Below the pieces are notes generated by a model. That model was not told the DNA's origin, searched no databases, and saw only the letters and a program-made list of their open reading frames with translations. Source: Xanthobacter flavus (lineage in GTDB: Bacteria; Pseudomonadota; Alphaproteobacteria; Rhizobiales; Xanthobacteraceae). From it: a DNA stretch of 64,000 nt. The stretch spans positions 3,183,001-3,247,000 of the forward strand of contig NZ_JAGGML010000001.1 in the NCBI RefSeq assembly GCF_017875275.1. Direction: 5' to 3'. Both the position numbers and the translations under genes were made by a program. Shown here in pieces: positions 1 through 64,000 of this stretch (positions are counted from its first letter, which is position 1; every line of letters begins with the position of its first letter).

Positions 1-1
1 C

Positions 2-499
2 GACGTTGCCCTGCGCATCGGACACCTGACGGACAGCACCCTCATTGCCACCCGCGTCGGCAGCGTCAGCCGGGTGATCTGCGCCAGCCCCGCCTATCTC
101 GCAGGACGCGGCACGCCGTCTCGGCCGGAAGATCTCGCCTCCCATGACGGGATCGGCTTCCAGGGCTTCGCCGCCGCGCCCGAATGGCGCTACCGGCGCG
201 ACAGTGCCGCCTTCACCGTCGAGCCGCGCCCGAGATTGTCCGTGAACACGACGGAGGCCGCCATTCAGGCGGCGTGTGCCGGTCTCGGGGTCATCCGCGT
301 CCTGTCCTATCAAGTGGCGGACGAGATTAAGTCCGGCCAGTTGCAGATCCTCCTCCCGGAGTTTGCGCCGGAGCCGCTTCCGGTGAGCCTCATCTATCCG
401 CAGGCCGAGGTGCTGCCTCTGAAGGTTCGCAGCTTCCTGGACTGGACCGCCCCGCGCCTGCGCGCCCGCATGGCCACGCTCGGGGCGGACGGATCGTGA
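2..499 (+). CDS. LysR-family transcriptional regulator, C-terminal part
   Basis: The reading frame is open from the first bases of the window, so the gene begins upstream and only the effector-binding part is seen (about 165 residues). The visible part matches the second half of a LysR substrate-binding domain: it begins DVALRIG, then has the ICASPAYL strand typical of LysR proteins, and later GLGVIRVLSYQV and a C-terminal SFLDWTAPRLRA helix. The DNA-binding helix-turn-helix is outside the window. Its target is unknown; the next gene downstream is a universal stress protein more than 200 bases away, so co-regulation is not evident. Confidence 0.85.
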   Translation, partial: DVALRIGHLTDSTLIATRVGSVSRVICASPAYLAGRGTPSRPEDLASHDGIGFQGFAAAPEWRYRRDSAAFTVEPRPRLSVNTTEAAIQAACAGLGVIRVLSYQVADEIKSGQLQILLPEFAPEPLPVSLIYPQAEVLPLKVRSFLDWTAPRLRARMATLGADGS

Positions 500-736
500 G
501 ATGTCCCGGAAAAGGACGAGTGGCCGGCAATTGGATCGGTGTCGGGCTAGCTCGGCCACTCACGACCCGTTGGCCGCCCCTCCGCCGAGAGCGCGGTGAT
601 GGCATCCACGATCGCACCGGCGCGCCGAGTGCGGCGCGACCATGTGCGCGCCGTATTGACCTTGCGTAATGTGCTACGAGCAGGAGCGGCGCGCACCCGC
701 GGCGCGCGACCGGAGGAAGACGACGGAGGCGTTACG

Positions 737-1567
737 ATGATAAGAAATCTGTTGCTTCTGTTGGGGGAAAGCCCCGCCGGCGCGGTTGCCAATGCGTATG
801 CCAGAGGGCTTGCCCGACGCGGCGATGTGTCCCTGACAGCACTGGCCGGGATCGATCTCTCCTACATCGAAGCTCCCATGCTGGGGACCATCGGGGGCGC
901 CGCCTATCATGCGCGGATGGAAAGCGGCCTCCAGAGCGCGGCCGAGCGGGCCAGCAACACCCTGACCGAGGCCTTTGCGCGGGACTGCGCGCGGGAAGGC
1001 ATCCCCGCCGCCCAGCTTGCCTTCAAGGGAGATCCCTTCGATCAGGTCACAGCGGCCAGCGCGCTCTGCGATCTCGTCGTCGCCGGCCACGACGTGACGT
1101 TCCGCGGCACCGGCAGAGAGCGCAATTCGGATACGCTGAGCCAGCTTCTGCAAGCCGCGCCGCGGCCGGTGCTGGTCTGCCCGGACGTGGCGCCAGCCGG
1201 CGGCGACGTGCTGGTGGCCTATGACGGCAGCCTTCCCGCCATGCGCGCGCTTCAGCTTTTCGTCCTTCTGGGGTGCTGGGCGGACCGCAGCATCACCGTC
1301 GTTTCGGTGGATACGCAGAGCGAGACGGCGGAACGCCTCGCGACCGATGCTCAGACCTATCTGAGCCGGCATGGCTACGCGGTGTCGACCAGGCCCATCA
1401 CCTCAGGCGCCCATCCCTCCGAGGTCATCGATAGCCATGTGGTGGACGGGTTCGAGCTCCTGGTGATGGGCGCATACGGGCGGCGCGGACTCAGGGAGTT
1501 CATCTTCGGCTCCACCACGCAGACCGTCGTGGGCCTGCCGAAAACCTGTATCTTCCTGTATCACTGA
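737..1567 (+). CDS. Universal stress protein, tandem UspA type
   Basis: A 276-residue cytoplasmic protein built of two UspA-like halves. The second half carries the nucleotide-binding-type pattern VMGAYGRRGLREFIFGSTT near the C-terminus, the usual G-x2-G-x9-G(S/T) loop. The start is placed at the ATG at 737 because a GGAGG lies at 725-729 with normal spacing; the frame is open further upstream but those residues are Arg/Ala-rich and unlike the family. Universal stress proteins of this size bind ATP or act in stress survival; the exact role here is unknown. It stands as a single gene ahead of the Mrp antiporter operon. Confidence 0.85.
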   Translation: MIRNLLLLLGESPAGAVANAYARGLARRGDVSLTALAGIDLSYIEAPMLGTIGGAAYHARMESGLQSAAERASNTLTEAFARDCAREGIPAAQLAFKGDPFDQVTAASALCDLVVAGHDVTFRGTGRERNSDTLSQLLQAAPRPVLVCPDVAPAGGDVLVAYDGSLPAMRALQLFVLLGCWADRSITVVSVDTQSETAERLATDAQTYLSRHGYAVSTRPITSGAHPSEVIDSHVVDGFELLVMGAYGRRGLREFIFGSTTQTVVGLPKTCIFLYH

Positions 1568-1666
1568 GGCGGGGCGGTCACTTCCCTCGCCGACGTATCC
1601 CGGCGGCACCGCGGGGCTTCGGCCTCATCCACCTGACATCCGCAGGCGAGACGAGGCCTCGACCGC

Positions 1667-4516
1667 ATGACACTCCTCCTCGTTGTCCTTGTTCCGTTTT
1701 TCGGCGCGCTGCTGCCGCCGCTGGTCATCCGCTCCGGCCGCGACACGTGTGCGATGGCGACGGCGGCCGTCACGTTGCTCGCTCTCGCGCTGCTGATGAG
1801 CCACGCGCCGGCCGTCTTCTCCGGCGAGGTACCGAAAGCCGAAATACCATGGGTCCCGGCCATGGGCCTGTCATTCTCGGTGTTCGCGGACGGGCTCGGC
1901 TTCTTCTTCGCGGCGATGATCCTCACCATCGGCCTCCTGGTCATCATCTATGCGCGCTATTACCTCTCGCGCGAGGATCCCATGGGTCGCTTTTTCACCT
2001 ATCTGCTCCTGTTCCAGGGGGCGATGGTGGGCGTGGTGCTCTCCGACAACGTCGTCGCGCTGCTCGTCTTCTGGGAGATGACGAGCCTCACCTCCTTCCT
2101 GCTCATCGGCTTCTGGCGCAAGCGCGCCGACGCGCGGCAGGGCGCGCGCATGGCCTTGGTTGTGACAGGCGGCGGCGGGCTCGCTCTCATCGCCGGGCTG
2201 CTGCTGGTGGCCGAGGCTGCGGGCTCCTACCAATTGTCGGACATCCTGGCGCGGGGCGACGTGGTGCGCGCCTCGCCGCTCTACCTGCCGGCGCTGGGGC
2301 TGGTGTTGTTGGGCGCCTTCACCAAATCGGCCCAGTTCCCGTTCCATTTCTGGCTGCCCCACGCCATGGCGGCGCCGACACCGGTCTCGGCCTATCTGCA
2401 CTCCGCCACCATGGTGAAGGCGGGTGTGTTCCTGCTCGCACGGCTGTGGCCGGTGCTTGCCGGCACAGACGCCTGGTTTCTCATCGTCGCGCCGGTGGGG
2501 CTCGCCACCATGCTCATCGGCGCGGTGATCGCGCTGTTCAAGGACGATCTGAAGGCACTGCTGGCCTTCTCCACGGTCAGCCATCTCGGGCTCATGACCA
2601 TGCTGCTCGGATTCGGCACGCCCATGGCCGCGGTGGCGGCGGTGTTTCACATCATCAACCACGCGACCTTCAAGGCCGCCCTGTTCATGAGCGCCGGCAT
2701 CGTCGATCACGAGACGGGCACGCGCGACATCCGCCGCCTCGGCGGCCTCCTCTGGCTGATGCCCGTCACGGGCACGCTGGCGCTTCTGGCGTCGGCCTCC
2801 ATGGCCGGCGTGCCGCTGTTCAACGGCTTCCTGTCCAAGGAGATGATGCTGGAGGAGACCGCCCACACCGCCTATCTCGGCCTCGATTTCCTGTTCCCCG
2901 TGCTGGCGACGGTGGCTGCGCTGTTCTCGGTGGCCTATTCGGCGCGCTTCGCCATCGGCACCTTCCTCGGCAAGGCGCGGGACGATTATCCCCACCATCC
3001 GCACGATCCGCCGCTCGGCATGTGGTTGCCGGTGGCCGTGCTGGTGGTGCCGGTCATCGCCATCGGCATCCTGCCCGGTGCCGTCGCCGGCCCGCTGGTG
3101 GCATTGACCGCCGGTGCGGTGATCGGCGGCCCGCTGCCGGAGTATCATCTCGCGCTCTGGCATGGCATCACGCCCGCCCTTGTCATGAGCCTTGCCGCCT
3201 TCGCCGGAGCAGCCCTGCTCCTGCTCGGCTTCGCCCGCGCCGACGCGCTCCGCCTTCGCCTGCCGCGCCTCGATGCCAAGGCCATGTTCGAGACGACCAG
3301 CGCAGGCCTGGTTGTCGCCAGCCGCCGCGCCGTGGCAGCGGTTCATGACGGGTCGCTGCCGCGCTATGCCGGGGTGATCCTCGCCACGCTGGTGGCGGTC
3401 GGCGGCTACGGCTTCTGGAGCGCGACGCATGCGGCCGGAAGCCGGCCGCTGCTGCCGGTGAGCCTGCCGGCCGCGACCGCCTTCCTGGCCCTGCTCCTCG
3501 CCAGCGGCATGGTCCTGCTGCGCCATGGCGATCGGCTCACTGCGCTCATCCTCACCGGCGTGGTGGGCGTCATCGTGGCCCTCGCCTTCCTCCAGTTTTC
3601 CGCGCCCGACCTTGCCTTGACGCAGATTTCCGTGGACGTGGTGACGACCATCCTGATGCTGCTCGCCCTCAACCTTCTGCCGAAGACGACGCCGCGTGAG
3701 GAGAGCCGTGCCGTGCGATGGCGCGACGGTCTCCTGGCCGGTCTCGCGGGCCTCGGCGTCGCCGGTCTCGCCTATGGGGTGATGACCCGCGACGGCACCT
3801 CCATCTCGGACTATTACCTCTCGGAATCGAAGCCCGGCGGCGGTGGCACCAACGTGGTCAACGTGATCCTCGTGGACTTCCGCGGCTACGACACCTTCGC
3901 AGAGATCATCGTGCTCGGTATCGCCGCCCTCGCCATCTATGCGCTGCTCGACCCGGCCCTGAAGGGCGCCGCCGTGCGCCGGATCAAGGCGATGCTCCCC
4001 CACGAGGAGGCGTTGGACGCCCATCCCCTGCTGCTCGTCATGGCGACCCGCGTGCTGCTACCGCTGTCGCTGGTGGTGGGCACCTACATCTTCCTGCGCG
4101 GCCACAACGAGCCGGGCGGCGGCTTTGTCGCCGGCCTCGTGGTCGCCATCGCCCTGATCATGCAATACATCGCTTCCGGCTATGGCTGGGCGGCGGCGCG
4201 CATGCGGGTGGATGCGCAATCCTATATCGGCGCGGGCGTCGCCATTGCCGGCCTCACGGGTGTGGCGGCCTTCCTGTTCGGGCGGCCCTTCCTCACCTCC
4301 ACCTTTGGCTATCTGACCTGGCCGGTGGTGGGCAAGTTCGAGGTCGCTTCCGCCATGGCGTTCGATCTCGGCGTATTCCTGACCGTGGTGGGCGTGATGG
4401 TGCTGTCGCTCGCCCAGCTCTCCCGGGTCTCTCGGCGGATTGATCCCGCCCCGGACAATCAGGAGCCGATGGATGTCCGGCTGGAGCCGTCCGCCTCCCG
4501 GGCGCGGGAGGGCTGA
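1667..4516 (+). CDS. mrpA: Mrp cation/proton antiporter subunit A fused to subunit B
   Basis: A 949-residue polytopic membrane protein, the largest subunit of the Mrp (Mnh/Pha) Na+(K+)/H+ antiporter. The N-terminal two thirds is the NuoL-like proton-channel domain: FWEMTSLTSF carries the essential-type glutamate of TM5, TKSAQFPFHFWLPHAM the conserved lysine helix, and KDDLKALLAFSTVSHLG the next conserved lysine segment. The last 180 residues are an MnhB domain (RGHNEPGGGFVAGL). This A-B fusion is normal in alphaproteobacteria and explains why there is no separate mrpB. It is the first gene of a tightly packed operon mrpACDEFG. Confidence 0.97.
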   Translation: MTLLLVVLVPFFGALLPPLVIRSGRDTCAMATAAVTLLALALLMSHAPAVFSGEVPKAEIPWVPAMGLSFSVFADGLGFFFAAMILTIGLLVIIYARYYLSREDPMGRFFTYLLLFQGAMVGVVLSDNVVALLVFWEMTSLTSFLLIGFWRKRADARQGARMALVVTGGGGLALIAGLLLVAEAAGSYQLSDILARGDVVRASPLYLPALGLVLLGAFTKSAQFPFHFWLPHAMAAPTPVSAYLHSATMVKAGVFLLARLWPVLAGTDAWFLIVAPVGLATMLIGAVIALFKDDLKALLAFSTVSHLGLMTMLLGFGTPMAAVAAVFHIINHATFKAALFMSAGIVDHETGTRDIRRLGGLLWLMPVTGTLALLASASMAGVPLFNGFLSKEMMLEETAHTAYLGLDFLFPVLATVAALFSVAYSARFAIGTFLGKARDDYPHHPHDPPLGMWLPVAVLVVPVIAIGILPGAVAGPLVALTAGAVIGGPLPEYHLALWHGITPALVMSLAAFAGAALLLLGFARADALRLRLPRLDAKAMFETTSAGLVVASRRAVAAVHDGSLPRYAGVILATLVAVGGYGFWSATHAAGSRPLLPVSLPAATAFLALLLASGMVLLRHGDRLTALILTGVVGVIVALAFLQFSAPDLALTQISVDVVTTILMLLALNLLPKTTPREESRAVRWRDGLLAGLAGLGVAGLAYGVMTRDGTSISDYYLSESKPGGGGTNVVNVILVDFRGYDTFAEIIVLGIAALAIYALLDPALKGAAVRRIKAMLPHEEALDAHPLLLVMATRVLLPLSLVVGTYIFLRGHNEPGGGFVAGLVVAIALIMQYIASGYGWAAARMRVDAQSYIGAGVAIAGLTGVAAFLFGRPFLTSTFGYLTWPVVGKFEVASAMAFDLGVFLTVVGVMVLSLAQLSRVSRRIDPAPDNQEPMDVRLEPSASRAREG

Positions 4517-4519
4517 GGC

Positions 4520-4870
4520 ATGGAGCTTCTCCTCGCCGCCGGCATCGGCATCCTCACCGCCGTCGGGCTCTACCTGGTGCTCCGGGCGCATACATTCCCG
4601 GTGATCCTCGGCCTCACTTTCCTGTCCTACGCGGTGAACCTCTTCCTCTTCGCCATGGGCCGTCTCACCATCGACCGGCCGCCGGTGACCGTGCCCGATG
4701 CGGCCGGCTACACCGACCCGCTGCCGCAGGCGCTGGTGCTGACGGCCATCGTCATCTCCTTCGGCATGACCGCCTTGATCGTGGTGCTGGCACTGCGCGG
4801 CTTCCTGGAGACCGGCTCCGACGGCTCCCACCTCGATGCGCCGCGCGGCGACAAGGGAGATGCGCCGTGA
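4520..4870 (+). CDS. mrpC: Mrp antiporter subunit C (NuoK-like)
   Basis: A 116-residue protein with three predicted membrane helices and the MnhC/NuoK signature: a LRAHTFPVILGLTFLSYAVNLFLF helix region followed by DPLPQALVLTAIVISFGMTAL. NuoK-like subunits sit beside subunits A and D in the antiporter membrane arm. It starts 3 bases after the mrpA stop and its end overlaps mrpD by 4 bases, so the genes are probably translationally coupled. Length is standard for the family. Confidence 0.95.
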   Translation: MELLLAAGIGILTAVGLYLVLRAHTFPVILGLTFLSYAVNLFLFAMGRLTIDRPPVTVPDAAGYTDPLPQALVLTAIVISFGMTALIVVLALRGFLETGSDGSHLDAPRGDKGDAP

Positions 4871-6399
4871 CGCCCGCCATCTCCGCCCTCGACCACGCCA
4901 TCATCCTGCCGGTGCTGCTGCCGGCGCTCACCGCCGCTTTCCTCGTGCTTGCGCTGCGCCATCACCTGCGGGGCCAGCGCATCGCCTCCATCGCTGCGAC
5001 CGGGCTGTTGCTGGCTCTGGCGGTCCTCCTGTTCGCGCTCGCCTCGGACGGGACAGTCCGCGCCTACCGGCTCGGCGACTGGCCGGCGCCCTACGGGATC
5101 GCCCTGGTGCTGGACCGGCTCTCGGCAACCATGCTCCTCCTCACCGCCGTTCTGGCCGCCTGCGTGCTGATCTATGCAGCCGGCGGCGTAGACGGGCGCG
5201 GGCGGCATTTCCACCCGCTGTTCCAGTTCCAGCTCATGGGCATCAACGGCGCCTTCCTGACCGGCGACGTGTTCAACCTCTTCGTCTTCTTCGAGGTGAT
5301 GCTGATCGCCTCCTACGGGCTGATGCTGCACGGTGGCGGCCCCGGACGGTTGAAGGCGGGATTCCAGTATGTGGCCATCAACCTGCTCGTGTCCGCCGTC
5401 TTCCTGGTGGGCGTCGGCCTCATCTATGCCGTCACCGGAACGCTCAACATGGCGGACCTCGCAGTGAAGGTGCCGCAGGTCCAGCCGGCGGATGCGGGCC
5501 TGCTGAAGGCCGGCGCACTTCTGCTCTTCCTCGTCTTCGCCACCAAGGCCGCGCTGGTTCCGCTGCACTGGTGGCTGCCGGCCACCTATGCCGGCACGTC
5601 GGCGCCGTGCGCCGCATTGTTCATGATCATGACCAAGGTCGGCGCCTACGCCATCATCCGCGTCTATGGCCTCGTTTTCGGGGCCGGGGCCGGGTCCGTT
5701 GCCTTGGCGGCGGCGCCATTCGTGATCCCCGCCGCACTGGCGACGCTGGTGGTGGGGACGGTCGGGCTCGTGGGGAGCCGGACGCTGCGCGATCTCAGCG
5801 CCTTCGCGGTCATCGCCTCCATGGGCACGCTGCTCATCGCCCTCGGCCTCTTCGATGTGGAGGGGCTGTCCGCCGGCCTCTATTATCTCGTCCACTCGAC
5901 GCTCGCCGGCGCGGCGCTGTTCCTCATCGCCGGCATGGTGCAGGAGCAGCGCGGTGCCGCCAGCGACCGGCTGATCCCGGCGCCGGCCATGGGGGGCGAG
6001 ACGCTCCTAGCCGCCCTGTTCTTCCTCGCCGCCATTGCCCTCGTCGGCCTGCCGCCTCTATCGGGCTTCATCGGCAAGGTGATGATCCTCGAGGCCGTGC
6101 GCACCTCCGCCATCTGGCCGTGGATCTGGTCTGCCATCCTCGGTGCCAGCCTCCTGATGACCTTCGGCTTCGCGCGGGCGGGCTCGGTGCTGTTCTGGGC
6201 CAGCGGGCCGGTCTCTGAGCCGAAGCCGGTGCCCGCGCTGGCGGGGCTTGCGGCGGTCATCCTGCTGCTCGCGGCCACCATCGGCTGGACGCTCGCCGCA
6301 GGCCCGGCCACGCAGGCGCTTGGCCTCACCGCCCGGCAGGCCCTCGACCGCGACGCCTACATCCAGGCCGTGCTGCCGCCCGCCACGCCGGAGAAGTGA
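4867..6399 (+). CDS. mrpD: Mrp antiporter subunit D (NuoM/N-like)
   Basis: A 510-residue polytopic membrane protein of the proton-translocating NADH-quinone oxidoreductase family. It shows the two hallmark segments of MrpD: LFVFFEVMLIASYGLML with the TM5 glutamate, and ATKAALVPLHWWLPATYAGT with the conserved lysine. It is thought to carry one of the two ion paths of the Mrp complex. It overlaps mrpC by 4 bases (start GTG at 4867) and ends 1 base before mrpE. Confidence 0.96.
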   Translation: MTPAISALDHAIILPVLLPALTAAFLVLALRHHLRGQRIASIAATGLLLALAVLLFALASDGTVRAYRLGDWPAPYGIALVLDRLSATMLLLTAVLAACVLIYAAGGVDGRGRHFHPLFQFQLMGINGAFLTGDVFNLFVFFEVMLIASYGLMLHGGGPGRLKAGFQYVAINLLVSAVFLVGVGLIYAVTGTLNMADLAVKVPQVQPADAGLLKAGALLLFLVFATKAALVPLHWWLPATYAGTSAPCAALFMIMTKVGAYAIIRVYGLVFGAGAGSVALAAAPFVIPAALATLVVGTVGLVGSRTLRDLSAFAVIASMGTLLIALGLFDVEGLSAGLYYLVHSTLAGAALFLIAGMVQEQRGAASDRLIPAPAMGGETLLAALFFLAAIALVGLPPLSGFIGKVMILEAVRTSAIWPWIWSAILGASLLMTFGFARAGSVLFWASGPVSEPKPVPALAGLAAVILLLAATIGWTLAAGPATQALGLTARQALDRDAYIQAVLPPATPEK

Positions 6400-6400
6400 C

Positions 6401-6892
6401 ATGCGCACACGCCTTCTCCCCCATCCCCTGCTGACGCTGCTCCTCATCCTCGTCTTCATCTTCCTGATGAACGAGGTAACGCCGGGCGTGGTGGTGCTCG
6501 GCATCGTCCTCGGTGTCATCATCCCGCTCCTCACCGCGCCGTTCTGGCCAGGACGACCGAAACTGAAGGCGCCGCTGACCATCGCGAGCTACGTGCTGAT
6601 CGTGCTGTGGGACATAATTGTCTCCAACATCGAGGTCGCATGGATCATCTTGTTCCGGCCGGCCAACCGCCTGCGCACCCGCTACGTGACTGTGCCCCTC
6701 GACCTCAAGACGCCGGAGGCCATCGCCGTCCTCTCCGGCACCATCACCATGACGCCGGGCACGGTGAGCGCTGACCTCAGCGCAGATGGCAAGACCCTGC
6801 TGGTGCACTGCCTCGACGCCAGCGACCCGGACGGTGCCGTCGCCACCATCAAGGCGCGCTACGAAAGCCGGCTGAAGAGGATATTCGAATGA
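6401..6892 (+). CDS. mrpE: Mrp antiporter subunit E
   Basis: A 163-residue MnhE protein: two N-terminal hydrophobic helices, a LWDIIVSNIEVAW segment and a soluble C-terminal domain with the family motif LSGTITMTPGTVSAD. The ATG at 6401, directly after the mrpD stop, gives the usual length; the frame is open further upstream inside mrpD but that part is a shadow. The stop overlaps mrpF by 4 bases. MrpE is needed for assembly or stability of the complex in studied bacteria. Confidence 0.95.
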   Translation: MRTRLLPHPLLTLLLILVFIFLMNEVTPGVVVLGIVLGVIIPLLTAPFWPGRPKLKAPLTIASYVLIVLWDIIVSNIEVAWIILFRPANRLRTRYVTVPLDLKTPEAIAVLSGTITMTPGTVSADLSADGKTLLVHCLDASDPDGAVATIKARYESRLKRIFE

Positions 6893-7158
6893 TCGCCATC
6901 GCCATCGCCATTGCGGCGGGGGCCATCTGCCTCGCCATCGGCCTCACCCTTTACCGCCTCGCCGTCGGGCCCGACGCCACCGACCGGGTGCTGGCGCTGG
7001 ATACGCTCGTGATCGAGACCATCGCGCTCATCGTGCTGCTCGGCATCGCTTACGGCACGGGCATGTATTTCGAGGCGGCTTTGCTGTTCGCCATGGTCGG
7101 CTTCGTCACCACCGTCGCCTTCTGCAAGTTCCTGCTGCGCGGCAACGTGATCGAATAG
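6889..7158 (+). CDS. mrpF: Mrp antiporter subunit F
   Basis: An 89-residue protein with three membrane helices and the MnhF pattern GPDATDRVLALDTL between helices 1 and 2. It is a small integral subunit of the Mrp complex. The start overlaps mrpE by 4 bases and mrpG follows after 9 bases with a GGAGG-like ribosome site (around 7158-7163). Confidence 0.95.
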   Translation: MIAIAIAIAAGAICLAIGLTLYRLAVGPDATDRVLALDTLVIETIALIVLLGIAYGTGMYFEAALLFAMVGFVTTVAFCKFLLRGNVIE

Positions 7159-7167
7159 GAGGGGCGC

Positions 7168-7494
7168 ATGAACCCGCTCGTCGAGGCGCTCGTCGCCGCG
7201 CTCATTCTCATCGGCGCTTTCTTTCTGCTCGTGGGTGCCCTCGGCCTCGCCCGCCTGCCGGACATGATGCGCCGCCTGCACGGACCGACCAAGGCGACCA
7301 CGCTGGGTATCGGCTCCCTGCTGATCGCCTCGATCATCTATTTCACCGCGACACGGGGCGGCTTCTCCGTTCACGAGCTGCTCATCGCCCTGTTTCTCTT
7401 CCTCACCGCTCCCGTCAGCGCGCAAATGCTGGCGAAGGCCCATCTCCTGCGCAGCCGGGCGGAGCGGAGCCAGCTCCCGCAACCGACGGAGTGA
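7168..7494 (+). CDS. mrpG: Mrp antiporter subunit G
   Basis: A 108-residue MnhG/PhaG protein with three membrane helices. The family signature GLARLPDMMRRLHGPTKATTLG is visible between helices 1 and 2. It closes the operon, which is therefore complete (A-B fused, C, D, E, F, G). The complex exports Na+ or K+ in exchange for protons and supports growth at high pH or salt. The operon is followed by transposase debris, not by another gene on this strand. Confidence 0.95.
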   Translation: MNPLVEALVAALILIGAFFLLVGALGLARLPDMMRRLHGPTKATTLGIGSLLIASIIYFTATRGGFSVHELLIALFLFLTAPVSAQMLAKAHLLRSRAERSQLPQPTE

Positions 7495-7571
7495 GCTGCC
7501 CCGGGCGTGGCCCCATGAATTCGCGCGCGTGAGCGTGTCGTGATGCAAGCTCCCGTACTGGGAGGTTAACA

Positions 7572-7691
7572 GATGCCCGTCACGAGCTGACCGACGAGGA
7601 ATGGGCGATCATCGCGCCGCTGCTGCCGAACAAGCTGCGTGGCGTGCCGCGGGTGGATGACCGCCGAGTGATCAACGGCATGCTCTGGCGC
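7572..7691 (+). pseudogene. IS5-family transposase N-terminal remnant
   Basis: One frame encodes about 40 residues including ELTDEEWAIIAPLLP and VDDRRVINGMLWRF, the N-terminal block of IS5-group transposases (DUF4096 type). Homology stops after MLWRF: the following residues no longer match and the rest of the transposase, including the catalytic DDE core, is absent. No inverted repeats were recognised. The rest of the 310-base interval 7495-7804 shows no gene. This fragment marks past insertion and deletion next to other broken genes. Confidence 0.8.
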
Positions 7692-7804
7692 TTTCCGCCT
7701 CGCAGCCCTCAACCTCGCTGCAACACCTATCTGGATCACGCGTTATGAGTCCGCCTGCTAGCTCGCCAGAGACACGCACCACATGGCGAACGTCCGCGAT
7801 GGGC

Positions 7805-9847
7805 TCATTCCGCGGCCTCGGGGCGGATCAGGCGCACCTCGGTGCCGTGGACGGTGGTGCTCTCGGCGATGTCGCTCTTGCGGCCCGGCACCAAGGCATT
7901 CACGTTGGCATCGCCCGGCGAGAGGCTCGGCCAGCGCCCCTTGTGCATCAGCGCGACGCCCGGAAGGGTGCGGTCCGAGATGGCGACGGCGACCGGCACC
8001 CGGCCCTCGCCAGCGGCTAGAACCACCTGATCGCCCTCCGCGAGGCCTTCGCGCGCCGCGTCGTCCGGATGAAGCGCCACGGTCGGCGGTCCGAGCCGGC
8101 GCCGGATCACCGGATCATTGCCGTAGCTGGAGTTCATCTGCCATTGGGAGGCGGGGGACAGGATGCGCATCCGGCCATCGGCGGGCGGCGCGTCGGCATG
8201 GGCCACCGGCAGGCGCGGCAGGCCGAGGGCGGCCGCCTGCTCGCTCGCAAGCTCGATCCGTCCCGACGGCGTGCCGAAGGTGAGGCCCTCGAACTGCACC
8301 TTCGGCTCGGGGAAGACGGTGGCCGTGCCCACGGCGGCGAGATCCGCGAAGGTGCCCTCGAAGGGTGTCTGGGCGAGGAGCCGCGCGATGAGGTCGGCAT
8401 CGCTCTCGAACAGCTCCGGCTCGGTGAAGCCCATGGCTGTCGCGAGCCGCCGGAAGATCTCCGAATTGGGCAGCGCCGTGCCGGGGGGATCGCCCGCCTG
8501 CACCTGCGCCGAGACGGTGAGGTCGAAATAGGACAGCACCAGGTCGTCGCATTCCAGGAAGCTCGCCGCCGGCAGCACGATGTCGGCATAGGCGGTGGTG
8601 TCGGTGTGAAACAGCTCAACCGCCACATGGAACAGGTCCTCGCGCGCCAGCGCCCGGCGCAGGCGTGCCTGCTCCGGCGAGGAGGCGGCGGGGTTGTTGT
8701 TCCAGTTCACGAAGGCACGCGCGCAGCTCGCATCCTCCAGCGTCGCCGCGAGGTCCATGTGGCTGATAGCGGGCGGCGCGTTGGTTGCAAGCGCGGGGCA
8801 GGTCAGCGCCGCCATGTCGATGCCGCGCCCGCCGGGGCCGTTCATGTAGAGGAAACCGGCGCCGGGCTTGCCGAGATTGCCGGAGAACGCCACCAGCGCC
8901 GCCAGCGCGCGGAAGGCATTGCCGCCGTAGGGCTGGCGCTGCACGCCCTGCCCGAGCCACAGGAGCGACGGGCCCGCACCATAGGCGCGCGCCGCCTCTT
9001 CGATCAGCTCCGCGGGCACGCCGCACAGCGTCGCCGCGTGCTCGGGCGTCATGGCGGCGATGGTCGGGGCAAGATCCTCCGCCCCCAGCACGTGGGCGCT
9101 CAGGAAATCCGTGTCGTCGAGCCCGTCCCGCCGCAGCACATGGATCAAGGCGAAGGCGAGAGCCGCATCGCTGCCGGGCCGCAGCTGCAAATGCAGGTCC
9201 GCCGCGCGTGCCGTGTCGTGCGCGATCGGATCGACGGCGATGACGCGCGTGCCCGCCGCCTGCGCGTCCGCCAGCCAGCCCTTGTTCTGGTGCGGCGCCG
9301 AGAAGGAGGGATTGGCGCCCCACACCAGGATGGTGCGGGCATCGCGCGCGGTGCGCGGGTCGAAGCCTTCCAGCGAGTTGCCGAAGGTCATTTCCAGCGC
9401 GACATGCCCTGCCTTGTTGCAGACGGTGTCGGGGTCGACTTCCGTCGCCCCGAGGCGGTTGAAGAAGCGGATGGGAAACCAGCCGCCCACCAGCCCCACC
9501 GTGCCGGTGTAATGGGTGTGGAGGATGGTGCGGGCCGCGCCTTCGGCGCTGAGCGCGCCGAAGCGCCGGGCGATCAGGGAAAGCGCCTCGTCCCAGCCGA
9601 TGGGCTTGAACATCCCTTCGCCCTTGGCCCCGACGCGCCTGAGCGGCGTCGCCAGCCTGAAATCCGGCGCGCGCCAACTGCCGTTGTAGGCGATGGCGCA
9701 CTTGCCGCAGAGGGCGCCCCGGGTGACGGCGTGGTCAGGGTCTCCGAGAACCTTCCGGATCGTGCCGTCGCGGCGACCCACGATCATCCCGCAGGCGTCG
9801 TAGCAGTCCCTCGGGCAAGTGGTCTTGATGAAGTCCTCATCCGCCAT
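7805..9847 (-). CDS. Molybdopterin-dependent oxidoreductase, bis-MGD 4Fe-4S type
   Basis: A 680-residue enzyme of the DMSO-reductase superfamily. The N-terminus CPRDCYDACGM with a later GALCGKC gives four cysteines for a 4Fe-4S cluster. The Mo-cofactor core follows: ILVWGANPSFSAPHQ, LGQGVQRQPYGG, and a C-terminal molydopterin-dinucleotide domain with ILSPASQWQMNSSYGND and HPDDAAREGL. DTVCNKAGH contains a cysteine that could ligate molybdenum. No Tat signal is visible, so a cytoplasmic location is likely. The ATG at 9847 is preferred to an upstream GTG (9901), which adds 18 unlike residues. No electron-transfer subunit gene lies nearby, so substrate and partner are unknown. Confidence 0.88.
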   Translation of the reverse strand: MADEDFIKTTCPRDCYDACGMIVGRRDGTIRKVLGDPDHAVTRGALCGKCAIAYNGSWRAPDFRLATPLRRVGAKGEGMFKPIGWDEALSLIARRFGALSAEGAARTILHTHYTGTVGLVGGWFPIRFFNRLGATEVDPDTVCNKAGHVALEMTFGNSLEGFDPRTARDARTILVWGANPSFSAPHQNKGWLADAQAAGTRVIAVDPIAHDTARAADLHLQLRPGSDAALAFALIHVLRRDGLDDTDFLSAHVLGAEDLAPTIAAMTPEHAATLCGVPAELIEEAARAYGAGPSLLWLGQGVQRQPYGGNAFRALAALVAFSGNLGKPGAGFLYMNGPGGRGIDMAALTCPALATNAPPAISHMDLAATLEDASCARAFVNWNNNPAASSPEQARLRRALAREDLFHVAVELFHTDTTAYADIVLPAASFLECDDLVLSYFDLTVSAQVQAGDPPGTALPNSEIFRRLATAMGFTEPELFESDADLIARLLAQTPFEGTFADLAAVGTATVFPEPKVQFEGLTFGTPSGRIELASEQAAALGLPRLPVAHADAPPADGRMRILSPASQWQMNSSYGNDPVIRRRLGPPTVALHPDDAAREGLAEGDQVVLAAGEGRVPVAVAISDRTLPGVALMHKGRWPSLSPGDANVNALVPGRKSDIAESTTVHGTEVRLIRPEAAE

Positions 9848-10058
9848 GGCGCTGGCCGGCCTCGTTCTGGTGAAGGGAAGAGCGGTCGCGACCGCCCGCA
9901 CCGGCCGGTTCGCAGGGACAATTTATGCGAAAGGCCCCCCGGCTCCTAAGCCCTCCCTGAGCTGGTCCTATCGATTTTTCTCAAAGCGGAACCATCGCAT
10001 GCCTTGTGAACCGCATCGCCCGGGCTCAGGCTTCATAGTGAAGACGGAGAGCCGAGGC

Positions 10059-10604
10059 ATGACCAGGATGAATATCGAAAGTGTTGTTCTGTTTTCAGTG
10101 ACGCCGATCGCGGCCGACGGCTCCATCGACTACACGCGGTGGAAGAAACATCTTGATGATGCACCTGCGGCCGGCATCCACAGCGTCACCCTGTTCGGCA
10201 GCACGGGCGCGAACGGCTACTTCACCGAAGCCGAGAAGATGAAGGCTCTGGAGGAGATCGCAGCCCATCTGGGCGGGCGGGTCCCGGTGATGACGGGCAT
10301 CGGCGCCATGACCACGGCGGAGAGCGTCCGCCTGGCGAAGCACGCGGCCGACCATGGCGCGGATGCGGTGCTGGTGGTGCCGCTCAACTATTGGAAGCCG
10401 ACCGAGCGCGAGATCATCACCCATTACGAGACGGTCGCCGCGGCCAGCGACCTGCCCCTGTGGCTCTACAACAATCCGCCGCTCGCCGGCATCGATCTCA
10501 CTCCGGCCCTGGTGAAGAAGCTCTCGTCCATCCCGACGCTGGTGGGCATGAAGGATTCCTCCGGAGATCTGTCGCGCGCCTTCATGGTGCCGCCTTCGGC
10601 ATGA
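10059..10604 (+). pseudogene. Dihydrodipicolinate synthase/N-acetylneuraminate lyase family, truncated
   Basis: The 181-residue frame starts like a DapA/NanA-family aldolase: VVLFSVTPIAADGSID, LFGSTGANGYF, then WLYNNPP and GMKDSSGDLSRAF, which includes the Schiff-base lysine. A full protein has about 300 residues; here the match ends just after GDLSRAF and the frame runs into unrelated sequence and stops. The C-terminal third is missing, so the product is probably not a working enzyme. The break falls at about 10582-10592, exactly where LivM-like coding begins in another frame, which points to a deletion. Confidence 0.85.
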
Positions 10605-10819
10605 TCTTCCATTCCTTCCTGTTCAAGTTCTACGATCTGACAGGCGGAGAATCCGGCATATCGGTGCCACGCCCCAGCCTGTTCGGGGCCAGCTTCGCCT
10701 CCATGAGCAAGACCGCTTTCCTTGTGGGGCCGTTCTACTGGTACGCGCTCGGGCTGTTCTCGGTGATGTTCCTCCTCATGGCCCTGATCGTCTCCTCGCC
10801 CTTCGGGCTGGCGCTCTGA
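10592..10819 (+). pseudogene. LivM-type ABC permease fragment
   Basis: About 75 residues in one frame match an internal part of a branched-chain amino acid permease LivM: FGMIFHSFLFKFYDLTGGESGIS and, near its end, LIVSSPFGLAL, where intact LivM proteins continue into a conserved RxIRDNExRA loop. Both the beginning and the end of the permease are missing. It is joined at its left to the aldolase fragment and at its right to an ABC ATPase tail, so it is a piece left by deletions. Confidence 0.75.
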
Positions 10820-10956
10820 TCGCGCGCTACGCCACCCGGGTCATCGGCCTGAAGGCCGGCAGCCTCGTCGCCGACATGCCGCCCGATGCTTTCTTCCGGG
10901 ACCCGGAGGTGATCGACACCCTCGTCGGCAAGGTGCCCCACAATGCTCTCGGTTGA
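10819..10956 (+). pseudogene. ABC transporter ATPase C-terminal tail
   Basis: A 45-residue frame ending in stop at 10954-10956 resembles the last part of an ABC ATPase: ATRVIGLKAGSLVADMPPDAFFRDPEVIDTLVG, comparable with the xDRIxxLxxGxIxxDG end of LivG- or PhnC-type proteins. Walker motifs are absent. It overlaps the start of the intact LivF-like gene by 14 bases, as in ordinary liv operons, so it is probably the stump of the ATPase gene that preceded livF. Which ATPase type it was cannot be decided. Confidence 0.55.
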
Positions 10957-11653
10957 TCGCCTCAGCGTCGATATCGCAGGCACGTCGATCCTGCGCGACA
11001 TCTCGCTCGACGTGGCGGCGGGCGAGATCGTCTGCCTCGTCGGCCGCAACGGGGCCGGCAAGACGACGCTGCTCCGGACCCTCATGGGGCAGCTCGCGCC
11101 CCGCGCCGGGGCCGTCCTGTGGCGCGGGAAGGCGCTGGCCGGGCTTCCGCCGCACGAGGTCGCCCGGCGCGGCATCGGCTTCTCGCCGGAGGAAAGCGAG
11201 GTGTTCGCAAGCCTCTCGGTGGCCCAGAACATCGCCTTCGGCACCTGGACGCGGCCCTCGCGGGAGCGCCCTGCGGCCGACCGCATCGCCTTCGCCTATG
11301 AGGTCTTTCCCAAGCTCGTCACCTACATGGCGCGCGGCGGTGCCGAACTCTCCGGCGGCGAGCGCAAGATGGTATCCATCGCCCGCGCCCTGGCCCTCGA
11401 TCCCGACCTGCTGCTGCTCGACGAGCCGTTCGAGGGGCTCTCGCCCGCCATCATCCCCACCATCGCCGCCGGCATCGCCTCCATCCGCGCCTCGGGGCGG
11501 GCGATCCTGATGGCGGAATCCAACGTCCAGCATATTCCCCACTATGTCTCGCTCATCTATGTGATCGAGCGGGGCGAGATCGTCTTCCGCGGCAGCCTGG
11601 CGGCCGCGCGGGCGGACCCGCTGGTCCGTCAGGTGGCTTCCGGCCTTGCGTGA
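10943..11653 (+). CDS. livF: LivF-type branched-chain ABC transporter ATPase
   Basis: A 236-residue ATPase with all motifs: Walker A GRNGAGKTT, signature LSGGERKM, Walker B DPDLLLLDEPFEGLSP and a C-terminal VIERGEIVFRG strand. Length and pattern are those of LivF, the second ATPase of branched-chain amino acid or amide importers. Its usual partners here are only fragments (LivM-like and an ATPase tail upstream), so unless it pairs with subunits encoded elsewhere it may be functionally orphaned. A 15-base tandem duplication begins directly after its stop codon. Confidence 0.88.
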   Translation: MLSVDRLSVDIAGTSILRDISLDVAAGEIVCLVGRNGAGKTTLLRTLMGQLAPRAGAVLWRGKALAGLPPHEVARRGIGFSPEESEVFASLSVAQNIAFGTWTRPSRERPAADRIAFAYEVFPKLVTYMARGGAELSGGERKMVSIARALALDPDLLLLDEPFEGLSPAIIPTIAAGIASIRASGRAILMAESNVQHIPHYVSLIYVIERGEIVFRGSLAAARADPLVRQVASGLA

Positions 11654-11683
11654 GGGGGATTTGGAGCAGGGGGATTTGGAGCA
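11654..11683 (+). repeat. 15-bp tandem duplication
   Basis: The unit GGGGGATTTGGAGCA occurs twice without a gap (11654-11668 and 11669-11683), between the livF stop and the MocR gene. It looks like a simple replication-slippage duplication. It lies in the 5' region of the regulator gene and duplicates a GGAG element. Confidence 0.9.
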
Positions 11684-11739
11684 AGTGGATGGCACATGAA
11701 TTGCTTTTCCTGCCCCAGGGGCAAGGATCGAGCAGGCAC

Positions 11740-13293
11740 ATGATTCCACTGCATCTGGACCCTGCCGCGGGCGTCACGCTCCAGGAGCAGGTCTACGACC
11801 AGTTCCGCGCGGCCATTCTCGCCCGCACGCTGCCGCCGGGCGCGGCACTGCATTCGACGAGGGAACTGGCCCGCACGCTCAAGGTGTCGCGCAACACCAT
11901 CGTGCTTGCGTTCGAGCGGCTCGCGAAGGAAGGCTACCTCGTGAAGCGGCCGGGCGCCGGCACCTTCGTGTGCGAGGTGCTGCCGGAGGCCTGCGTCGGC
12001 CTGTCGGAATCGCCTATTCCTGAGGCATCGAGCCGCGCGCCGCGTCCACCCGAGCCCGCGGTCGTGCACCCGCCGGTGCTGCTGCGCGCGGCGCCGCTGC
12101 GCATGGTGCAGACCGGCCCCAGCGGGATGCAGGTGGATTTCTGGTACGGCAGCGCCAACAGCCGGAATTTTCCGCTCCGTGAATGGCGGCAATTGCTGCT
12201 GGAGAACCTGTCGCGCGCCTCCGGCAACCTGTCCGGCTACGGTTCGCCGGAAGGCGCGGTCGAGCTGCGCAGCGCCATCGCCCGGCATGTCTCGGCAAAT
12301 CGCGCCATTCCGGCCGAGCCGGATCAGGTCATCATCACCGCCGGCGCGCAGGAGGGCTTCAATCTCATCAGCCGCCTGTTCGTGCAGCCGGGGGTGAGGA
12401 TCGCCATCGAGGACCCCTGCTATGCCGGCGCGGCGCATGTCTTCTCCAGCTTCGGCGGCGCTCTGGTGCCGGTGCCGGTGGATGCGCACGGCCTGTGCAC
12501 GGAGTATCTGGCGGGCTGCGGCGCGACACTCGCCTATGTCACTCCCTCCCACCAGTTCCCCACCGGGGTCACCATGTCGCTCGGGCGCCGCCGCGAGCTT
12601 CTGGCCTGGGCCCGCAGCAGCGGCGCCTATGTGGTGGAGGACGATTACGACAGCGATTTCCGCTATGACGGCGCCCCGCTCGCCGCGCTGGCGGGGCTCG
12701 ATGCCAATACCTCGGTGATCTATCTCGGCACCTTCTCCAAGTCCGTCGGCGCCGGCATCCGCACCGGCTACATGGTGGTTCCCAAGCAACTGGTCAGGCC
12801 CGTGCGGCAAGCCAAGAGCCTCGCCAATTATGGCCATCCCTGGCTCGACCAGATCGTGCTCGCGGACTTCATCGATCAGGGCCGCTTCGCCCGGCACGTG
12901 CGGCGCATCCGCCAGACCTACAGCGAGGCGCGGCAGGCCCTGGTGGACAGCCTGAACACCCATTTCGGGCCTGCGCGCATCTCCGGTGCCGATGCCGGCA
13001 TGCACGTCATGTGGACGCTGCCGGACCATTTCCCGCCGGTGCGCGAGGTGGCGCGGATCGCCGCCGATGCCGGGGTCGGAATCTACACGCTGGAGGCGGC
13101 GGGCGCCCACGAGATCGTCCCGTTCCGCTGTCCCCGCGCCGTGGTGCTGGGATATGCGGCGCTGACGCCGGAGGCGATCCGCAAGGGCATCGCCCGGCTC
13201 GCAACCGCTCTGTCCCGGGCGGGCGTCGACCTCTCCCCCCGCTTCGTGCGGCATCGGCCGAGCGTGCTGGCGGCACCGGGACCGCAGCGATAG
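11740..13293 (+). CDS. MocR-family regulator (GntR helix-turn-helix fused to aminotransferase domain)
   Basis: A 517-residue protein from ATG 11740. Residues about 10-75 form a GntR winged helix (LQEQVYDQFRAAIL, STRELARTLKVSRNTIVLAFERL). The rest is a fold-type I aminotransferase-like domain: GYGSPEGAVELRSAIARH, TPSHQFPTGVTMSL, EDDYDSDFRYDG and the PLP-lysine segment YLGTFSKSVGAGIRTGYMV. Such proteins use PLP or its adducts as effector (PdxR, GabR, TauR). Two upstream starts in frame (GTG 11650, ATG 11689) are possible; 11740 matches the usual N-terminus. It may control the neighbouring mms-like genes or the decayed transporter; nothing in the sequence decides this. Confidence 0.9.
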   Translation: MIPLHLDPAAGVTLQEQVYDQFRAAILARTLPPGAALHSTRELARTLKVSRNTIVLAFERLAKEGYLVKRPGAGTFVCEVLPEACVGLSESPIPEASSRAPRPPEPAVVHPPVLLRAAPLRMVQTGPSGMQVDFWYGSANSRNFPLREWRQLLLENLSRASGNLSGYGSPEGAVELRSAIARHVSANRAIPAEPDQVIITAGAQEGFNLISRLFVQPGVRIAIEDPCYAGAAHVFSSFGGALVPVPVDAHGLCTEYLAGCGATLAYVTPSHQFPTGVTMSLGRRRELLAWARSSGAYVVEDDYDSDFRYDGAPLAALAGLDANTSVIYLGTFSKSVGAGIRTGYMVVPKQLVRPVRQAKSLANYGHPWLDQIVLADFIDQGRFARHVRRIRQTYSEARQALVDSLNTHFGPARISGADAGMHVMWTLPDHFPPVREVARIAADAGVGIYTLEAAGAHEIVPFRCPRAVVLGYAALTPEAIRKGIARLATALSRAGVDLSPRFVRHRPSVLAAPGPQR

Positions 13294-13372
13294 CGCGTCC
13301 ACGCTCCGCCAGCCCGACCGCGCAGGAAGCCGGCGCAAGCCCCGCCGATCGGCCCGGATTTGCCGCGTGCGC

Positions 13373-14260
13373 CTAGACCATCAGGCGCTGGCTGTGCTCG
13401 CGGGTGGTCCGCTTCAGGAACTGCCACACCGCTTGCACGCGGGCGATGCGCTTCAGCTCGGTCGGCATCATCACCCAATAGGTCCGCTGGAAGCTCACCT
13501 CGCTGCCCAGCACCGGCCTGAAGGCCTCGTCCTGGCCCACGAGGTAGGACGGCAGGATGGCGATGCCGCCACCCGAGGCGACGATCGCCATCTGGGAGAA
13601 AATGCTGGTGCTGCGGATGCCCGGCCAGCTGGACTGAACCAGATCCCAGATCACCGGCAGGCCCTTGGCCGGGCCGCTTTCCTCGATGTAGCTCACGAGG
13701 TGGTGGTCCTTCAGGTCCGCAAGGCGTGTGATGGGGGCGTGGGTCGCGAGGTAGGACGGCGCCGCATAGAGACGCAGCGTGTAGTCGTAGAGCTTCGTGA
13801 TGAGGTAGGGGCCGCGCTCGGGCCGGTCGATGGTGATGACGATGTCCGCCTCGTTGCGCGCCAGAAGGACCGGGCGGGGCTGAACGATGAGATCCACCCG
13901 AAGGTTCGGATGCTGCCGGCGCAGCTCGGCGAGATCGTGCGGCAGCACGCCGGCGGCGTAGCCCTCGGTGCAGCCCACCCGGACGATGCCCGAGACCGAC
14001 TGGGCGGGCGCCGTCTTCTCCTCGTCCATGCTGAGGAACAGGTCCTCGACGGCCTGTGCCTCCACCAGCAGGTTCCGCCCGCGCAATGTCAGCTCATGTC
14101 CCGTGTGGGTGCGGGTGAAGAGGGGCGCGCCCACCGCCAGCTCGAGCCGCTGGATTCGGCGGGCGACCGTGGTGTGCTTGACGTCCAGCCGGCGGGCCGC
14201 CTCGGTCAGCGTGCGCGTGCGCGCCAGCTCCAGGAAGAACCGCAGATCGTCCCATTCCAT
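13373..14260 (-). CDS. LysR-family transcriptional regulator
   Basis: A 295-residue LysR protein beginning MEWDDLRFFLELARTRTL, with the helix-turn-helix LTEAARRLDVKHTTVARRIQRLE and a full substrate-binding domain (GIVRVGCTEGYAAGVLP, RLYAAPSYLATH, GGGIAILPSYLVG). ATG 14260 is chosen over a slightly upstream start at 14290, which would begin inside a palindrome. It is divergent from mmsB, with a perfect 16-bp palindrome just upstream of its start, so it probably regulates itself and the mmsBA-binding-protein genes. Confidence 0.92.
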   Translation of the reverse strand: MEWDDLRFFLELARTRTLTEAARRLDVKHTTVARRIQRLELAVGAPLFTRTHTGHELTLRGRNLLVEAQAVEDLFLSMDEEKTAPAQSVSGIVRVGCTEGYAAGVLPHDLAELRRQHPNLRVDLIVQPRPVLLARNEADIVITIDRPERGPYLITKLYDYTLRLYAAPSYLATHAPITRLADLKDHHLVSYIEESGPAKGLPVIWDLVQSSWPGIRSTSIFSQMAIVASGGGIAILPSYLVGQDEAFRPVLGSEVSFQRTYWVMMPTELKRIARVQAVWQFLKRTTREHSQRLMV

Positions 14261-14275
14261 GCCGAGAACTCGCGA

Positions 14276-14291
14276 TGTGCAAATTTGCACA
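14276..14291. promoter_or_regulatory. Perfect palindrome, likely LysR operator
   Basis: TGTGCAAATTTGCACA is a perfect 16-bp inverted repeat 15 bases upstream of the LysR start and about 155 bases upstream of mmsB. It contains the T-N11-A pattern common to LysR boxes. Its position suits autorepression and divergent control. The remaining bases up to 14447 show no other clear structure. Confidence 0.65.
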
Positions 14292-14447
14292 CTAGCCTCA
14301 CATCCAGCGGCAGTTCAAGCGGACGGCCTGCGTGTTACCAATTCCCCTGGGTACCGATCCATCGAGCGCAGCGGCGACATCCGCCAGACGCTCAGGCCGA
14401 CGCAATGCGGAGGCTGACAACGGACGGACCGAGGGAGCGGTAGGTTT

Positions 14448-15353
14448 ATGTCCAGCATTGCCTTTCTAGGCATCGGAAACATGGGTTTTCCGATGGCGTC
14501 CAACCTTGTGCGCGCCGGCCACGAGGTTCGCGCATTCGACCCCTCCGCCGGGGCGTTGGAGCGCCTCGCGGCGCTGGGCGCGCGGGCGGCGGAGAGCCCG
14601 CTTGCGGCGGCAGAAGGCGCCGACATGGTCATCACCATGGTGCCCAACAGCCGCGCGGTCGCGGATCTTTATCTCGGGCCCACGGGCCTTCTTGCGCGCC
14701 TTGAGGGGCGCCCCCTGCTGGTGGACTGCTCGACCATCGCACCGGAGGTGGCGCGCGATCTTGCGTCCGCTGCCGGGCGGGACGGTTTCAGCATGCTCGA
14801 TGCGCCGGTCTCCGGCGGCGTGCAGCGCGCCGCCGAAGGCACGCTGAGCTTCATGGTGGGCGGCGCGGATGACGCGCTGGAACAGGCGCGGCCGGTGCTG
14901 GAGCAGATGGGGCGGTTCATCTTCCATGCCGGTGGCAATGGGGCGGGACAGGCGGCCAAGATCTGCAACAACATGCTCGCCGCGGTCACCATGGCTGCGA
15001 CCGCCGAAGTGATGGAACTCGGCGCCCGCAACGGCCTCGACGCCGCCGTCCTCACCGCCATCATGCAGAAAAGCTCCGGCGGGAATTTCTTCCTCGAACG
15101 CTGGCATCCCTGGCCGCACGTGCTGCCGGACTCGCCCTCCAGCAAGGGCTACGCCGCAGGCTTCCAGCTGGCCCTGATGCTCAAGGATCTCGGCCTCGCG
15201 CTCGACAGCGCCCGGGCCAACGGCGCCGCCGTGCCCCTGGGGGCGCTGGCGCAGAGCCTCTATGCGCTGCGCTCCAAGGAGGCCGGTGCGCCCGCCTTGG
15301 ACTTCTCCTGCATCCAGACCCTCTACACGCACCAGAACACACATCAGGCCTGA
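14448..15353 (+). CDS. mmsB: 3-hydroxyisobutyrate dehydrogenase family oxidoreductase
   Basis: A 301-residue beta-hydroxyacid dehydrogenase. The N-terminal Rossmann motif is IAFLGIGNMGFPMASNLVRAGH; the substrate-binding signature LDAPVSGGVQRAAEGTLSFMVGG and the catalytic-lysine segment GNGAGQAAKICNNMLAAVTMAATAE are both present. The family reversibly oxidises 3-hydroxyisobutyrate, tartronate semialdehyde relatives and similar acids with NAD(P). Because mmsA follows after 33 bases, the valine-type reaction (3-hydroxyisobutyrate to methylmalonate semialdehyde) is the best guess, though other C3-C4 hydroxyacids are possible. Confidence 0.9.
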   Translation: MSSIAFLGIGNMGFPMASNLVRAGHEVRAFDPSAGALERLAALGARAAESPLAAAEGADMVITMVPNSRAVADLYLGPTGLLARLEGRPLLVDCSTIAPEVARDLASAAGRDGFSMLDAPVSGGVQRAAEGTLSFMVGGADDALEQARPVLEQMGRFIFHAGGNGAGQAAKICNNMLAAVTMAATAEVMELGARNGLDAAVLTAIMQKSSGGNFFLERWHPWPHVLPDSPSSKGYAAGFQLALMLKDLGLALDSARANGAAVPLGALAQSLYALRSKEAGAPALDFSCIQTLYTHQNTHQA

Positions 15354-15386
15354 GTCCGGTCTTCCCCAATCCAAGGAGTTCATCCC

Positions 15387-16886
15387 GTGTACGGCATCGA
15401 TCACTACATCGGCGGCACGTTCAGCCGCGGCTCCGGCACCCGTTCCGGCCCGGTGTTCAATCCCTCCACCGGCGAGGAAATCTACCGCTGCAATTATGCC
15501 GACCGCGGCACGGTGGACGAGGTGGCCAAGGTGGCCGTCGCGGCCGGCCGGGCCTGGGCCGGCCAGTCGCAGACGCGGCGCCTGCAGGTCATCTTCAAGA
15601 TGCGCGAACTGGTGATCGCCAACATCGACGCGCTGGCGGAGATCACCGGTCTCGAGCACGGCAAGACCATCGATGACGCGAAAGGCGAGATCGGACGCGC
15701 GGTCGAGGCGCTGGAGTTCGCCACCAACGCCCCGCAGGTGACGAAGGGCGAATACTCCGTCAACGTCGGCGGCGGCATCGATACCTTCTCCATCCGCCAG
15801 CCGGTGGGCGTGGTCGGCTGCATCGCGCCGTTCAACTTCCCCGTCATGGTGCCGCTCATGATGGGCGCGATGGCCGTGGCCGTGGGCAATGCGGTGGTGG
15901 TGAAGCCATCCGAGCGCGTTCCCGGCGCCACCGCCCTTGTCAGCGAGCTGTGGAAGAAGGCCGGCCTGCCGGACGGCGTGTGGAACGTGGTCAACGGCGA
16001 CGCCGAGGTGGTGGACGCGATCCTGGAGCACCCCTCCATCGCCGCCATCAGCTTCGTCGGGTCCACGCGCGTGGGCGAATACATCTACCAGAAGGGCTGT
16101 TCCCACAATAAGCGGGTCGCGGCCTACACCGGCGGCAAGAACCACATGGTGGTGATGCCGGACGCCGACCTCGAAGCCGCCGCGGCCGCCTTCATCAGCG
16201 CCGGCTACGGCTCCGCGAGCCAGCGCTGCATGGCCATCTCGCTCCTCGTTGCGGTGGGTGACCAGACCGCCGACCGGCTGCGCGCGCTCATCGTGCCCAT
16301 GGTGGAGAAGCTGCGGGTCGGGTCCTACAACGACAAGTCCGCCGACTTCGGCCCGCTCGTGACGGCGGCCGCCAAGGCCACGGTCGAAGCCGCTATCGAC
16401 CGTGCCGTCGCAGAGGGCGCCGAGCTGGTGGTGGACGGCCGCGCGCAGGTCGCCGGCAAGTCCGGCTTCTATGTCGGCGCGTCGCTGGTGGATAACGTCA
16501 CCACCGACATGCAGATGTGGAAGGAAGAGATCTTCGGCCCCGTGCGCGGCATGATGCGTGTCGACTCGCTTGATGCGGCGATCGAGGTGGTGAACGCGCA
16601 CGAATACGGTAACGGCGCGGTGATCTTCACCCGCAACGGCCGCGCGGCGCAGCGCTTCTACATGGAGGTGGAAGCCGGCATGCAGGGCGTGAACGTCCCG
16701 GTTCCGGTGCCGGTGGGCCACCACAATTTCGGTGGCCTGCGCCGCTCCAAGTTCGGCGACGCCCACATGTTCGGCCCGGACGCCGCGCGCTTCTACACCA
16801 AGATGAAGACCATCTCCCAGCGCTGGCCCGAGCCGGACGCCAGCCTCGACCACGCCGTCTCGATGTCCTTCCCAAGCAACGGCTGA
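15387..16886 (+). CDS. mmsA: Methylmalonate-semialdehyde dehydrogenase (CoA-acylating)
   Basis: A 499-residue aldehyde dehydrogenase of the MmsA/IolA branch. The start is a GTG at 15387 with AAGGAG at 15373-15378. It has the N-terminal IGGTFSRGSG entry typical of MmsA, VGCIAPFNFPVMVPL, FVGSTRVGEYIY, and the catalytic cysteine in SASQRCMAISLLV (no general-base glutamate motif ELGGK, as expected for CoA-acylating members). It converts methylmalonate or malonate semialdehyde to propionyl- or acetyl-CoA. It forms one unit with mmsB and the downstream binding protein. Confidence 0.93.
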   Translation: MYGIDHYIGGTFSRGSGTRSGPVFNPSTGEEIYRCNYADRGTVDEVAKVAVAAGRAWAGQSQTRRLQVIFKMRELVIANIDALAEITGLEHGKTIDDAKGEIGRAVEALEFATNAPQVTKGEYSVNVGGGIDTFSIRQPVGVVGCIAPFNFPVMVPLMMGAMAVAVGNAVVVKPSERVPGATALVSELWKKAGLPDGVWNVVNGDAEVVDAILEHPSIAAISFVGSTRVGEYIYQKGCSHNKRVAAYTGGKNHMVVMPDADLEAAAAAFISAGYGSASQRCMAISLLVAVGDQTADRLRALIVPMVEKLRVGSYNDKSADFGPLVTAAAKATVEAAIDRAVAEGAELVVDGRAQVAGKSGFYVGASLVDNVTTDMQMWKEEIFGPVRGMMRVDSLDAAIEVVNAHEYGNGAVIFTRNGRAAQRFYMEVEAGMQGVNVPVPVPVGHHNFGGLRRSKFGDAHMFGPDAARFYTKMKTISQRWPEPDASLDHAVSMSFPSNG

Positions 16887-16918
16887 CCGGCGCGGTCCGC
16901 CAGCGTCGAACGAGAGCC

Positions 16919-16947
16919 GGGGCGGGGAGGCAAAACCCCTCCGCCCC
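16919..16947 (+). terminator. GC-rich hairpin between mmsA and the binding-protein gene
   Basis: GGGGCGGGGAGG pairs with CCCCTCCGCCCC across a CAAAA loop, with one mismatch, just after mmsA. There is no T-run after it, so it is not a classical intrinsic terminator. It may stabilise or partly separate the mmsBA message from that of the binding protein. Confidence 0.4.
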
Positions 16948-17010
16948 GCATTGGCCGAGGCCGCAAGAGGCCGGGCCGAAAAAAGACAACAACATAAATG
17001 GAGGAACGCC

Positions 17011-18231
17011 GTGAAGCTCATGACTTCCCTTGCCGCGCTCGTCGCGTCCGTGTCCCTGTGCCAGGCGGCCGAAATTTCCGGCGGCGTGGTCAAGATCGGG
17101 GTGCTGAACGACCAGTCGGGCGTCTATGCCGACTTCGGCGGCCGCACCTCCGTGGATGCCGCGCGCATGGCGGCCGACGAATTCATGTCGAAGAACAAGA
17201 ATATCAAGGTCGAGATCGTCTCGGTGGACCACCAGAGCAAGGTGGACGTGGCCGTTGCCACCGCCAAGCAATGGTTCGAAACGGAAGGCGTTGACGCCAT
17301 AGCAGATCTCACCAATTCGGCGGTCGCGATCGCGGTCAACACCATGGGGCGCGACCTCGGCAAGATCACCTTGATGACCGCTCCGCTCACCACGGCGCTT
17401 ACCAACGAATCCTGCTCGCCCACCGGTTTCCACTGGGGCTGGGACACCTATTCGCAGTCGGTCGGCACGGCGTCCGCACTGCTCGACCGCGGCGAGAAGG
17501 ACTGGTTCATCCTCGCCGCCGACTATGCGTTCGGCGCGGCGATGACCGCCGAGCTGGACCGGGTGGTGACGGCGAAGGGCGGCAAGGTCGTCGGCCAGGT
17601 GAAGCACCCGCTCGGCGCCAACGACTTCTCTTCCTTCCTGCTGCGGGCGCAGTCGTCGAAGGCGCAGATCATCGCGCTCGCCAATGGCGGCACCGACACC
17701 ATCAACGCCATCAAGCAGGCCGGCGAGTTCGGCATCGCCGCCGGCGGCCAGAAGCTCGCGGGCCTCGCGGTGGTGATCAGTGATGTGCACGCCCTCGGGC
17801 TGAAGGCGGCGCAGGGCCTGATCGTCGCCACCCCCTTCTACTGGGATCACAACGCACAGACCCGCGCCTTCTCGCAGCGGTTCCAGGAGCGCACCAAGCG
17901 GATGCCGGGCGTGGTCCAGGCGGCCACCTACTCGGCCGTCTCGCACTATCTCCAGGCGGTCGCGGCCGCGGGCACCGATGACGGCAAGACGGTTGCCGCC
18001 AAGATGCGCGCCACACCGGTCCACGATGCCTATGCGCCCAATGGAAAGATCCGTCCCGACGGCCGCATGGTGACGGACATGTACCTCGTGGAGGTGAAGA
18101 CCCCGGCCGAATCCAAGGGCGAGTGGGACTATTTCAAGGTGCTCGGCAAGATCCCGGAAGGCGACACCGCCGCTCCCCTGTCCGCCTCGCGCTGCCCGCT
18201 GGTCAAGGAAGCCGCCAGCCAGGCGAAATAG
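17011..18231 (+). CDS. LivK-type ABC transporter substrate-binding protein
   Basis: A 406-residue periplasmic protein with a GTG start at 17011 and GGAGG about 6 bases upstream. Signal peptide LMTSLAALVASVSLCQA, cleavage likely before AEI. The mature part begins VVKIGVLNDQSGVYADFGG, the hallmark of type I periplasmic-binding proteins for branched-chain amino acids, amides or carboxylates. No permease or ATPase gene follows; the nearest transporter genes are the damaged liv remnants at 10.6-11.6 kb. It is clearly related to the protein at 47862-49115 (shared segments around GVLNDQ, VDHQ/ADHQ and the CPLVK ending). Confidence 0.9.
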   Translation: MKLMTSLAALVASVSLCQAAEISGGVVKIGVLNDQSGVYADFGGRTSVDAARMAADEFMSKNKNIKVEIVSVDHQSKVDVAVATAKQWFETEGVDAIADLTNSAVAIAVNTMGRDLGKITLMTAPLTTALTNESCSPTGFHWGWDTYSQSVGTASALLDRGEKDWFILAADYAFGAAMTAELDRVVTAKGGKVVGQVKHPLGANDFSSFLLRAQSSKAQIIALANGGTDTINAIKQAGEFGIAAGGQKLAGLAVVISDVHALGLKAAQGLIVATPFYWDHNAQTRAFSQRFQERTKRMPGVVQAATYSAVSHYLQAVAAAGTDDGKTVAAKMRATPVHDAYAPNGKIRPDGRMVTDMYLVEVKTPAESKGEWDYFKVLGKIPEGDTAAPLSASRCPLVKEAASQAK

Positions 18232-18501
18232 TCCTCCCGCGACCGGCAGGTGCCCTCTGGCGCCCGCCGGTCGCCTCTCGTCGGATGAGGGCAGGGCGGG
18301 CCATCGCTGGTCGAGCCGCTCGCGACGACGGGAACCCTATGATGGCCAGTATCGCGCGCCGGCGCCGCCGGCGATGGTCTTGTCCTGCAGCATGACCGGG
18401 CCATCGGCGCGCTCTTTTGGCCCGACGACATGCACCGCCTTGCAAAGACGCGCGTGACTGGGGATGGTTGCGCGGGAGAGCTGGCGGGGGGCTCCGGCGG
18501 G

Positions 18502-19506
18502 ATGGCGCGGGTGACATTGGCGGATGTGGCGCGGGCGGCGGGCGTCGACATGTCGACGGCCTCGCGCGTGCTCCGGGGCGAGGCGACCCAGCGGGTGCGG
18601 GAGGAGACGCGCGTCCGCATCCTCAAGATCGCCGAGGAGATGCAATACCTCGCCAATCCGCTGGCGCGCGGGCTTCGCACCCAGCGCACCGATACGCTCG
18701 GCATCGTGGTGCCCCAGCTCGACAACCCGGTCTTCGCCTCGGCCATCCGGGGGGCGGAGCTGGCGGCGGCCGAGCGCGGCTATTCGCTGCTCATCTCCCA
18801 TCGCGAGCCGGGCGAGACGGCCACCACCATCGCCAAGATCTCCCGCACCAATCGCGTGGACGGCCTGCTCGTCGCGAGCCTCGACGATGACGAGGTGCTG
18901 CGCACCGACCTCGCCGCCGCGCGCGTCCCCTTCGTGCTGATGAACCGCATCCTGCCCGGCGCCGCGCTTTCCGTGGTGCTGGACAGCCGCGCGGCGGCGC
19001 GCAAGGGCGTGGAGCATCTCACCGCCCTCGGCCATCGGCGCATCGCCCACCTTGCCGGCCGCGAAGGCGGCTTCAATGCCCGCGAGCGCCTGCAGGGCTA
19101 TCGCGACGGGCTCGCGGCGGCGGGCATCGCGTTCGACGAAAAACTGGTGGGCGTGGCCGGCTACACCGCGGAAGGCGGCACCACGGCCATGCGGGCGCTG
19201 ATGCCCCAACACCCCACGGCGGTGCTGGCCGCGACCCTCGTCTCCGCCGCCGGCGCCATGGCGACGCTGCACGAGGCGGGCCTGCGCATTCCCGAGGACA
19301 TCTCGATCATCGGCCTGCACGACGCGCCGGTGGCGCGCATGCTCTATCCGGCCCTCACCAGCGTCGCCATGCCGACCGAGGAGATGGGCCGCGTCGCCGC
19401 CGATCTGCTCATTCGCGCCTTGGCGGGGGAAGAGCCTGAGCCCGTCGCGCCGCTGCCGCCCGGCGCCCTCGTGGTGCGTGGCTCCACCGGCCCAGCTCCT
19501 CACTGA
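18502..19506 (+). CDS. LacI-family transcriptional regulator of the polyol operon
   Basis: A 334-residue LacI/GalR protein. Helix-turn-helix and hinge: VTLADVARAAGVDMSTASRVLRGE, then QYLANPLARGLRTQRTDTLGIVVPQ, and a sugar-binding-type effector domain with GHRRIAHLAGREGGFNARERLQGY and VAMPTEEMGRVAADLL. ATG 18502 gives the normal N-terminus; the frame is open further upstream with unlike residues. The interval 18232-18501 shows no gene. A 22-bp operator lies just downstream of this gene before the FAD enzyme gene, so it very likely represses the 19.6-28.9 kb operon in the absence of the transported polyol or sugar. Confidence 0.93.
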   Translation: MARVTLADVARAAGVDMSTASRVLRGEATQRVREETRVRILKIAEEMQYLANPLARGLRTQRTDTLGIVVPQLDNPVFASAIRGAELAAAERGYSLLISHREPGETATTIAKISRTNRVDGLLVASLDDDEVLRTDLAAARVPFVLMNRILPGAALSVVLDSRAAARKGVEHLTALGHRRIAHLAGREGGFNARERLQGYRDGLAAAGIAFDEKLVGVAGYTAEGGTTAMRALMPQHPTAVLAATLVSAAGAMATLHEAGLRIPEDISIIGLHDAPVARMLYPALTSVAMPTEEMGRVAADLLIRALAGEEPEPVAPLPPGALVVRGSTGPAPH

Positions 19507-19543
19507 ACATCGCCGCTTGACGCCTCCGGCTTTCTCTGACAGC

Positions 19544-19565
19544 TTTGAACAAACGATTGTTCAAA
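19544..19565. promoter_or_regulatory. LacI-type operator upstream of the polyol operon
   Basis: The arms TTTGAACAA and TTGTTCAAA are perfect inverted repeats around a central ACGA, giving a 22-bp site with the central CpG usual for LacI-family operators. A TTGACG at 19517-19522 could be a -35 element, so the site would cover the start of transcription of the operon that begins at 19648. Confidence 0.75.
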
Positions 19566-19647
19566 ATCGATAACGACGACGGGAGGACGCCAGCATGGGA
19601 GCCCGCAAGGGACCGCATCGCCGTGCCTCTCGCGCAAAGAGGTGCCA

Positions 19648-21150
19648 ATGACTGGTCCGGCCGCCGTCCAAAGCAACATCACCGAAGCCGCGCGATCCGA
19701 ACCGTCCGCCGACGCGGGCCTGGCGGAGGCCTTCGCCGCGCTGGTGGGCCGCGACAATGTCCTGGCCGGCGACGAGGACCGCCGCGCCTATGCCCATGAC
19801 CGTCTGCCCTTCGCCAATTTCCGCGCCCGCACCGGCCGGCTCGCCGGCGTGATGCCGCGCCTCGCGGTGCGGCCCGGCTCGACCGATGAGGTGGCCGCAA
19901 TCGTGCGCCATGCGCGGGCGAACACCATCCAGCTCATTCCCTACGGCAACGGCTCCGGCGTGCTGGGCGGCGCGATCCCGCTCGCCCGTGAGGTGATGGT
20001 GGACCTGCGCCGGCTGGACAAGATCGTCTCGCTCGATCCGCAGAACGCCATGGTCACCGTGGAAGCCGGCATGAACGGCGCGGCGTTCGAGGCGGCGCTG
20101 AATGCCGAGGGCTTCACCTGCGGTCACCTCCCGCAATCCATCGAGATTTCGACGGTCGGCGGCTGGGTCGCCTGCCGCGGCGGGGGGCAGGCCTCCAGCC
20201 GCTACGGCAAGATCGAGGACATCGTGCTCGGCCTCAAGGCGGTGCTGCCGGACGGCCGCCTGCTGGAGGTGCGCCCGCTCGCGCGCCGCTCGGTCGGCCC
20301 GTCCATCCGTGACCTGATGGTGGGCGGGGAGGGCGCCTTCGGCATCATCACCGAGGTCACCCTGCGCATCTGGAAGAAGCCCGAGGTGGAGCGCGGCGTG
20401 GTGCTGGCCTTTCCCTCGCTGGAAGCCGCGTGGGAGAGCGCCCGCCTCATCATGCAGGCGGAGCTGCGTCCCACCATCGCCCGCCTTTACGACGCGGCCG
20501 AAAGCGCCGAGCGCACGCAGGGGCTGGAGGCGTTCGCGTCCAACCCCATCCTCGGCATCTTCGCCTTCTCCGGCTCCGAGCCCATGGTGAGCGTGGAGCA
20601 GGAGATGAGCCTCGCCATCGCCAAGGCGCAGGGCGCGGTGGTGGCGCCCGAGGGGCCGTACCATCACTGGAAGGAAAACCGCTACGTCGCCTATTCCCAG
20701 AAATGGCAGGCGGCGGGCTATTACAACGACACCATCGAGGTGACGGGAAACTGGTCCGCCCTTCCGGGCCTGTATGCCGCCATCGCGGCGGCGGTGCGGG
20801 ACATCTATCCGGACATCCATTTCGGCGCCCACTGGTCGCACATCTATCCCGAGGGCGCCTGTCAATACATGACCATCCGCCTGCCGCCCATGCCGGAAGC
20901 GGAAGCCCTGCCGCTCCATGCGCGGCTGTGGGAGACGATCCAGTCGCTGACGCTGGACCACGGCGGCTCCATCGCCCACCATCACGGCGTCGGCGTGTTC
21001 CGCAACCCGTGGCTGGCGCGGGAGTTGGGCGTCGGCCTCGACGTCCTGCAGGCCATCAAGGACACGCTGGATCCGGGCAACCTCATGAATCCCGGCAAGC
21101 TGGGCCTGCGCCCGGCCGCCGGAGCGGTGGACGTGCGCCGTGGCGGCTGA
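19648..21150 (+). CDS. FAD-binding oxidase, GlcD/alkyldihydroxyacetone-phosphate-synthase-like
   Basis: A 500-residue VAO-type flavoprotein. The FAD-binding PCMH domain shows PYGNGSGVLGGAIP, ISTVGGWVACRGGGQ and GGEGAFGIITEVTLRI; the C-terminal FAD-oxidase domain ends with IAHHHGVGVF and LDPGNLMNPGKLG. The HHHG segment resembles alkylglycerone-phosphate synthase, while bacterial relatives are usually annotated as glycolate or D-lactate type oxidases. ATG 19648 is preferred (AAAGAGG upstream); GTG 19642 is possible. It is the first gene of the operon and overlaps the kinase gene by 11 bases. Its substrate is probably an intermediate of the imported polyol; ether-lipid synthesis is the less likely alternative. 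Confidence 0.85.
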   Translation: MTGPAAVQSNITEAARSEPSADAGLAEAFAALVGRDNVLAGDEDRRAYAHDRLPFANFRARTGRLAGVMPRLAVRPGSTDEVAAIVRHARANTIQLIPYGNGSGVLGGAIPLAREVMVDLRRLDKIVSLDPQNAMVTVEAGMNGAAFEAALNAEGFTCGHLPQSIEISTVGGWVACRGGGQASSRYGKIEDIVLGLKAVLPDGRLLEVRPLARRSVGPSIRDLMVGGEGAFGIITEVTLRIWKKPEVERGVVLAFPSLEAAWESARLIMQAELRPTIARLYDAAESAERTQGLEAFASNPILGIFAFSGSEPMVSVEQEMSLAIAKAQGAVVAPEGPYHHWKENRYVAYSQKWQAAGYYNDTIEVTGNWSALPGLYAAIAAAVRDIYPDIHFGAHWSHIYPEGACQYMTIRLPPMPEAEALPLHARLWETIQSLTLDHGGSIAHHHGVGVFRNPWLARELGVGLDVLQAIKDTLDPGNLMNPGKLGLRPAAGAVDVRRGG

Positions 21151-22696
21151 TCTCCTCATCGGTATCGATCTCGGCGCGGGGGCGCTGAAGACCAGCGTGA
21201 TCCGCCTCGACGGCGCGCTGGCGGGCGAGGCGTCCGCGCCCATCGCCACCTCCGCGCCCTATCCCGGCTGGAGCGAGCAGGACCCCCACGACTGGTGGCG
21301 CGCGGTGTGCGAGACCGTGCCGCGCGCGCTCGTCGCCGCCGGTGCTTCGCCGCGGGATGTGCTCGCCGTCTCCTTCTCCGCCGGCGCCCATACGCAGGTG
21401 CTGGAGGATGCGGACGGCGCGGTGATCCGCCCCGCCATCCTGTGGAACGACCAACGCTCCGGCCCCGAGACGGCGGACCTGCGCCGGCAATGGGATGCGC
21501 GCATCCTGGAGATCGGCGCCAACCGCGCCAATCCCACCTGGACCCTGCCGCAGATGCTGTGGCTGCGCCGGCACGAGCCGGCCGCCTTCGCCCGCGTGCG
21601 CCGGCTTTATGTGGCCAAGGACTGGCTGCGCTCCCGCCTCACCGGCACCTGGGAGACCGACACCATCGACGCCGTCGGCACGCTGATGGCCGATGCCTCC
21701 ACCGGTGGCTGGTCGCCCGAATTGTGCGCCATGATCGGCTGGCCGCTGGAGACGCTGCCGCCCGTCGTTGCGCCCAAGACGGTGGTGGGCACCGTGACGG
21801 CCGAGGCCGCCCGGCAGACCGGCCTCGCCGAGGGCACGCCCGTGGTGTGCGGCACGTCCGACACGGCGGCGGAAACCTATGGCGCCGGCATGACGGGGGA
21901 GGGGCTCGGCGTGGTGAAGCTCGCCACCGCCGCGACGGTCAGCGTGCTCTCGCGCCATCCAAGGCCGGACTTCACCGTCATCAACTATCCCCACATCATG
22001 CCGGACCACTGGTATGTGATCGCGGCAACCAATTCCTGCGCCTCGGCCCACAAATGGCTGCGCGACACCTTCTTCAAGCGCGCGGGCGAGGACGGCAGCG
22101 CGGTGTTCACCGAGATGGACCGCCTCGCGAGCGCCGTGCGGCCGGGGGCGGAAGGCCTGTTCTTCCACCCCTATCTCAACGGCGAGCGCAGCCCGCATTG
22201 GGATCCGCTGCTGCGCGCCGATTTCGTGGGCATGGGCTTCAACCACGGGCCGGGACACTTCGTGCGCGCGCTCTATGAGGGCATCGCCTATTCGCTGAAG
22301 GACTGCCTCGTCGCCCTGCGCGCCAAGGGGCTCGACTTCTCCACCGCCCGTCTCACCGGCGGCGGGGCGAAGAGCGCCCTGTGGCGGCAGATCGTGGCCG
22401 ATGTGCTGGATGTGAAGGTGGAGCTGCCGGCGGTGGCGGAAGCCTCCTTCGGTGCGGCGCTGCTGGCCGGTGTCGGTGTCGGGGCCTATGCCGACGAGGC
22501 GGATGCGGCGCGCCGCGTCGCCATCGTTTCCACCGCCACGCCCGATCCCGAGCGGGCGGCGCTCTATGCGCGCGGCCACGGCCTGTATTGCGAGATCCAG
22601 GCGTCGCTCGCCCCAATCAACCATCGCATCCACGCCTTCGTCGCGGATGCGGGCTCCGGCGCCACGGCGCGCCGGGATGAGGTCACCCATGGCTGA
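21140..22696 (+). CDS. FGGY-family carbohydrate kinase, xylulokinase-like
   Basis: A 518-residue sugar kinase with a GTG start overlapping the preceding gene. FGGY motifs are clear: N-terminal LIGIDLGAGALKTSVI (first phosphate-binding loop), AILWNDQRSGPET, PVVCGTSDTAAETYGAG, and the C-terminal LTGGGAKSALWRQIVADV with VVELPAV-type spacing and ASFGAALLAG. It would phosphorylate the imported keto-sugar or polyol. The similarity is closest to XylB-type kinases, but members for glycerol, ribulose or erythritol share these motifs, so the substrate is not fixed. It overlaps the ABC ATPase gene by 8 bases. Confidence 0.9.
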   Translation: MAADLLIGIDLGAGALKTSVIRLDGALAGEASAPIATSAPYPGWSEQDPHDWWRAVCETVPRALVAAGASPRDVLAVSFSAGAHTQVLEDADGAVIRPAILWNDQRSGPETADLRRQWDARILEIGANRANPTWTLPQMLWLRRHEPAAFARVRRLYVAKDWLRSRLTGTWETDTIDAVGTLMADASTGGWSPELCAMIGWPLETLPPVVAPKTVVGTVTAEAARQTGLAEGTPVVCGTSDTAAETYGAGMTGEGLGVVKLATAATVSVLSRHPRPDFTVINYPHIMPDHWYVIAATNSCASAHKWLRDTFFKRAGEDGSAVFTEMDRLASAVRPGAEGLFFHPYLNGERSPHWDPLLRADFVGMGFNHGPGHFVRALYEGIAYSLKDCLVALRAKGLDFSTARLTGGGAKSALWRQIVADVLDVKVELPAVAEASFGAALLAGVGVGAYADEADAARRVAIVSTATPDPERAALYARGHGLYCEIQASLAPINHRIHAFVADAGSGATARRDEVTHG

Positions 22697-23786
22697 AGTC
22701 AGGCTGAACACCGTCCGCAAGGCCTATGGCGGTCAGGTGGCCGTGCATGGGGTGGACCTCCATATCCGCGATGGCGAGTTCGTCGTGTTCCTCGGTCCGT
22801 CCGGCTGCGGCAAGTCCACCACGCTTCGCATGATCGCCGGGCTTGAGGAGATCACCACCGGCACCATCGAGATCGGCGGGCGCGACGTGACGCGCCTCGA
22901 GCCCAAGGACCGGAACATCGCCATGGTGTTCCAGAACTATGCGCTCTACCCGCACAAGACCATCTACGAAAACCTCGCCTTCGGCCTGCGCATGCGCAAG
23001 ATGGATCGGGCGGAGATCGACCGCCGGGTGAAGTCCGCCTCCGCCATGCTGGGGCTCGACCCCTATCTGGAGCGCAAGCCCAAGCAGCTCTCCGGCGGGC
23101 AGATGCAGCGCGTGGCGCTGGGCCGCGCGCTGGTGCGCGACCCCGACGTGTTCCTGCTCGACGAGCCGCTCTCCAACCTCGACGCGAAGCTGCGTGTACG
23201 CATGCGCGAGGAGATCGCCCGGCTGCACCAGGAGGTGGGAACCTCCATGGTCTACGTCACCCACGATCAGGTGGAGGCGATGACGCTCGCCAACCGCATC
23301 CTGATCATGCGCGACGGCCACGTGCAGCAGGTGGGCGCGCCGCTGGAGGTGTACGACCGGCCGGCGAACCTGTTCGTCGCGGGCTTCATCGGCTCCCCCG
23401 AGATGAACCTCATCGAGGGGCATCTGGAGCGCGGGGCGCTGCGCGCGGGCAGCCTTTCCATCGAGCTGCCGCCGGGGGGCATCGCCGCCGCCGAGGGCAC
23501 GCCGCTGGTGCTGGGCGTGCGGCCCGAGCACATCGGCGTCGGCGAGGCGCCCGGCGCGCACGCCTTCCAGGTGGCGGTGATCGAGCAACTCGGCGCGCAG
23601 ACACTGTGCATCGGCGAGGTGGCGGGTGTGCGGCTGCGCGTGATGCTGGACCGCACCGATGCGGTGCGCAGCGGCACGACACTGCCGATCCAGTTCCGGC
23701 CCGGCCGGCTGCATGTCTTCTCCAAGGAAACCGGAGCGCGGATCAACCGCGCCGACGCGGACGTGGGGCGGCGGCCCGCCGCCTGA
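22689..23786 (+). CDS. CUT1-type sugar ABC transporter ATPase (UgpC/MalK-like)
   Basis: A 365-residue ATPase. Walker A GPSGCGKSTT, Q-loop MVFQNYALYPHKTIYENL, signature LSGGQMQRVALGRALVRDP, Walker B FLLDEPLSNLDAKLR and H-loop VTHDQVEAMTLA are complete, followed by a C-terminal OB-type regulatory domain (LVLGVRPEHIGVG). Such subunits power CUT1 importers of disaccharides, glycerol-3-phosphate or polyols. It sits in one transcription unit with the binding protein and two permeases downstream. Confidence 0.95.
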   Translation: MAEVRLNTVRKAYGGQVAVHGVDLHIRDGEFVVFLGPSGCGKSTTLRMIAGLEEITTGTIEIGGRDVTRLEPKDRNIAMVFQNYALYPHKTIYENLAFGLRMRKMDRAEIDRRVKSASAMLGLDPYLERKPKQLSGGQMQRVALGRALVRDPDVFLLDEPLSNLDAKLRVRMREEIARLHQEVGTSMVYVTHDQVEAMTLANRILIMRDGHVQQVGAPLEVYDRPANLFVAGFIGSPEMNLIEGHLERGALRAGSLSIELPPGGIAAAEGTPLVLGVRPEHIGVGEAPGAHAFQVAVIEQLGAQTLCIGEVAGVRLRVMLDRTDAVRSGTTLPIQFRPGRLHVFSKETGARINRADADVGRRPAA

Positions 23787-23836
23787 ATTTGCCGAGTGAA
23801 AACAAGAACTGAAAACAACACGATCGGGAGAACGCC

Positions 23837-25165
23837 ATGGACGAGATCAAGAAGGACGGGCTGTCACGCCGGACCCTTTTGAAGGGCGCCGGAGCCTTGA
23901 GTGCCGGCATCGCCGCGGGTGGGCTCGCGGCCCCTGCCGTGGTGCGCGCGCAGGGCACCAAGACCATCCGCTTCCTCAATGCCGAGACCTCCATCGACAG
24001 CATCCGCGCGCTGAAGGTGGCGGCGGCGGAATACGAAAAGCAGTTCGGCACCAAGGTGGTGGTGGATTCCGTGCCGCTCGACGGCATCTTCACCAAGGTG
24101 ACGACCTCGCTGCGCGGCGGCACGCCCTACGACATCGCCACCTTCGCCTTCGTCGGGCATGTGCTGATCCTCGCCTCCGAGGGGCAGCTGATGCCGCTCA
24201 ACGAGCTGACGGATAAGTACAAGTGGGGTCCGAACATCCTGTTCCCGGTGGACGGGAAGGTCTACTGGTATCCCTACGACTACAACCTCGCCTGGATTTA
24301 TTACCGCAAGGATCTCTACGAGAAGAACAAGCTTGAGGTGCCGAAGACCTGGGACGGCTTCCTGAAGAACAGCCAGGCCCTCAATGGCGACGGCACGTCC
24401 GGCGCCCTGTTCCCCATCGGCTCGAACGGCGCCACCAACTGGCTCTCCCCCGGCTTCATGTGGGCCGAGGGCGTGAAGCTGTTCGACGACAAGTGGAACA
24501 TCATCTTCGACAATGCGGACATGGCGCCGCGCGCCAGCCGCTATCTCGATTTCTTCGGCGATCTCTACAAGACCATGCCGTCCGGCACGAGCCAGGCGAG
24601 CTTCGGCGAGGTGCTCTCGAACTTCACCTCGGGCAAGGTGGCGCACACCGCCTATGCCGGCCGCATCATCGAGACCATCGAGCGCAACAATCCCGCGCTC
24701 GCCGACAAGTACGGCATCATGCCCTACATGGATTCCGCCGGTAAGCATCAGGCGGTGAACCACGGCTATGACGGCTGGGTGGTGCTGAAGACGCCGCAGT
24801 CCGACGAGGCCATGAAGTTCATGAAGTGGTTCACGGAGAACCAGTACATCAACTTCCTCCACACCGCGCCGCTGCACTTCCAGCCGCCGCGCCTCGATGT
24901 CTATGACGATGCGCGCTGGCGGGCTCATCCGCTCATCGAGAAGCACAATGCGGCGGTGGAGATGATGAAGTCGTTCCTCACCGACAAGAACATGATCCTC
25001 ACCTCCATCGACACGCAGGGCCCCTCGCCCAGCCTGAAGCCGGGCAAGATCTTCGAGGCCTTCGTTTTCCCGGAGATGCTCCAGAACAAGGTGCTGAAGG
25101 GCATGTCCTCCGCCGAGTGCGTGAAGACGGCGGCCGACCGCATGCGGCAGGTGATCGCCTCCTGA
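23837..25165 (+). CDS. Tat-exported sugar ABC transporter substrate-binding protein
   Basis: A 442-residue type II (CUT1) binding protein. The N-terminus carries a twin-arginine signal, SRRTLLKGAGALSAG, with cleavage likely near VVRAQG, so it is exported folded. The mature domain has KQFGTKVVVDSVPLDGIFTKV, TPYDIATFAFVGH and the hinge region WYPYDYNLAWIYYRKDLYE. Tat export is unusual but known for some sugar-binding proteins. It follows the ATPase gene after 50 bases and precedes the permeases by 150 bases holding a strong hairpin. Confidence 0.93.
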   Translation: MDEIKKDGLSRRTLLKGAGALSAGIAAGGLAAPAVVRAQGTKTIRFLNAETSIDSIRALKVAAAEYEKQFGTKVVVDSVPLDGIFTKVTTSLRGGTPYDIATFAFVGHVLILASEGQLMPLNELTDKYKWGPNILFPVDGKVYWYPYDYNLAWIYYRKDLYEKNKLEVPKTWDGFLKNSQALNGDGTSGALFPIGSNGATNWLSPGFMWAEGVKLFDDKWNIIFDNADMAPRASRYLDFFGDLYKTMPSGTSQASFGEVLSNFTSGKVAHTAYAGRIIETIERNNPALADKYGIMPYMDSAGKHQAVNHGYDGWVVLKTPQSDEAMKFMKWFTENQYINFLHTAPLHFQPPRLDVYDDARWRAHPLIEKHNAAVEMMKSFLTDKNMILTSIDTQGPSPSLKPGKIFEAFVFPEMLQNKVLKGMSSAECVKTAADRMRQVIAS

Positions 25166-25197
25166 CTGCGTTCTGAGGGTTCTGTCCGAAGACGCAA

Positions 25198-25234
25198 GGC
25201 CGGCAGGCTCTGCCCCGATCGTGGTCTGCCGGCC
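25198..25234 (+). promoter_or_regulatory. Stem-loop between binding-protein and permease genes
   Basis: GGCCGGCAG (25198-25206) and CTGCCGGCC (25226-25234) form a perfect 9-bp stem with a 19-base loop. There is no T-run, so it probably protects the 3' end of the binding-protein message and lowers downstream expression, as in many periplasmic transporter operons. Confidence 0.6.
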
Positions 25235-25315
25235 ATTCTCCCCCGCTCCGGCCCTCGGGCCGGGCGTTCCTGTCTTGACCCCGAAGGTCAAAGCCGCTCC
25301 AGCGAGGCGCCGCAG

Positions 25316-26176
25316 GTGAGCTCCAAAGCGACGATCTATTCCTTCCTCTTCCTGGGCCTCGCCGTCACCGCGCTGCTCATCGTGGCGCCGGTGGTCTATG
25401 CGGTGTCGCTGAGCTTCTACCAGATGGATTCCTTCGTCGGCGCGCCCAAATGGGCGGGGCTCGACAATTACGCCCGCATGCTCTCGCAATGGGTGTTCTG
25501 GCGCGCGCTCATCAACGGCTTCATCTATTCTCTGGGCACCATCGTTTTCCAGGTCGTTCTTGGCATCGGTTTCGCGCTGGTGCTGAATCAGGTGTTCCCA
25601 GGCCGCAACATCGTGCGCGGCCTCTCCATCCTGCCCTATCTGCTGCCGACCGTGGTGGTGGTGCTGACCTTCAAGTGGATGGTTGACGGCTCCATCGGCG
25701 TGCTCACCACCATGATGTCCGCCCTCGGCCTGCCGCAGGTGCAATGGTTCGAGAGCCCGGGCGCCGCCATGGCCTCGGTGATCCTGGTGAGCGTGTGGAT
25801 GTGGACGCCCTTCGTCACCACCACCTTCCTCGCCGCGCTGCAGACCGTGCCGTCGTCTCTCTACGAGGCGGCGAAGGTGGACGGCACCAACGCCGTGCAG
25901 CGCTTCTTCCACATCACCCTGCCCATGCTGAAGCCGATCCTCACGGTGATCGTGCTGCTGCGCGCGGTGTGGATGTTCAACAAGTTCGACGTCATCTGGC
26001 TGCTCACCCAGGGCGGCCCGGTGGGCGCCACGGAGCATCTCGCCATCCTGTCCTACAAGCAGGCCTTCGGGCAGTTCGACATCGGCGGCGGTGCGGCGGT
26101 GGCGACCATCTCCTTCGCCATCCTGTCGCTGGTGGTGTTCATCTATTTCCGCCTGTTCCCGCTCGATACGGAGTGA
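25316..26176 (+). CDS. Sugar ABC transporter permease (MalF/UgpA type)
   Basis: A 286-residue membrane protein with a GTG start at 25316 and about six helices. The EAA loop of binding-protein-dependent permeases is present as SSLYEAAKVDGTNAVQRFFHITLPMLKP. The N-terminal segment FLGLAVTALLIVAPVVYAVSLSFY is the first membrane helix. It partners with the permease at 26184, the ATPase at 22689 and the Tat-exported binding protein. Confidence 0.94.
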   Translation: MSSKATIYSFLFLGLAVTALLIVAPVVYAVSLSFYQMDSFVGAPKWAGLDNYARMLSQWVFWRALINGFIYSLGTIVFQVVLGIGFALVLNQVFPGRNIVRGLSILPYLLPTVVVVLTFKWMVDGSIGVLTTMMSALGLPQVQWFESPGAAMASVILVSVWMWTPFVTTTFLAALQTVPSSLYEAAKVDGTNAVQRFFHITLPMLKPILTVIVLLRAVWMFNKFDVIWLLTQGGPVGATEHLAILSYKQAFGQFDIGGGAAVATISFAILSLVVFIYFRLFPLDTE

Positions 26177-26183
26177 TGCCGCA

Positions 26184-27020
26184 ATGTCTCGCTCCCCCCG
26201 CTCGCTCGCCGGCCGCGTGGCGCTTTATGGCGCCGCCCTGCTCATCGCGGTCTATTCGGCCTTTCCCATCTACTGGATGGTGGTGTCCTCCACCCGCGCG
26301 CCGCAGGCGCTCATCAATTCCACGTCGCTGCTGCCGGGTCCGTTCACCTGGGAATACTATACGAACCTTCTGGAGCTGACGGACTATCCCTCCCAGTTCC
26401 TGAATTCGCTCATCGTCGCGGCGGTGACGGTGGTGGTGACCATGGTGTTCTCCATCATGATCGCCTACGCGGTCACGCGCCACCGCATCCGGGGCAAGGG
26501 GATCATCGTGGGGGCGATGCTCTACGCCTACATGTTCCCGCCGCTGCTCATCGCCATTCCCATGTTCTCGATCTTCGCCAAGCTCGGTCTCGGCGACACG
26601 CTGGCGAGCGTCATCGTCTCCCACCTCACCCTCACGCTGCCGCTCGGCGTGTGGTTCCTGTGGGGCTTCTTCAAGAGCATGCCGTTCGAGCTTGAGGAGG
26701 CGGCCATGGTGGATGGCTGCACGCGGCTCGGCGCCTTCCTCAGGGTCGTGCTGCCGCTGTCGCTGCCGGGGCTCATCACGGTGGCGATCTTCTCCTTCCT
26801 CCTGTCGTGGACGGACTACACCTACGCCCTCATCATGATCGGCTCCGACGCCAACAAGACCGTGCCGGTGGGGCTCGCTTCCATGGTCGGCTCGTTCGAC
26901 CTGCGCTGGGGCGAGATCATGGCCGGCTCCACCCTCATCGCCTTGCCGCTGTTCGGCGCCTTCGCTTTGCTGAGCCAATACTTCATCCAGGGGCTTGGCG
27001 CCGGCGCGGTGAAGGGCTGA
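26184..27020 (+). CDS. Sugar ABC transporter permease (MalG/UgpE type)
   Basis: A 278-residue permease beginning 7 bases after its partner. It has the MalG-type N-terminus AVYSAFPIYWMVVSSTRAP and the EAA loop FELEEAAMVDGCTRLGAFLRVVLPLSLPG. The frame is open upstream within the previous gene, but the ATG at 26184 gives the usual length. It completes the CUT1 importer. Confidence 0.94.
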   Translation: MSRSPRSLAGRVALYGAALLIAVYSAFPIYWMVVSSTRAPQALINSTSLLPGPFTWEYYTNLLELTDYPSQFLNSLIVAAVTVVVTMVFSIMIAYAVTRHRIRGKGIIVGAMLYAYMFPPLLIAIPMFSIFAKLGLGDTLASVIVSHLTLTLPLGVWFLWGFFKSMPFELEEAAMVDGCTRLGAFLRVVLPLSLPGLITVAIFSFLLSWTDYTYALIMIGSDANKTVPVGLASMVGSFDLRWGEIMAGSTLIALPLFGAFALLSQYFIQGLGAGAVKG

Positions 27021-27032
27021 TCGGAGATCGAC

Positions 27033-27809
27033 ATGGATCTGGGACTTCAGGGCAAGGTCGCCCTCGTCACCGGCGCGGCGCGCGGCATCGGCCGGGCGGA
27101 GGCGCTGGGGCTCGCCGCCGAAGGCGCGCGCATCGTCATCAACGACATCGATGCGGAAGCTGCCGCCCGCTGCGCCGAGGAGCTGCGGCGCGCCGGGCAC
27201 GAGGCGGCTGCGGCGCCGGGCGATGTGGCCGACGAGGCTGGCGCGGCGGGCGTTGTGGCTGCGGCGGCGGTCGCCTTCGGGCGGCTCGATATTCTTGTGA
27301 ACAATGCGGGCGCCGGCGGGCGCCATCTCGGGCGGCGCGTGGCGGAGATGGAGATCGAGGATTTCGACATCATCGTCTCCACCCACCTGCGCAGCACCTT
27401 CCTGTGCAGCAAGCACGCCATTCCGCTCATGCGCGCGAACGGCTTCGGCCGCATCGTCAACACCTCGTCCATGAACGTCACCGGTGGCGGCCGGCCGGGG
27501 GTCGCCAATTATTCGGCGGCCAAGGCCGGCGTGCTGGGCTTCACCCGCACGGTGGCGAAGGAGGTCGGGGCGGACGGCATCACGGTGAACGCCATCGCCC
27601 CCGGCTATGTGGCCACCGATTTCATCGCCACCTTCTCGCCGGAGAAGCGGGCCGTGATCACGGGACAAAATCCCGTCGGCCGCTTCTGCCAGCCGGAGGA
27701 GGTGGGCGCGCTCGTCGCCTTCCTATGCTCCACGCAGGCGGCCTTCATCAACGGCGCCTTGATCTGCATGGACGGCGGCAAGCGCGATTTCCATTGGGGT
27801 GAAGCATGA
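27033..27809 (+). CDS. Short-chain dehydrogenase/reductase
   Basis: A 258-residue classical SDR: cofactor loop VTGAARGIGRAEALGLA, NNAGAGG, catalytic serine in NTSSMNV, and the catalytic YSAAK in VANYSAAKAGVLGF. The acidic residue after the second beta strand (INDIDAEAA) favours NAD over NADP. It likely oxidises the imported polyol or a derived hydroxy compound. It overlaps the GldA-like gene by 4 bases. Confidence 0.92.
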   Translation: MDLGLQGKVALVTGAARGIGRAEALGLAAEGARIVINDIDAEAAARCAEELRRAGHEAAAAPGDVADEAGAAGVVAAAAVAFGRLDILVNNAGAGGRHLGRRVAEMEIEDFDIIVSTHLRSTFLCSKHAIPLMRANGFGRIVNTSSMNVTGGGRPGVANYSAAKAGVLGFTRTVAKEVGADGITVNAIAPGYVATDFIATFSPEKRAVITGQNPVGRFCQPEEVGALVAFLCSTQAAFINGALICMDGGKRDFHWGEA

Positions 27810-28885
27810 GCGTACGCGCGTTCGGGTCTCCGGCCCGCTACATCCAGGGGCCTGAGGCGCTTGGCGAATTGGGAGCGCTGGTGCGCCTGCACGGCCAACG
27901 GCCCTTCGTGGTGGCCGATGCCATCGTCATGGATCTGCTGGGTACGCGCCTGAAGGATGAGCTGGCGGCGGCCGAGGCGGTCACCTTCGCTACCTTCGGC
28001 GGGGAATGCACGGCAGCGGAGATCGACAAGCTCGCCGCGGCGGCGCGGGCCGCTGGCGCGGATGTGGTGATCGGCGTCGGCGGCGGCAAGGCCATCGACA
28101 CCGCGAAGGGCGTGCGGATCGCGCTGCGCGTGCCCCTCGTCATCGTGCCCACCATCGCCTCCAACGACAGCCCCACCTCGCGGCTCGTGGTGGTCTACAC
28201 GGCCGAGCACGTGCTGAGCGAAGTGCGGCTGATGGAGGCCAATCCCGACGCGGTGCTGGTGGATACGTCCGTCATTGTCCAGGCGCCGGCGCGCTTCTTC
28301 GTGGCCGGCATCGGCGATGCGCTGTCCAAGAAATTCGAGGTGGCGCAGTGTGCTGCCGCTGGTGGGCTGAATTTCTTCAAAGGCCGCCCCACCGCGCTTG
28401 CCGTCACCATTGCTGATGCCTGCTACCGCACCATCCGGGAGGATGGCGAGGCGGCGGTGGCCTCTGTCGCGCGCAAGGCGGCAAACGAAACGGTGGAGCG
28501 GGTGGTGGAGGCGACCATTCTCCTGTCCGGCCTCGCCTTCGAGAGCGGGGGGCTCTCCATCGCCCATTCGCTCACGCGCGGCTTCTCCACCGTGCCGGAG
28601 GTGGCGCGGGCGCTGCATGGCGAGCAGGTGGCCCTCGGGCTTCTGGTGCAATTGCTGGCGGAGGGGCGGGACGCCGATTTCATGGCCGACATGCTGGCCT
28701 TCTACGCCCGCCTCAACCTGCCGCGCGCGCTGGAGGATTTCGGTGTCGCGACCGATGCGGTGGTGGACGGCATCGTCTCCGTGTCGTGGGACACCGCGCC
28801 CTACCTGCGCAATTTCGTACAGCCGCTGTCCAAGGAGATACTGGCCGATGCGTTCCGGACACTCGCCGTCGGGCGCGCCAAATGA
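27806..28885 (+). CDS. gldA: Iron/zinc-type glycerol dehydrogenase family protein
   Basis: A 359-residue member of the GldA group. NAD-binding GVGGGKAIDTAKG and VPTIASNDSPTSRLVVVY match GldA closely; metal-ligand positions are an aspartate in VAGIGDALSKKFE and histidines in SIAHSLTRGFS and ALHGEQVALG. GldA oxidises glycerol or related diols to hydroxyketones. With the kinase and SDR it could form a polyol-to-ketose phosphate route. It is the last gene of the operon before a separate small acetyltransferase gene. The symbol denotes family, not proven substrate. Confidence 0.88.
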   Translation: MSVRAFGSPARYIQGPEALGELGALVRLHGQRPFVVADAIVMDLLGTRLKDELAAAEAVTFATFGGECTAAEIDKLAAAARAAGADVVIGVGGGKAIDTAKGVRIALRVPLVIVPTIASNDSPTSRLVVVYTAEHVLSEVRLMEANPDAVLVDTSVIVQAPARFFVAGIGDALSKKFEVAQCAAAGGLNFFKGRPTALAVTIADACYRTIREDGEAAVASVARKAANETVERVVEATILLSGLAFESGGLSIAHSLTRGFSTVPEVARALHGEQVALGLLVQLLAEGRDADFMADMLAFYARLNLPRALEDFGVATDAVVDGIVSVSWDTAPYLRNFVQPLSKEILADAFRTLAVGRAK

Positions 28886-28941
28886 ACTGATGGGGTAGTC
28901 TTGCCGTTATGGTCGGAGCCAGCACGACCAGCGGAGGTACG

Positions 28942-29250
28942 ATGAGCGACGCCAGCCGAGATGCTCACCACGAGGTTCAGCGCGAGGACGGCCCGAGCAG
29001 GGGCCGCTATGTCATCCGCCTCGGTGGCGGGGCGGAGGCCGAGCTTAGCTACCAGCGCGCCGGCGATGGTTCGCGCGTCGTCACCCATACCGGCGTCCCG
29101 CCGGCCTTCGAGGGGCGCGGCATCGCCGGGCGGCTGGTGGATGCCCTCATCGCCGACGCCCGCGCCGAGGGCTTCAAGATCACCCCGCTCTGCTCCTATG
29201 TGGCCGCGCAGTTCCGTCGCCATCCCGAGTGGCACGACCTGCGGGCTTAG
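28942..29250 (+). CDS. GNAT-like N-acetyltransferase, YjdJ type
   Basis: A 102-residue small acetyltransferase-fold protein. The acetyl-CoA loop region is GVPPAFEGRGIAGRLVDALIADARAEGFKITPLCSYVAAQFRRHPEW, the signature of the short GCN5-related family (YjdJ/At-Gcn5-like). The ATG at 28942 has GGAGGT eight bases upstream. Substrate unknown. It is separate from the polyol operon by about 55 bases and convergent with the formamidase gene. Confidence 0.85.
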   Translation: MSDASRDAHHEVQREDGPSRGRYVIRLGGGAEAELSYQRAGDGSRVVTHTGVPPAFEGRGIAGRLVDALIADARAEGFKITPLCSYVAAQFRRHPEWHDLRA

Positions 29251-29313
29251 ACGGTCCGGCCGGAGGCTTCCGGCGATCGGGTGACCGCCGGAGCCGTTGC
29301 CAACGCGCCCGAA

Positions 29314-30351
29314 TCAGGCCGCGCCGAGGAGCGTCTTGTCCACGGAGGCGCCGAGCGTGTACTTCGGGTCCACCATGTTGCCGACGCGCAGATGCCCGGC
29401 CTGCGTCAGCAGCATGTAGGCCTCCAACTCGTCATAGCCGTAATCGGCGGCCATCCAGCGCACCAGCTCGCGATAGGCGATGCGGGCCGCATCCTCCATG
29501 GGGCGGCCGGAGCCGATGGTCATGATGCGGTCGTGCGTCTCCAGCCGCGGCCAGCGGAAATTCCACCCCTTGATGAGGTCGATCTGCACCGTGGTCACGG
29601 TGGGATGCTCGATGGCGAATCCGCACAGCTCCCCGTCGCCCTGCGTCGCGTGGCAGTCGCCGAGATAGAGCAGGGCGCCGGGCGCATGCACCGGCAGGTA
29701 GATGACGGCGCCGGGGGCGACATCGGGCAGGTCCATGTTGCCGCCGTAATAGTCCGGGACGAGGGAGGAGATGGCCTCGATCTCCGGCGCCGTGCCGATG
29801 GTGCCGATGAAGGGCTGATAGGGCAGGCTGATTCGCTCGTTCCAGCGCACGCCGGTCTTCGGATCCACGTGCAGCTTCTTCACGATCTCCGGCAAAGGCG
29901 CGTTGAGGATCGCCGTGTCGCCCGTGCCGACGAGGCCGCCGAACTCCGGCATGATGCAGGTGGTGCCGATGGGCTGCGGCCCGCGCGGCACGATGTCGTG
30001 GATGTAGACGGCGAGGCAGTCGCCCTTCTCCGCACCGTTGACGAAGATCGGCCCGTTCTGCGGGTTGAGGAAGGGAAAGTTGAGGATTTCCGACGGCTTG
30101 TCGCTCTCGTTCTTGATCTGCCCTTCCATGGCGTCGTGGGTCTCGGCGCTCACCACCGCGCCCGGATCCACGCGCAGCACGGGCGTGGCATAGGGGCCGT
30201 AGACGTAGTGATACTTGCCCTGGCTCGCCTCGGTGATCTCGTAGCGCTCGCCGGCGCGCCCCTTGGCTTCGCCACGGGCGGCCATGATGGAGCCTTCGAG
30301 CCAGGCCGGATCCGGCGGGGAATAGGGGGGCGGTGTCAGATGCCGGGACAT
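29314..30351 (-). CDS. fmdA: Acetamidase/formamidase (FmdA/AmiF-like)
   Basis: A 345-residue cytoplasmic amidase of the FmdA_AmdA family. Family segments include GPIFVNGAEKGDCLAVYIHDI, LYLGDCHATQGDGELCG and LLTQAGHLRVGNMVDPKYTLGASV. The ATG at 30351 has AGGAG eight to nine bases upstream. The enzyme hydrolyses formamide, acetamide or other short amides to ammonia and acid. It is the third gene of the amiC-amiR-amidase operon, which faces the nitrile hydratase operon: nitrile to amide by the hydratase, amide to acid by this enzyme is the natural reading. Confidence 0.93.
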   Translation of the reverse strand: MSRHLTPPPYSPPDPAWLEGSIMAARGEAKGRAGERYEITEASQGKYHYVYGPYATPVLRVDPGAVVSAETHDAMEGQIKNESDKPSEILNFPFLNPQNGPIFVNGAEKGDCLAVYIHDIVPRGPQPIGTTCIMPEFGGLVGTGDTAILNAPLPEIVKKLHVDPKTGVRWNERISLPYQPFIGTIGTAPEIEAISSLVPDYYGGNMDLPDVAPGAVIYLPVHAPGALLYLGDCHATQGDGELCGFAIEHPTVTTVQIDLIKGWNFRWPRLETHDRIMTIGSGRPMEDAARIAYRELVRWMAADYGYDELEAYMLLTQAGHLRVGNMVDPKYTLGASVDKTLLGAA

Positions 30352-30440
30352 ATGCCTTCTCCTCGCGGGCGGGCTGGCGTCGCTGGCAGCTGCCACGTGC
30401 GCGGAGCCGGGCGGCTCCGTCGGGATGTGGGTCGGTAAGG

Positions 30441-31088
30441 TCAGCGCCGGGCTGCGGTGCGCGGCTCGGCTTCGGGCAAGGACGCGGTCAGCTTCGACCG
30501 GCCGGAGATGTAGTCCTCGCAATAATCCTCGAGGTTCTGGCGCCGGCGCATGCTGTCGCGGCGGAGCATGACATAGGCCTCGTCGTCATCTACCTGGTGC
30601 TCTTCCATCAGCAGCAGAATGGTCTTGATGACCGCCTTGCGGCGGCGGCGGCGATCCTGCTGGGCGTTCAGCTCGCTCGCCATCTCCTTGCGCAGCAGAT
30701 ACTGGTTCACGCCGAGGAACAGCGTGGTGTAGACGGCCCCGGCATAGACCGGCTTGCGCAGGAAGGCTGTTGCGCCCTGGTTCATCAGCGCCTTCAGCCG
30801 GCCCGGCGCCTCGATGCCGACCAGCCCGATCACCGGCACCGGCGGCGTGCGGGCCGCGCCGAGGTCGCAGGGCAGCACGCTGTCGAGATCGCCGTCGATG
30901 AAGAGCAGGTCCGCGCGCTCCTCCACGGAGGCGAGGTCAAGCTGGCGGCCCGCCTCCGGCGCATCCGCGCGGGCGACCACCAGGCCGAGCTTGCCGAGCA
31001 CGCTCTCCAGCGTGTCGATGCCGCCTTCGCCGGAGGCGACAATGAGGGCGCGGGCGCCGCGGAAATTCTGGAGGAGGTTGCGCGACAT
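30441..31088 (-). CDS. amiR: AmiR-like ANTAR-domain antiterminator
   Basis: A 215-residue RNA-binding regulator. Residues 10-125 form a receiver-like domain (LIVASGEGGIDTLESVLGKL, ADLLFIDGDLD, VPVIGLVG, ATAFLRKPVYAGAVY) lacking the full phosphorylation pattern. A basic coiled coil (LRKEMASELNAQQDRRRRRK) leads into an ANTAR three-helix domain (AVIKTILLLMEEHQVDDDEAYVMLRRDSMRRRQNLEDYCEDYI). In Pseudomonas AmiR, this domain binds leader RNA and prevents termination, held inactive by AmiC until amide binds. Here it lies 13 bases after the amiC-like gene, and two leaders with terminators lie in the adjacent intergenic region. Confidence 0.93.
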   Translation of the reverse strand: MSRNLLQNFRGARALIVASGEGGIDTLESVLGKLGLVVARADAPEAGRQLDLASVEERADLLFIDGDLDSVLPCDLGAARTPPVPVIGLVGIEAPGRLKALMNQGATAFLRKPVYAGAVYTTLFLGVNQYLLRKEMASELNAQQDRRRRRKAVIKTILLLMEEHQVDDDEAYVMLRRDSMRRRQNLEDYCEDYISGRSKLTASLPEAEPRTAARR

Positions 31089-31101
31089 GCTCGCCCGCTC
31101 C

Positions 31102-32253
31102 TTACTTGGCGACCCGCAGCCGCGGCGCGGATGCGAACCAGCTGTCGGTGGGCGCGGAGCGCACCAGATAGGGATCGGGCCGGATGGGCGCCGGCTCCTC
31201 GCGGATGATGTCGAATTCCGTCCCGCGCGAGCGGCCGATGCGCGGCGTGAGATGGAGATGCATGGTCTCCGCATCCACCCACACATCGCCCTGGGGCGCG
31301 GCGAGCCGCTGGCGCGCCACCGCGGCCTTCACCGCGAGGATTTCATCGGTGCCGGCCTCGGCCAGCGCGCCGGCCAGCAGCTTCACCGCGATGTAGGAGG
31401 CTTCCGCATCCGCCGAGGTCAGCGGTGCGGAGGGGTAGGCCGCGGCATGGCGGGAGACGAAGGCGTCGTTCACCGGATTGCGCAGGGCCGAGAAATAGAC
31501 GCTGGAGGAGATGTGGCCGTCGCGGGCCTCCGGCTCCAGCTCGTCGAGATCGGGCTCGGAGAGGTTGCAGCTCGCCACCGGCATGGTGCCCGGCTGGTCG
31601 ATGCCACGTGCGAGGCAGGCGTGGCGCAGCGCGCTGAGGAAGGCGAGACCGCTGACCCCGATGAGCGAGGAAAAGACGAAGCTGGGCCGCGCCTCGATCA
31701 CCGCATCCACGAGCTTGCGCAGGTCCGTCTCGCCCACCGGGAGATAGCGCTCCGCCACCACGGTGCCGCCGCGCGCCGTCACCGTCTCGCGCAGGATGCG
31801 GCTGTTTTCCCACGCCCAGATGTAGTTCGAGCCGACGCAGAAGGCGCGGTCGCCGAAGGTGGACATGAGGTAGTCGATCAGCGGCAGGATATGCTGGTTC
31901 GGCGCCGCGCCGGTGTAGACGACATTGTCGGCGCTCTCGAAGCCCTCGTAATGGGAGGGATACCAGAGAATCCCGTCATGCTTTTCGAAGCAGGGGATGA
32001 CCTCCTTGCGGCTCGACGAAGTGTAGCAGCCAACCACATGGCGCACCCCTTCGGCGAGGAGCTGGCCGCTCAGCGCCGTGTAGCGCGAGAGGTCGCCGCC
32101 CGGATCGACGACCACGGGCACCAGCTCGACCGGGCCTGCCTCGCCGATCTCCGACACGGCGAGCAGCGCGCCGTTGAGCATGGCGCCGGCGACCGTGCTG
32201 TAGGGCCCCGTGGTGGAGAACATCAGGCCGATCCGATAGCTGGGTCTCGCCAT
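31102..32253 (-). CDS. amiC: AmiC-like amide-sensing binding protein
   Basis: A 383-residue type I periplasmic-binding-fold protein without a signal peptide, so it acts in the cytoplasm as a sensor. It starts MARPSYRIGLMFSTTGPYSTV and contains GCYTSSSRKEVIPCFEKHDGILWYPSHYEGFE and CVGSNYIWAWENSRILRE, characteristic of AmiC and urea/amide-binding relatives. The ATG at 32253 is chosen because GGTGAGGGA precedes it; the frame stays open upstream into the leader. It should bind amide and release AmiR. It is first in its operon, about 95 bases downstream of an intrinsic terminator in its own leader. Confidence 0.92.
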   Translation of the reverse strand: MARPSYRIGLMFSTTGPYSTVAGAMLNGALLAVSEIGEAGPVELVPVVVDPGGDLSRYTALSGQLLAEGVRHVVGCYTSSSRKEVIPCFEKHDGILWYPSHYEGFESADNVVYTGAAPNQHILPLIDYLMSTFGDRAFCVGSNYIWAWENSRILRETVTARGGTVVAERYLPVGETDLRKLVDAVIEARPSFVFSSLIGVSGLAFLSALRHACLARGIDQPGTMPVASCNLSEPDLDELEPEARDGHISSSVYFSALRNPVNDAFVSRHAAAYPSAPLTSADAEASYIAVKLLAGALAEAGTDEILAVKAAVARQRLAAPQGDVWVDAETMHLHLTPRIGRSRGTEFDIIREEPAPIRPDPYLVRSAPTDSWFASAPRLRVAK

Positions 32254-32348
32254 TTCCCTCACCGCAGGTGTCCGTTGCCGGTGGCCCCGCTCGATGTCCG
32301 CCTGCCGCAAGTGGCCGTGGTCAGCCTGGCCTTGCCGCAAACAAAAAC

Positions 32349-32374
32349 GCCCTCGGGCCGTTCGGCCTGAGGGC
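32349..32374 (-). terminator. Intrinsic terminator in the amiC leader (attenuator)
   Basis: On the minus strand a GCCCTCAGGCC / GGCCCGAGGGC stem of 11 pairs (one G-T) with a 4-base loop is followed by a T-rich run (positions 32347-32341). No gene lies upstream on this strand before the divergent nitrile hydratase genes, so it can only stop transcripts that begin in the intergenic region, that is, the amiC-amiR-fmdA message itself. It is about 95 bases before the amiC start codon. Confidence 0.85.
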
Positions 32375-32378
32375 TGCA

Positions 32379-32440
32379 TCGCCACGGGGTCTGTCCCGAA
32401 TGTCTGTTCGCAAGTGGCGACTTAATAGGCATCCTTGCCT
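32379..32440 (-). promoter_or_regulatory. Candidate ANTAR dual-hairpin leader of amiC operon
   Basis: Read on the minus strand: first hairpin AGGC-AAGGAT-GCCT (32440-32427), a hexaloop with A at position 1 and G at position 4 as reported for ANTAR targets; a linker ATTAAG; then a longer hairpin with base stem TCGCCAC / GTGGCGA (32420-32414 and 32385-32379) and an inner CGAA-CAGACA-TTCG. The first hairpin and linker match the plus-strand leader closely. The terminator follows four bases later. Confidence 0.65.
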
Positions 32441-32477
32441 GTCGCCTACGAATTAGCCTGACTGTGCGCCGGCCCTG

Positions 32478-32483
32478 TGTCAA
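32478..32483 (-). promoter_or_regulatory. Candidate -35 element of the amiC operon
   Basis: The minus strand reads TTGACA at 32483-32478, a perfect -35 consensus, about 38 bases before the first leader hairpin. The -10 region about 17-18 bases downstream is GC-rich and weak, as is common in alphaproteobacteria. The exact start is not determined. Confidence 0.45.
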
Positions 32484-32611
32484 GCGCAAATGCGGCTGGC
32501 TCGCACCGAGCGGGGCATAAATGGAGGGAGCCGATACCATGTGCGTCGGTGCTCGTATCCGCGGTTGAAATCCTGTCTTCCACGCTAAAGGCGGCGCCTC
32601 AAAATTCGCGC

Positions 32612-32640
32612 TTGACAGTTCTTTTGCTGCGTCGCACTGT
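32612..32640 (+). promoter_or_regulatory. Candidate promoter of the nitrile hydratase operon
   Basis: TTGACA at 32612-32617 with a weak -10 hexamer CACTGT at 32635-32640 (17-base spacing). Transcription would start near 32647, just ahead of the first leader hairpin, leaving a leader of about 240 bases before the beta-subunit gene. Confidence 0.5.
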
Positions 32641-32653
32641 TTTCATGGTCGTC

Positions 32654-32704
32654 GAGCAAGGACGCTCATCAAGACGCCGCCAGCATGATTTATGGATCAG
32701 TGGC
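32654..32704 (+). promoter_or_regulatory. Candidate ANTAR dual-hairpin leader of nitrile hydratase operon
   Basis: First hairpin GAGC-AAGGAC-GCTC (32654-32667), hexaloop with A1 and G4. An 11-base linker ATCAAGACGCC follows, then a second hairpin with base stem GCCA / TGGC and inner stem TGAT / ATCA around the six-base loop TTATGG (32679-32704). The 3' side of this second hairpin (GGC at 32702-32704) is also used by the terminator stem, so the two structures exclude each other, the arrangement needed for antitermination. Confidence 0.7.
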
Positions 32705-32742
32705 AAAGCCGCCCGCAGCGAGGTGCTGACGGGCTTTTTTGC
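32703..32742 (+). terminator. Intrinsic terminator in the nitrile hydratase leader (attenuator)
   Basis: GCCCGCAGC (32711-32719), loop GAGGT, GCTGACGGGC (32725-32734, one bulged A) and six Ts at 32735-32740. The stem can be lengthened by GCAAAG (32703-32708) pairing with the T-run and GC after it. It lies about 145 bases upstream of the nitrile hydratase beta start with no gene before it on this strand, so it acts as a leader attenuator. The bases from 32743 to 32886 show no further clear structure. Confidence 0.88.
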
Positions 32743-32886
32743 GTTGGCGATCATCTTCGTCGACCTTGAAAGCCTCGCTCCTCGTGTTCCGCCGCTCCGC
32801 GGGCCGCCCGTCGCGGCGGCAGGGGCGGATCAACCGAGGCTCGCGATCCGCCTGGGATCGCAGGCATGGCAGAGAGAGGCGTCGGC

Positions 32887-33561
32887 ATGAAAGTTCAACA
32901 TTTCCTCGGGGGCATCGAAAATCTCGGCCCCGTGGCCGTCGAGAAGCGCGTGTTCGTGGAGCCGTGGGAGGCCCAGCTCTTCGCGGTCCACACCACCATG
33001 ATGGGCACGGGCATCTGGGCCTGGCCGGATCTTCGGGTTCTCGCCGAAGGCATGAGCCCGCTCGACTACTTCAAGTATCGCTATTACATCAAATGGCTCG
33101 GCGGAATGTGCCATTTCCTGGTGGCGAAAAACTATATTTCCGAAAAAGAGCTTGAGGAGCGCACCAAGCACTTTCTTGAGTATCCCGACGCGCCGCTCCC
33201 CAATTCCGGGGGCAATGCCGTCACCGAGCGGGTGATCGAGTATTTCTACACCGGCGCCAATCCCTATCGGGACGTGGCGGTGGATCCTCTGTTCAAGGTC
33301 GGCGACAAGGTGCGCGTGAAGGACATGCCGCCGGCGGTCCACACCCGGCTGCCGGGCTATCTGCGCAACAAGGTCGGCGTGATCGATACCGTCTACAAGG
33401 GCGCCTATCTCTACGCCGACAACGTGCCCACCGACGGCATCTCCACGACCCAGCCGGTCTATCTCGTCAAGTTCAAGACGCGGGACCTGTGGTCGGACAT
33501 CCCGGACAAGGGCGACGTTCTCTACAACGACTGCTTCGAAGTCTATCTCGAAGCCGCCTGA
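32887..33561 (+). CDS. nthB: Nitrile hydratase beta subunit
   Basis: A 224-residue beta subunit. N-terminal domain: LGGIENLGPVAVEKR and EPWEAQLFAVHTTMMGTGIWAWPDLR; C-terminal SH3-like domain: FKVGDKVRVKDMPPAVHTRLPGYLRNKVGVIDTVYKGAYLYAD, the usual HTRxPxYxRxKxG motif, ending DVLYNDCFEVYLEAA. ATG 32887 has GAGAGG upstream; 32866 is an alternative. Beta before alpha before accessory protein is the gene order of cobalt-type nitrile hydratases. The heterodimer hydrates nitriles to amides in the cytoplasm. Confidence 0.94.
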   Translation: MKVQHFLGGIENLGPVAVEKRVFVEPWEAQLFAVHTTMMGTGIWAWPDLRVLAEGMSPLDYFKYRYYIKWLGGMCHFLVAKNYISEKELEERTKHFLEYPDAPLPNSGGNAVTERVIEYFYTGANPYRDVAVDPLFKVGDKVRVKDMPPAVHTRLPGYLRNKVGVIDTVYKGAYLYADNVPTDGISTTQPVYLVKFKTRDLWSDIPDKGDVLYNDCFEVYLEAA

Positions 33562-33616
33562 TCTCATTCTTCCTCACAACAACCGGCCTCGCGCCCAATA
33601 GCCAGAGCGGAAAATC

Positions 33617-34249
33617 ATGAGCGACGACCACGACCACGACCACGACCACGAACACCATCACCACCTGCGGGAGAGCGAGAGCTATTACGCCGCCCGCACC
33701 AAGGCCCTCGAATCCCTGTTCCGCGAGAAGGGCATGATCGGCATCGACACGGTCGATCGCGTCATCCGCTTCTTCGAGCACGAGATGGGACCGTTCAACG
33801 GCGCCAAGGTGGTGGCCAAGGCCTGGACCGATCCGGCCTTCAAGGCCCGCCTGCTCGCCGACGCCAACAAGGCCATCGCCGAACTCGGCCTCAAGGACGG
33901 CATCGAGGGCGAGAACCTGCGCGTGGTGGAGAACACCACGGCCGCGCACAATGTGGTCTGCTGCACCCTGTGCTCCTGCTGGCCCTGGCCGCTGCTCGGC
34001 CTGCCGCCCTACTGGTTCAAGGATCCCGTCTTCCGCGCCCGCATCGTGCGCGAGCCGCGCGGCGTGCTCGCCGATTTTGGCGTGAGCCTGCCCGAGGACA
34101 AGCGGATCGACATCTGGGATTCGAGCGCGCAGGTGCGCTACTTCGTGATCCCCGAGCGGCCCGCCGGCACCGAGGGCTGGCCCGAGGAAAAGCTCGCCGC
34201 CCTTGTCTCGACCGAGGCCATGCAGGGCCTCGGTCTCGTCTCCGCCTGA
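33617..34249 (+). CDS. nthA: Nitrile hydratase alpha subunit, cobalt type
   Basis: A 210-residue alpha subunit. The metal site is CTLCSC followed by WPWPLLGLPPYWFKDP; Thr after the first ligand cysteine marks the cobalt class (iron enzymes have Ser). An extra Cys directly precedes the motif where a Val is usual. RIVREPRGVLADFG and DSSAQVRYFVIPERPAGT are family segments. The N-terminus is unusual: residues 3-16 are almost only Asp, His and Glu (DDHDHDHDHEHHHH), a natural metal-binding tract. Thiocyanate hydrolase gamma is a relative, but the full-length beta subunit next door supports nitrile hydratase. Confidence 0.95.
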   Translation: MSDDHDHDHDHEHHHHLRESESYYAARTKALESLFREKGMIGIDTVDRVIRFFEHEMGPFNGAKVVAKAWTDPAFKARLLADANKAIAELGLKDGIEGENLRVVENTTAAHNVVCCTLCSCWPWPLLGLPPYWFKDPVFRARIVREPRGVLADFGVSLPEDKRIDIWDSSAQVRYFVIPERPAGTEGWPEEKLAALVSTEAMQGLGLVSA

Positions 34250-34262
34250 AAGGAGCGCCGCC

Positions 34263-34601
34263 ATGGACATCTATGTGGAATCGCTCGACGGGCGCGGCGC
34301 CATCCCGCGCAATTGCGAGAGCCTCCAGTTCGAGGAGCCCTGGCAGGGCCGCGCGTTCGGCATGGCCCTCGCCCTTGCCGAGGCCAAGGCCTACCAGTGG
34401 GAGGACTTCCGCCAGAGCCTGATTGGCACCATCGGCACCTGGGACAAATCCCACGCACCCGATGACGAGACCTGGAACTACTACCAGCAGTGGCTGGCGG
34501 CGTTCGAGAAGCTCGCTCTGGCGCGCGGCCTCGTCAGCGCCGAGGAGCTCGATCGCAGGACGGAGGAATTCCTCCACCGGACCCGCGAAGAGGTGATCTG
34601 A
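34263..34601 (+). CDS. Nitrile hydratase accessory/activator protein
   Basis: A 112-residue protein resembling the N-terminal half of the beta subunit: LQFEEPWQGRAFGMALALAEAKAYQWEDFRQSLIGTIG and WNYYQQWLAAFEKLALARGLVSAEELDRRTEEFLHR. In cobalt-type systems such proteins (NhlE, P14K type) carry the alpha subunit and deliver cobalt by subunit swapping. The start is 13 bases after the alpha stop, with AAGGAG upstream. Its presence supports the cobalt assignment. Confidence 0.9.
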   Translation: MDIYVESLDGRGAIPRNCESLQFEEPWQGRAFGMALALAEAKAYQWEDFRQSLIGTIGTWDKSHAPDDETWNYYQQWLAAFEKLALARGLVSAEELDRRTEEFLHRTREEVI

Positions 34602-34728
34602 GCCGGGCGTCGGGCCGCATCGAGACCCGCCGCCACGACAGCAAGCATCGCCGTCTCTTGCCACCGGCGCGCCACCCGTGCGCCGGAACGGGAGAGGCTT
34701 GTCTCACCGCCTCAGCGGAGGCTTCGAC

Positions 34729-35250
34729 ATGATCATTTCCCTGGCCCTGAGCGTCGGCGTGCTGGGAGGCCTGTGCACCTGGCTGTTCCTGTCCACGCAG
34801 GCGTTCCTCATCTGGGCGGCGTTCATCGCCTGGGCGTGCTTCTTCCACTCGGGCGGCAACGCCGCGGCGTTCCGGACCACCATCGTCTCGAACCTGTTCG
34901 GCGTTGCGGTGGCGTGGGCGACGGGGCTGGTCCTCGCCACCCTCGCGCCCGGGCCGGTGGTGGGCGCCGTCATCGTCGGGCTGTCCATCGCCCTCTACAT
35001 CCTCGCCGCCTACATCCCGGCCTTCTCCTCCATCCCGGCCGTGACCTATGGCTATGCCGCCACCTTCGCGTTCCTCACCCAGAACGCGGATGCCTTCACG
35101 CCGGCCGCGATGCTGTCCCTCTCGGGCCGCAACGCGCTTCTGCTGGTGCCCTTCTCCATGATCCTCGGCGCCTGCTTCGCCTACGCCTCCGCCTTGTGCG
35201 CGGCGCGCATTCAGCAGGCTCTTGCCCAGCCGGAGCGCAGCCCCGTCTGA
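34729..35250 (+). CDS. DUF1097-family inner membrane protein
   Basis: A 173-residue protein with about five hydrophobic helices, from LALSVGVLGGLCTWLFL to LLLVPFSMILGACFAYASAL. FIAWACFFHSGGNAAAF resembles the conserved loop of DUF1097 proteins. ATG 34729 follows a GCGGAGGC ribosome site. The function of the family is not established. Its place between the nitrile hydratase accessory gene and a metal permease gene on the same strand suggests a role in uptake of substrate or metal, but this is inference. Confidence 0.75.
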   Translation: MIISLALSVGVLGGLCTWLFLSTQAFLIWAAFIAWACFFHSGGNAAAFRTTIVSNLFGVAVAWATGLVLATLAPGPVVGAVIVGLSIALYILAAYIPAFSSIPAVTYGYAATFAFLTQNADAFTPAAMLSLSGRNALLLVPFSMILGACFAYASALCAARIQQALAQPERSPV

Positions 35251-35294
35251 GACCCGTCCCCCCTTCCAACCCATCCAGAGCAAGGAAGAACATC

Positions 35295-35918
35295 ATGTCC
35301 CGTTTCGTCAGCAGGATCGCGCTCCTGTCCCTCCTTCCCCTCCTCGCAGCCACCAACGCCGAGGCGCACCACGCCATGGGCGGGCGGCTGCCCGCGACCT
35401 TCGGCGAAGGCTTCATCTCCGGCCTCGCCCATCCGGTGATCGGGCTCGACCATCTGGGCTTCATCGTCGCCGCCGGCCTGATCGCCGGGGTGATGGGGCT
35501 CGGCGCCTTCGTGCCGGTCGCCTTCGTGGTGGCCTCCATCGCCGGCGTCATGCTGCACGTGCAGCTCGTGAACCTGCCGTTCGCCGAGACGGTGATCGCG
35601 CTGAGCGTGGTGGCCATCGGCGGCATGCTCGCCGCCGGCCGGGAAAAGCCCATGCGCGGAGTGTGGATCGGCCTGTTCGCCATCGCCGGCCTGTTCCACG
35701 GTTACGCCTACGGTGAGTCCATCGTCGGCGCCGAGCCGACCCAGCTCGTCGCCTATCTCGCCGGCCTCGCGGTGGTGCAGTCGGTGATCGGCGCGGGTGT
35801 CGCCCTCGTCGCGTCGGGCCGCGCCTGGACCCCCACGTCCCTGGCTCCGCGCCTTGCCGGCGCCGCCGCCTTCGGCATCGGCCTGTCGGCGGTGGCGACG
35901 CAGCTGATCCCGGGCTGA
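35295..35918 (+). CDS. hupE: HupE/UreJ-family metal permease
   Basis: A 207-residue membrane protein with signal-like N-terminus ending NAEAHHAMGG and the HupE/UreJ signature SGLAHPVIGLDHLGFIVAAGLI plus FAIAGLFHGYAYGES. Conserved histidines in both motifs are thought to bind the ion. HupE/UreJ proteins are known or predicted nickel (and cobalt) permeases, usually beside hydrogenase or urease. Neither is here; the nitrile hydratase operon is cobalt type, so this is a probable cobalt importer. AAGGA precedes the ATG. Confidence 0.9.
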   Translation: MSRFVSRIALLSLLPLLAATNAEAHHAMGGRLPATFGEGFISGLAHPVIGLDHLGFIVAAGLIAGVMGLGAFVPVAFVVASIAGVMLHVQLVNLPFAETVIALSVVAIGGMLAAGREKPMRGVWIGLFAIAGLFHGYAYGESIVGAEPTQLVAYLAGLAVVQSVIGAGVALVASGRAWTPTSLAPRLAGAAAFGIGLSAVATQLIPG

Positions 35919-36052
35919 ACGGTCGGAAGCCGGCGCCCGTCGGGGTGCCGGCTTCAGACCTTTCTCTATTGCTTAGGTCAACAACGCTTGATTTTGCCCG
36001 TCCCGCATCTGGTGTAGGTTCGCGCACCAGCAAGCCAGCCCCGAGGCTTCAG

Positions 36053-36952
36053 ATGACGGCCCGACTCGACACGGCGGGACCCGGTGCAATCACCCGGCGC
36101 GACAGCCTCGGCTGTTCCGTCGCGGCGCTCGAAGATCAGAAGGAACTGGTCGGCACCGGCTTCGTCGTTTACCGCAAGCAGCACGAAGGCTCGGCAGTGA
36201 GCCGTGTCGAGACCCCGCCGAGCGGCCGGGGCCTGTTGCTGGGCGTCGCGCTCTCGGCCGGACACCGCCGCCGCATCTTCGCCGATGGTGCGACGGCGGC
36301 CTATGATTTCGAGCCGGACAGCTGCTACGTCCGCTCCTTCTCGGATACCTATCGCGCGGACATCGAGACCGGGTTCGACTTCTTCCTGCTGGAGGTCTCC
36401 CACGCGGCGCTGCACCAGACATTCACCGAGATGGGGCTGCCGCTTGCGGAGTGCCTCTCCTGCACGCCCGGCACCCGCGACCCGGTGCTGGCGAGCCTGT
36501 CTCGCGCGCTGCTGCCCATGCTGGATGCGCCCGATCGGCAGGTGCCGCTGTTTCTCGACCAGGTGGTTTCCGCCATCCAGACCCATGTCGCGACGCGCTA
36601 TCACGGCGCCGCCGTCCGCACGCCAGGTGGTCTCTCGCCGCGCCAGTTTTCGATCGCCAAGGAACGGCTCGCCGCCGGACTGGACGGCAACGTGCTCATC
36701 GCCGACATCGCCGCGGCCTGTGGCGTCTCGCGCGGCCATTTCATTAAGTGCTTCAGGGATGAAACAGGGCTGACGCCCTACCAGTGGCTGCTCCACCTGA
36801 AGGTGGAGCGCGCGCGCGACCTCATCGTGAGCTCCCGCCTGCCGCTGGCGGACATCGCCATCACCTGCGGATTTTCCGACCAGAGTCACATGACGCGCAC
36901 CTTCTCGCGCCTCACCGGATCGGCGCCCGGCCTGTGGCGGCGCGGGCATTGA
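36053..36952 (+). CDS. AraC-family transcriptional regulator
   Basis: A 299-residue regulator with an N-terminal cupin-like region and a C-terminal double helix-turn-helix: IADIAAACGVSRGHFIKCFRDETGLTPYQWLLHLKVERARDL and PLADIAITCGFSDQSHMTRTFSRLTGSAPGLWRR. ATG 36053 is used; the frame is open about 36 codons further upstream. It stands alone after the hupE gene, with 134 bases between. Target not evident; the downstream operon at 37.6 kb is a candidate. Confidence 0.92.
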   Translation: MTARLDTAGPGAITRRDSLGCSVAALEDQKELVGTGFVVYRKQHEGSAVSRVETPPSGRGLLLGVALSAGHRRRIFADGATAAYDFEPDSCYVRSFSDTYRADIETGFDFFLLEVSHAALHQTFTEMGLPLAECLSCTPGTRDPVLASLSRALLPMLDAPDRQVPLFLDQVVSAIQTHVATRYHGAAVRTPGGLSPRQFSIAKERLAAGLDGNVLIADIAAACGVSRGHFIKCFRDETGLTPYQWLLHLKVERARDLIVSSRLPLADIAITCGFSDQSHMTRTFSRLTGSAPGLWRRGH

Positions 36953-37143
36953 GCGAGCGGGGTCTCTTTCGGGAAATCCCATCGTTCAAGGATGCGGGCT
37001 TTTCGGCAAGACGGGCTCGAACTGCACCGCCATAGTCCGCCCCATCAGACCCGCTTCGGGCTTCCGGCAAGGGATCGAACCGATGGGAACTGCCTCGTTC
37101 AAGTTCGCCACATGCTGCGGTCTACCCCCAGAGGTGGGCGCCG

Positions 37144-37506
37144 TCAGCGCCCGCTAGCCAGTGCGCCCGCCGTGCCTTCGAGGTACAGCGCCGCTTCCGC
37201 CTGCGACAGAAGGAGGTCGATGGCGCGACCCGAGTCCGTCAGCCTGTATTCCACCTGACGGACCCGCCCCTCGATCTCCCGCCGCGTCACGTATCCCCCG
37301 GCTTCGAGCGCCTTGAGCCGGGCAGAGAGGACGCGTGCCGAAATCGGCCCCGGCAAGCTTCGCCGGAGCTGTCCGAACCGCAACGTGCCGTGGCGCGACA
37401 GTGCCGCGACCACATGAGCCATCCACTCCTGAGCGAAAAACTTCAGGAGGGGCTCGGCCATGCACGCCTTGTCTGCCTGAGGCTCGATCTTGTCTTGGGA
37501 ATTCAT
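37144..37506 (-). CDS. HxlR-family winged-helix regulator
   Basis: A 120-residue small DNA-binding protein. Segments FAQEWMAHVVAALSRHGTLRFGQLRRSLPGPISARVLSARLKALEAGGYVTRREIEGRVRQVEYRLTDSG follow the HxlR pattern. The common N-terminal redox cysteine is kept (KACMAEPLL). ATG 37506 is chosen because upstream residues in the open frame are unlike the family. It is divergent from the isochorismatase-family gene 88 bases away, which it probably controls, along with the following hydrolase genes, in response to an electrophile or quinone. Confidence 0.85.
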   Translation of the reverse strand: MNSQDKIEPQADKACMAEPLLKFFAQEWMAHVVAALSRHGTLRFGQLRRSLPGPISARVLSARLKALEAGGYVTRREIEGRVRQVEYRLTDSGRAIDLLLSQAEAALYLEGTAGALASGR

Positions 37507-37594
37507 GGATGTGCCCGGTATCCCGCCAGTAACTAATGGTCTCAGCACTTTTCGGGCGTTAGCTTCGCGCCCGCTCTCACACAGGAGATGAACC

Positions 37595-38248
37595 GTGCCC
37601 CACGCCGTCGCCGCCCCCGGCGGTATGCTCCTTTCCCCGAAGGACCATACGCTCATCATGATCGACTTCCAGTCGCAAATGTCGTTCGCGACCAAGTCCA
37701 TCGATGCCGTGAACCTGCGTAACAACGCGGCGCTGGTCGCCCGCGCCGCCGCCGGCTTCGGCGTGTCCACCATCCTCACCACGGTGGCGGAGAAGAGCTT
37801 CTCCGGCCCCATGTTCTCCGAGATCACCGAGGCATTCCCGGGCGAGAAACTGCTCGACCGCACCTCCATGAACACCTGGGAGGATGAAGCCGTCATCGCC
37901 CGGGTCAACGAGATCGGCAAGGGCCGCATCGTGCTCTCCGGCCTGTGGACCGGCGTGTGCATCGTCGGCCCGGCCTTGTCGGCCATCGAGCAGGGCTTCG
38001 AGGTCTATGTGATCGCCGACGCCTGCGGCGACGTCTCCGACGAGGCGCATGAGCGCGCCATGCAGCGGATGATCCAGGCCGGCGCCCGGCCCATGACGTC
38101 CCTGCAATATCTGCTGGAGCTTCAGCGCGACTGGGCCCGCACCGCGACCTACGACATGACCACCGGCATCGCCAAGACCTACGGTGGCGCCTACGGCCTC
38201 GGCATCATCTACGCCAAGACCATGTTCGGCGCGTCCGAAGGCCACTGA
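37595..38248 (+). CDS. Isochorismatase-family cysteine hydrolase (YcaC-like)
   Basis: A 217-residue hydrolase with a GTG start at 37595 and AGGAGA upstream; the ATG at 37625 region is an alternative. Catalytic triad positions of the family are visible: Asp in [10 protein letters not shown], Lys in [10 protein letters not shown] or nearby, and Cys in [14 protein letters not shown]. YcaC-type proteins hydrolyse unknown small amides or esters. It leads an HxlR-linked set with a perhydrolase-like enzyme 11 bases downstream. Confidence 0.88.
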
Positions 38249-38259
38249 GGTTCATCACC

Positions 38260-39285
38260 ATGACCGAGCATGACCAGCCGGGCGGCGCGCGCCTCCCGGA
38301 ACAGGACCTCCTTGTCTCTTCGCTCCTCTCGCGCCGGACCGTGCTCGGCGCGGGTGCCACCGCGGCGCTCGCAGCCGCCTTCGGCCTCGACTTTCCCGCC
38401 GCGGCCTTCGCAGCCTCCACCCCCGCAGTCTCCACCTCCCACGGAGTTCAACCCATGCCCAGCGTGACCACCAAGGACGGCGTCGAGATCTTCTACAAGG
38501 ACTGGGGTCCGAAGACCGCCCAGCCCATCGTCTTCCACCATGGCTGGCCCCTGTCCTCGGACGACTGGGACGCGCAGCTCCTGTTCTTCGTGAACAACGG
38601 CTATCGCGTGGTCGCCCACGACCGCCGCGGCCATGGCCGCTCCACCCAGGTGAGCGACGGCCACGACATGGATCATTACGCCGCCGACGCCGCGGCCGTG
38701 ATGGACCATCTCGACCTGAAGAACGCCGTGCACATCGGCCATTCCACCGGCGGCGGCGAGGCGCTGCACTACACCGTGAAGCACGGCAAGGGGCGGGTCG
38801 CCAAGCTGGTGCTCATCGGCGCCGTGCCGCCCATCATGCTGAAGACCGAGTCCAATCCCGGCGGCCTGCCCATGGAGGTCTTCGACGGCTTCCGCAAGGC
38901 GCTCGCCGCCAACCGCGCCCAGTTCTTCCTCGACGTGCCCACCGGCCCGTTCTACGGCTTCAACCGTCCGGGCGCGCAGGTCTCCCAGGGCGCCATCTGG
39001 AACTGGTGGCGTCAGGGCATGACCGGCGGCGCCAAGGCCCACTATGATGGCATCAAGGCCTTCTCCGAGACCGACTTCACCGCCGATCTCAAGGCCTGCG
39101 AGGTGCCCACCCTCGTGATGCATGGCGATGACGACCAGATTGTCCCCATCGCCGACAGCGCGCTCCTCTCCGCGAAGCTCCTGAAGCACGGCACGCTCAA
39201 GGTCTATGCCGGCTATCCGCACGGCATGTGCACCACCCATGCGGACGTGATCAACGCCGACCTCCTCGCCTTCATCAAGGCGTGA
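38260..39285 (+). CDS. Tat-exported alpha/beta hydrolase, non-heme chloroperoxidase-like
   Basis: A 341-residue protein with an N-terminal twin-arginine signal ([19 protein letters not shown]; cleavage near AFAAST) followed by a 280-residue alpha/beta hydrolase: [26 protein letters not shown], catalytic Ser in [12 protein letters not shown], Asp in [10 protein letters not shown], His in [11 protein letters not shown]. This pattern is that of cofactor-free haloperoxidases/perhydrolases. The Tat signal places it in the periplasm, which is less common for the family. It may act on esters or generate peracids. Confidence 0.92.
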
Positions 39286-39344
39286 CCCCATCCGGCGCCG
39301 GCCTCCCCCCGGCCGGCGCCGGTTCCTGCATTTGCGGAGGGCGC

Positions 39345-39632
39345 ATGAAGCTCTATCTCGCCTCGCTTGGCGCGGGCCTCCTGGTCGGCATCGTCTACAG
39401 CCTCATCAACGTGCGCTCCCCGGCACCGCCGGTGGTGGCGCTGCTGGGGCTGCTCGGCATCCTCGTGGGCGAGCAGATCCTGCCCGTCGCCCGCCATCTG
39501 ATGAACGGCGATGGCCTCGCCCGCGCCATCGGCCTCGCCGACTGCAAGGACCACGTGCTCGGCCAACTGCCGGGCCGGCGGGACGCGGCCGAGCCGAGCG
39601 CCCCGGGCGATACAAACCCTCCGAAATCCTGA
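39345..39632 (+). CDS. XapX-domain membrane protein
   Basis: A 95-residue protein: YLASLGAGLLVGIVYSLINVRSPAPPVVALLGLLGILVGEQILPVARHL is the XapX domain, two hydrophobic helices with a conserved VRSPAPP linker. GGAGG lies just before the ATG. XapX proteins are small membrane proteins of unknown function often found beside amidohydrolase and isochorismatase-type genes, as here. Confidence 0.88.
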   Translation: MKLYLASLGAGLLVGIVYSLINVRSPAPPVVALLGLLGILVGEQILPVARHLMNGDGLARAIGLADCKDHVLGQLPGRRDAAEPSAPGDTNPPKS

Positions 39633-39668
39633 GCTTTCCTGACGCCCCGCACACAGAAGGCGCGCACC

Positions 39669-41534
39669 ATGAGCGAGATCGCCGACCTCATCCTGTTCAA
39701 CGGGAAGATGACCACCCTCGACCGCACCAATCCCACGGCGGAGGCGGTGGCGGTGCGCGGCGGCGTGATCGTTTTCGCCGGTCCCACCAACGACGCCATG
39801 CGGCTCGCCGGGACGACGACGAAGATCATCGATGTGGGTGGCCGGCGGGTGATCCCCGGCCTGATCGACAGCCACATGCACATCATCCGCGGCGGGCTGA
39901 ACTACAATATGGAGCTGCGCTGGGACGGCGTGCGCTCGCTCGCCGACGCCATGGAGATGCTGAAGCGGCAGGTGGCCGTCACGCCCGCCCCGCAATGGGT
40001 GCGCGTGGTGGGCGGTTTCACCGAGCATCAGTTCGCCGAAAAGCGCCTGCCGACGCTGGAGGAGATCAACGCCGTCTCTCCGGACACGCCGGTCTTCATC
40101 CTGCACCTCTACGACCGCGCCTTGCTCAATGCGGCGGCGCTGCGCGTGGTGGGCTACACCAAGGAGACGCCCGATCCGCCCGCCGGCGAGATCGTCCGCG
40201 ACGCCAACGGCAATCCCACCGGGCTCCTGGTGGCCAAGCCCAACGCCACCATCCTCTATGCGACGCTGGCCAGGGGGCCGAAGCTGCCGCCCGAATACCA
40301 GAAGAATTCCACCCGCCACTTCATGCGCGAGGTGAACCGCCTCGGCGTCACCTCGGTGATCGATGCGGGCGGCGGTTTCCAGAATTATCCGGAAGACTAT
40401 TCCGTCATCGAGGCCCTGCATCGGGAGGGAAACCTTACCGTGCGCATCGCCTACAACCTCTTCACCCAGAAGCCGAAGGCGGAGCTGGCCGATTTCGCCG
40501 GCTGGTCCAAGTCCGTCACGCCGGGGCAGGGCGACGACCTCTATCGCCACAATGGCGCGGGCGAGATGCTGGTCTATTCCGCCGCCGATTTCGAGGACTT
40601 CCAGGTGGCGCGGCCGGACCTTCCCGGCGCCATGGAGGGCGACCTCGAGCCGGTGGTGAGGCTGCTGGCCGAAAACCGCTGGCCGTTCCGCCTGCACGCC
40701 ACCTATGACGAGACCATCTCGCGCGCCCTCGACGTGTTCGAGAAGGTGGATTCCGACGTGCCGCTCAAGGGCCTCAACTGGTTCTTCGATCATGCGGAGA
40801 CCATCACCGACCGCAACATCGACCGCATCGCGGCGCTGGGCGGCGGCATCGCCGTGCAGCATCGCATGGCCTTTCAGGGCGAATATTTCGTCGACCGCTA
40901 CGGCGCGAAGGCGGCCGAGCGCACGCCCCCGATCCGCCGCATGATGGAGGCCGGCATTCCGGTGGGTGCGGGCACGGATGCCACCCGCGTCGCCTCCTAC
41001 AATCCGTGGGTCTCGCTGTCCTGGCTCGTGACGGGCCGCACGCTCGGCGGGCTCTCCCTCTACCCGCCGGCGAACCGGCTGGACCGGGAGGATGCGCTGC
41101 GGCTGTGGACCGAGGCCAACACCTGGTTCTCCAGCGAGCCCGGCAAGAAGGGCCAGATCAAGGACGGCCAGCTCGCCGATCTGGTGGTGCTGTCGGATGA
41201 TTACTTCTCGGTGTCCGAGGACCGCATTCAGGACATCACCTCGGTCCTCACCCTGCTCGGCGGCAAGGCGGTGCATGGGGATGGCGCGTTCCGCGACCTC
41301 GCCCCGCCGCTGCCGCCGGCCATGCCGGACTGGTCGCCGGTGCGCACCTTCGGCGGCTATCAGCCGCGCAAGGCGGACAGCGCGCAGAAATACGCCTTCG
41401 CCGCAGCCTGTGGCTGCGCCAAGGCCTGCGGCGTCCATGGCCACGCCCATGCCGGGGCGTGGGGGGCGAACGTGCCGGTGGGCGATCAGCAGGGCTTCTT
41501 CGGTGCGCTGGGTTGCGCCTGCTGGGCGTTCTGA
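39669..41534 (+). CDS. YtcJ-like metal-dependent amidohydrolase
   Basis: A 621-residue amidohydrolase. LILFNGKMTTLD and VIPGLIDSHMHIIRGG contain the first metal ligands; WFFDHAETI and GAGTDATRVASYNPW supply the later His and Asp. It belongs to the group of N-substituted formamide deformylases and related enzymes. The end is odd: after the usual barrel about 50 extra residues include CGCAKACG, VHGHAHAG and LGCACWAF, a Cys/His cluster that could bind metal. It follows the XapX gene by 36 bases and precedes DoxX by 3. Confidence 0.9.
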   Translation: MSEIADLILFNGKMTTLDRTNPTAEAVAVRGGVIVFAGPTNDAMRLAGTTTKIIDVGGRRVIPGLIDSHMHIIRGGLNYNMELRWDGVRSLADAMEMLKRQVAVTPAPQWVRVVGGFTEHQFAEKRLPTLEEINAVSPDTPVFILHLYDRALLNAAALRVVGYTKETPDPPAGEIVRDANGNPTGLLVAKPNATILYATLARGPKLPPEYQKNSTRHFMREVNRLGVTSVIDAGGGFQNYPEDYSVIEALHREGNLTVRIAYNLFTQKPKAELADFAGWSKSVTPGQGDDLYRHNGAGEMLVYSAADFEDFQVARPDLPGAMEGDLEPVVRLLAENRWPFRLHATYDETISRALDVFEKVDSDVPLKGLNWFFDHAETITDRNIDRIAALGGGIAVQHRMAFQGEYFVDRYGAKAAERTPPIRRMMEAGIPVGAGTDATRVASYNPWVSLSWLVTGRTLGGLSLYPPANRLDREDALRLWTEANTWFSSEPGKKGQIKDGQLADLVVLSDDYFSVSEDRIQDITSVLTLLGGKAVHGDGAFRDLAPPLPPAMPDWSPVRTFGGYQPRKADSAQKYAFAAACGCAKACGVHGHAHAGAWGANVPVGDQQGFFGALGCACWAF

Positions 41535-41537
41535 GCG

Positions 41538-41975
41538 ATGGACCTTCCTGACCGCCTCGCACAGGCCGCCCGGCCGCTTCTGTCGCCACGGCCGGTGCGG
41601 GCGTTCGCGCTGCTCGCGCTGACCTCGGCGTATCTGCAGGGCGGCCTCACCAAGGCGCTGGATTTCTCCGGGGCCATGGCGGAGATGACCCATTTCGGCC
41701 TCGCCCCGGCGGCTCCGCTCGCCGCCGGGGTGATCGCGCTGGAGATCATCGCGCCGATCATGGTGCTCTCCGGTGTCATGCGCTGGGCCGGCGCGCTGGC
41801 GCTCGCCGCCTTCACCGTCGCGGCAAGCCTTCTCGCCAACCGCTTCTGGGGCATGGCGGGGGCGGAGCGCTTTGCCGCCGCCAACGCCTTCTTCGAGCAT
41901 GTCGGCCTCGCCGGAGCCTTCGTGCTGGTGGCGTGGTACGATCTGGCGGGGAAAGCGGAGGGACGGCGAGCATGA
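41538..41975 (+). CDS. DoxX-family membrane protein
   Basis: A 145-residue protein with four hydrophobic helices: LTSAYLQGGLTKALDF, AAGVIALEIIAPIMVLSG, AGALALAAFTVAASLLANRFW and NAFFEHVGLAGAFVLVAWYDL, the usual DoxX/DoxD plan. It probably takes part in membrane redox or quinone-linked detoxification. It overlaps the MFS gene by 4 bases. Confidence 0.85.
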   Translation: MDLPDRLAQAARPLLSPRPVRAFALLALTSAYLQGGLTKALDFSGAMAEMTHFGLAPAAPLAAGVIALEIIAPIMVLSGVMRWAGALALAAFTVAASLLANRFWGMAGAERFAAANAFFEHVGLAGAFVLVAWYDLAGKAEGRRA

Positions 41976-43588
41976 GCGAAAATCCCCCATCCCCCCAGTC
42001 TCCCCCCGCGGCCGCCCCCGGTGCCTTCGCCCCGCTGAAGCGGCCGGTCTTCGCCGTGTTGTGGGTGGCGACCGTGCTCGGCAATACCGGCAGCTTCATG
42101 CGTGACGTGGCGAGCGCGTGGATCGTCACGGATCTTTCCGCCTCGCCGGCGGCGGTGGCGACCATCCAGGCGGCGGCCCTGCTGCCGGTGTTCCTCCTCG
42201 CCATGCCGGCGGGCGTGCTCTCCGATATCCTCGACCGGCGGCGCTTTCTCATCGCCATCCAGGTCGGGCTGGCGGCGGTCAGCGCGGCCCTGATGGTGCT
42301 GTCGCTCACCGGGCTGATGACCGTTTCCTCGCTCATCGCGCTCACCTTCCTCGGCGGCATCGGCGCGGCGCTGATGGCACCCACCTGGCAGTCCATCGTG
42401 CCGGAGCTGGTGCCGCGCTCGGACCTGAAGAGCGCGGTGGCGCTCAACTCGCTGGGCATCAACATCTCCCGCTCCATCGGCCCGGCGCTGGGCGGCGTGC
42501 TGCTTGCCGCCTTCGGCGCGGCGGTGACCTATGGGGCGGACGTGGCGAGCTATGTCTTCGTCATCGCCGCCCTCGTCTGGTGGCGGCGTCCCGCGACCCC
42601 GCAGGACGAATTGGGCGAGCGTTTCCCCGGCGCGTTCCGGGCGGGGCTGCGCTATGCGCGGTCGAGCAAGGAGATGCATGTCGTGCTCCTGCGCTCGGCC
42701 TTCTTCTTCGCCTTCGCCAGCGCGGTCTGGGCGCTGTTGCCGCTGGTCGCGCGCGGGCTCTTGAAGGGGGATGCGGCCTATTACGGCCTGCTGCTCGGTG
42801 CCGTGGGCGTGGGCGCCATCGGCGGGGCGCTGCTGATGCCGCGGCTGCGTGGCCGCCTTTCGCCGGACGGCCTCATCCTTGCCGCCTCGCTCTTGACCGC
42901 CATCACGACGGTGGGGCTCGCCCTCGCGCCGCCGCGCTGGCTCGCGGTGCCCATCCTGCTTCTGATGGGCGGGGCGTGGATCACCGCCCTGACGACGCTG
43001 AACGCCACGGCCCAGGCCATCCTGCCCAACTGGGTGCGGGGCAGGGCGCTGGCGGTCTATCTCACCGTGTTCAACGGGGCGATGGCGGGCGGCAGCATCG
43101 CCTGGGGCCTCGTGGCGCAGGCGATGGGGGTTCAGGTCGCGCTCGTCGTGGCGGCCGGCGGCCTCGCGGTGGTGGGTCTCATCATGCACCGCGTGCCGCT
43201 GCCGGCGGGCGAGGCCGACCTGACGCCCTCCATGCACTGGCCCGAGCCGGCGCTGGCCGAACCCATCCCCAACGACCGGGGGCCGGTGCTGATCCTGATC
43301 GAGTATCGCGTCGCGCGGGCGGAGCGGGAGGCCTTCCTCAAAGCGCTGGAGCGGCTCTCCGCCGCCCGGCGCCGGGACGGGGCCTATGCCTGGGGCATCA
43401 GCGAGGATTCCGCCGATCCCGAGCAGATGCTGGAGTGGTTCATGGTGGAATCCTGGGCCGAGCATCGCCGCCAGCATCGCCGGGTGTCCCACGCCGATGC
43501 CGACGTGCAGGCCGAGGTGCTGTCCTTCCACACGGGCGCCGCGCCGCCTGTGGTCCGCCACTGGATCGGAGTCGATCGGCCGCTTTAG
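41972..43588 (+). CDS. MFS exporter, MFS_3 (EntS-like) type with C-terminal monooxygenase-like domain
   Basis: A 538-residue transporter. The first 410 residues form a twelve-helix major facilitator of the EntS/PF05977 group: VLWVATVLGNTGSFMRDVASAWIV, LAMPAGVLSDILDRRRFLI (loop 2-3 motif) and LVPRSDLKSAVALNSLGINISRSIGPALGG. The last ~100 residues (VLILIEYRVARAEREAFLKALERL to VRHWIGVDRPL) form a small ferredoxin-like domain like antibiotic-biosynthesis monooxygenases, found in this subgroup. It is probably the export pump of this detoxification operon. Confidence 0.9.
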   Translation: MSENPPSPQSPPAAAPGAFAPLKRPVFAVLWVATVLGNTGSFMRDVASAWIVTDLSASPAAVATIQAAALLPVFLLAMPAGVLSDILDRRRFLIAIQVGLAAVSAALMVLSLTGLMTVSSLIALTFLGGIGAALMAPTWQSIVPELVPRSDLKSAVALNSLGINISRSIGPALGGVLLAAFGAAVTYGADVASYVFVIAALVWWRRPATPQDELGERFPGAFRAGLRYARSSKEMHVVLLRSAFFFAFASAVWALLPLVARGLLKGDAAYYGLLLGAVGVGAIGGALLMPRLRGRLSPDGLILAASLLTAITTVGLALAPPRWLAVPILLLMGGAWITALTTLNATAQAILPNWVRGRALAVYLTVFNGAMAGGSIAWGLVAQAMGVQVALVVAAGGLAVVGLIMHRVPLPAGEADLTPSMHWPEPALAEPIPNDRGPVLILIEYRVARAEREAFLKALERLSAARRRDGAYAWGISEDSADPEQMLEWFMVESWAEHRRQHRRVSHADADVQAEVLSFHTGAAPPVVRHWIGVDRPL

Positions 43589-43607
43589 GTCGGATCGACG
43601 AGGCCCG

Positions 43608-44660
43608 TCAGGAGGCCTTGGCCTCCGTCGGGCGGCTGCCGCCCGTGCTCTCGCGCAGGGCGATCCGGAAGCCCATTTCACAGGTGCCGCCGCGCGCAGC
43701 GGTGCCGGCGATGCGGCCGATGAGCATCTCGGCCGCCTTCTGGCCCATCTCGTAGCGCGGGATGTCCACGGTGGTGAGCGAGGGGCTGAGGTGGCTCGAG
43801 AAGTCGAGCCCGCCGAAGCCTGCCACAGCGATGTCGCCGGGCACCGTGAGCCCCATGCGCTGGAAGGCGAGCAGCGCACCGGCCGCCAGCACGTCGTTCA
43901 GGCAGAGCAGGGCATCGGGGCGGGGCCTGAGCGCGGCGATGCGCTCGGCGATCACCCGGCCGGAGTCCATGCTGGTGAGATCCTCCGCGTTGAGGATGAG
44001 CGGCGCGCCGAGCCCGGCCTCGGCGATGGCGGCCTCGTAGCCCTTGGCGCGCATCTGGGCGCGGCGATCGCGGGTGGTGGTGCCGACGAAGGCGATGCGG
44101 CGGAAGCCCTGTGCCACCAGCGCCTCGGTCATCGCCTTCATGGCATCGAAATTGGAGAGCCCCACGAGGCTGTCGATGGGCGTCGGCGTGCTGTCCCACG
44201 TCTCCACCACCGGCACGCCCGATTTCTCCAGCAGCGCCCGTGTCGCCCGCGTATGGGAGACGCCGACGATGATGAAGCCGTCCGGCCGGCGTCGCAGCAG
44301 CGCCTCGATGACCTTTTCCTCTTCCGCCGGGGCGTAGTTGGTCTCCGCCATGATCATCTGCACCGCGTGGGTGCGGGCGACGTCGGAAACGCCCTTCACG
44401 CTGTCGGAGAAGATGGAGGACGCCACCGTCGGCAGGATCAGCGCAATGATGCCGCTGCGCTGCGAGGCGAGGGAGGAGGCGACCAGATTGTAGATGTAGC
44501 CGGTCTCGCGGATCGCTGCTTCCACGCGGGCCTTGAGGTCGGCGTTCACCAGGGTCGGCTGGCGCAGCACGCGCGAGACCGTCATGGCGGAGACGCCCGC
44601 CACGCGGGCCACATCCTCCATGGTGACGCCCGCCGCCCGTCCCCCCCGCTTTTGCCGCAT
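43608..44660 (-). CDS. LacI-family transcriptional regulator
   Basis: A 350-residue LacI/GalR repressor: VTMEDVARVAGVSAMTVSRVLRQPTLVNADLKARVEAAIRETGYIYN, then PDALLCLNDVLAAGALLAFQRMGL and VDIPRYEMGQKAAEMLIGRI. It resembles GntR-type gluconate repressors. ATG 44660 is used. It diverges from the FAD oxidoreductase-dehydratase operon, and two copies of its likely operator lie between them. Confidence 0.93.
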   Translation of the reverse strand: MRQKRGGRAAGVTMEDVARVAGVSAMTVSRVLRQPTLVNADLKARVEAAIRETGYIYNLVASSLASQRSGIIALILPTVASSIFSDSVKGVSDVARTHAVQMIMAETNYAPAEEEKVIEALLRRRPDGFIIVGVSHTRATRALLEKSGVPVVETWDSTPTPIDSLVGLSNFDAMKAMTEALVAQGFRRIAFVGTTTRDRRAQMRAKGYEAAIAEAGLGAPLILNAEDLTSMDSGRVIAERIAALRPRPDALLCLNDVLAAGALLAFQRMGLTVPGDIAVAGFGGLDFSSHLSPSLTTVDIPRYEMGQKAAEMLIGRIAGTAARGGTCEMGFRIALRESTGGSRPTEAKAS

Positions 44661-44710
44661 CGCCGATTCCGCCCCCTGTCCTGAAGCCAAACATATGGCC
44701 TGCCTCTCGC

Positions 44711-44754
44711 TTGACAAGCGGACGTGGTTAGCGCTAACAAATGATAGCGCTAAC
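44711..44754. promoter_or_regulatory. Promoter and twin LacI operators
   Basis: GTTAGCGCTAAC (44727-44738) is a perfect palindrome and GATAGCGCTAAC (44743-44754) a near-perfect copy, their centres 16 bp apart. A perfect -35 TTGACA lies at 44711-44716 and a possible -10 TAACAA at 44735-44740, inside the first operator. Repressor bound here would block the downstream operon. Confidence 0.8.
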
Positions 44755-44777
44755 AATTAAAGCGGGGATGGGTGGAG

Positions 44778-46103
44778 ATGCGCGACGCAAGGCCCGCCGA
44801 GGTGCTGGAAACGGACGTGCTGGTGGTCGGCGGCGGCGCGGCGGGGCTCGCCTGCGCGGTGGCGGCGGCGCGGCGCGGCCGGCGCGTCGTCCTGCTGGAG
44901 CGCTACGGCTTCAGCGGCGGGGCGGCGGTGGCCGGCCTCTCCGGCACCATCTGCGGCCTCTATGCGGCCTCGGACCGTCGCAACGCCGAGCCGGAGCAGG
45001 TGGTCCACGGCTTCGTCAACGAGTTCATCGCCGCCATGGAGGCGCGCGGCGGCCTCACCGGCCCGGTGCAGTACGGCAAGACCTATGTGCGCGTGCACGA
45101 TCCCCTCGCCTGGCGCGAGGCGAGCGACGCGCTGCTTGGCGCCGAGGGCAATATCCGCGTGCTCTACCATGTCACCGTCACCGGCGTTCTTTCCGAGGGC
45201 GACCATGTGCGCGGCGTCACCGCCTTCACCAAGCAGGGGCCGCTGGAGGTGCGCGCGAAGATCACCGTGGACGCCTCGGGCGACGCGGACGTGGCGGCCA
45301 TGGCGGGGCGGGCGCTCACCAAGGGGCGCGACGGCGCCATCCAGAACCCCACCATGATCTTCCGCATCCTCGGCGTGGACATGGCCCGCTTCCTCGCCGC
45401 CAACGGGCCGGATTCCATCCTCGACGAGCGGGTGATGACGCTCATCCAGGAGTTGAACGCCGCGGGCGACTACCGCCTGCCACGCGCCAAGATCTTCCTC
45501 TTCCCCACGCCCCGCCCCGGCGAGCTGATCTGCAACGCCACGCGCATCATGGGCGCGGACGGGCGCGAGCTGGATGCCACCCGCGCCGCCGACCTCAGCG
45601 AGGCGGAGATCGAGGGGCGCAAGCAGGTGCGCGAATACGCCCGCTTCATCCGCGACCACATCGCGGGCTGCGAGGCGTCCTTCGTCAACGACACCGGCGT
45701 GCAGGTGGGCGTGCGCCAGACGTGGCAGATCGTCGGCCGCGACCTTCTGAAGAACGAGGACGTCACCTCCGCCCGCAAGCGCGCGGACGGCATCTGCCGC
45801 TCGCCCTGGCCCATCGAGCTGCATTCCGGCGAGAAGCCGAAGCTGCACTGGATTCTGGACGATTATTACGAGATCCCCCTCGGCTGCTTCCTGCCAGCCA
45901 CCGGCACGGGCCTGGTGATGGCCGGGCGCTGCCTCTCGGCCGAGCACGAGGCCATGGCCTCGGCCCGCGTCACCGCTCAATGCTTCGGCTACGGGCAGGC
46001 CATGGGCCTTGTCGCCGACCAGCTCTGCGACGATCCGGCGGCCCTGCCGTCCGGCTCCGACATCCGCGCCGCGCTCAATGCGCTCGGTGCACAGCTCAAC
46101 TGA
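44778..46103 (+). CDS. FAD-dependent oxidoreductase
   Basis: A 441-residue flavoprotein of the FAD_oxidored group. The dinucleotide site is VLVVGGGAAGLACAVAAARRGRRVVLLERYGFSGG; ITVDASGDADVAAMAGR is the second FAD contact and QCFGYGQAMGLVADQL the C-terminal one. GTG 44772 is an equally possible start. Relatives are often found beside sugar-acid catabolism genes; the substrate is unknown. It leads an operon with an IlvD/Edd dehydratase 17 bases downstream, so oxidation of a sugar or polyol acid is likely. Confidence 0.85.
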   Translation: MRDARPAEVLETDVLVVGGGAAGLACAVAAARRGRRVVLLERYGFSGGAAVAGLSGTICGLYAASDRRNAEPEQVVHGFVNEFIAAMEARGGLTGPVQYGKTYVRVHDPLAWREASDALLGAEGNIRVLYHVTVTGVLSEGDHVRGVTAFTKQGPLEVRAKITVDASGDADVAAMAGRALTKGRDGAIQNPTMIFRILGVDMARFLAANGPDSILDERVMTLIQELNAAGDYRLPRAKIFLFPTPRPGELICNATRIMGADGRELDATRAADLSEAEIEGRKQVREYARFIRDHIAGCEASFVNDTGVQVGVRQTWQIVGRDLLKNEDVTSARKRADGICRSPWPIELHSGEKPKLHWILDDYYEIPLGCFLPATGTGLVMAGRCLSAEHEAMASARVTAQCFGYGQAMGLVADQLCDDPAALPSGSDIRAALNALGAQLN

Positions 46104-46120
46104 CGAGACAGGGACGTTTC

Positions 46121-47815
46121 ATGTCCGACGCTGAACAGAAGCAGCCGACGCTGCGCAGCAATTTCGAGCCCGGCACCACCCGCTGGGCGGTGCGCCGCGC
46201 CCAGTGGCTCGCCATGGGCTACAGCGAGGACGACCTGCTGAAGCCGAAGATCGCCATCGTCAACAGCTCCAGCAAGCTTTCGGTGTGCTACGCCCACCTC
46301 GACGACGTGTGCCGCGTGGTGGAGCAGGCGATCCGCGATGCCGGCGGCCTGCCGTTCGAGATCCGCACCGTGGCGCCGTCCGATTTCGTCACCAGCGCGG
46401 GCCGTCAGGCGCGCTATCTGATGCCGAGCCGCGACCTGCTGGTGAACGACATCGAGGTGCAGGTGGAAGGCGCGGAGCTGGACGGCATGGTGCTGCTCGC
46501 CTCCTGCGACAAGACCACCCCCGGCCAGCTCATGGCCGCCGCGCGGCTCAACGTGCCCTCCGTGGTGCTGCCCTGCGGCTACCAGCTGGGCGGGCATTGC
46601 GCGGGCAAGGAAGTGGACATCGAGGAGGTCTACAAGAGCGTCGGCTCGCTGAAGGCGGGGTCCATCTCGCTCGCCGACCTCAAGGCGATGACCTGCAGCG
46701 CCATCACCGGGCCGGGCGTGTGCGCGGGACTTGCCACCGCCAACACCATGCACGTGCTCTCCGAAGCGCTCGGCATGGCACTGCCGCGCAGCGCCCCCAT
46801 CCGCGCCGGCTCGCAGGCGCTGATGGAGAATGCCGCCCGCGTCGGCGCGGCCATCGTGGACCTGATCCTCAAGGACATCCGGCCGCGGCAGATTCTCACC
46901 CCCGCCGCCTTCCGCAATGCGCTGCGCGTGGCGGTGGCGACGGGATGCTCGGTGAACTGCGTGCGCCACCTCGCCGCCACGGCCTCGGAAGCCGAGATGG
47001 ACATCGACATCGTGGCCGAGCTGGAGGCGCTGAACGACACGCCCCAGATCACCACGGTGCGGCCCAACGGCCCCCACCGCATCGAGGACCTCGACCGTGC
47101 GGGCGGCTGCCGGGGCGTGATGCGCGAACTTGCCGGCGTGCTCGACCTCTCGGTGATGACCGTCACCGGCCGGACGCTGGGCGAGAACCTCGCCGACGTG
47201 CCGGAGCCCGACCGCGCCTTCATCCGCCCGCTGGCCGATCCGTTCCGCCACGAGCCCGGCCTCACCATCCTGCGCGGCACTCTCGCGCCCGATGGCGCTG
47301 TGGTGAAGGTCTCCGCCGTGCCGGCGGAAGTGCGCACCTTCTCCGGCAAGGCGCGGGTGTTCGAGGACGAGGCTGTCGCCATCAAGGCGCTGGAAACCCA
47401 CTCCATCAAGCCCGGCGACGTGGTGGTGCTGCGCGGCCTTGGCCCCAAGGGCGGACCGGGAACCGTGTTCGCCGCGAGCTTCATGGCGGCGCTGATCGGC
47501 GCGGGGCTGGGCGCCGGCGTCGCGGTGGTGACCGATGGCGAGCTCTCCGGCCTCAACAGCGGCATCACCATCGGCCAGGTGATGCCCGAGGCGGCGGAAG
47601 GCGGGCCGCTGGGCCTCGTCGCCGAGGGCGATGTCATCTCCATCGACATCGGTGCCCACCGCGTCGATCTCGACGTCCCCGAGAGCGAGCTGGCCGCCCG
47701 CCGCGCGGTGTGGCGCGCGCCGGACCACAGCCAGATCCGTGGCTGGCTCGGCCAGTATGCCGCCATGGTGCAGCCGCTCTCCAAGGGTGCCGTGCTGAAG
47801 CCCACGCGGCCCTGA
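46121..47815 (+). CDS. IlvD/Edd-family dehydratase
   Basis: A 564-residue dehydratase. The Fe-S cysteines lie in VLLASCDKTTPGQLMAAARL and MTCSAITGPGVCAGLATANTM-type positions; VTDGELSGLNSGITIGQVMPEAAEGGPLGLV is the C-terminal family motif. Residues such as the NSSSKLSVCYAHLDDV start resemble sugar-acid (arabonate, xylonate, galactonate) dehydratases rather than valine-pathway IlvD. With a LacI repressor and FAD oxidoreductase the natural role is dehydration of an aldonic acid to a 2-keto-3-deoxy acid. The aldolase partner is not here. Confidence 0.9.
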   Translation: MSDAEQKQPTLRSNFEPGTTRWAVRRAQWLAMGYSEDDLLKPKIAIVNSSSKLSVCYAHLDDVCRVVEQAIRDAGGLPFEIRTVAPSDFVTSAGRQARYLMPSRDLLVNDIEVQVEGAELDGMVLLASCDKTTPGQLMAAARLNVPSVVLPCGYQLGGHCAGKEVDIEEVYKSVGSLKAGSISLADLKAMTCSAITGPGVCAGLATANTMHVLSEALGMALPRSAPIRAGSQALMENAARVGAAIVDLILKDIRPRQILTPAAFRNALRVAVATGCSVNCVRHLAATASEAEMDIDIVAELEALNDTPQITTVRPNGPHRIEDLDRAGGCRGVMRELAGVLDLSVMTVTGRTLGENLADVPEPDRAFIRPLADPFRHEPGLTILRGTLAPDGAVVKVSAVPAEVRTFSGKARVFEDEAVAIKALETHSIKPGDVVVLRGLGPKGGPGTVFAASFMAALIGAGLGAGVAVVTDGELSGLNSGITIGQVMPEAAEGGPLGLVAEGDVISIDIGAHRVDLDVPESELAARRAVWRAPDHSQIRGWLGQYAAMVQPLSKGAVLKPTRP

Positions 47816-47861
47816 AAACGGACGACAACAAGAACGAACAGACAGGATCGGGAGGTTTGAA

Positions 47862-49115
47862 ATGACCAAGAAGACTGAAAGGTCCGGTAAGACTGAAAGG
47901 TCCGGGACGCTGAAGAGCGCTTTGGCCTCCACGGCGCTCGCCGCCCTCGTCTGCGCAGCCTTTGCCGGCGGCGCGCGCGCCGAGAGCGTGAAGGTGGGCG
48001 TGCTCAACGACCAGGCCGGCGTGCAGGCGGACTTCGCCGGCGCGGGCTCGGTGGTGGCGGCGAAGATGGCCATCGCCGATTTCGGCGGCAAGGTCGCCGG
48101 GATGCCCATCGAGCTGGTCGCCGCCGACCACCAGAACAAGGCCGATATCGGCGTGAACGTCACCCGCCAGTGGTTCGACACGGACGGGGTGGACGCGGTG
48201 CTGGACGTGCCCAATTCCGCCGTCGCGCTGGGCGTCAGCGGCATCGCCAGGCAGAAGAACAAGGTGGTGGTCATCTCCGGCGGCGGCACCTCCGACCTCA
48301 CCGGCAAGGACTGCACCCCCAACACCGTCCACTGGACCTACGACACGTGGGCGCAAGCCAACACGGTGGGTACCGCCGTCACCAAGGCCGGCGGCAACAC
48401 CTGGTATTTCATCTCGGTGGACTACGCCTTCGGCCATGCGCTGGAGCGCGACGCAGGCGAGGCCATCAAGGCGGCCGGCGGCAAGATTCTCGGCACCGTC
48501 AGGCACCCGCTCGGCACCTCTGACCTCTCCTCCTTCCTGCTCCAGGGCCAGGCCTCCGGCGCCAAGGTGATCGGCCTCGGCAGCGCCGGGGCGGATACCA
48601 TCAATGCGGTGAAGCAGGCGTCCGAGTTCGGCATCGTCAAGGCCGGGCAGAAGCTCGTCGCCATGTTGATGGTGCTCAACGACATCAGTGCGCTGGGGCT
48701 GGAGACCGCGCAGGGCCTGTTCCTGTCGGAAGCCTTCTACTGGGACCTGAACGATCAGACCCGCGCCTTCGCCAAGCGCTTCGCTGCCGCCAATGGCGGG
48801 CGCTATCCCAACATGGTCCATGCCGGCGTCTATGCCGGGCTTCTGCACTATCTGAAGGCGGTGGAGAAGGTGGGCAGCGCGAAGGACGGAGCCAAGGTGG
48901 TGGAGGCCATGAAGGCCATTCCCACCGATGACCCGCTGTTCGGCAAGGGCGCGGTGCGTCCGGATGGCCGCGCCATCCACGACATGCATCTGTTCGAGGT
49001 GAAGAGCCCGGCGGAGTCGAAGGGGCCCTACGACTTCTACAAGCTCATCGCCACCGTTCCCGCCGACAAGGCCTTCCGCCCCCTCGCCGCCGGCAACTGC
49101 CCGCTGGTGAAGTAA
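47862..49115 (+). CDS. LivK-type ABC transporter substrate-binding protein
   Basis: A 417-residue periplasmic-binding protein. GGGAGG precedes the ATG. After a charged start the signal peptide LASTALAALVCAAFAGGARA ends before ESVKVGVLNDQAGVQADFAG. It is a close paralogue of the protein at 17011. No permease or ATPase genes accompany it; it follows the dehydratase by 46 bases and is probably co-transcribed. It may use a transporter encoded elsewhere. Codons 4-15 contain a duplicated KTERSG. Confidence 0.9.
   Translation: MTKKTERSGKTERSGTLKSALASTALAALVCAAFAGGARAESVKVGVLNDQAGVQADFAGAGSVVAAKMAIADFGGKVAGMPIELVAADHQNKADIGVNVTRQWFDTDGVDAVLDVPNSAVALGVSGIARQKNKVVVISGGGTSDLTGKDCTPNTVHWTYDTWAQANTVGTAVTKAGGNTWYFISVDYAFGHALERDAGEAIKAAGGKILGTVRHPLGTSDLSSFLLQGQASGAKVIGLGSAGADTINAVKQASEFGIVKAGQKLVAMLMVLNDISALGLETAQGLFLSEAFYWDLNDQTRAFAKRFAAANGGRYPNMVHAGVYAGLLHYLKAVEKVGSAKDGAKVVEAMKAIPTDDPLFGKGAVRPDGRAIHDMHLFEVKSPAESKGPYDFYKLIATVPADKAFRPLAAGNCPLVK
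47871..47905 (+). repeat. 18-bp in-frame tandem duplication in binding-protein gene
   Basis: AAGACTGAAAGGTCCGG occurs twice with an 18-bp period, coding KTERSG twice just before the signal peptide. It lengthens the charged n-region of the signal and is probably a recent slippage event. Confidence 0.9.
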
Positions 49116-49119
49116 CGCG

Positions 49120-49614
49120 TCAGTGCTCCTCCTCCTGCTCCGGCAGCAGGAGGATGACCAGCACGGCGGAGATCCAGCCGATGAAGGCGAAGGCCGTGGA
49201 TTGCCCGTTCCAGGTCTTCGACTGCCACATGGCGAACCATTCGCCGCCGATGACGACGAAGCCCAACCCATAGAGCAGGATGCCGAGGGTGAGCCCGAGC
49301 ACCGCCGTCGTGCGGGCGCGGCGGAAGCCCGGTGTGCGGATCGCGGCCAGCATCCGCACGACGCCAGCCCACAGTACGAGGGCGATGGCCCCCTCCGTGG
49401 CGATGATCGCGACATAGGCGGCGGTCTGGAGCCGTTCGTCGGTGATCGCCCGCCACCGCAGGGTGGAGTCCGGGAAGATGGTATCCATGGCCAGCACGTG
49501 CTGGACGAAGGCCCAGTTCGTCCCGTAGTCGGTGATGTTGCCGAAGGCGACCAGGGTGAAGAAGATGGCGATCGTCGCCACGAGGGCGATCTTGCACAGC
49601 CGGATCAGAACCAT
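49120..49614 (-). CDS. DUF2165-family membrane protein
   Basis: A 164-residue protein with four hydrophobic helices (KIALVATIAIFFTLVAFGNITDY, ATEGAIALVLWAGVVRML, AVLGLTLGILLYGLGFVVIGGEWFAMWQS, AFIGWISAVLVILLLPEQ). NITDYGTNWAFVQHVLAMDT and GEWFAMWQSKTWNGQ are the DUF2165 hallmarks. Function unknown. It converges with the binding-protein gene and is divergent from sulP. Confidence 0.88.
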   Translation of the reverse strand: MVLIRLCKIALVATIAIFFTLVAFGNITDYGTNWAFVQHVLAMDTIFPDSTLRWRAITDERLQTAAYVAIIATEGAIALVLWAGVVRMLAAIRTPGFRRARTTAVLGLTLGILLYGLGFVVIGGEWFAMWQSKTWNGQSTAFAFIGWISAVLVILLLPEQEEEH

Positions 49615-49801
49615 CGTTCCTGCCCCCGCCTCTCCGCCTTGATGCGGCTCCTGCGGCGATTCTAGAAGCGGGAGCCCGTGACGCAAGACGCGCCGCTCAG
49701 GATGGGACCGCCGGGTTTTGACGGACTTTCCGGGCCGTCCCTGCCTGTGGCATGGTCCCACCAGCCCGGCGGCGTTCATGCCGGCGGACGGAGATTGACC
49801 G

Positions 49802-51526
49802 GTGGCAGCGGACGGAACGTCGTCTCAAGAAGCCCCACGGAGGCTGCTGGCGAGCTTCGCAGGATATCGGCCGGGCTGGATCAAGACGGATGTCGCCGCG
49901 GGGCTCGCCATCGCTGCGGTGGGCTTGCCGAGCGCCATCGCCTATCCCGCCATCGCCGGGCTGCCGCCGCAGACCGGGCTCTACGCCTCCATCGCGCCGC
50001 TCATCGCCTATGCGGTGTTCGGCCCCTCCCGGCAACTGGTGGTGGGGCCGGATGCGGCGACCATCACCGTGCTCGCGGCCGTGCTCGCCGGTATGCCGAA
50101 CCTCGCGGCGGTGGACAAGCCGGGGGTCGCCGCCCTCATCGCCCTCGTGGTGGGCGGCTATTATTTCGCGGCGCGGCTGGTGGGGCTGGGGGTGCTTTCC
50201 ACCTTCCTGTCGCGACCCATCCTGGTCGGGTTCTTCGCCGGCATCTCGCTGTCCATCCTGGTGGGCCAGCTGAAGCGCGTCACCGGCATTCCCATCATCG
50301 GGGACGGGCTCGTCGCGCCGGTGGTGGAGCTGGTGCGCAAGGCGGATGAGGTGCACTGGCCCTCGCTGGCGCTGGCGCTCGGCATGTTCGCCGTGCTCCA
50401 TCTCGTGCGCCGCACGCGCCTCCCGGTGCCGGGGCAGGTGGTGGTGGTGGTGCTCTCGGTGGTGCTGTCCGCGCTGTTCGATTTCGAGGGGCGCGGCATC
50501 GCCGTGGTGGGGGCGATCCCCTCCGGGCTCCCGGCGCTGGCGCTGCCCGCCGGGGGCGGGGCGGCGATCGACCAACTGCTCATCGGCGCGGCGGCGATCT
50601 TCCTCGTCAGCTTCGCGGCGGGCATCGTGACGGCGCGCAGTTTCGGCGAGCGGGGCGGCTATCCGGTGGATGCCAACCGCGAGATGGTGGGCTTCGGCGC
50701 CGCCAACATCGCCGCCGGCCTGTTCGCGGCCTTCCCCATCACCGCCTCGGATTCGCGCACGGCGGTGAATGCCAGCGTCGGCGGCCGCTCGCAGCTGGCC
50801 AGCGTGGTGGCGGCGCTGGCGCTGCTCGCCATCGTGCTGTTCCTGCAGCCGGCGCTCGCCATCCTGCCCATACCGGCGCTGGGCGCGATCCTGATTTCGG
50901 CGGCCCTCAGCCTCGTGGACATCCCGGCGCTGCGCGAGCTCTGGCGGATCAGCCGGGTGGAGTTCACCTTTGCCATGATCGCGCTGTTCGCGCCCATCAG
51001 CCTCGGCGTGCTGAACGGCGTGCTGATCGCCATTGGCGCCACCTTCGCCTATCTGCTGCACAAGATGATGTATCCGCGCGACGCCCTGCTGGGGCGCGTG
51101 CCCGGCCACGAGGGCTTTTACAAGCTCCACCGGCGGGACGATGCGCGGCAGGTGCCGGGGCTCGCCATCGTGCTCATCCAGGGCGATCTTCTGTTCTTCA
51201 ACGCGGACCGGATGCAGGGCCGCATCGACGCCATCGCCGACACGCTGGTCGCGGGCACGCGCTGGCTGGTGCTGGACGCCAGCGCCATCACCCAGGTGGA
51301 TTCCACGGCTGCCGCCGCGCTGGAGGAAGTGCGGGCGGAACTGGAGCGGCGCGGCCTCAAGTTCGGCATCGCCGAGATGCACGACGAGGTGCGCACCCTG
51401 CTCGACCGCGCGGGGCTGCTCGACGCCATCGGGCCGGACATGATCTTCGACGATCTCGACGACGCCTATCGCGCCTTCAAGGCGAGCGGGGAGGCGGCGG
51501 ACGCCCCAAGCCCGCGCGGCGCCTGA
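49802..51526 (+). CDS. SulP-family anion transporter with STAS domain
   Basis: A 574-residue membrane transporter with a GTG start. The N-terminal ten-plus helices carry SulP motifs: GLAIAAVGLPSAIAYPAIAGLPPQTGLYAS, FGPSRQLVVGPDAATIT, and TASDSRTAVNASVGGRSQLA. The C-terminal 120 residues are a STAS domain (VLIQGDLLFFNADRMQGRIDAIA, LDASAITQVDSTAAAALEEV). SulP proteins carry sulfate, bicarbonate or dicarboxylates. The last five codons and stop are part of the first 35-bp repeat unit. Confidence 0.93.
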   Translation: MAADGTSSQEAPRRLLASFAGYRPGWIKTDVAAGLAIAAVGLPSAIAYPAIAGLPPQTGLYASIAPLIAYAVFGPSRQLVVGPDAATITVLAAVLAGMPNLAAVDKPGVAALIALVVGGYYFAARLVGLGVLSTFLSRPILVGFFAGISLSILVGQLKRVTGIPIIGDGLVAPVVELVRKADEVHWPSLALALGMFAVLHLVRRTRLPVPGQVVVVVLSVVLSALFDFEGRGIAVVGAIPSGLPALALPAGGGAAIDQLLIGAAAIFLVSFAAGIVTARSFGERGGYPVDANREMVGFGAANIAAGLFAAFPITASDSRTAVNASVGGRSQLASVVAALALLAIVLFLQPALAILPIPALGAILISAALSLVDIPALRELWRISRVEFTFAMIALFAPISLGVLNGVLIAIGATFAYLLHKMMYPRDALLGRVPGHEGFYKLHRRDDARQVPGLAIVLIQGDLLFFNADRMQGRIDAIADTLVAGTRWLVLDASAITQVDSTAAAALEEVRAELERRGLKFGIAEMHDEVRTLLDRAGLLDAIGPDMIFDDLDDAYRAFKASGEAADAPSPRGA

Positions 51527-51718
51527 GCGAAGACAACAAGTAAAGCCCGCGCGGCGCCTGAGCGAAGACAACAAGTAAAGCCCGCGCGGCGCCTGAGCGA
51601 AGACGACAAGGAAAGCCCGCGCGGCGCCTGAGCGAAGACGACAAGTAAAGCCCGCGCGGCGCCTGAGCGAAGACAACAAGGAAAGCCCGCGCGGCGCCTG
51701 AGCGAAAGCAACGAAGAA
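51509..51718. repeat. Six tandem copies of a 35-bp repeat at the 3' end of sulP
   Basis: The unit begins AGCCCGCGCGGCGCCTGAGC and continues GAAGACAACAAGTAA. Copies start at 51509, 51544, 51579, 51614, 51649 and 51684; variation is limited to A/G and T/G changes, and the sixth decays at its end, with traces up to about 51735. The first copy supplies the last codons and the TGA of sulP, so every copy repeats that gene end. Each holds the self-complementary CCGCGCGG and GGCGCC. There are no unique spacers, so this is not CRISPR. Confidence 0.97.
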
Positions 51719-51782
51719 AATACCGCGCGGCACGCGGTCGAACAGCACCGGGTGATGTCCTACCGGATTGCGAAGACGGCGC

Positions 51783-52511
51783 TCAGCCCGCGGCCGTCTC
51801 CGCCGCGCGCATGCCGAGATAGGCGGCGATCACGCGCGGATCGCGGGCGAGCGCTGCGGCGGTGTCGGCGAAGATGATGCGCCCGTGCTCCATCACATAG
51901 CCGTAGCTGGCCACCGAGAGCGCCTTGCGCGCGTTCTGCTCCACGAGAAGCACGGTGGTGCCCTTGGCGTTGATGTCGGCGATGGTGGCGAAGATGTCGT
52001 TCACCACATGGGGCGCGAGCCCCATGGAGGGCTCGTCCAGCAACAGCAATTTGGGCCGCGCCATCAGCGCCCGGCCCATGGCCAGCATCTGCTGCTCGCC
52101 GCCGGAGAGGGAGCCGGCATACTGGAAACGCCGCTCCTTCAGGCGCGGGAAGCGGGTGTAGATCATTTCCATGTCGTCGGCGATGGCGGGGTCGCTTCCG
52201 CGCACATAGGCGCCGACCTTCAGATTGTCCTCCACCGACATGGAGGCGACCACCCGCCGCCCCTCCGGCACGAGGGAGACGCCGGCGCGGACGATCCTGT
52301 CTGCGGGCCGGGCGGTCATGTCCCGGCCCTCGATGCGCACGGTGCCGGAGAAGGCACGCACGAGGCCGCAGATGGTGAGCAGCGTCGTCGTCTTGCCCGC
52401 GCCGTTGGCGCCGATGAGGCAGACGCAGGCGCCGGCCGGGACGGTGATGTCGATGTCCTCGACCGCCGCAACGGAGCCATAGCCGGAGGTGACCTTGGTA
52501 AGCTCAAGCAT
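51783..52511 (-). CDS. livF: Branched-chain-type ABC transporter ATPase LivF
   Basis: A 242-residue ATPase: Walker A GANGAGKTTTLLTI, signature SLSGGEQQMLAMGRAL, Walker B KLLLLDEPSMGLAPHVV, H-loop LLVEQNARKAL and the LivF-type ending ALARDPRVIAAYLG. It is the last gene of the minus-strand operon and its start overlaps livG by 8 bases. It powers, with LivG, the importer formed by LivH and LivM. Confidence 0.96.
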   Translation of the reverse strand: MLELTKVTSGYGSVAAVEDIDITVPAGACVCLIGANGAGKTTTLLTICGLVRAFSGTVRIEGRDMTARPADRIVRAGVSLVPEGRRVVASMSVEDNLKVGAYVRGSDPAIADDMEMIYTRFPRLKERRFQYAGSLSGGEQQMLAMGRALMARPKLLLLDEPSMGLAPHVVNDIFATIADINAKGTTVLLVEQNARKALSVASYGYVMEHGRIIFADTAAALARDPRVIAAYLGMRAAETAAG

Positions 52512-53277
52512 CCTCGGTCCCCAGATAGGCTTCGATCACGCTCGGCATGCGGCGCACCTCCTCGGGCGTGCCGGCGGCGATCTCGCGGCCGAAATTGAGC
52601 ACCACGATATGGTCGCTCACCCGCGCCACGAACTCGATGTCGTGCTCGATGAGGAGCACGGTGATGCCCATGTCGCGGATGGCGAGCACGAGGTCGGCCA
52701 GCGCCCGCTTCTCGGCGAAGTTCATGCCCGCCGCCGGCTCGTCCAGCAGCAGCAGGCGCGGCTGGGTGGCCAGCGCCCGCGCGATCTCCACGCGCCGCCG
52801 GTCGCCGTAGGAGAGGCCGCCCACGGCCACGTCCTTGAGATGGGTGATGCCCACGAGATCGAGCAGCGCCTCGCAGCGCGCCTTCTCCCGCGCCTCGCTG
52901 CGCTTCACCGCCGGCAGGCCGAGCAGCACGTCGAGGAGGCTGGCCGACTGGTGGCGGTGGGCGCCCAGCAGCACATTGGCGAGCGTGGTCTCGGTGGCGA
53001 GCAGGCGGATGTTCTGGAAGGTGCGGGCGACACCCAAAGCCGCCACCTTGTGCGGGGCGAGGCGGGCGATGTCCACGCCGTCGAGGCGGATGTGGCCGGC
53101 GTCCGTGGGATAGAGGCCGGTGATCATGTTCATGGTGGTGGTCTTGCCGGAACCGTTGGGGCCGATGAGGCCCGTCACCTGTCCGGCGGTGGCGGTCAGC
53201 GACACGCTGTCCACCGCCACCACGCCCTGGAAGCGCTTGGCCACCTGCCAGAGTTCGAGCTGGGCCGCCGCCATCAT
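52504..53277 (-). CDS. livG: Branched-chain-type ABC transporter ATPase LivG
   Basis: A 257-residue ATPase with Walker A GPNGSGKTTTMNMITG, signature GLSYGDRRRVEIARAL, Walker B LLLLDEPAAGMNFAE and the LivG-type end AAGTPEEVRRMPSVIEAYLG. It overlaps livM by 4 bases and livF by 8. The complete KHMGF set shows the importer is intact, unlike the liv remnants at 10.6-11.6 kb. Confidence 0.96.
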   Translation of the reverse strand: MMAAAQLELWQVAKRFQGVVAVDSVSLTATAGQVTGLIGPNGSGKTTTMNMITGLYPTDAGHIRLDGVDIARLAPHKVAALGVARTFQNIRLLATETTLANVLLGAHRHQSASLLDVLLGLPAVKRSEAREKARCEALLDLVGITHLKDVAVGGLSYGDRRRVEIARALATQPRLLLLDEPAAGMNFAEKRALADLVLAIRDMGITVLLIEHDIEFVARVSDHIVVLNFGREIAAGTPEEVRRMPSVIEAYLGTEDA

Positions 53278-54158
53278 TTGGCTCCTTCAGGTGCGGCGCG
53301 CCGGGCGCCCGCCGGCTTGCGCGGCCGCCATTTGAGGAGCGACATGGCCCCGCCGGGCAGGAACAGCACCACCGCGAGAATGAGCAGGCCCATGAGGATC
53401 TCGCGCCACTGGCTGGAGAAGCGCAGCAGCTCCGGCAGCAGCGTGGTGAAGATGGCGCCCACCAGCGGCCCCAGAAGCGCGTTCACGCCGCCGAGGATGG
53501 GATAGGCGAGGGCATCCACGCTCCGCAGCAGGCCGAAATCCGTCGGGCCGACGAAGAAGTTGAGATGCGCCGCAAGCCCCCCCACGCCGCCGCTGACGAA
53601 GCCGGAGGCGACGAACAGCGAAAGGCGCTGGCCGAACACGTTGACGCCCATGGCCTCGCTCATCACGTCGTCCTGCCGGATGGCGAGGATGGAGCGACCG
53701 AAATAGGAGCGGCGCAAAGCGAAGACGAAATAGAGCGCGATGAGGACGAGCAGCACCAGCTGCCAGGTCTCGGTGTAGCGCGGGATGCCGTAGATGCCGA
53801 TGGCGCCGCCGGTGACGGCATCCCAGTTCAGCGCGATCACCCGCACCACCTCGGTGAAGGCGAAGGTGGCGAGCATGAAATAATCGCCGCGCAGCCGCAG
53901 CACGGGCGCGCCGATGATCAGCGCCACCGCCGCCGCCAAGAGCCCGCCCGCCACCACCGCCACGGCGAAAGGCGCGCCGACCTGCATGGTGAGATAGACG
54001 CTGCAATAGGCGCCCACCGCCATGAAGCCGCCGGTGCCCAGCGTGAACATGTTGGCCGCCAGCGCCAGCCACACGCCGTAGGCGAGGAGCGTATTGAGCA
54101 GGCACAAATTCACGAGGTTGCCGTAGCTGGCCAGAAAGGTATCGAGGGCGGCCATCAT
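53274..54158 (-). CDS. livM: Branched-chain-type ABC transporter permease LivM
   Basis: A 294-residue permease: LALAANMFTLGTGGFMAVGAYCSVYLTM, LRLRGDYFMLATFAFTEVVRVIALNWDAVTGG and RSYFGRSILAIRQDDVMSEAMGVNV, the LivM signature. The start at 54158 overlaps the livH stop (ATGA). The frame stays open far upstream through livH, but this is a shadow. It forms the channel with LivH. Confidence 0.95.
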   Translation of the reverse strand: MMAALDTFLASYGNLVNLCLLNTLLAYGVWLALAANMFTLGTGGFMAVGAYCSVYLTMQVGAPFAVAVVAGGLLAAAVALIIGAPVLRLRGDYFMLATFAFTEVVRVIALNWDAVTGGAIGIYGIPRYTETWQLVLLVLIALYFVFALRRSYFGRSILAIRQDDVMSEAMGVNVFGQRLSLFVASGFVSGGVGGLAAHLNFFVGPTDFGLLRSVDALAYPILGGVNALLGPLVGAIFTTLLPELLRFSSQWREILMGLLILAVVLFLPGGAMSLLKWRPRKPAGARRAAPEGAK

Positions 54159-55039
54159 GCGCGGCGCTCCTCGAAGCCGGAGAAGAGGCCGGTGGGCTTG
54201 ACCAGGAGGATCAGGAAGATCAGCCCGAAGCCGATGGCGTCCCGGAAGGCGGAGGAGACGTAGGCGACGGAGAACACCTCGACCAATCCCAGCAGGAAGC
54301 CGCCGGCGACCGCGCCGGGGATGTTGCCGAGCCCGCCGAGGATCATCACGGTGAGGCCCTTCACCAGCATGTGCTCGCCCATGAAGGGGGACACCACGTT
54401 GAACAGCAGGCCAAGCAGCACGCCAGCCGCCCCCGCCAGTGCGCCGGCGATGAAGAAGGTGATGAGGATGGTGCGCCCCACCTCCACGCCGACGATGCGC
54501 GCCACATCCTCCGAAAAGGCCACGGTGCGGATGGCGCGGCCCACCGAGGTCTTCTGCAGGGTGAAGCCGAGGATGCCCATCAGGATCACGGCCGTGACCA
54601 CCACGATCACCTGAAGCAGCTGCACACGCACGCCGCCGATCTCCCACACGATGGCGGTGAAGGGGTTCGGCGGATAGCCGTGCACGGCGGTGCCGAACAC
54701 CTCCTGCGCGATACCCACCAGGAGGCGGGCCAGCGCGAGGCTGGCGACGAGGCCCATCCATTTGTGCCCGCCGCGCAGCCGCAGCACGCGGAACACCAGC
54801 AGCTCCGACGCCATGCCGAGCACCCCGCCGCCCACCAGCGCGACGACGAGCGCCAACGGCAGCGGCAGGCCGAGGAGGGCGATCTCCAGCCCGAGATAGG
54901 CGCCCACCATGAAGAAGGCGCCCTGCGCCAGGTTCACGATGTTGAGCACGCCGAAGATCAGCGTGCAGCCGATGGCGAAGACCGCATAGATCGAGCCGAG
55001 CGACAGCCCGTTCACGACCTGCTGCAAAAAGGTTGTCAT
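54155..55039 (-). CDS. livH: Branched-chain-type ABC transporter permease LivH
   Basis: A 294-residue permease beginning MTTFLQQVVNGLSLGSIYAVFAIGCTLIFGVLNIVNLAQGAFFMVGAYLG, the standard LivH start, with TSVGRAIRTVAFSEDVARIVGVEVGRTI as the conserved loop. It starts 115 bases after the livK stop. Together with LivM it makes the membrane pore of the importer dedicated to this catabolic operon. Confidence 0.96.
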   Translation of the reverse strand: MTTFLQQVVNGLSLGSIYAVFAIGCTLIFGVLNIVNLAQGAFFMVGAYLGLEIALLGLPLPLALVVALVGGGVLGMASELLVFRVLRLRGGHKWMGLVASLALARLLVGIAQEVFGTAVHGYPPNPFTAIVWEIGGVRVQLLQVIVVVTAVILMGILGFTLQKTSVGRAIRTVAFSEDVARIVGVEVGRTILITFFIAGALAGAAGVLLGLLFNVVSPFMGEHMLVKGLTVMILGGLGNIPGAVAGGFLLGLVEVFSVAYVSSAFRDAIGFGLIFLILLVKPTGLFSGFEERRA

Positions 55040-55154
55040 GCGCTGATCCCCCGGACCTGCCCGAACCGGTCGAAGCACCGTGCCGCCGCGGATGCCCGGG
55101 CTGCACGGCGCGCCAATCCATCCGCCCCGGCCTGTGACCGGGGCGGGCGGGGGA

Positions 55155-56291
55155 TCACTGGGCGAGCTGGAACTTGCCGTCCTTCAGCTTCAGCACCTTG
55201 GCGACCAGCACCGGCTCGCGGTCCTTGTCGAAGGAGAAGGGGCCGAGGACGGTCTGGAGGTCCTTGGTGTCGGCGATGGCCGCGCGCAGCTTCGCGGGAT
55301 CGGACACGCCGCCCGCGCGCTTCACCGCATCGGCGAAGATGGTGACGGCGGCATGGGCCTGGGCGGCGAAGGTGTCGGGGGCCGAGCCGTACTTGGCCTT
55401 GTAGGCCTCCACGAACGCCTTGTTGGCGGGCGTGTCGAAATCGATGAACCAGCCCGAGCCCACGAGGAAGCCCTGCGCGGCGGGGCCGGCGAGATCGTTC
55501 AGCTTGGTCGAGATGGCCGCATTGGCACCGAGGAACACCGTGGACTGCGGAATGCCGAGCTGGCGCGCCTGCCGCACGATGTTGGCGGTCTCTTCCGCGA
55601 GGCCGCCGACGACGATGATGTCGGGGTTGGCCGCCTTGATCTTGGTGAGCTGGGCGGAATAGTCCACGTCGCCCTTCTGGAAGGTCTCGGTGGCCACCAC
55701 CTTGATGCCGGCCTTGTCGAGGGCGGCCTTGTGGACGCCGTAGGCGGCCTTCATCAGCACGTCGTCAATGCCGTAGATCTGCGCCGCCGTCTTGGGCTGG
55801 TAGCGCTTGACGGCATAGGCGAGCACGCCGGGGAACACCGCCGCCTCTGGGGCGCTGGTGCGGAAGATGTATTCGCCGATGGCGGGCACGCCGGGCGCGG
55901 TGTTGGACGAGGCGATCACCGGCACCTTGGCGGCGTTGGCAATCGGGTCGGCGGCGAAGGCCGAGGTGGTCAGCGTCGGCCCGAAGATGACCGTCACCTT
56001 GTCCTGGTTGATCAGGCGCTGGAAGATGTTGACGGTCTGGCCGCGGTCGCCCGCATCATCCTGATGGATGGGCACGAGCTTGAGGTCGCCGAGCTTGCCG
56101 GAGGCGTTGATCTCGGCGGCAGCCAGCTCCGCGCCGTTCTTCTGCATGGTGCCGTAGAGCGCAGCCGAGCCGCCCGATGTGGACTGCACGATGCCGAGCT
56201 TCACGTCCGCCGCGATGGCAGCGGGCACGGCGGCGAGGGAAAAGGCGGTGGCGGCGATGAGTAGGCGCGTGAGACGGGCGTGCATCATCAT
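55155..56291 (-). CDS. livK: Branched-chain-type ABC transporter binding protein LivK
   Basis: A 378-residue periplasmic protein: signal LTRLLIAATAFSLAAVPAAIAA, mature start DVKLGIVQSTSGGSAALYGTMQKNGAELAAAEIN, later VIFGPTLTTSAFAADPIANAAKVPVIASSNTAPGVP. It differs from the two orphan paralogues in the window and belongs to the intact importer. Its start overlaps the HAD phosphatase stop by 4 bases, linking transport and catabolism in one message. The ligand is unknown; by context an N-heterocyclic or nucleoside-related compound. Confidence 0.94.
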   Translation of the reverse strand: MMMHARLTRLLIAATAFSLAAVPAAIAADVKLGIVQSTSGGSAALYGTMQKNGAELAAAEINASGKLGDLKLVPIHQDDAGDRGQTVNIFQRLINQDKVTVIFGPTLTTSAFAADPIANAAKVPVIASSNTAPGVPAIGEYIFRTSAPEAAVFPGVLAYAVKRYQPKTAAQIYGIDDVLMKAAYGVHKAALDKAGIKVVATETFQKGDVDYSAQLTKIKAANPDIIVVGGLAEETANIVRQARQLGIPQSTVFLGANAAISTKLNDLAGPAAQGFLVGSGWFIDFDTPANKAFVEAYKAKYGSAPDTFAAQAHAAVTIFADAVKRAGGVSDPAKLRAAIADTKDLQTVLGPFSFDKDREPVLVAKVLKLKDGKFQLAQ

Positions 56292-57058
56292 GGCTCCTGA
56301 GGAAGGTCGGTCGTTGATGAGCCCTTATTTTGCGGGCCCTTATAAAGGCTTTGCAGGACTGTTGGCGTTGGTATCGGGGTCGTGCGCGGCTCGATCTGGG
56401 CGAGCACGGGCGCGAGCGCCAGGGAATGGAAATGGACGTGCGCGGCGTCCGGCGTCTCGGGCAGCCCGTGGTCGCCGATGAGCACCGTCTGCATGCCGAG
56501 GGCGTGCGGCACGGCGAGGTTCACCGCGCGGTCGTCGAACATGATGGCGCGCTCGGGCGCCACGCCGTGGCGGGCGAGCATGGTGTCGTAGGCGGCACGC
56601 TCGGGCTTGCCGATGTAGTCGCAGGCGGCGATGTCGCAGACGCCCTCGAACAGGTCGGCGATGCCGAGGCGTTCCAGCACCCGCTCGGCATGGGCGCGCG
56701 AGCCGTTGGTGAAGACGAGGCGCCGGCCGGGCAGGGCCTCCAGCGCGAGCCGCAGCTCGGCGTTTTCCGCCAGCACCGTCAGGTCGATCTCATGGACGAA
56801 GGCGAGGAAATCCTGCGGCTTCACCGCGTGATGGCGCTGCAGGCCGACGAGGGAGGTGCCGTAGGTTTCGTAATAAAGCGCATGCAGCGCCGCCGCCTCT
56901 TCCGGCGTGGAGCCGGTGAGCTGCTGGATGAACAGCCAGACGCGGGCGAGCATCTGGCCGTGCAGGCCGGCGGAGCGCGGGTACAGCGTATCGTCGAGGT
57001 CGAAGACGAAGGTCTCCGTACCCGGCCTCAGACGAAATGGCATGTCCCCGCGCATCAT
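56288..57058 (-). CDS. HAD phosphatase, pyrimidine 5'-nucleotidase type
   Basis: A 256-residue HAD-superfamily hydrolase. Motif I FVFDLDDTLYPRS, motif II LVFTNGSRAHAERVLERLGI, motif III lysine in DYIGKPERAAYDTML and motif IV FDDRAVNLAVPHALGM. The DLDDTLYP start and alpha-helical cap match SDT1-like pyrimidine 5'-nucleotidases, which dephosphorylate nucleotides. ATG 57043 is an alternative start. Between the NadC-like and livK genes it may remove the phosphate from the nucleotide made in this pathway. Confidence 0.9.
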   Translation of the reverse strand: MMRGDMPFRLRPGTETFVFDLDDTLYPRSAGLHGQMLARVWLFIQQLTGSTPEEAAALHALYYETYGTSLVGLQRHHAVKPQDFLAFVHEIDLTVLAENAELRLALEALPGRRLVFTNGSRAHAERVLERLGIADLFEGVCDIAACDYIGKPERAAYDTMLARHGVAPERAIMFDDRAVNLAVPHALGMQTVLIGDHGLPETPDAAHVHFHSLALAPVLAQIEPRTTPIPTPTVLQSLYKGPQNKGSSTTDLPQEP

Positions 57059-57067
57059 CCCCCGCGC

Positions 57068-57958
57068 TCAGTTGGACAGCTGCTTGAGGCGGTCGATGGT
57101 CCGCTTCGCGCTCGGCTTGATGTCGCGGACATCGAGGCTGATGTCGAGGGCCTTCACCGTGTGGGTGAGGTCGCCGATGGAGATCACATCCACCCCCAGC
57201 TCCGCGATGGGAACGATGGTGGTCTCGTTGATGCCGCCGGACGCCTCGGTCATGGCGCGGCCCTTGGTGAGCTTCAGGCCCTCGCGCATCTCGTCGAGGT
57301 CCATGTTGTCGAACATGATGATCTCGACCCCGGCGTCCAGCGCCTCCTGCACCATCTCCAGGCTCTCGCACTCCACCTCGAACTTGAAGGTGTGCTGCGC
57401 GCTCGCCCGCAGGATCTTCACCGCCTCGGTGATGGAGCCGGCGATCTTGATGTGATTGTCCTTCACCAGCACGCAATTGGCGAGGTTGAAGATGTGGTTG
57501 TGGGCGCCGCCCACGCGCACGGCGTATTTCTGCACCATGCGCAGGCCCGGCCAGCCCTTGCGGGTATCGGTGATGCGCACGCCGGTGTGCTTCACCAGAT
57601 CGGCGTAGCGGCGGGTCTTGGTGGCGATGCCGCTCATCTGCTGCAGCCAGTCGAGGGCCGAGCGCTCGATCACGAAGAAGGTGGAGGCGCGGGCCTGCAC
57701 CCGCATCAGCACGGTGCCGGGTTCCACCGCGGCTCCTTCCTCCACCAGCCATTCGATGCGCGCCTCGGGCTCGATGGAGCGGATGGTCTCGTCGGCGAAC
57801 AGCATGCCGCAGACGATTCCGTTCGCCTTGGCGTAGATGTTGGCGGTCTGAACCGGATCGTCGCCGACGAGAAAGCCTCCGGTTGTATCGCCGGAGCTTA
57901 ACTCCTCGCGCAGGCCCAGCTCCACGAGAGGCCGGATCATAAAGCGGTTCAACTTCAT
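57068..57958 (-). CDS. NadC-like phosphoribosyltransferase with altered active-site residues
   Basis: A 296-residue protein of the quinolinate phosphoribosyltransferase family over its whole length: EELSSGDTTGG, IERSALDWLQQMSGIATKTRRY, ITDTRKGWPGLRMVQKYAVRVGG, LVKDNHIKIAG, EVECESLEMVQEAL, IMFDNMDLDEMREG and EASGGINE. Canonical NadC has ALN, DTRKTTPGLR and NHR; here these are ALD (Asp103), DTRKGWPGLR (Gly135, Trp136) and NHI (Ile156), although Arg133, Lys134, His155 and the KDNH lysine remain. No nadA or nadB is next to it. It may use a substrate other than quinolinate; ordinary NAD synthesis cannot be ruled out. It lies in an operon with a decarboxylase-like gene, an amidohydrolase and an importer. 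A 95-base AT-richer gap precedes it, possibly with an internal promoter. Confidence 0.88.
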   Translation of the reverse strand: MKLNRFMIRPLVELGLREELSSGDTTGGFLVGDDPVQTANIYAKANGIVCGMLFADETIRSIEPEARIEWLVEEGAAVEPGTVLMRVQARASTFFVIERSALDWLQQMSGIATKTRRYADLVKHTGVRITDTRKGWPGLRMVQKYAVRVGGAHNHIFNLANCVLVKDNHIKIAGSITEAVKILRASAQHTFKFEVECESLEMVQEALDAGVEIIMFDNMDLDEMREGLKLTKGRAMTEASGGINETTIVPIAELGVDVISIGDLTHTVKALDISLDVRDIKPSAKRTIDRLKQLSN

Positions 57959-58053
57959 TACGCGGCTCCTGGGGCGCTCCCGGCCCGGCTCTGTGATACT
58001 GCCTAGCAGCTGTTTTCTACTACATCAATCAACAAAATCATTTATCGACAGCG

Positions 58054-59310
58054 TCAGCCATCCAGCCGGTTGGTGAAGGCCTTGCCGCCCTTCATCACCA
58101 GATGCAGGCGGTCGCGCTGCTCCAGGATGCGGATGTCGGCGAGCGGGTCGCCGTCCAGCACCAGAACGTCGGCCATGAAGCCGGCCTTCAGCGCGCCGAG
58201 GTTGGGCTGCTCGATGCATTCCGCCGCCTTGGTGGTGGATGCGACGATCACCTCCATCGGCGACATGCCGAGCCAGTCCACCATGAAGGCCAGCTCCGCC
58301 ATGTTCTCGCCCACCAGCAGGCGGTGCGACTGGTCGGTGCCCATGGCCACCTTCACGCCGCGCTTCACCGCCTCCTTCCAGAGGGGGATCTGCGTCTGCA
58401 TGAGGGAATAGATCTGCGCGTCCTTCACATCCTCCTGGCCCAATTGGTGGCTGGCCCAGGCGGTGTTCTTTCGGCGGTGCTCGATGGACAGCGGCACCAG
58501 CGCGAGCGTCGGCACCCACCAGATGCCGCCCGCGATCATGCGGTCCACGCTCTCCTCATCCATGAACCAGCCGTGCTCCAGCGAGTGGATGCCGGACCTG
58601 ACCGCGTTCTTGATGCCGGCGAGGCCCTCGGCATGGACGGCCACGCGCTTGCCCTTGGCGGCGGCCTCGGAGACGGCGGTGGAAATCTCCTCGATGGTGA
58701 ATTGCGGCTCGTCCCAGCTGTCGGTCACCGAGGTGATGCCGCCGGTGGCGCAGATCTTGATGAAGTCGGCGCCGCGCATGAGCAGTTCGCGCACCAGCCG
58801 GCGGATCTCCTCCACCCCGTCCGCCACCGTGTGCGGGAGCCAGGCGCGCTTCTGGATGCGCATGCCGGCGGGGAGCCAGTAGTCGCCATGGCCGCCGGTC
58901 TGCGAGACCATGCCCAGCGAGATCAGCAGGCGCGGCCCGTCGATGATGCCTTCCTCGATGGCCTGCCGGAAGCCGGCGTCGGCGCCGCCCATGTCGCGTG
59001 CGGTGGTGATGCCGCAGGCGATGGTCTCGCGAAAAACCTCGATGGATTTCAGCACGTTGTAGGTGGGCGTGTTGAGCAGATGCTGGCGCATGTCGCGGGC
59101 GCGGTAGGTGCCGTGGACATGGGTGTCGATGAAGCCGGGCAGCACGGTGCGCCCCGCCGCGTCGAGCTTCCGGGCGCCCGCCGGCACGCTCACCTGGCTC
59201 TCGGGACCGGCGGCGACGATGCGCCCTTCCTCGATCACCACGACCGCGTTCGGCACGGGGTCCGCCCCGGTGCCGTCGATCATGGTTCCGCCGACGATTG
59301 CGATGGCCAT
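58054..59310 (-). CDS. Metal-dependent amidohydrolase, imidazolonepropionase-like
   Basis: A 418-residue amidohydrolase: LPGFIDTHVHGTYRARDM (first metal ligands), a carboxylated-lysine type site in GADFIKICATGGITS, AVHAEGLAGIKNAVRSGIHSLEHGWF and MGTDQSHRLLVGENM (last Asp). This set matches the binuclear group of HutI/Xaa-Pro-like amidohydrolases. ATG 59310 is used; the frame begins 9 codons upstream. In the operon it probably opens a ring or cleaves an amide of the imported compound. Confidence 0.9.
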   Translation of the reverse strand: MAIAIVGGTMIDGTGADPVPNAVVVIEEGRIVAAGPESQVSVPAGARKLDAAGRTVLPGFIDTHVHGTYRARDMRQHLLNTPTYNVLKSIEVFRETIACGITTARDMGGADAGFRQAIEEGIIDGPRLLISLGMVSQTGGHGDYWLPAGMRIQKRAWLPHTVADGVEEIRRLVRELLMRGADFIKICATGGITSVTDSWDEPQFTIEEISTAVSEAAAKGKRVAVHAEGLAGIKNAVRSGIHSLEHGWFMDEESVDRMIAGGIWWVPTLALVPLSIEHRRKNTAWASHQLGQEDVKDAQIYSLMQTQIPLWKEAVKRGVKVAMGTDQSHRLLVGENMAELAFMVDWLGMSPMEVIVASTTKAAECIEQPNLGALKAGFMADVLVLDGDPLADIRILEQRDRLHLVMKGGKAFTNRLDG

Positions 59311-59429
59311 ACGCGCCTTGCCTTTCGCTCTGTTCAAAAAGTTAGCAACGCCAAGTGCCAGGCATTGAGAGCCAGCCGCCGACGCAACGATGGGTCCAGC
59401 CCGGCTGCGCTGGCTCCTTGGATATTCCG

Positions 59430-60887
59430 TTACGTGAGGTCCACCACCACGTTCTTGATCTCACAGTAGAAATCCAGCGCGTGAAGGCCAAGCTCGCGGC
59501 CGATGCCCGAGCGCTTGTAGCCGCCGAAAGGCGCGAACACGCTGGTCTTCGAGGCGCTGGGCAGGCCGTTCACGGCCACCATCCCGGTGCGCATGCCCCG
59601 CGCGACCCGGAGCGCGCGACCGATGTCGCGGCACCAGACGGAGCCATTGAGACCATAGTCGCTGTCATTGGCCAGCGCGATGGCCTCGGCCTCGCTGTCG
59701 AATGGCGTCAGGGAGCAGACTGGGCCGAAGATCTCCCGGCTGAAGGCGGGATTGTCCGGCCCGACGCCCGAGAGGATGGTCGGGGGATAGAAGAAGCCGT
59801 CGCCCTCCGGCAGGGCGCCGCCGCTCACCAGCGTCGCCCCGGCTTCGCGGGCCTGCGCCACGGTGCGGTCCACCGCATCCCGGTGGGACGAGGAGATGAG
59901 CGGGCCGAGATTGGTCGCCGGGTCCAGCGCCGGGCCGGTCTTCAGCCGCGCCGCTGCGAAGGCGAAGGCACGGGCGAAGGGCTCCAGCGCGCCGCGCTCC
60001 ACCAGCAGGCGCGAGCGGGCGGAGCAGGACTGGCCGGCATTGCCGAAGCCGGACGCCACCGCGCTCGCCGCCGCCTTCTTCATGTCGGCGTCGGCGAAGA
60101 CGACCGCGGCGTTCTTGCCGCCCAGCTCCAGCGCCACGCGCTTGATGGAGGCGGAGGCAAGCCGCATCACTTCCGAGCCCACGGCGGTGGAGCCGGTGAA
60201 GGAGATGCCATCGATGCGCGGGTCTTCCGCGAGCCGCCGCCCCACGTCCGCGCCGCCGGGCAGCACGGAGAGGAAGCCGTCCGGCACGCCGGCCTCGCGG
60301 CACACTTCGGCGAGGAGCAGGGCGGTGAGCGGCGTCAGCGGCGCCGGCTTCAGGATGGCGGCGCAGCCGGCGGCGAGCGCCGGGGCGAGCTTCCACGAGG
60401 CGCCGAGCAGCGGGAAATTCCACGGCACGATCTGCGCCACCACGCCGAGGGGCTCGCGCAATGTGAAATCCAGCAGATCCCTGCCGAGGGGGATGGTGTC
60501 GCCGAACACCTTGTCCATGGCCCCGGCATAATAAGTGAAGACGCGGATCGCCCCCTCCACCTCGCGCAGGGCGCCGGAGATGGGCTTGCCGGCGTTGACA
60601 GCCTCGATCTGCGCGAACTGGTCCTGCCGGGCCGCGATGCCGGCGGCGATGCGGTGGAGCACGGCGCCGCGATCGACCGGCGGAAGATGGGGCCAGTCGC
60701 CGGCATCGAAGGCATGGCGCGCCGTGCGGATCGCCGCCTCGACTTCCACCGGCCCGGCCAGCGCGACCTCGGCGAGCGGCGCGCCGGTCCAGGGATCGAC
60801 CAGCGCCTCGACCTCGCCGCCCATGGCGGGCACGAAGCGCCCGCCGACGAACGGTTCGCGATGGAGGGACGGCAGCACGGCGCTCAT
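59430..60887 (-). CDS. NAD(P)-dependent aldehyde dehydrogenase
   Basis: A 485-residue ALDH: VPWNFPLLGASWKLAPALAAGCAAI, ISFTGSTAVGSEVM, general-base Glu in ALELGGKNAAVVF, catalytic Cys in GNAGQSCSARSRLLV and EIFGPVCSLTPF. It resembles betaine, succinate- or aminoaldehyde dehydrogenases. Its start overlaps the OMP-decarboxylase-like stop by 4 bases; 119 bases separate it from the amidohydrolase. It would oxidise an aldehyde released in the pathway. Confidence 0.95.
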   Translation of the reverse strand: MSAVLPSLHREPFVGGRFVPAMGGEVEALVDPWTGAPLAEVALAGPVEVEAAIRTARHAFDAGDWPHLPPVDRGAVLHRIAAGIAARQDQFAQIEAVNAGKPISGALREVEGAIRVFTYYAGAMDKVFGDTIPLGRDLLDFTLREPLGVVAQIVPWNFPLLGASWKLAPALAAGCAAILKPAPLTPLTALLLAEVCREAGVPDGFLSVLPGGADVGRRLAEDPRIDGISFTGSTAVGSEVMRLASASIKRVALELGGKNAAVVFADADMKKAAASAVASGFGNAGQSCSARSRLLVERGALEPFARAFAFAAARLKTGPALDPATNLGPLISSSHRDAVDRTVAQAREAGATLVSGGALPEGDGFFYPPTILSGVGPDNPAFSREIFGPVCSLTPFDSEAEAIALANDSDYGLNGSVWCRDIGRALRVARGMRTGMVAVNGLPSASKTSVFAPFGGYKRSGIGRELGLHALDFYCEIKNVVVDLT

Positions 60888-61633
60888 GGCGCCGTCGTCT
60901 CCAGCGCCTGCATCTTCTCATAGAGCGCGGTGGCGGCGCCGGCCGGGTCGTTCGCCTCGGTGATGAGGCGGCCGACGATGGCGAAGCGGCGCGGGCAGTC
61001 CTTCGCGGCGGCGAACGCCCCCTCGATGGTGCCGCCCAGCGAGCCGAAGCCGGTGAGGAATACCAGCGGGTCCTTCACGTTCGCGGCGATCCAGCGCGAC
61101 CAGCGGGTGACCTTGGCGGTGTCGTGCGCCGGCAGCACGAAATGGTCGGCGCCGCCCTCCGCCGCACGGGCGAGGATAAGGTCCAGCGCATTGTCGAGGA
61201 GATAGCCGCCGCCGGAGACGCCATAGTCGGCGACCGGGATCTCGCCGCCGACAACCGGCGCGATGCCGGCCTTCAGCGCCTCGCCGACGAAGCCGTCCAC
61301 GGCGGTGGGGCCGGCCACGGGGAACAGGATCAGCCCGTCCACCTCGGCCTCGGCGCACAGAGCGGTGAACTTCTTCGCCATGTCCGGCATGTCCGGGCCG
61401 GCCTTCTGGTGGTCGTAGAGGATGGGCAAATCGGTGAGGTCGCGCACCCGCCGCATGGACTCCTTCAGGCCATGGCGCAGCACGCTGGTGAGCCCGAGCT
61501 TGTAGCCGGCAACGCCGGGCACGCCGCTCGTCGCCTTCACCACCGCATCGAACTTCTCCTGCGTCTCGATGTCGAGAGCGGGGACGATGCCCACGGTGCC
61601 GGAAAAGGTCTTCGCCGAAAAAGTGCTGGCCAT
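60884..61633 (-). CDS. Orotidine-5'-phosphate-decarboxylase-like TIM-barrel protein
   Basis: A 249-residue protein of the OMP-decarboxylase suprafamily. Matching points: IVPALDIE (Asp21), GYKLGLTS (Lys45), ILYDHQKAGPDMP (Asp74, Lys77, Asp81) in place of the DxKxxDIP catalytic strand, TGFGSLGGTIEGAF near the phosphate loop and FAIVGRLITEANDPAGAA at the end, like the VGRxIxxAxDP of PyrF. The spacing of the catalytic Asp/Lys/Asp differs by two residues from classical PyrF. ATG 61654 is another possible start. It is the first gene of the ten-gene operon, so a role in pyrimidine synthesis is unlikely; it may decarboxylate or otherwise process a related nucleotide or acid. Confidence 0.82.
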   Translation of the reverse strand: MASTFSAKTFSGTVGIVPALDIETQEKFDAVVKATSGVPGVAGYKLGLTSVLRHGLKESMRRVRDLTDLPILYDHQKAGPDMPDMAKKFTALCAEAEVDGLILFPVAGPTAVDGFVGEALKAGIAPVVGGEIPVADYGVSGGGYLLDNALDLILARAAEGGADHFVLPAHDTAKVTRWSRWIAANVKDPLVFLTGFGSLGGTIEGAFAAAKDCPRRFAIVGRLITEANDPAGAATALYEKMQALETTAP

Positions 61634-61715
61634 TGCGGTCTCGCTCGCTTCCATCCTGTGCCAGAACGCTAGGGCGGGCGAGGGCACCAAGGTAGCGCCG
61701 GCTTCTTGCAGGCTT

Positions 61716-61746
61716 ATGGAGCCAGTCGGCAGGATGGAGCCAGTCG
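61716..61746. promoter_or_regulatory. Direct repeat upstream of the NadC/PyrF-like operon
   Basis: ATGGAGCCAGTCG occurs at 61716-61728 and again at 61734-61746 (18-bp period), 60 to 110 bases upstream of the first gene of the operon and 210 bases upstream of the divergent secreted-protein gene. It looks like a paired binding site of an activator. The rest of the 320-base interval 61634-61956 shows no gene or strong hairpin. Confidence 0.5.
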
Positions 61747-61956
61747 TGGCCAGTGGTGGCGGGCAGTGATGGCGAGCAGGGACTGCCCAACGGCTGCTCG
61801 CATCGCGCCAGCATTCGGCCACGCTTCGTTCAACTTGCATTCAGCCGATGTTTCATACACATCGCCCCTGCTGGAGCTTGACCGGGGGGCGAGACCAGCG
61901 GGGCGCGCTGCCCTTCACCCACACCCCCGTCATCTCCCGCCAGAAGCAGGTCCCAT

Positions 61957-62451
61957 ATGAAGACGGGTCTTCTCGCCGCGCTCGCCGTCGCCGCCACACT
62001 CGCCACCGCTGGGGGCGCACAGGCGCAGGTCAAACCCTACGGGGCGGGCTTCGATGGCTGGAACTTCACCGCCACCACGGAGAAGTCCGGTATCATCAAC
62101 TGCCGCGCCACCCGCAAGGTCGGCAACCGTGACGACATCATCGCCCGGCGCACGGATGGCCACGTTTACATGAGCGCCAAGGCCGAGGGCCGTAAGGGCG
62201 ACTTCAAGGGCACCATCATCAACGTCCCCGGCAAGCCGCGCGGCATGCTGGAATGGACGGTGCCGGGGGGCGCTGATGGCGCGCGCATGTGGTTCATCAT
62301 GCCCTACGTGGCGATGGACCACATCGTGGCCGCCGGCGCCTATCAGTTCTCGCTGCCGGATTCCGAGGATGTCGGGACGGTCAACCTCGGCAAGCGCGCC
62401 AAGGAGGCGTGGGCCCGCGTCAACCAGTGCGTCCAGGCCAACGGCGGCTGA
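61957..62451 (+). CDS. Small secreted protein of unknown function
   Basis: A 164-residue protein. The first 23 residues are a clear signal peptide (LLAALAVAATLATAGGAQAQ), so it is exported to the periplasm. The mature part has FDGWNFTATTEKSGIINCRATR, DDIIARRTDGHVYMSAKAEGRKG and a C-terminal AKEAWARVNQCVQANGG; two cysteines could form one disulfide. No known domain was recognised. It is single and divergent from the preceding operon. Confidence 0.75.
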   Translation: MKTGLLAALAVAATLATAGGAQAQVKPYGAGFDGWNFTATTEKSGIINCRATRKVGNRDDIIARRTDGHVYMSAKAEGRKGDFKGTIINVPGKPRGMLEWTVPGGADGARMWFIMPYVAMDHIVAAGAYQFSLPDSEDVGTVNLGKRAKEAWARVNQCVQANGG

Positions 62452-62498
62452 CCAAGCCATCGGCCGCGGCCTTAGGCCGGGGCCGCGCGGACCTTGGC

Positions 62499-63461
62499 TC
62501 ACGCCACGGGCCGTGCCATTCCGGCGAGCAGGGTCAGCGCGTCGGCGAGATCCTGCTCCTCGATGCCGCGGGCGATGAGGACCATGCGGTTCTCGTCCCC
62601 TGCCGTGTGGGAGAGGAGGCCGGGGGAATAGACCAGCCCCTGCACCCCGTGCAGCACCACCGGCTGCGGCACCCCTTCCAGATGCAGGATGCCCTTGAGG
62701 CGCAGCACGGCGGCGCCGAACAGGTCGCTCACCCGGTCGAGCCAGGCGTCCACCTGGTCCTGGGTGAGGCGGCCGGGGAACGCGAGGGAGGCGGTGGTCA
62801 CCGCATGGCCGACGCCGGTGGCCGAGAAGCGCCGGCTGAGCGGGCGCGGCGTCTCGCGCGGGTCGATCCACAGCAGCGAGCCGTCGCGCGCCGTCGCCGG
62901 CAGCACATGGCATTCCGCCAGAGGATTGAGTATCGCCACCTCGCGCTCGGCCGCGGCGAGCTGGTCCGCAGTGGCAAGGTCCGCCTTGCTGATGAGGACG
63001 CGGTCGGCGAGGGCCACCTGCGTCATCCCCTCGGGATGATGAGCGAGGGTTGAGGCGAAATTGGCCGCATCCACCACCGTGGTCACGCCGGCGATAGAGA
63101 AATGCCGGTTGAACAGCGGATCGGCGATCAGCGCATGGAGCACCGGCGCGGGATCGGCGAGGCCGCTCGTTTCCACCACCACCCGGCGGAAGGCGAAATC
63201 GTCCATGGCGCGACGGCGCAGCAGGCCATTGAGCGTGGCGTTCAGCGAGCCCTTCAGGCGGCAGCAGATGCAGCCGCCCTCCAGCAGCATCACCTCGTCG
63301 CTGCCGGTCTCGATGAGCGCATGGTCGATGCCCGCGTCGCCCGCCTCGTTGATGATGACGGCGGTGTCGCGGAAGGCCGGGCGCTTGAGGAGATCGTTGA
63401 GCAGGGTCGTCTTGCCCGCGCCGAGAAAGCCCGTGACGAGGACGACCGGAATATCGCTCAT
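62499..63461 (-). CDS. CobW/YjiA-family GTPase metallochaperone
   Basis: A 320-residue G3E GTPase: Walker A VTGFLGAGKTTLL, the metal-binding CxCC in EGGCICCRLKGSL, VVVETSGLADPAPVL, base-recognition ISKAD (NKxD type), and a C-terminal CobW domain (GVGHAVTTASLAFPGRLT). Such proteins insert or buffer Zn, Co or other metals. It sits 8 bases after the pncC stop and is probably co-transcribed. A link with the cobalt-requiring nitrile hydratase 30 kb away is possible but unsupported. Confidence 0.93.
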   Translation of the reverse strand: MSDIPVVLVTGFLGAGKTTLLNDLLKRPAFRDTAVIINEAGDAGIDHALIETGSDEVMLLEGGCICCRLKGSLNATLNGLLRRRAMDDFAFRRVVVETSGLADPAPVLHALIADPLFNRHFSIAGVTTVVDAANFASTLAHHPEGMTQVALADRVLISKADLATADQLAAAEREVAILNPLAECHVLPATARDGSLLWIDPRETPRPLSRRFSATGVGHAVTTASLAFPGRLTQDQVDAWLDRVSDLFGAAVLRLKGILHLEGVPQPVVLHGVQGLVYSPGLLSHTAGDENRMVLIARGIEEQDLADALTLLAGMARPVA

Positions 63462-63469
63462 GCGCGGCG

Positions 63470-63994
63470 TCAGCCGAGCTGCGACTTGAGCAAGGCGAGG
63501 GCCGCCTGCACCGCGCACAGGCGCACATTGTCCCGGCTGCCGGGGAAGACGTGGCGCTCTTCCGCAAGTCCGCCGTCGCGCGTCGCCACCGCGATGAAGA
63601 TGGTGCCCACGGGGTTCACCGCATTGCCGCCGCCCGGCCCGGCATAGCCGGTGATGGCGACGGTGGCGCCCGCCTCGGAATGGCCGAGGAGGCCCTGGGC
63701 GAGGCCGCGCGTGACCTCCGCGCTCACCGCCCCATGGGCGGCCGAGATGGCGGCCGGAACGTCGAGGCCGGTGGCCTTGGCGGAGGAATGGTAGAGCACA
63801 TAGCCCCGCTCGAAGATCTCCGAGGCGCCGGACACCGAGGTGAGGCAGGCGGCGACCAGGCCGGACGTCACCGTCTCCGCGGCGGCAAGGCGGATGTTCC
63901 GCGCGCGGGCGGCCGCGAGCACGTCGGCGGCGAGGGTGAGGAGGGGGGCGGGGAATAAGGTTTCGTCCGCCTGGAGCAGAGCGGTGTCGGGCAT
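63470..63994 (-). CDS. pncC: Nicotinamide-nucleotide amidase (CinA C-terminal family)
   Basis: A 174-residue CinA_C domain protein: RNIRLAAAETVTSGLVAACLTSVSGASEIFERGYVLYHSSAKA, and VAITGYAGPGGGNAVNPVGTIFIAVA, which contain the catalytic serine/threonine and glycine-rich loops. The protein is PncC-type, deamidating NMN to nicotinate mononucleotide in NAD recycling. It is complete, starting six bases before the window edge region (ATG 63994). Confidence 0.93.
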   Translation of the reverse strand: MPDTALLQADETLFPAPLLTLAADVLAAARARNIRLAAAETVTSGLVAACLTSVSGASEIFERGYVLYHSSAKATGLDVPAAISAAHGAVSAEVTRGLAQGLLGHSEAGATVAITGYAGPGGGNAVNPVGTIFIAVATRDGGLAEERHVFPGSRDNVRLCAVQAALALLKSQLG

Positions 63995-64000
63995 GCGTGT

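Follow-up and report, generated by a model that had tools for sequence, protein, structure and literature searches.

A conserved gene cluster from Xanthobacter flavus, studied here in a 64,000-nucleotide stretch of DNA (the window), probably serves, on balance, the catabolism of an imported N-heteroaromatic carboxylate that would be degraded as its 5-phosphoribosyl derivative (ribotide), with picolinate- or dipicolinate-like acids as the leading guess for the substrate. The direct support came from the gene content, its conservation and co-occurrence, the separate clade and altered pocket of a NadC-like phosphoribosyltransferase, and the fold and conserved residues of an orotidine-monophosphate-decarboxylase-like (OMPDC-like) enzyme. 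A sequence-only reading had named no pathway using this set; no described pathway with it was found in the open-licence literature searched, and the conserved set is apparently undescribed.

Ten open reading frames, all in frame with their stops, were located on the minus strand at 51783..61633, as the sequence-only reading had placed them, and their families were confirmed by Pfam and NCBIfam. The overlaps of 4-8 bp that it reported had the right sizes, and the HAD stop did overlap the livK start, but five junctions overlapped rather than four: 4 bp at OMPDC/ALDH, HAD/livK, livH/livM and livM/livG, and 8 bp at livG/livF. The remaining gaps were 92, 95, 9 and 76 nt. The proposed operon borders proved too narrow. 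The conserved neighbourhood also took in a CobW/COG0523 gene (62499-63518) and a CinA/PncC-like gene (63470-63994), both upstream on the minus strand, and a divergent MocR-type regulator began approximately 60-190 bp beyond the window end. Not counting the regulator, the set amounts to 12 or more genes within the window.

The neighbourhood search suggested by the sequence-only reading showed that the set recurs in relatives. Among 18 stretches picked by the presence of the OMPDC-like gene, 17 contained the NadC-like gene; in the exception, L015, a NadC-like gene was found with amidohydrolase and HAD genes elsewhere in the genome. The same set occurred in other genera, with the gene order changed in distant hosts, which indicated that the grouping was more than chance. 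Of the 14 genomes in the genus, 4 had the NadC-like gene, and it was these 4 that had the OMPDC-like gene; the distribution in the family was patchy (9/391 genomes). The NadC-like protein was found in all 11 hosts searched (drawn from 15 hosts), and the 20 kb stretch of one copy, L082, contained neither an OMPDC-like nor an ALDH gene.

The NadC-like protein (57068..57958, minus strand) matched both QRPTase domains (PF02749 and PF01729) and passed the NCBIfam nadC equivalog (TIGR00078, 297.4 against a cut-off of 198.4 bits), and it was 41% identical to the NadC of the same genome. According to PMC4065032, R162 and R139 of Mycobacterium tuberculosis (Mtb) NadC bind the 3-carboxylate of quinolinate, R105' and K172 bind the 2-carboxylate, and activity of the R162A mutant was not detected. 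The R162 equivalent was Arg in all 36 canonical NadC rows, whereas it was Ile in 13 and Met in 3 of the 16 NadC-like relatives and Ile in the window (I156). The T141 equivalent was Thr in 36/36 canonical rows and Gly in the window (G135) and all 16 relatives, changing RKT to RKG. The equivalents of R105', R139, K140, H161 and K172 were each kept in the window and in 16/16 relatives, and the residues for the leaving 2-carboxylate and those on the PRPP side are retained. Because the 3-carboxylate arginine is lost, quinolinate is unlikely as a substrate, judging from these two positions and the mutant described in PMC4065032. The NadC-like proteins formed their own long-stemmed clade with 100/100 support (19 rows), and the two-residue signature distinguishes them from true NadC.

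The OMPDC-like (HUMPS-fold) enzyme (60884..61633, minus strand) matched PF00215 with 36.1 bits, over the threshold of 27, and fell far under the PyrF cut-offs (TIGR01740 pyrF, 20.8 against 92.3 bits; NF010386, 33.1 against 208 bits). Its AF2 model had a pLDDT of 84.6, with residues 78-80 (the motif loop) and 132-145 under 50, and its best PDB matches were OMPDC of M. thermautotrophicus (TM 0.77 by query and 0.87 by target). OMPDC removes the carboxylate adjoining the ribosylated nitrogen of OMP. Residues D21, K45, D74, K77, D81 and R222 were invariant in 15/15 rows; D74, K77, D81 and R222 may correspond to the Asp-Lys-Asp array and the phosphate Arg, with the lysine spacing altered in the loop modelled with low confidence. 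The enzyme shares the fold of PyrF and apparently keeps its Asp, Lys and Arg positions; unlike in PyrF, the Asp-x-Lys motif is lengthened by two inserted residues (YDHQKAGPDMP), and Leu stands at the position of Gln185 of the M. thermautotrophicus enzyme. It is predicted to decarboxylate a ribotide other than OMP. Housekeeping nadC and pyrF genes were located elsewhere in the genome, which bears out the earlier view that the two cluster proteins are not the housekeeping enzymes.

The amidohydrolase (AMH; PF01979, 153.4 bits; 58054..59337, minus strand) was present in 15/18 stretches and is predicted to be a ring-opening or C-N hydrolase. Its listed start is TTG, and the region common to relatives runs from an ATG at 59310; the motifs HVH, K, H, H and D were kept in 16/16 rows. 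Its nearest solved relatives were dipeptidase- and ochratoxinase-like and included prolidases and arginine carboxypeptidases. A HisI-like gene took the place of AMH in L019 and L020, whose genomes contained no AMH above 35% identity to that of the window. The host of a third HisI-like set, L083, had the AMH-type cluster L018 as well, which limits a strict exchange to L019 and L020. The DCD and Cys motifs of PRA-CH were found in all three HisI-like rows, and the protein of L020 matched PF01502 (59.8 bits) below the HisI equivalogs (NF000768, 81.1 against 126 bits; NF002747, 92 against 187 bits).

An aldehyde dehydrogenase of the betaine-aldehyde/aminobutyraldehyde/hydroxymuconic-semialdehyde-like type (ALDH; 59430..60887, minus strand; PF00171, 531.8 bits) was found in all 18 stretches; it scored below the cut-offs of all of the 25 NCBIfam models listed (best BADH, 445 against 668.6). 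The HAD phosphatase (56288..57058, minus strand), putatively a pyrimidine 5'-nucleotidase, passed the equivalog TIGR01993 for that enzyme (191.8 against 142.9 bits); this type occurred in 13/18 stretches and another HAD type in 3 more. Both upstream genes were present in 15/18 stretches. The PncC-like protein (NMN-deamidase family; PF02464, 141.8 bits; TIGR00199 PncC_domain, 118 over 68.9 bits) has a changed motif, AETVT, at what we take to be the position of the canonical AES-motif serine of PncC; this serine was replaced (ETVT) in 15/15 rows. The COG0523/CobW-type GTPase (PF02492, 149.6 bits; CobW_C, 51.9 bits) is possibly a Zn chaperone for the amidohydrolase. A PRPP synthetase gene adjoined 6/18 clusters; each of these 6 genomes held two copies, and the genome of the window held one. 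PsuG enzymes act on C-glycosides, and homologues of this pseudouridine-phosphate glycosidase/indigoidine synthase A family (PF04227) were found in L018-L021 (366 bits in L018 and 287 bits in L020), that is, in only 4/18 stretches and not in the cluster of the window.

The Liv/HAAT importer of the window was a complete K-H-M-G-F set on the minus strand: LivK-type binding protein (55155..56291; PF13458, 218 bits), LivH-type permease (54155..55078; PF02653, 136.8 bits; start GTG, or ATG at 55039), LivM-type permease (53274..54158; PF02653, 113.3 bits), and the ATPases LivG (52504..53277; PF00005, 113.4 bits; LivG model, 259 bits) and LivF (51783..52511; PF00005, 99.7 bits; LivF model, 257.6 bits). 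The livK product scored 170.6 bits with NF011933, whose cut-off is 477 bits, and its closest solved structures were 4obb/4nqr of the HAAT family. The importer does not define the system, since it was missing from 7/18 stretches, some of which had TRAP genes (L017 and L021) or other binding proteins there.

In the proposed pathway, the acid would be taken up by the Liv importer or its substitutes, and the NadC-like enzyme would join PRPP, supplied in six hosts by the extra PRPP synthetases, to the ring nitrogen adjoining the 2-carboxylate, whose CO2 might or might not be lost in the reaction. The OMPDC-like enzyme would remove the carboxylate adjoining the ribosylated nitrogen. Hydration and opening of the N-ribosylated ring would then fall to the Zn amidohydrolase, for which the COG0523 GTPase is a possible helper, and in other hosts to the HisI-like cyclohydrolase. 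ALDH would oxidise the resulting aldehyde. Release of the carbon chain and sugar would be the task of the HAD phosphatase or the PncC-like amidase, with the PsuG-like glycosidase as a further candidate in other hosts. The MocR-type regulator would control the cluster. Of the readings considered, the earlier proposal that an imported N-heterocyclic carboxylate is ribosylated, decarboxylated, ring-opened and dephosphorylated agrees best with the new evidence, but quinolinate, which it had named, is unlikely and nucleoside import is disfavoured.

The logic resembles that of HisG and HisI in histidine synthesis, N-phosphoribosylation of a ring nitrogen followed by hydrolytic ring opening, and the HisI homologues lie between the OMPDC-like and ALDH genes in L019, L020 and L083; the cluster differs in taking its phosphoribosyltransferase from the NadC family and, in the window, in using AMH. 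Attachment of sugar phosphate to ring nitrogen acids is known from vitamin and histidine synthesis; to our knowledge, such PRPP-type activation is not known from the catabolism of ring compounds. In the known pyridine-carboxylate routes (nic and pic), the free acid is hydroxylated. The pic route is the subject of PMC10142695. These operons likewise combine importer, regulator, decarboxylase, hydrolase and dehydrogenase genes, and probably share the substrate class, whereas a phosphoribosyltransferase is central here. More tentatively, and with some doubt, the enzymes could form a general oxygen-independent route for N-heteroaromatic acids, consisting of the NadC-derived transferase, the OMPDC-derived decarboxylase, a Zn amidohydrolase or HisI-derived cyclohydrolase, and ALDH, with the PsuG-like enzyme and a dedicated PRPP synthetase returning ribose phosphate to PRPP; for picolinate or dipicolinate, the ribotide would be an N-ribosyl pyridinium. 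If the proposed pathway is true, spending PRPP as a disposable handle for activation in catabolism would, as far as we know, be a new strategy of metabolism, HisG-HisI logic would be turned to catabolism, and a family that automatic annotation labels NadC would be accounted for. One phosphoribosyltransferase, one decarboxylase and two apparently interchangeable hydrolases offer a concrete test set for the substrate hunt.

The prolidase, carboxypeptidase and ochratoxinase relatives of AMH would also suit an order in which AMH acts first, not as a ring-opening enzyme but freeing from an imported amide conjugate a heterocyclic acid that would go to the NadC-like/OMPDC-like pair for disposal or salvage. 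We consider this order unlikely: the HisI-like gene accompanies the same core in the AMH-less L019 and L020, which suggests a shared cyclohydrolase-type step, an argument that is not decisive because an alpha/beta hydrolase in both stretches could be the amidase. Import of a nucleoside-like or N-ribosylated compound, with the NadC-like enzyme phosphorolytic and the HAD, PncC-like and PsuG-like proteins stripping ribose phosphate, has a low probability. These three belong to nucleotide-processing families and Liv-type importers are broad, but the adjoining PRPP synthetase paralogs indicate PRPP use and therefore disfavour nucleoside import, TRAP genes replace Liv in L017 and L021, no nucleoside kinase was seen among the proteins scanned (without a dedicated search), and the decarboxylating QPRT reaction is by established chemistry practically irreversible.

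Phosphoribosyltransferases, PRPP synthetases and PsuG-family enzymes are also found in nucleoside biosynthesis, and the patchy distribution would suit a biosynthetic cluster in which PRPP and a heterocyclic acid are built into a nucleoside-like cofactor or antimetabolite or into a C-nucleoside, Liv importing the precursor. This is rather improbable, as catabolic clusters are the more usual place for ALDH and amidohydrolase genes, importers of several kinds and a MocR regulator, and the neighbours scanned, in which no dedicated search was made, included no exporter, carrier protein or self-resistance gene. It is very improbable that the cluster is an ordinary amino-acid importer operon with a redundant second QPRTase and second PyrF. 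The NadC model score over its cut-off would agree with this, and a search at E<=1e-40 revealed no ordinary NadC of lower score in 3/11 cluster hosts (those of L017, L018 and L021), so that a NAD role is possible there; against it stand the loss of the R162 equivalent in 16/16 relatives, the separate clade, the sub-cut-off PyrF scores, the nadC and pyrF genes elsewhere, and the occurrence of the pair in only 4/14 genus members.

Molybdenum hydroxylases are the usual tool for N-heterocycles, and the genes of a three-subunit enzyme of this kind lay near L018, approximately 1.6 kb from ALDH on the opposite strand, which speaks against the proposed pathway. Used as a query, this enzyme had no relatives in the window or the other 19 stretches.

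The window's genome was a single contig of 5.35 Mb, and the ten genes that the sequence-only reading had joined into one operon were confirmed on the minus strand, running from 61633 down to 51783. The gene families it had named were borne out by Pfam and NCBIfam, and the overlaps of 4-8 bp were present at five junctions rather than the four it had counted, the rest being four gaps of 9-95 nt. A small ORF without a Pfam match (61957-62451, plus strand) separated the CobW gene (62499-63518) from the OMPDC-like gene (60884-61633). The same gap held a PRPP synthetase gene on the opposite strand in L009, L010, L012, L013, and L014, stretches from other genomes with related genes. The regulator in the window's genome, just outside the window, was of the GntR-aminotransferase (MocR) type, and the copy in L009 scored above the PdxR model cut-off (408.8 vs 320 bits). 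A second MocR-type regulator with 43% identity to that of the cluster was located at 11743-13224 (plus strand), distant from the operon. The nearest named relatives were Xanthobacter sp. YC-JY1 and X. aminoxidans, with 92-99% identity across five enzymes.

The NadC-like (57068-57958) and OMPDC-like genes had been proposed to stand apart from ordinary NAD and pyrimidine synthesis, and they were indeed not the sole copies in the genome: an ordinary NadC (208 bits, C1:1985725) and an ordinary-type PyrF (191.5 bits, compared with 36 bits for the OMPDC-like protein) were encoded elsewhere. A third QRPTase homologue (G000:C1:2058728-2059231, 120 bits), with Phe at the 2-carboxylate lysine position, was probably ModD-like. 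These separate nadC and pyrF genes, together with the pocket residues, ruled out a housekeeping role of the two window genes in this genome. When 11 of the 15 hosts found via the OMPDC-like protein were searched, the NadC-like protein was present in all 11 at 430 bits or more, and a second, lower-scoring NadC (176-270 bits) was found in eight; in the other three (hosts of L017, L018, and L021), none was found at E<=1e-40.

Phylogenetic analysis placed the cluster NadC-like proteins in a clade of their own (19 rows, 100/100, stem 0.85), apart from 35 canonical rows; the broken gene of L019 and the gene of L027, which contained an internal stop, were omitted. To compare the pockets, positions of the Mtb enzyme were matched by motif, using the contexts of R105, R139, R162, and K172 in mutagenesis primers quoted in passages of PMC4065032. 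The window counterparts were ER, DTRK, NH-I, and LVKDNH, all at an offset of 6. L082, L083, and L084 were left out, and the broken L019 gene was without the C-terminal positions. The equivalents of R105', R139, K140, H161, and K172 were kept in the window protein and all 16 relatives. The R162 equivalent, Arg in 36 canonical rows, was Ile in the window and in 13 relatives and Met in three, and the T141 equivalent, Thr in the same 36 rows, was Gly in the window and all 16. According to the same passages, the 3-carboxylate is held by R162 and R139 and the 2-carboxylate by R105' and K172, and the activity of R162A was undetected (PMC4065032); in the porcine enzyme, Arg161 and its neighbors contact the 3-carboxyl of NaMN (PMC3633916). 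Quinolinate was thought unlikely as the substrate given the Ile or Met at the R162 position, and the pocket residues suggested a substrate with a carboxylate adjacent to its ring nitrogen and nothing anionic at C3. The predicted model of the NadC-like protein had a pLDDT of 85.7. The NadC-like gene of an Afipia MAG (L019, 6678-7470) was read in two overlapping frames and left as pieces, and the split was perhaps an assembly error.

The best solved match to the OMPDC-like profile was the OMPDC entry 4lui, followed by M. thermautotrophicus OMPDC entries. The AF2 model (pLDDT 84.6) matched OMPDC with a TM-score of 0.77 by query length and 0.87 by target, although confidence was below 50 at the motif residues 78-80 and at residues 132-145. 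Residues D21, K45, D74, K77, D81, and R222 were invariant in 15 of 15 rows; we take them to be equivalent to D20, K42, D70, K72, D75, and R203 of the M. thermautotrophicus enzyme, with an uncertain lysine register owing to a two-residue insertion. Unlike that enzyme, which has Gln185, the OMPDC-like protein had Leu. We infer that it would decarboxylate a ribotide with a carboxylate beside the ribosylated nitrogen instead of OMP.

Fifteen loci were retrieved with the OMPDC-like protein, from Xanthobacter, Rhodopseudomonas, Bradyrhizobium, Acuticoccus, Tistlia, Sneathiella, and MAGs labeled Afipia, Xanthobacteraceae, Rhodospirillales, and Burkholderiales; L044 and L045 were added by a family-wide profile search, whereas L041, L042, L043, and L046 repeated L010, L016, L009, and L019 and were counted once. 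In these 17 stretches and the window, all chosen on the OMPDC-like protein, conservation of the neighbors was upheld (tblastn, E<=1e-10): ALDH (59430-60887 in the window) was present in 18 of 18 and the NadC-like gene in 17. The amidohydrolase AMH (58054-59337), CobW, and CinA-like (63470-63994) genes were each found in 15, MocR in 14, HAD of the window's type (56288-57058) in 13 with another HAD type in three more, and full livKHMGF in 10, with an eleventh (L014) running off the stretch end. Less frequent were PRPP synthetase (6/18), PsuG-like (4/18), alpha/beta hydrolase (3/18), TRAP DctP with DctM (2/18), and HisI-like genes (2/18). Because these counts were per stretch, a missing gene may still be in the genome; L015 had no NadC-like gene in its stretch but carried one with AMH and HAD elsewhere (L084). 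The gene order was OMPDC-ALDH-AMH-NadC-HAD-liv in one group, AMH-NadC-OMPDC-PsuG-hydrolase-HAD-ALDH in L018, and NadC-OMPDC-HisI-ALDH in L083, and this variation indicated that the clustering was not only unshuffled ancestry. Distances of the NadC-like, OMPDC-like, and ALDH proteins at 17 loci (L015 and L019 omitted, L083 added) were correlated, with Mantel r of 0.76-0.92 and 0 of 2000 permutations as high, the permutations being uncorrected for species kinship.

The cluster was rare and patchy. Profile searches found the OMPDC-like protein in 1 of 398 phylum genomes, the window's copy alone, and in 9 of 391 family genomes; a single-protein query of the class sample also found only the window's copy (1/289). 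Within the genus, it occurred in 4 of 14 genomes, and the same four carried a same-clade NadC-like protein with at least 92% identity. In a phylum sample of equal size, the NadC-like profile scored the window's gene at 585 bits and no other gene above 281. No plasmid copy matched the OMPDC-like protein of the window or L020 at E<=1e-8.

A HisI-like gene lay between the OMPDC-like and ALDH genes in L019, L020, and L083, and no AMH was present in these stretches. In whole-genome searches, no AMH reached E<=1e-30 in the L019 host, and the L020 host had AMH relatives only at 30-35% identity, compared with 59-80% for the cluster AMH of the L018 and L015 hosts; L083 comes from the same host as L018, where AMH was present. 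HisI is a ring-opening enzyme that acts on an N-phosphoribosylated base, so an N-ribosylated ring is the simplest reading of the hydrolase-step substrate. PRPP synthetase adjoined the cluster in six genomes, each with a second copy, and the window's genome had one copy, outside the cluster. PsuG-like enzymes were encoded in L018-L021 and occurred together with the CinA-like gene only in L021; the two may serve a common release step, although this pattern is weak and also coincides with the division of the loci into near and distant relatives. The PncC-like protein (63470-63994) and 14 relatives had ETVT where a serine motif is usual, and may for this reason form a distinct amidase subfamily. 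Upstream of the NadC-OMPDC-HisI-ALDH genes of L083, a metallo-beta-lactamase-fold protein and an SMP-30 gluconolactonase-like gene were found (11982-14042), which could be part of this pathway or of a neighboring one.

Our results slightly favored catabolism of an N-heteroaromatic acid by a PRPP-dependent route as the function of the cluster, in which the acid would be taken up, N-phosphoribosylated, decarboxylated, and opened by ring hydrolysis, after which an aldehyde would be oxidized and the sugar released. Picolinate or dipicolinate specifically was the leading guess for the substrate, at a fairly low probability, on two points of chemistry: a 2-carboxylate is required by the NadC family, and the carboxylate that OMPDC removes lies beside the ribosylated nitrogen. 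Dipicolinate satisfies both, and picolinate fits if the NadC-like enzyme is non-decarboxylating. Comparison with the homarine operon led nowhere, homarine being mentioned only once or twice in the related papers, and mimosine, trigonelline, and ectoine routes were considered and dropped. Each part belongs to, or branches off from, a known family; the gene combination and the proposed strategy are, to our knowledge, new, and no such cluster was described in the open-licence PMC literature searched for the pathway.

The importers varied among Liv, TRAP (L017 and L021), and another Peripla_BP_6 protein (L019 and L020), and a TctC-type protein adjoined the PsuG-like gene in L021. The structures nearest to the L017 DctP were 2hzk (recorded as SmoM, sorbitol/mannitol) and then 7ug8 (ketoacid-binding), and the structural neighbors of the binding proteins indicated no usable ligand. 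The window's Peripla_BP_6 protein at 47862-49115 (also delimited as 47982-49112, plus strand) showed 50% identity to the cluster-side protein of L020, but this link was undercut by a second family copy in the window (17011-18210, plus strand) with 45%, and the likeness is probably family resemblance only. In L018, a molybdenum hydroxylase of three subunits (MoCoBD, 2Fe-2S, and FAD; 16559-20320, minus strand) was located about 1.6 kb beyond ALDH on the other strand, with no relative found in the window or the remaining stretches. Such enzymes often hydroxylate N-heterocycles, so its position may hint at the substrate class. The L018 host had three NadC-like copies, two of which adjoined a fumarate-reductase-like set. 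One of these, on L018's contig (L082, 1-11527), was 72% identical to the window's protein, with no OMPDC-like or ALDH gene within its 20 kb stretch. Within a few kb of it were genes for an AIRS/FAD fusion protein, a glycosyltransferase, and an FGE-sulfatase/DinB protein, which resemble a selenoneine cluster.
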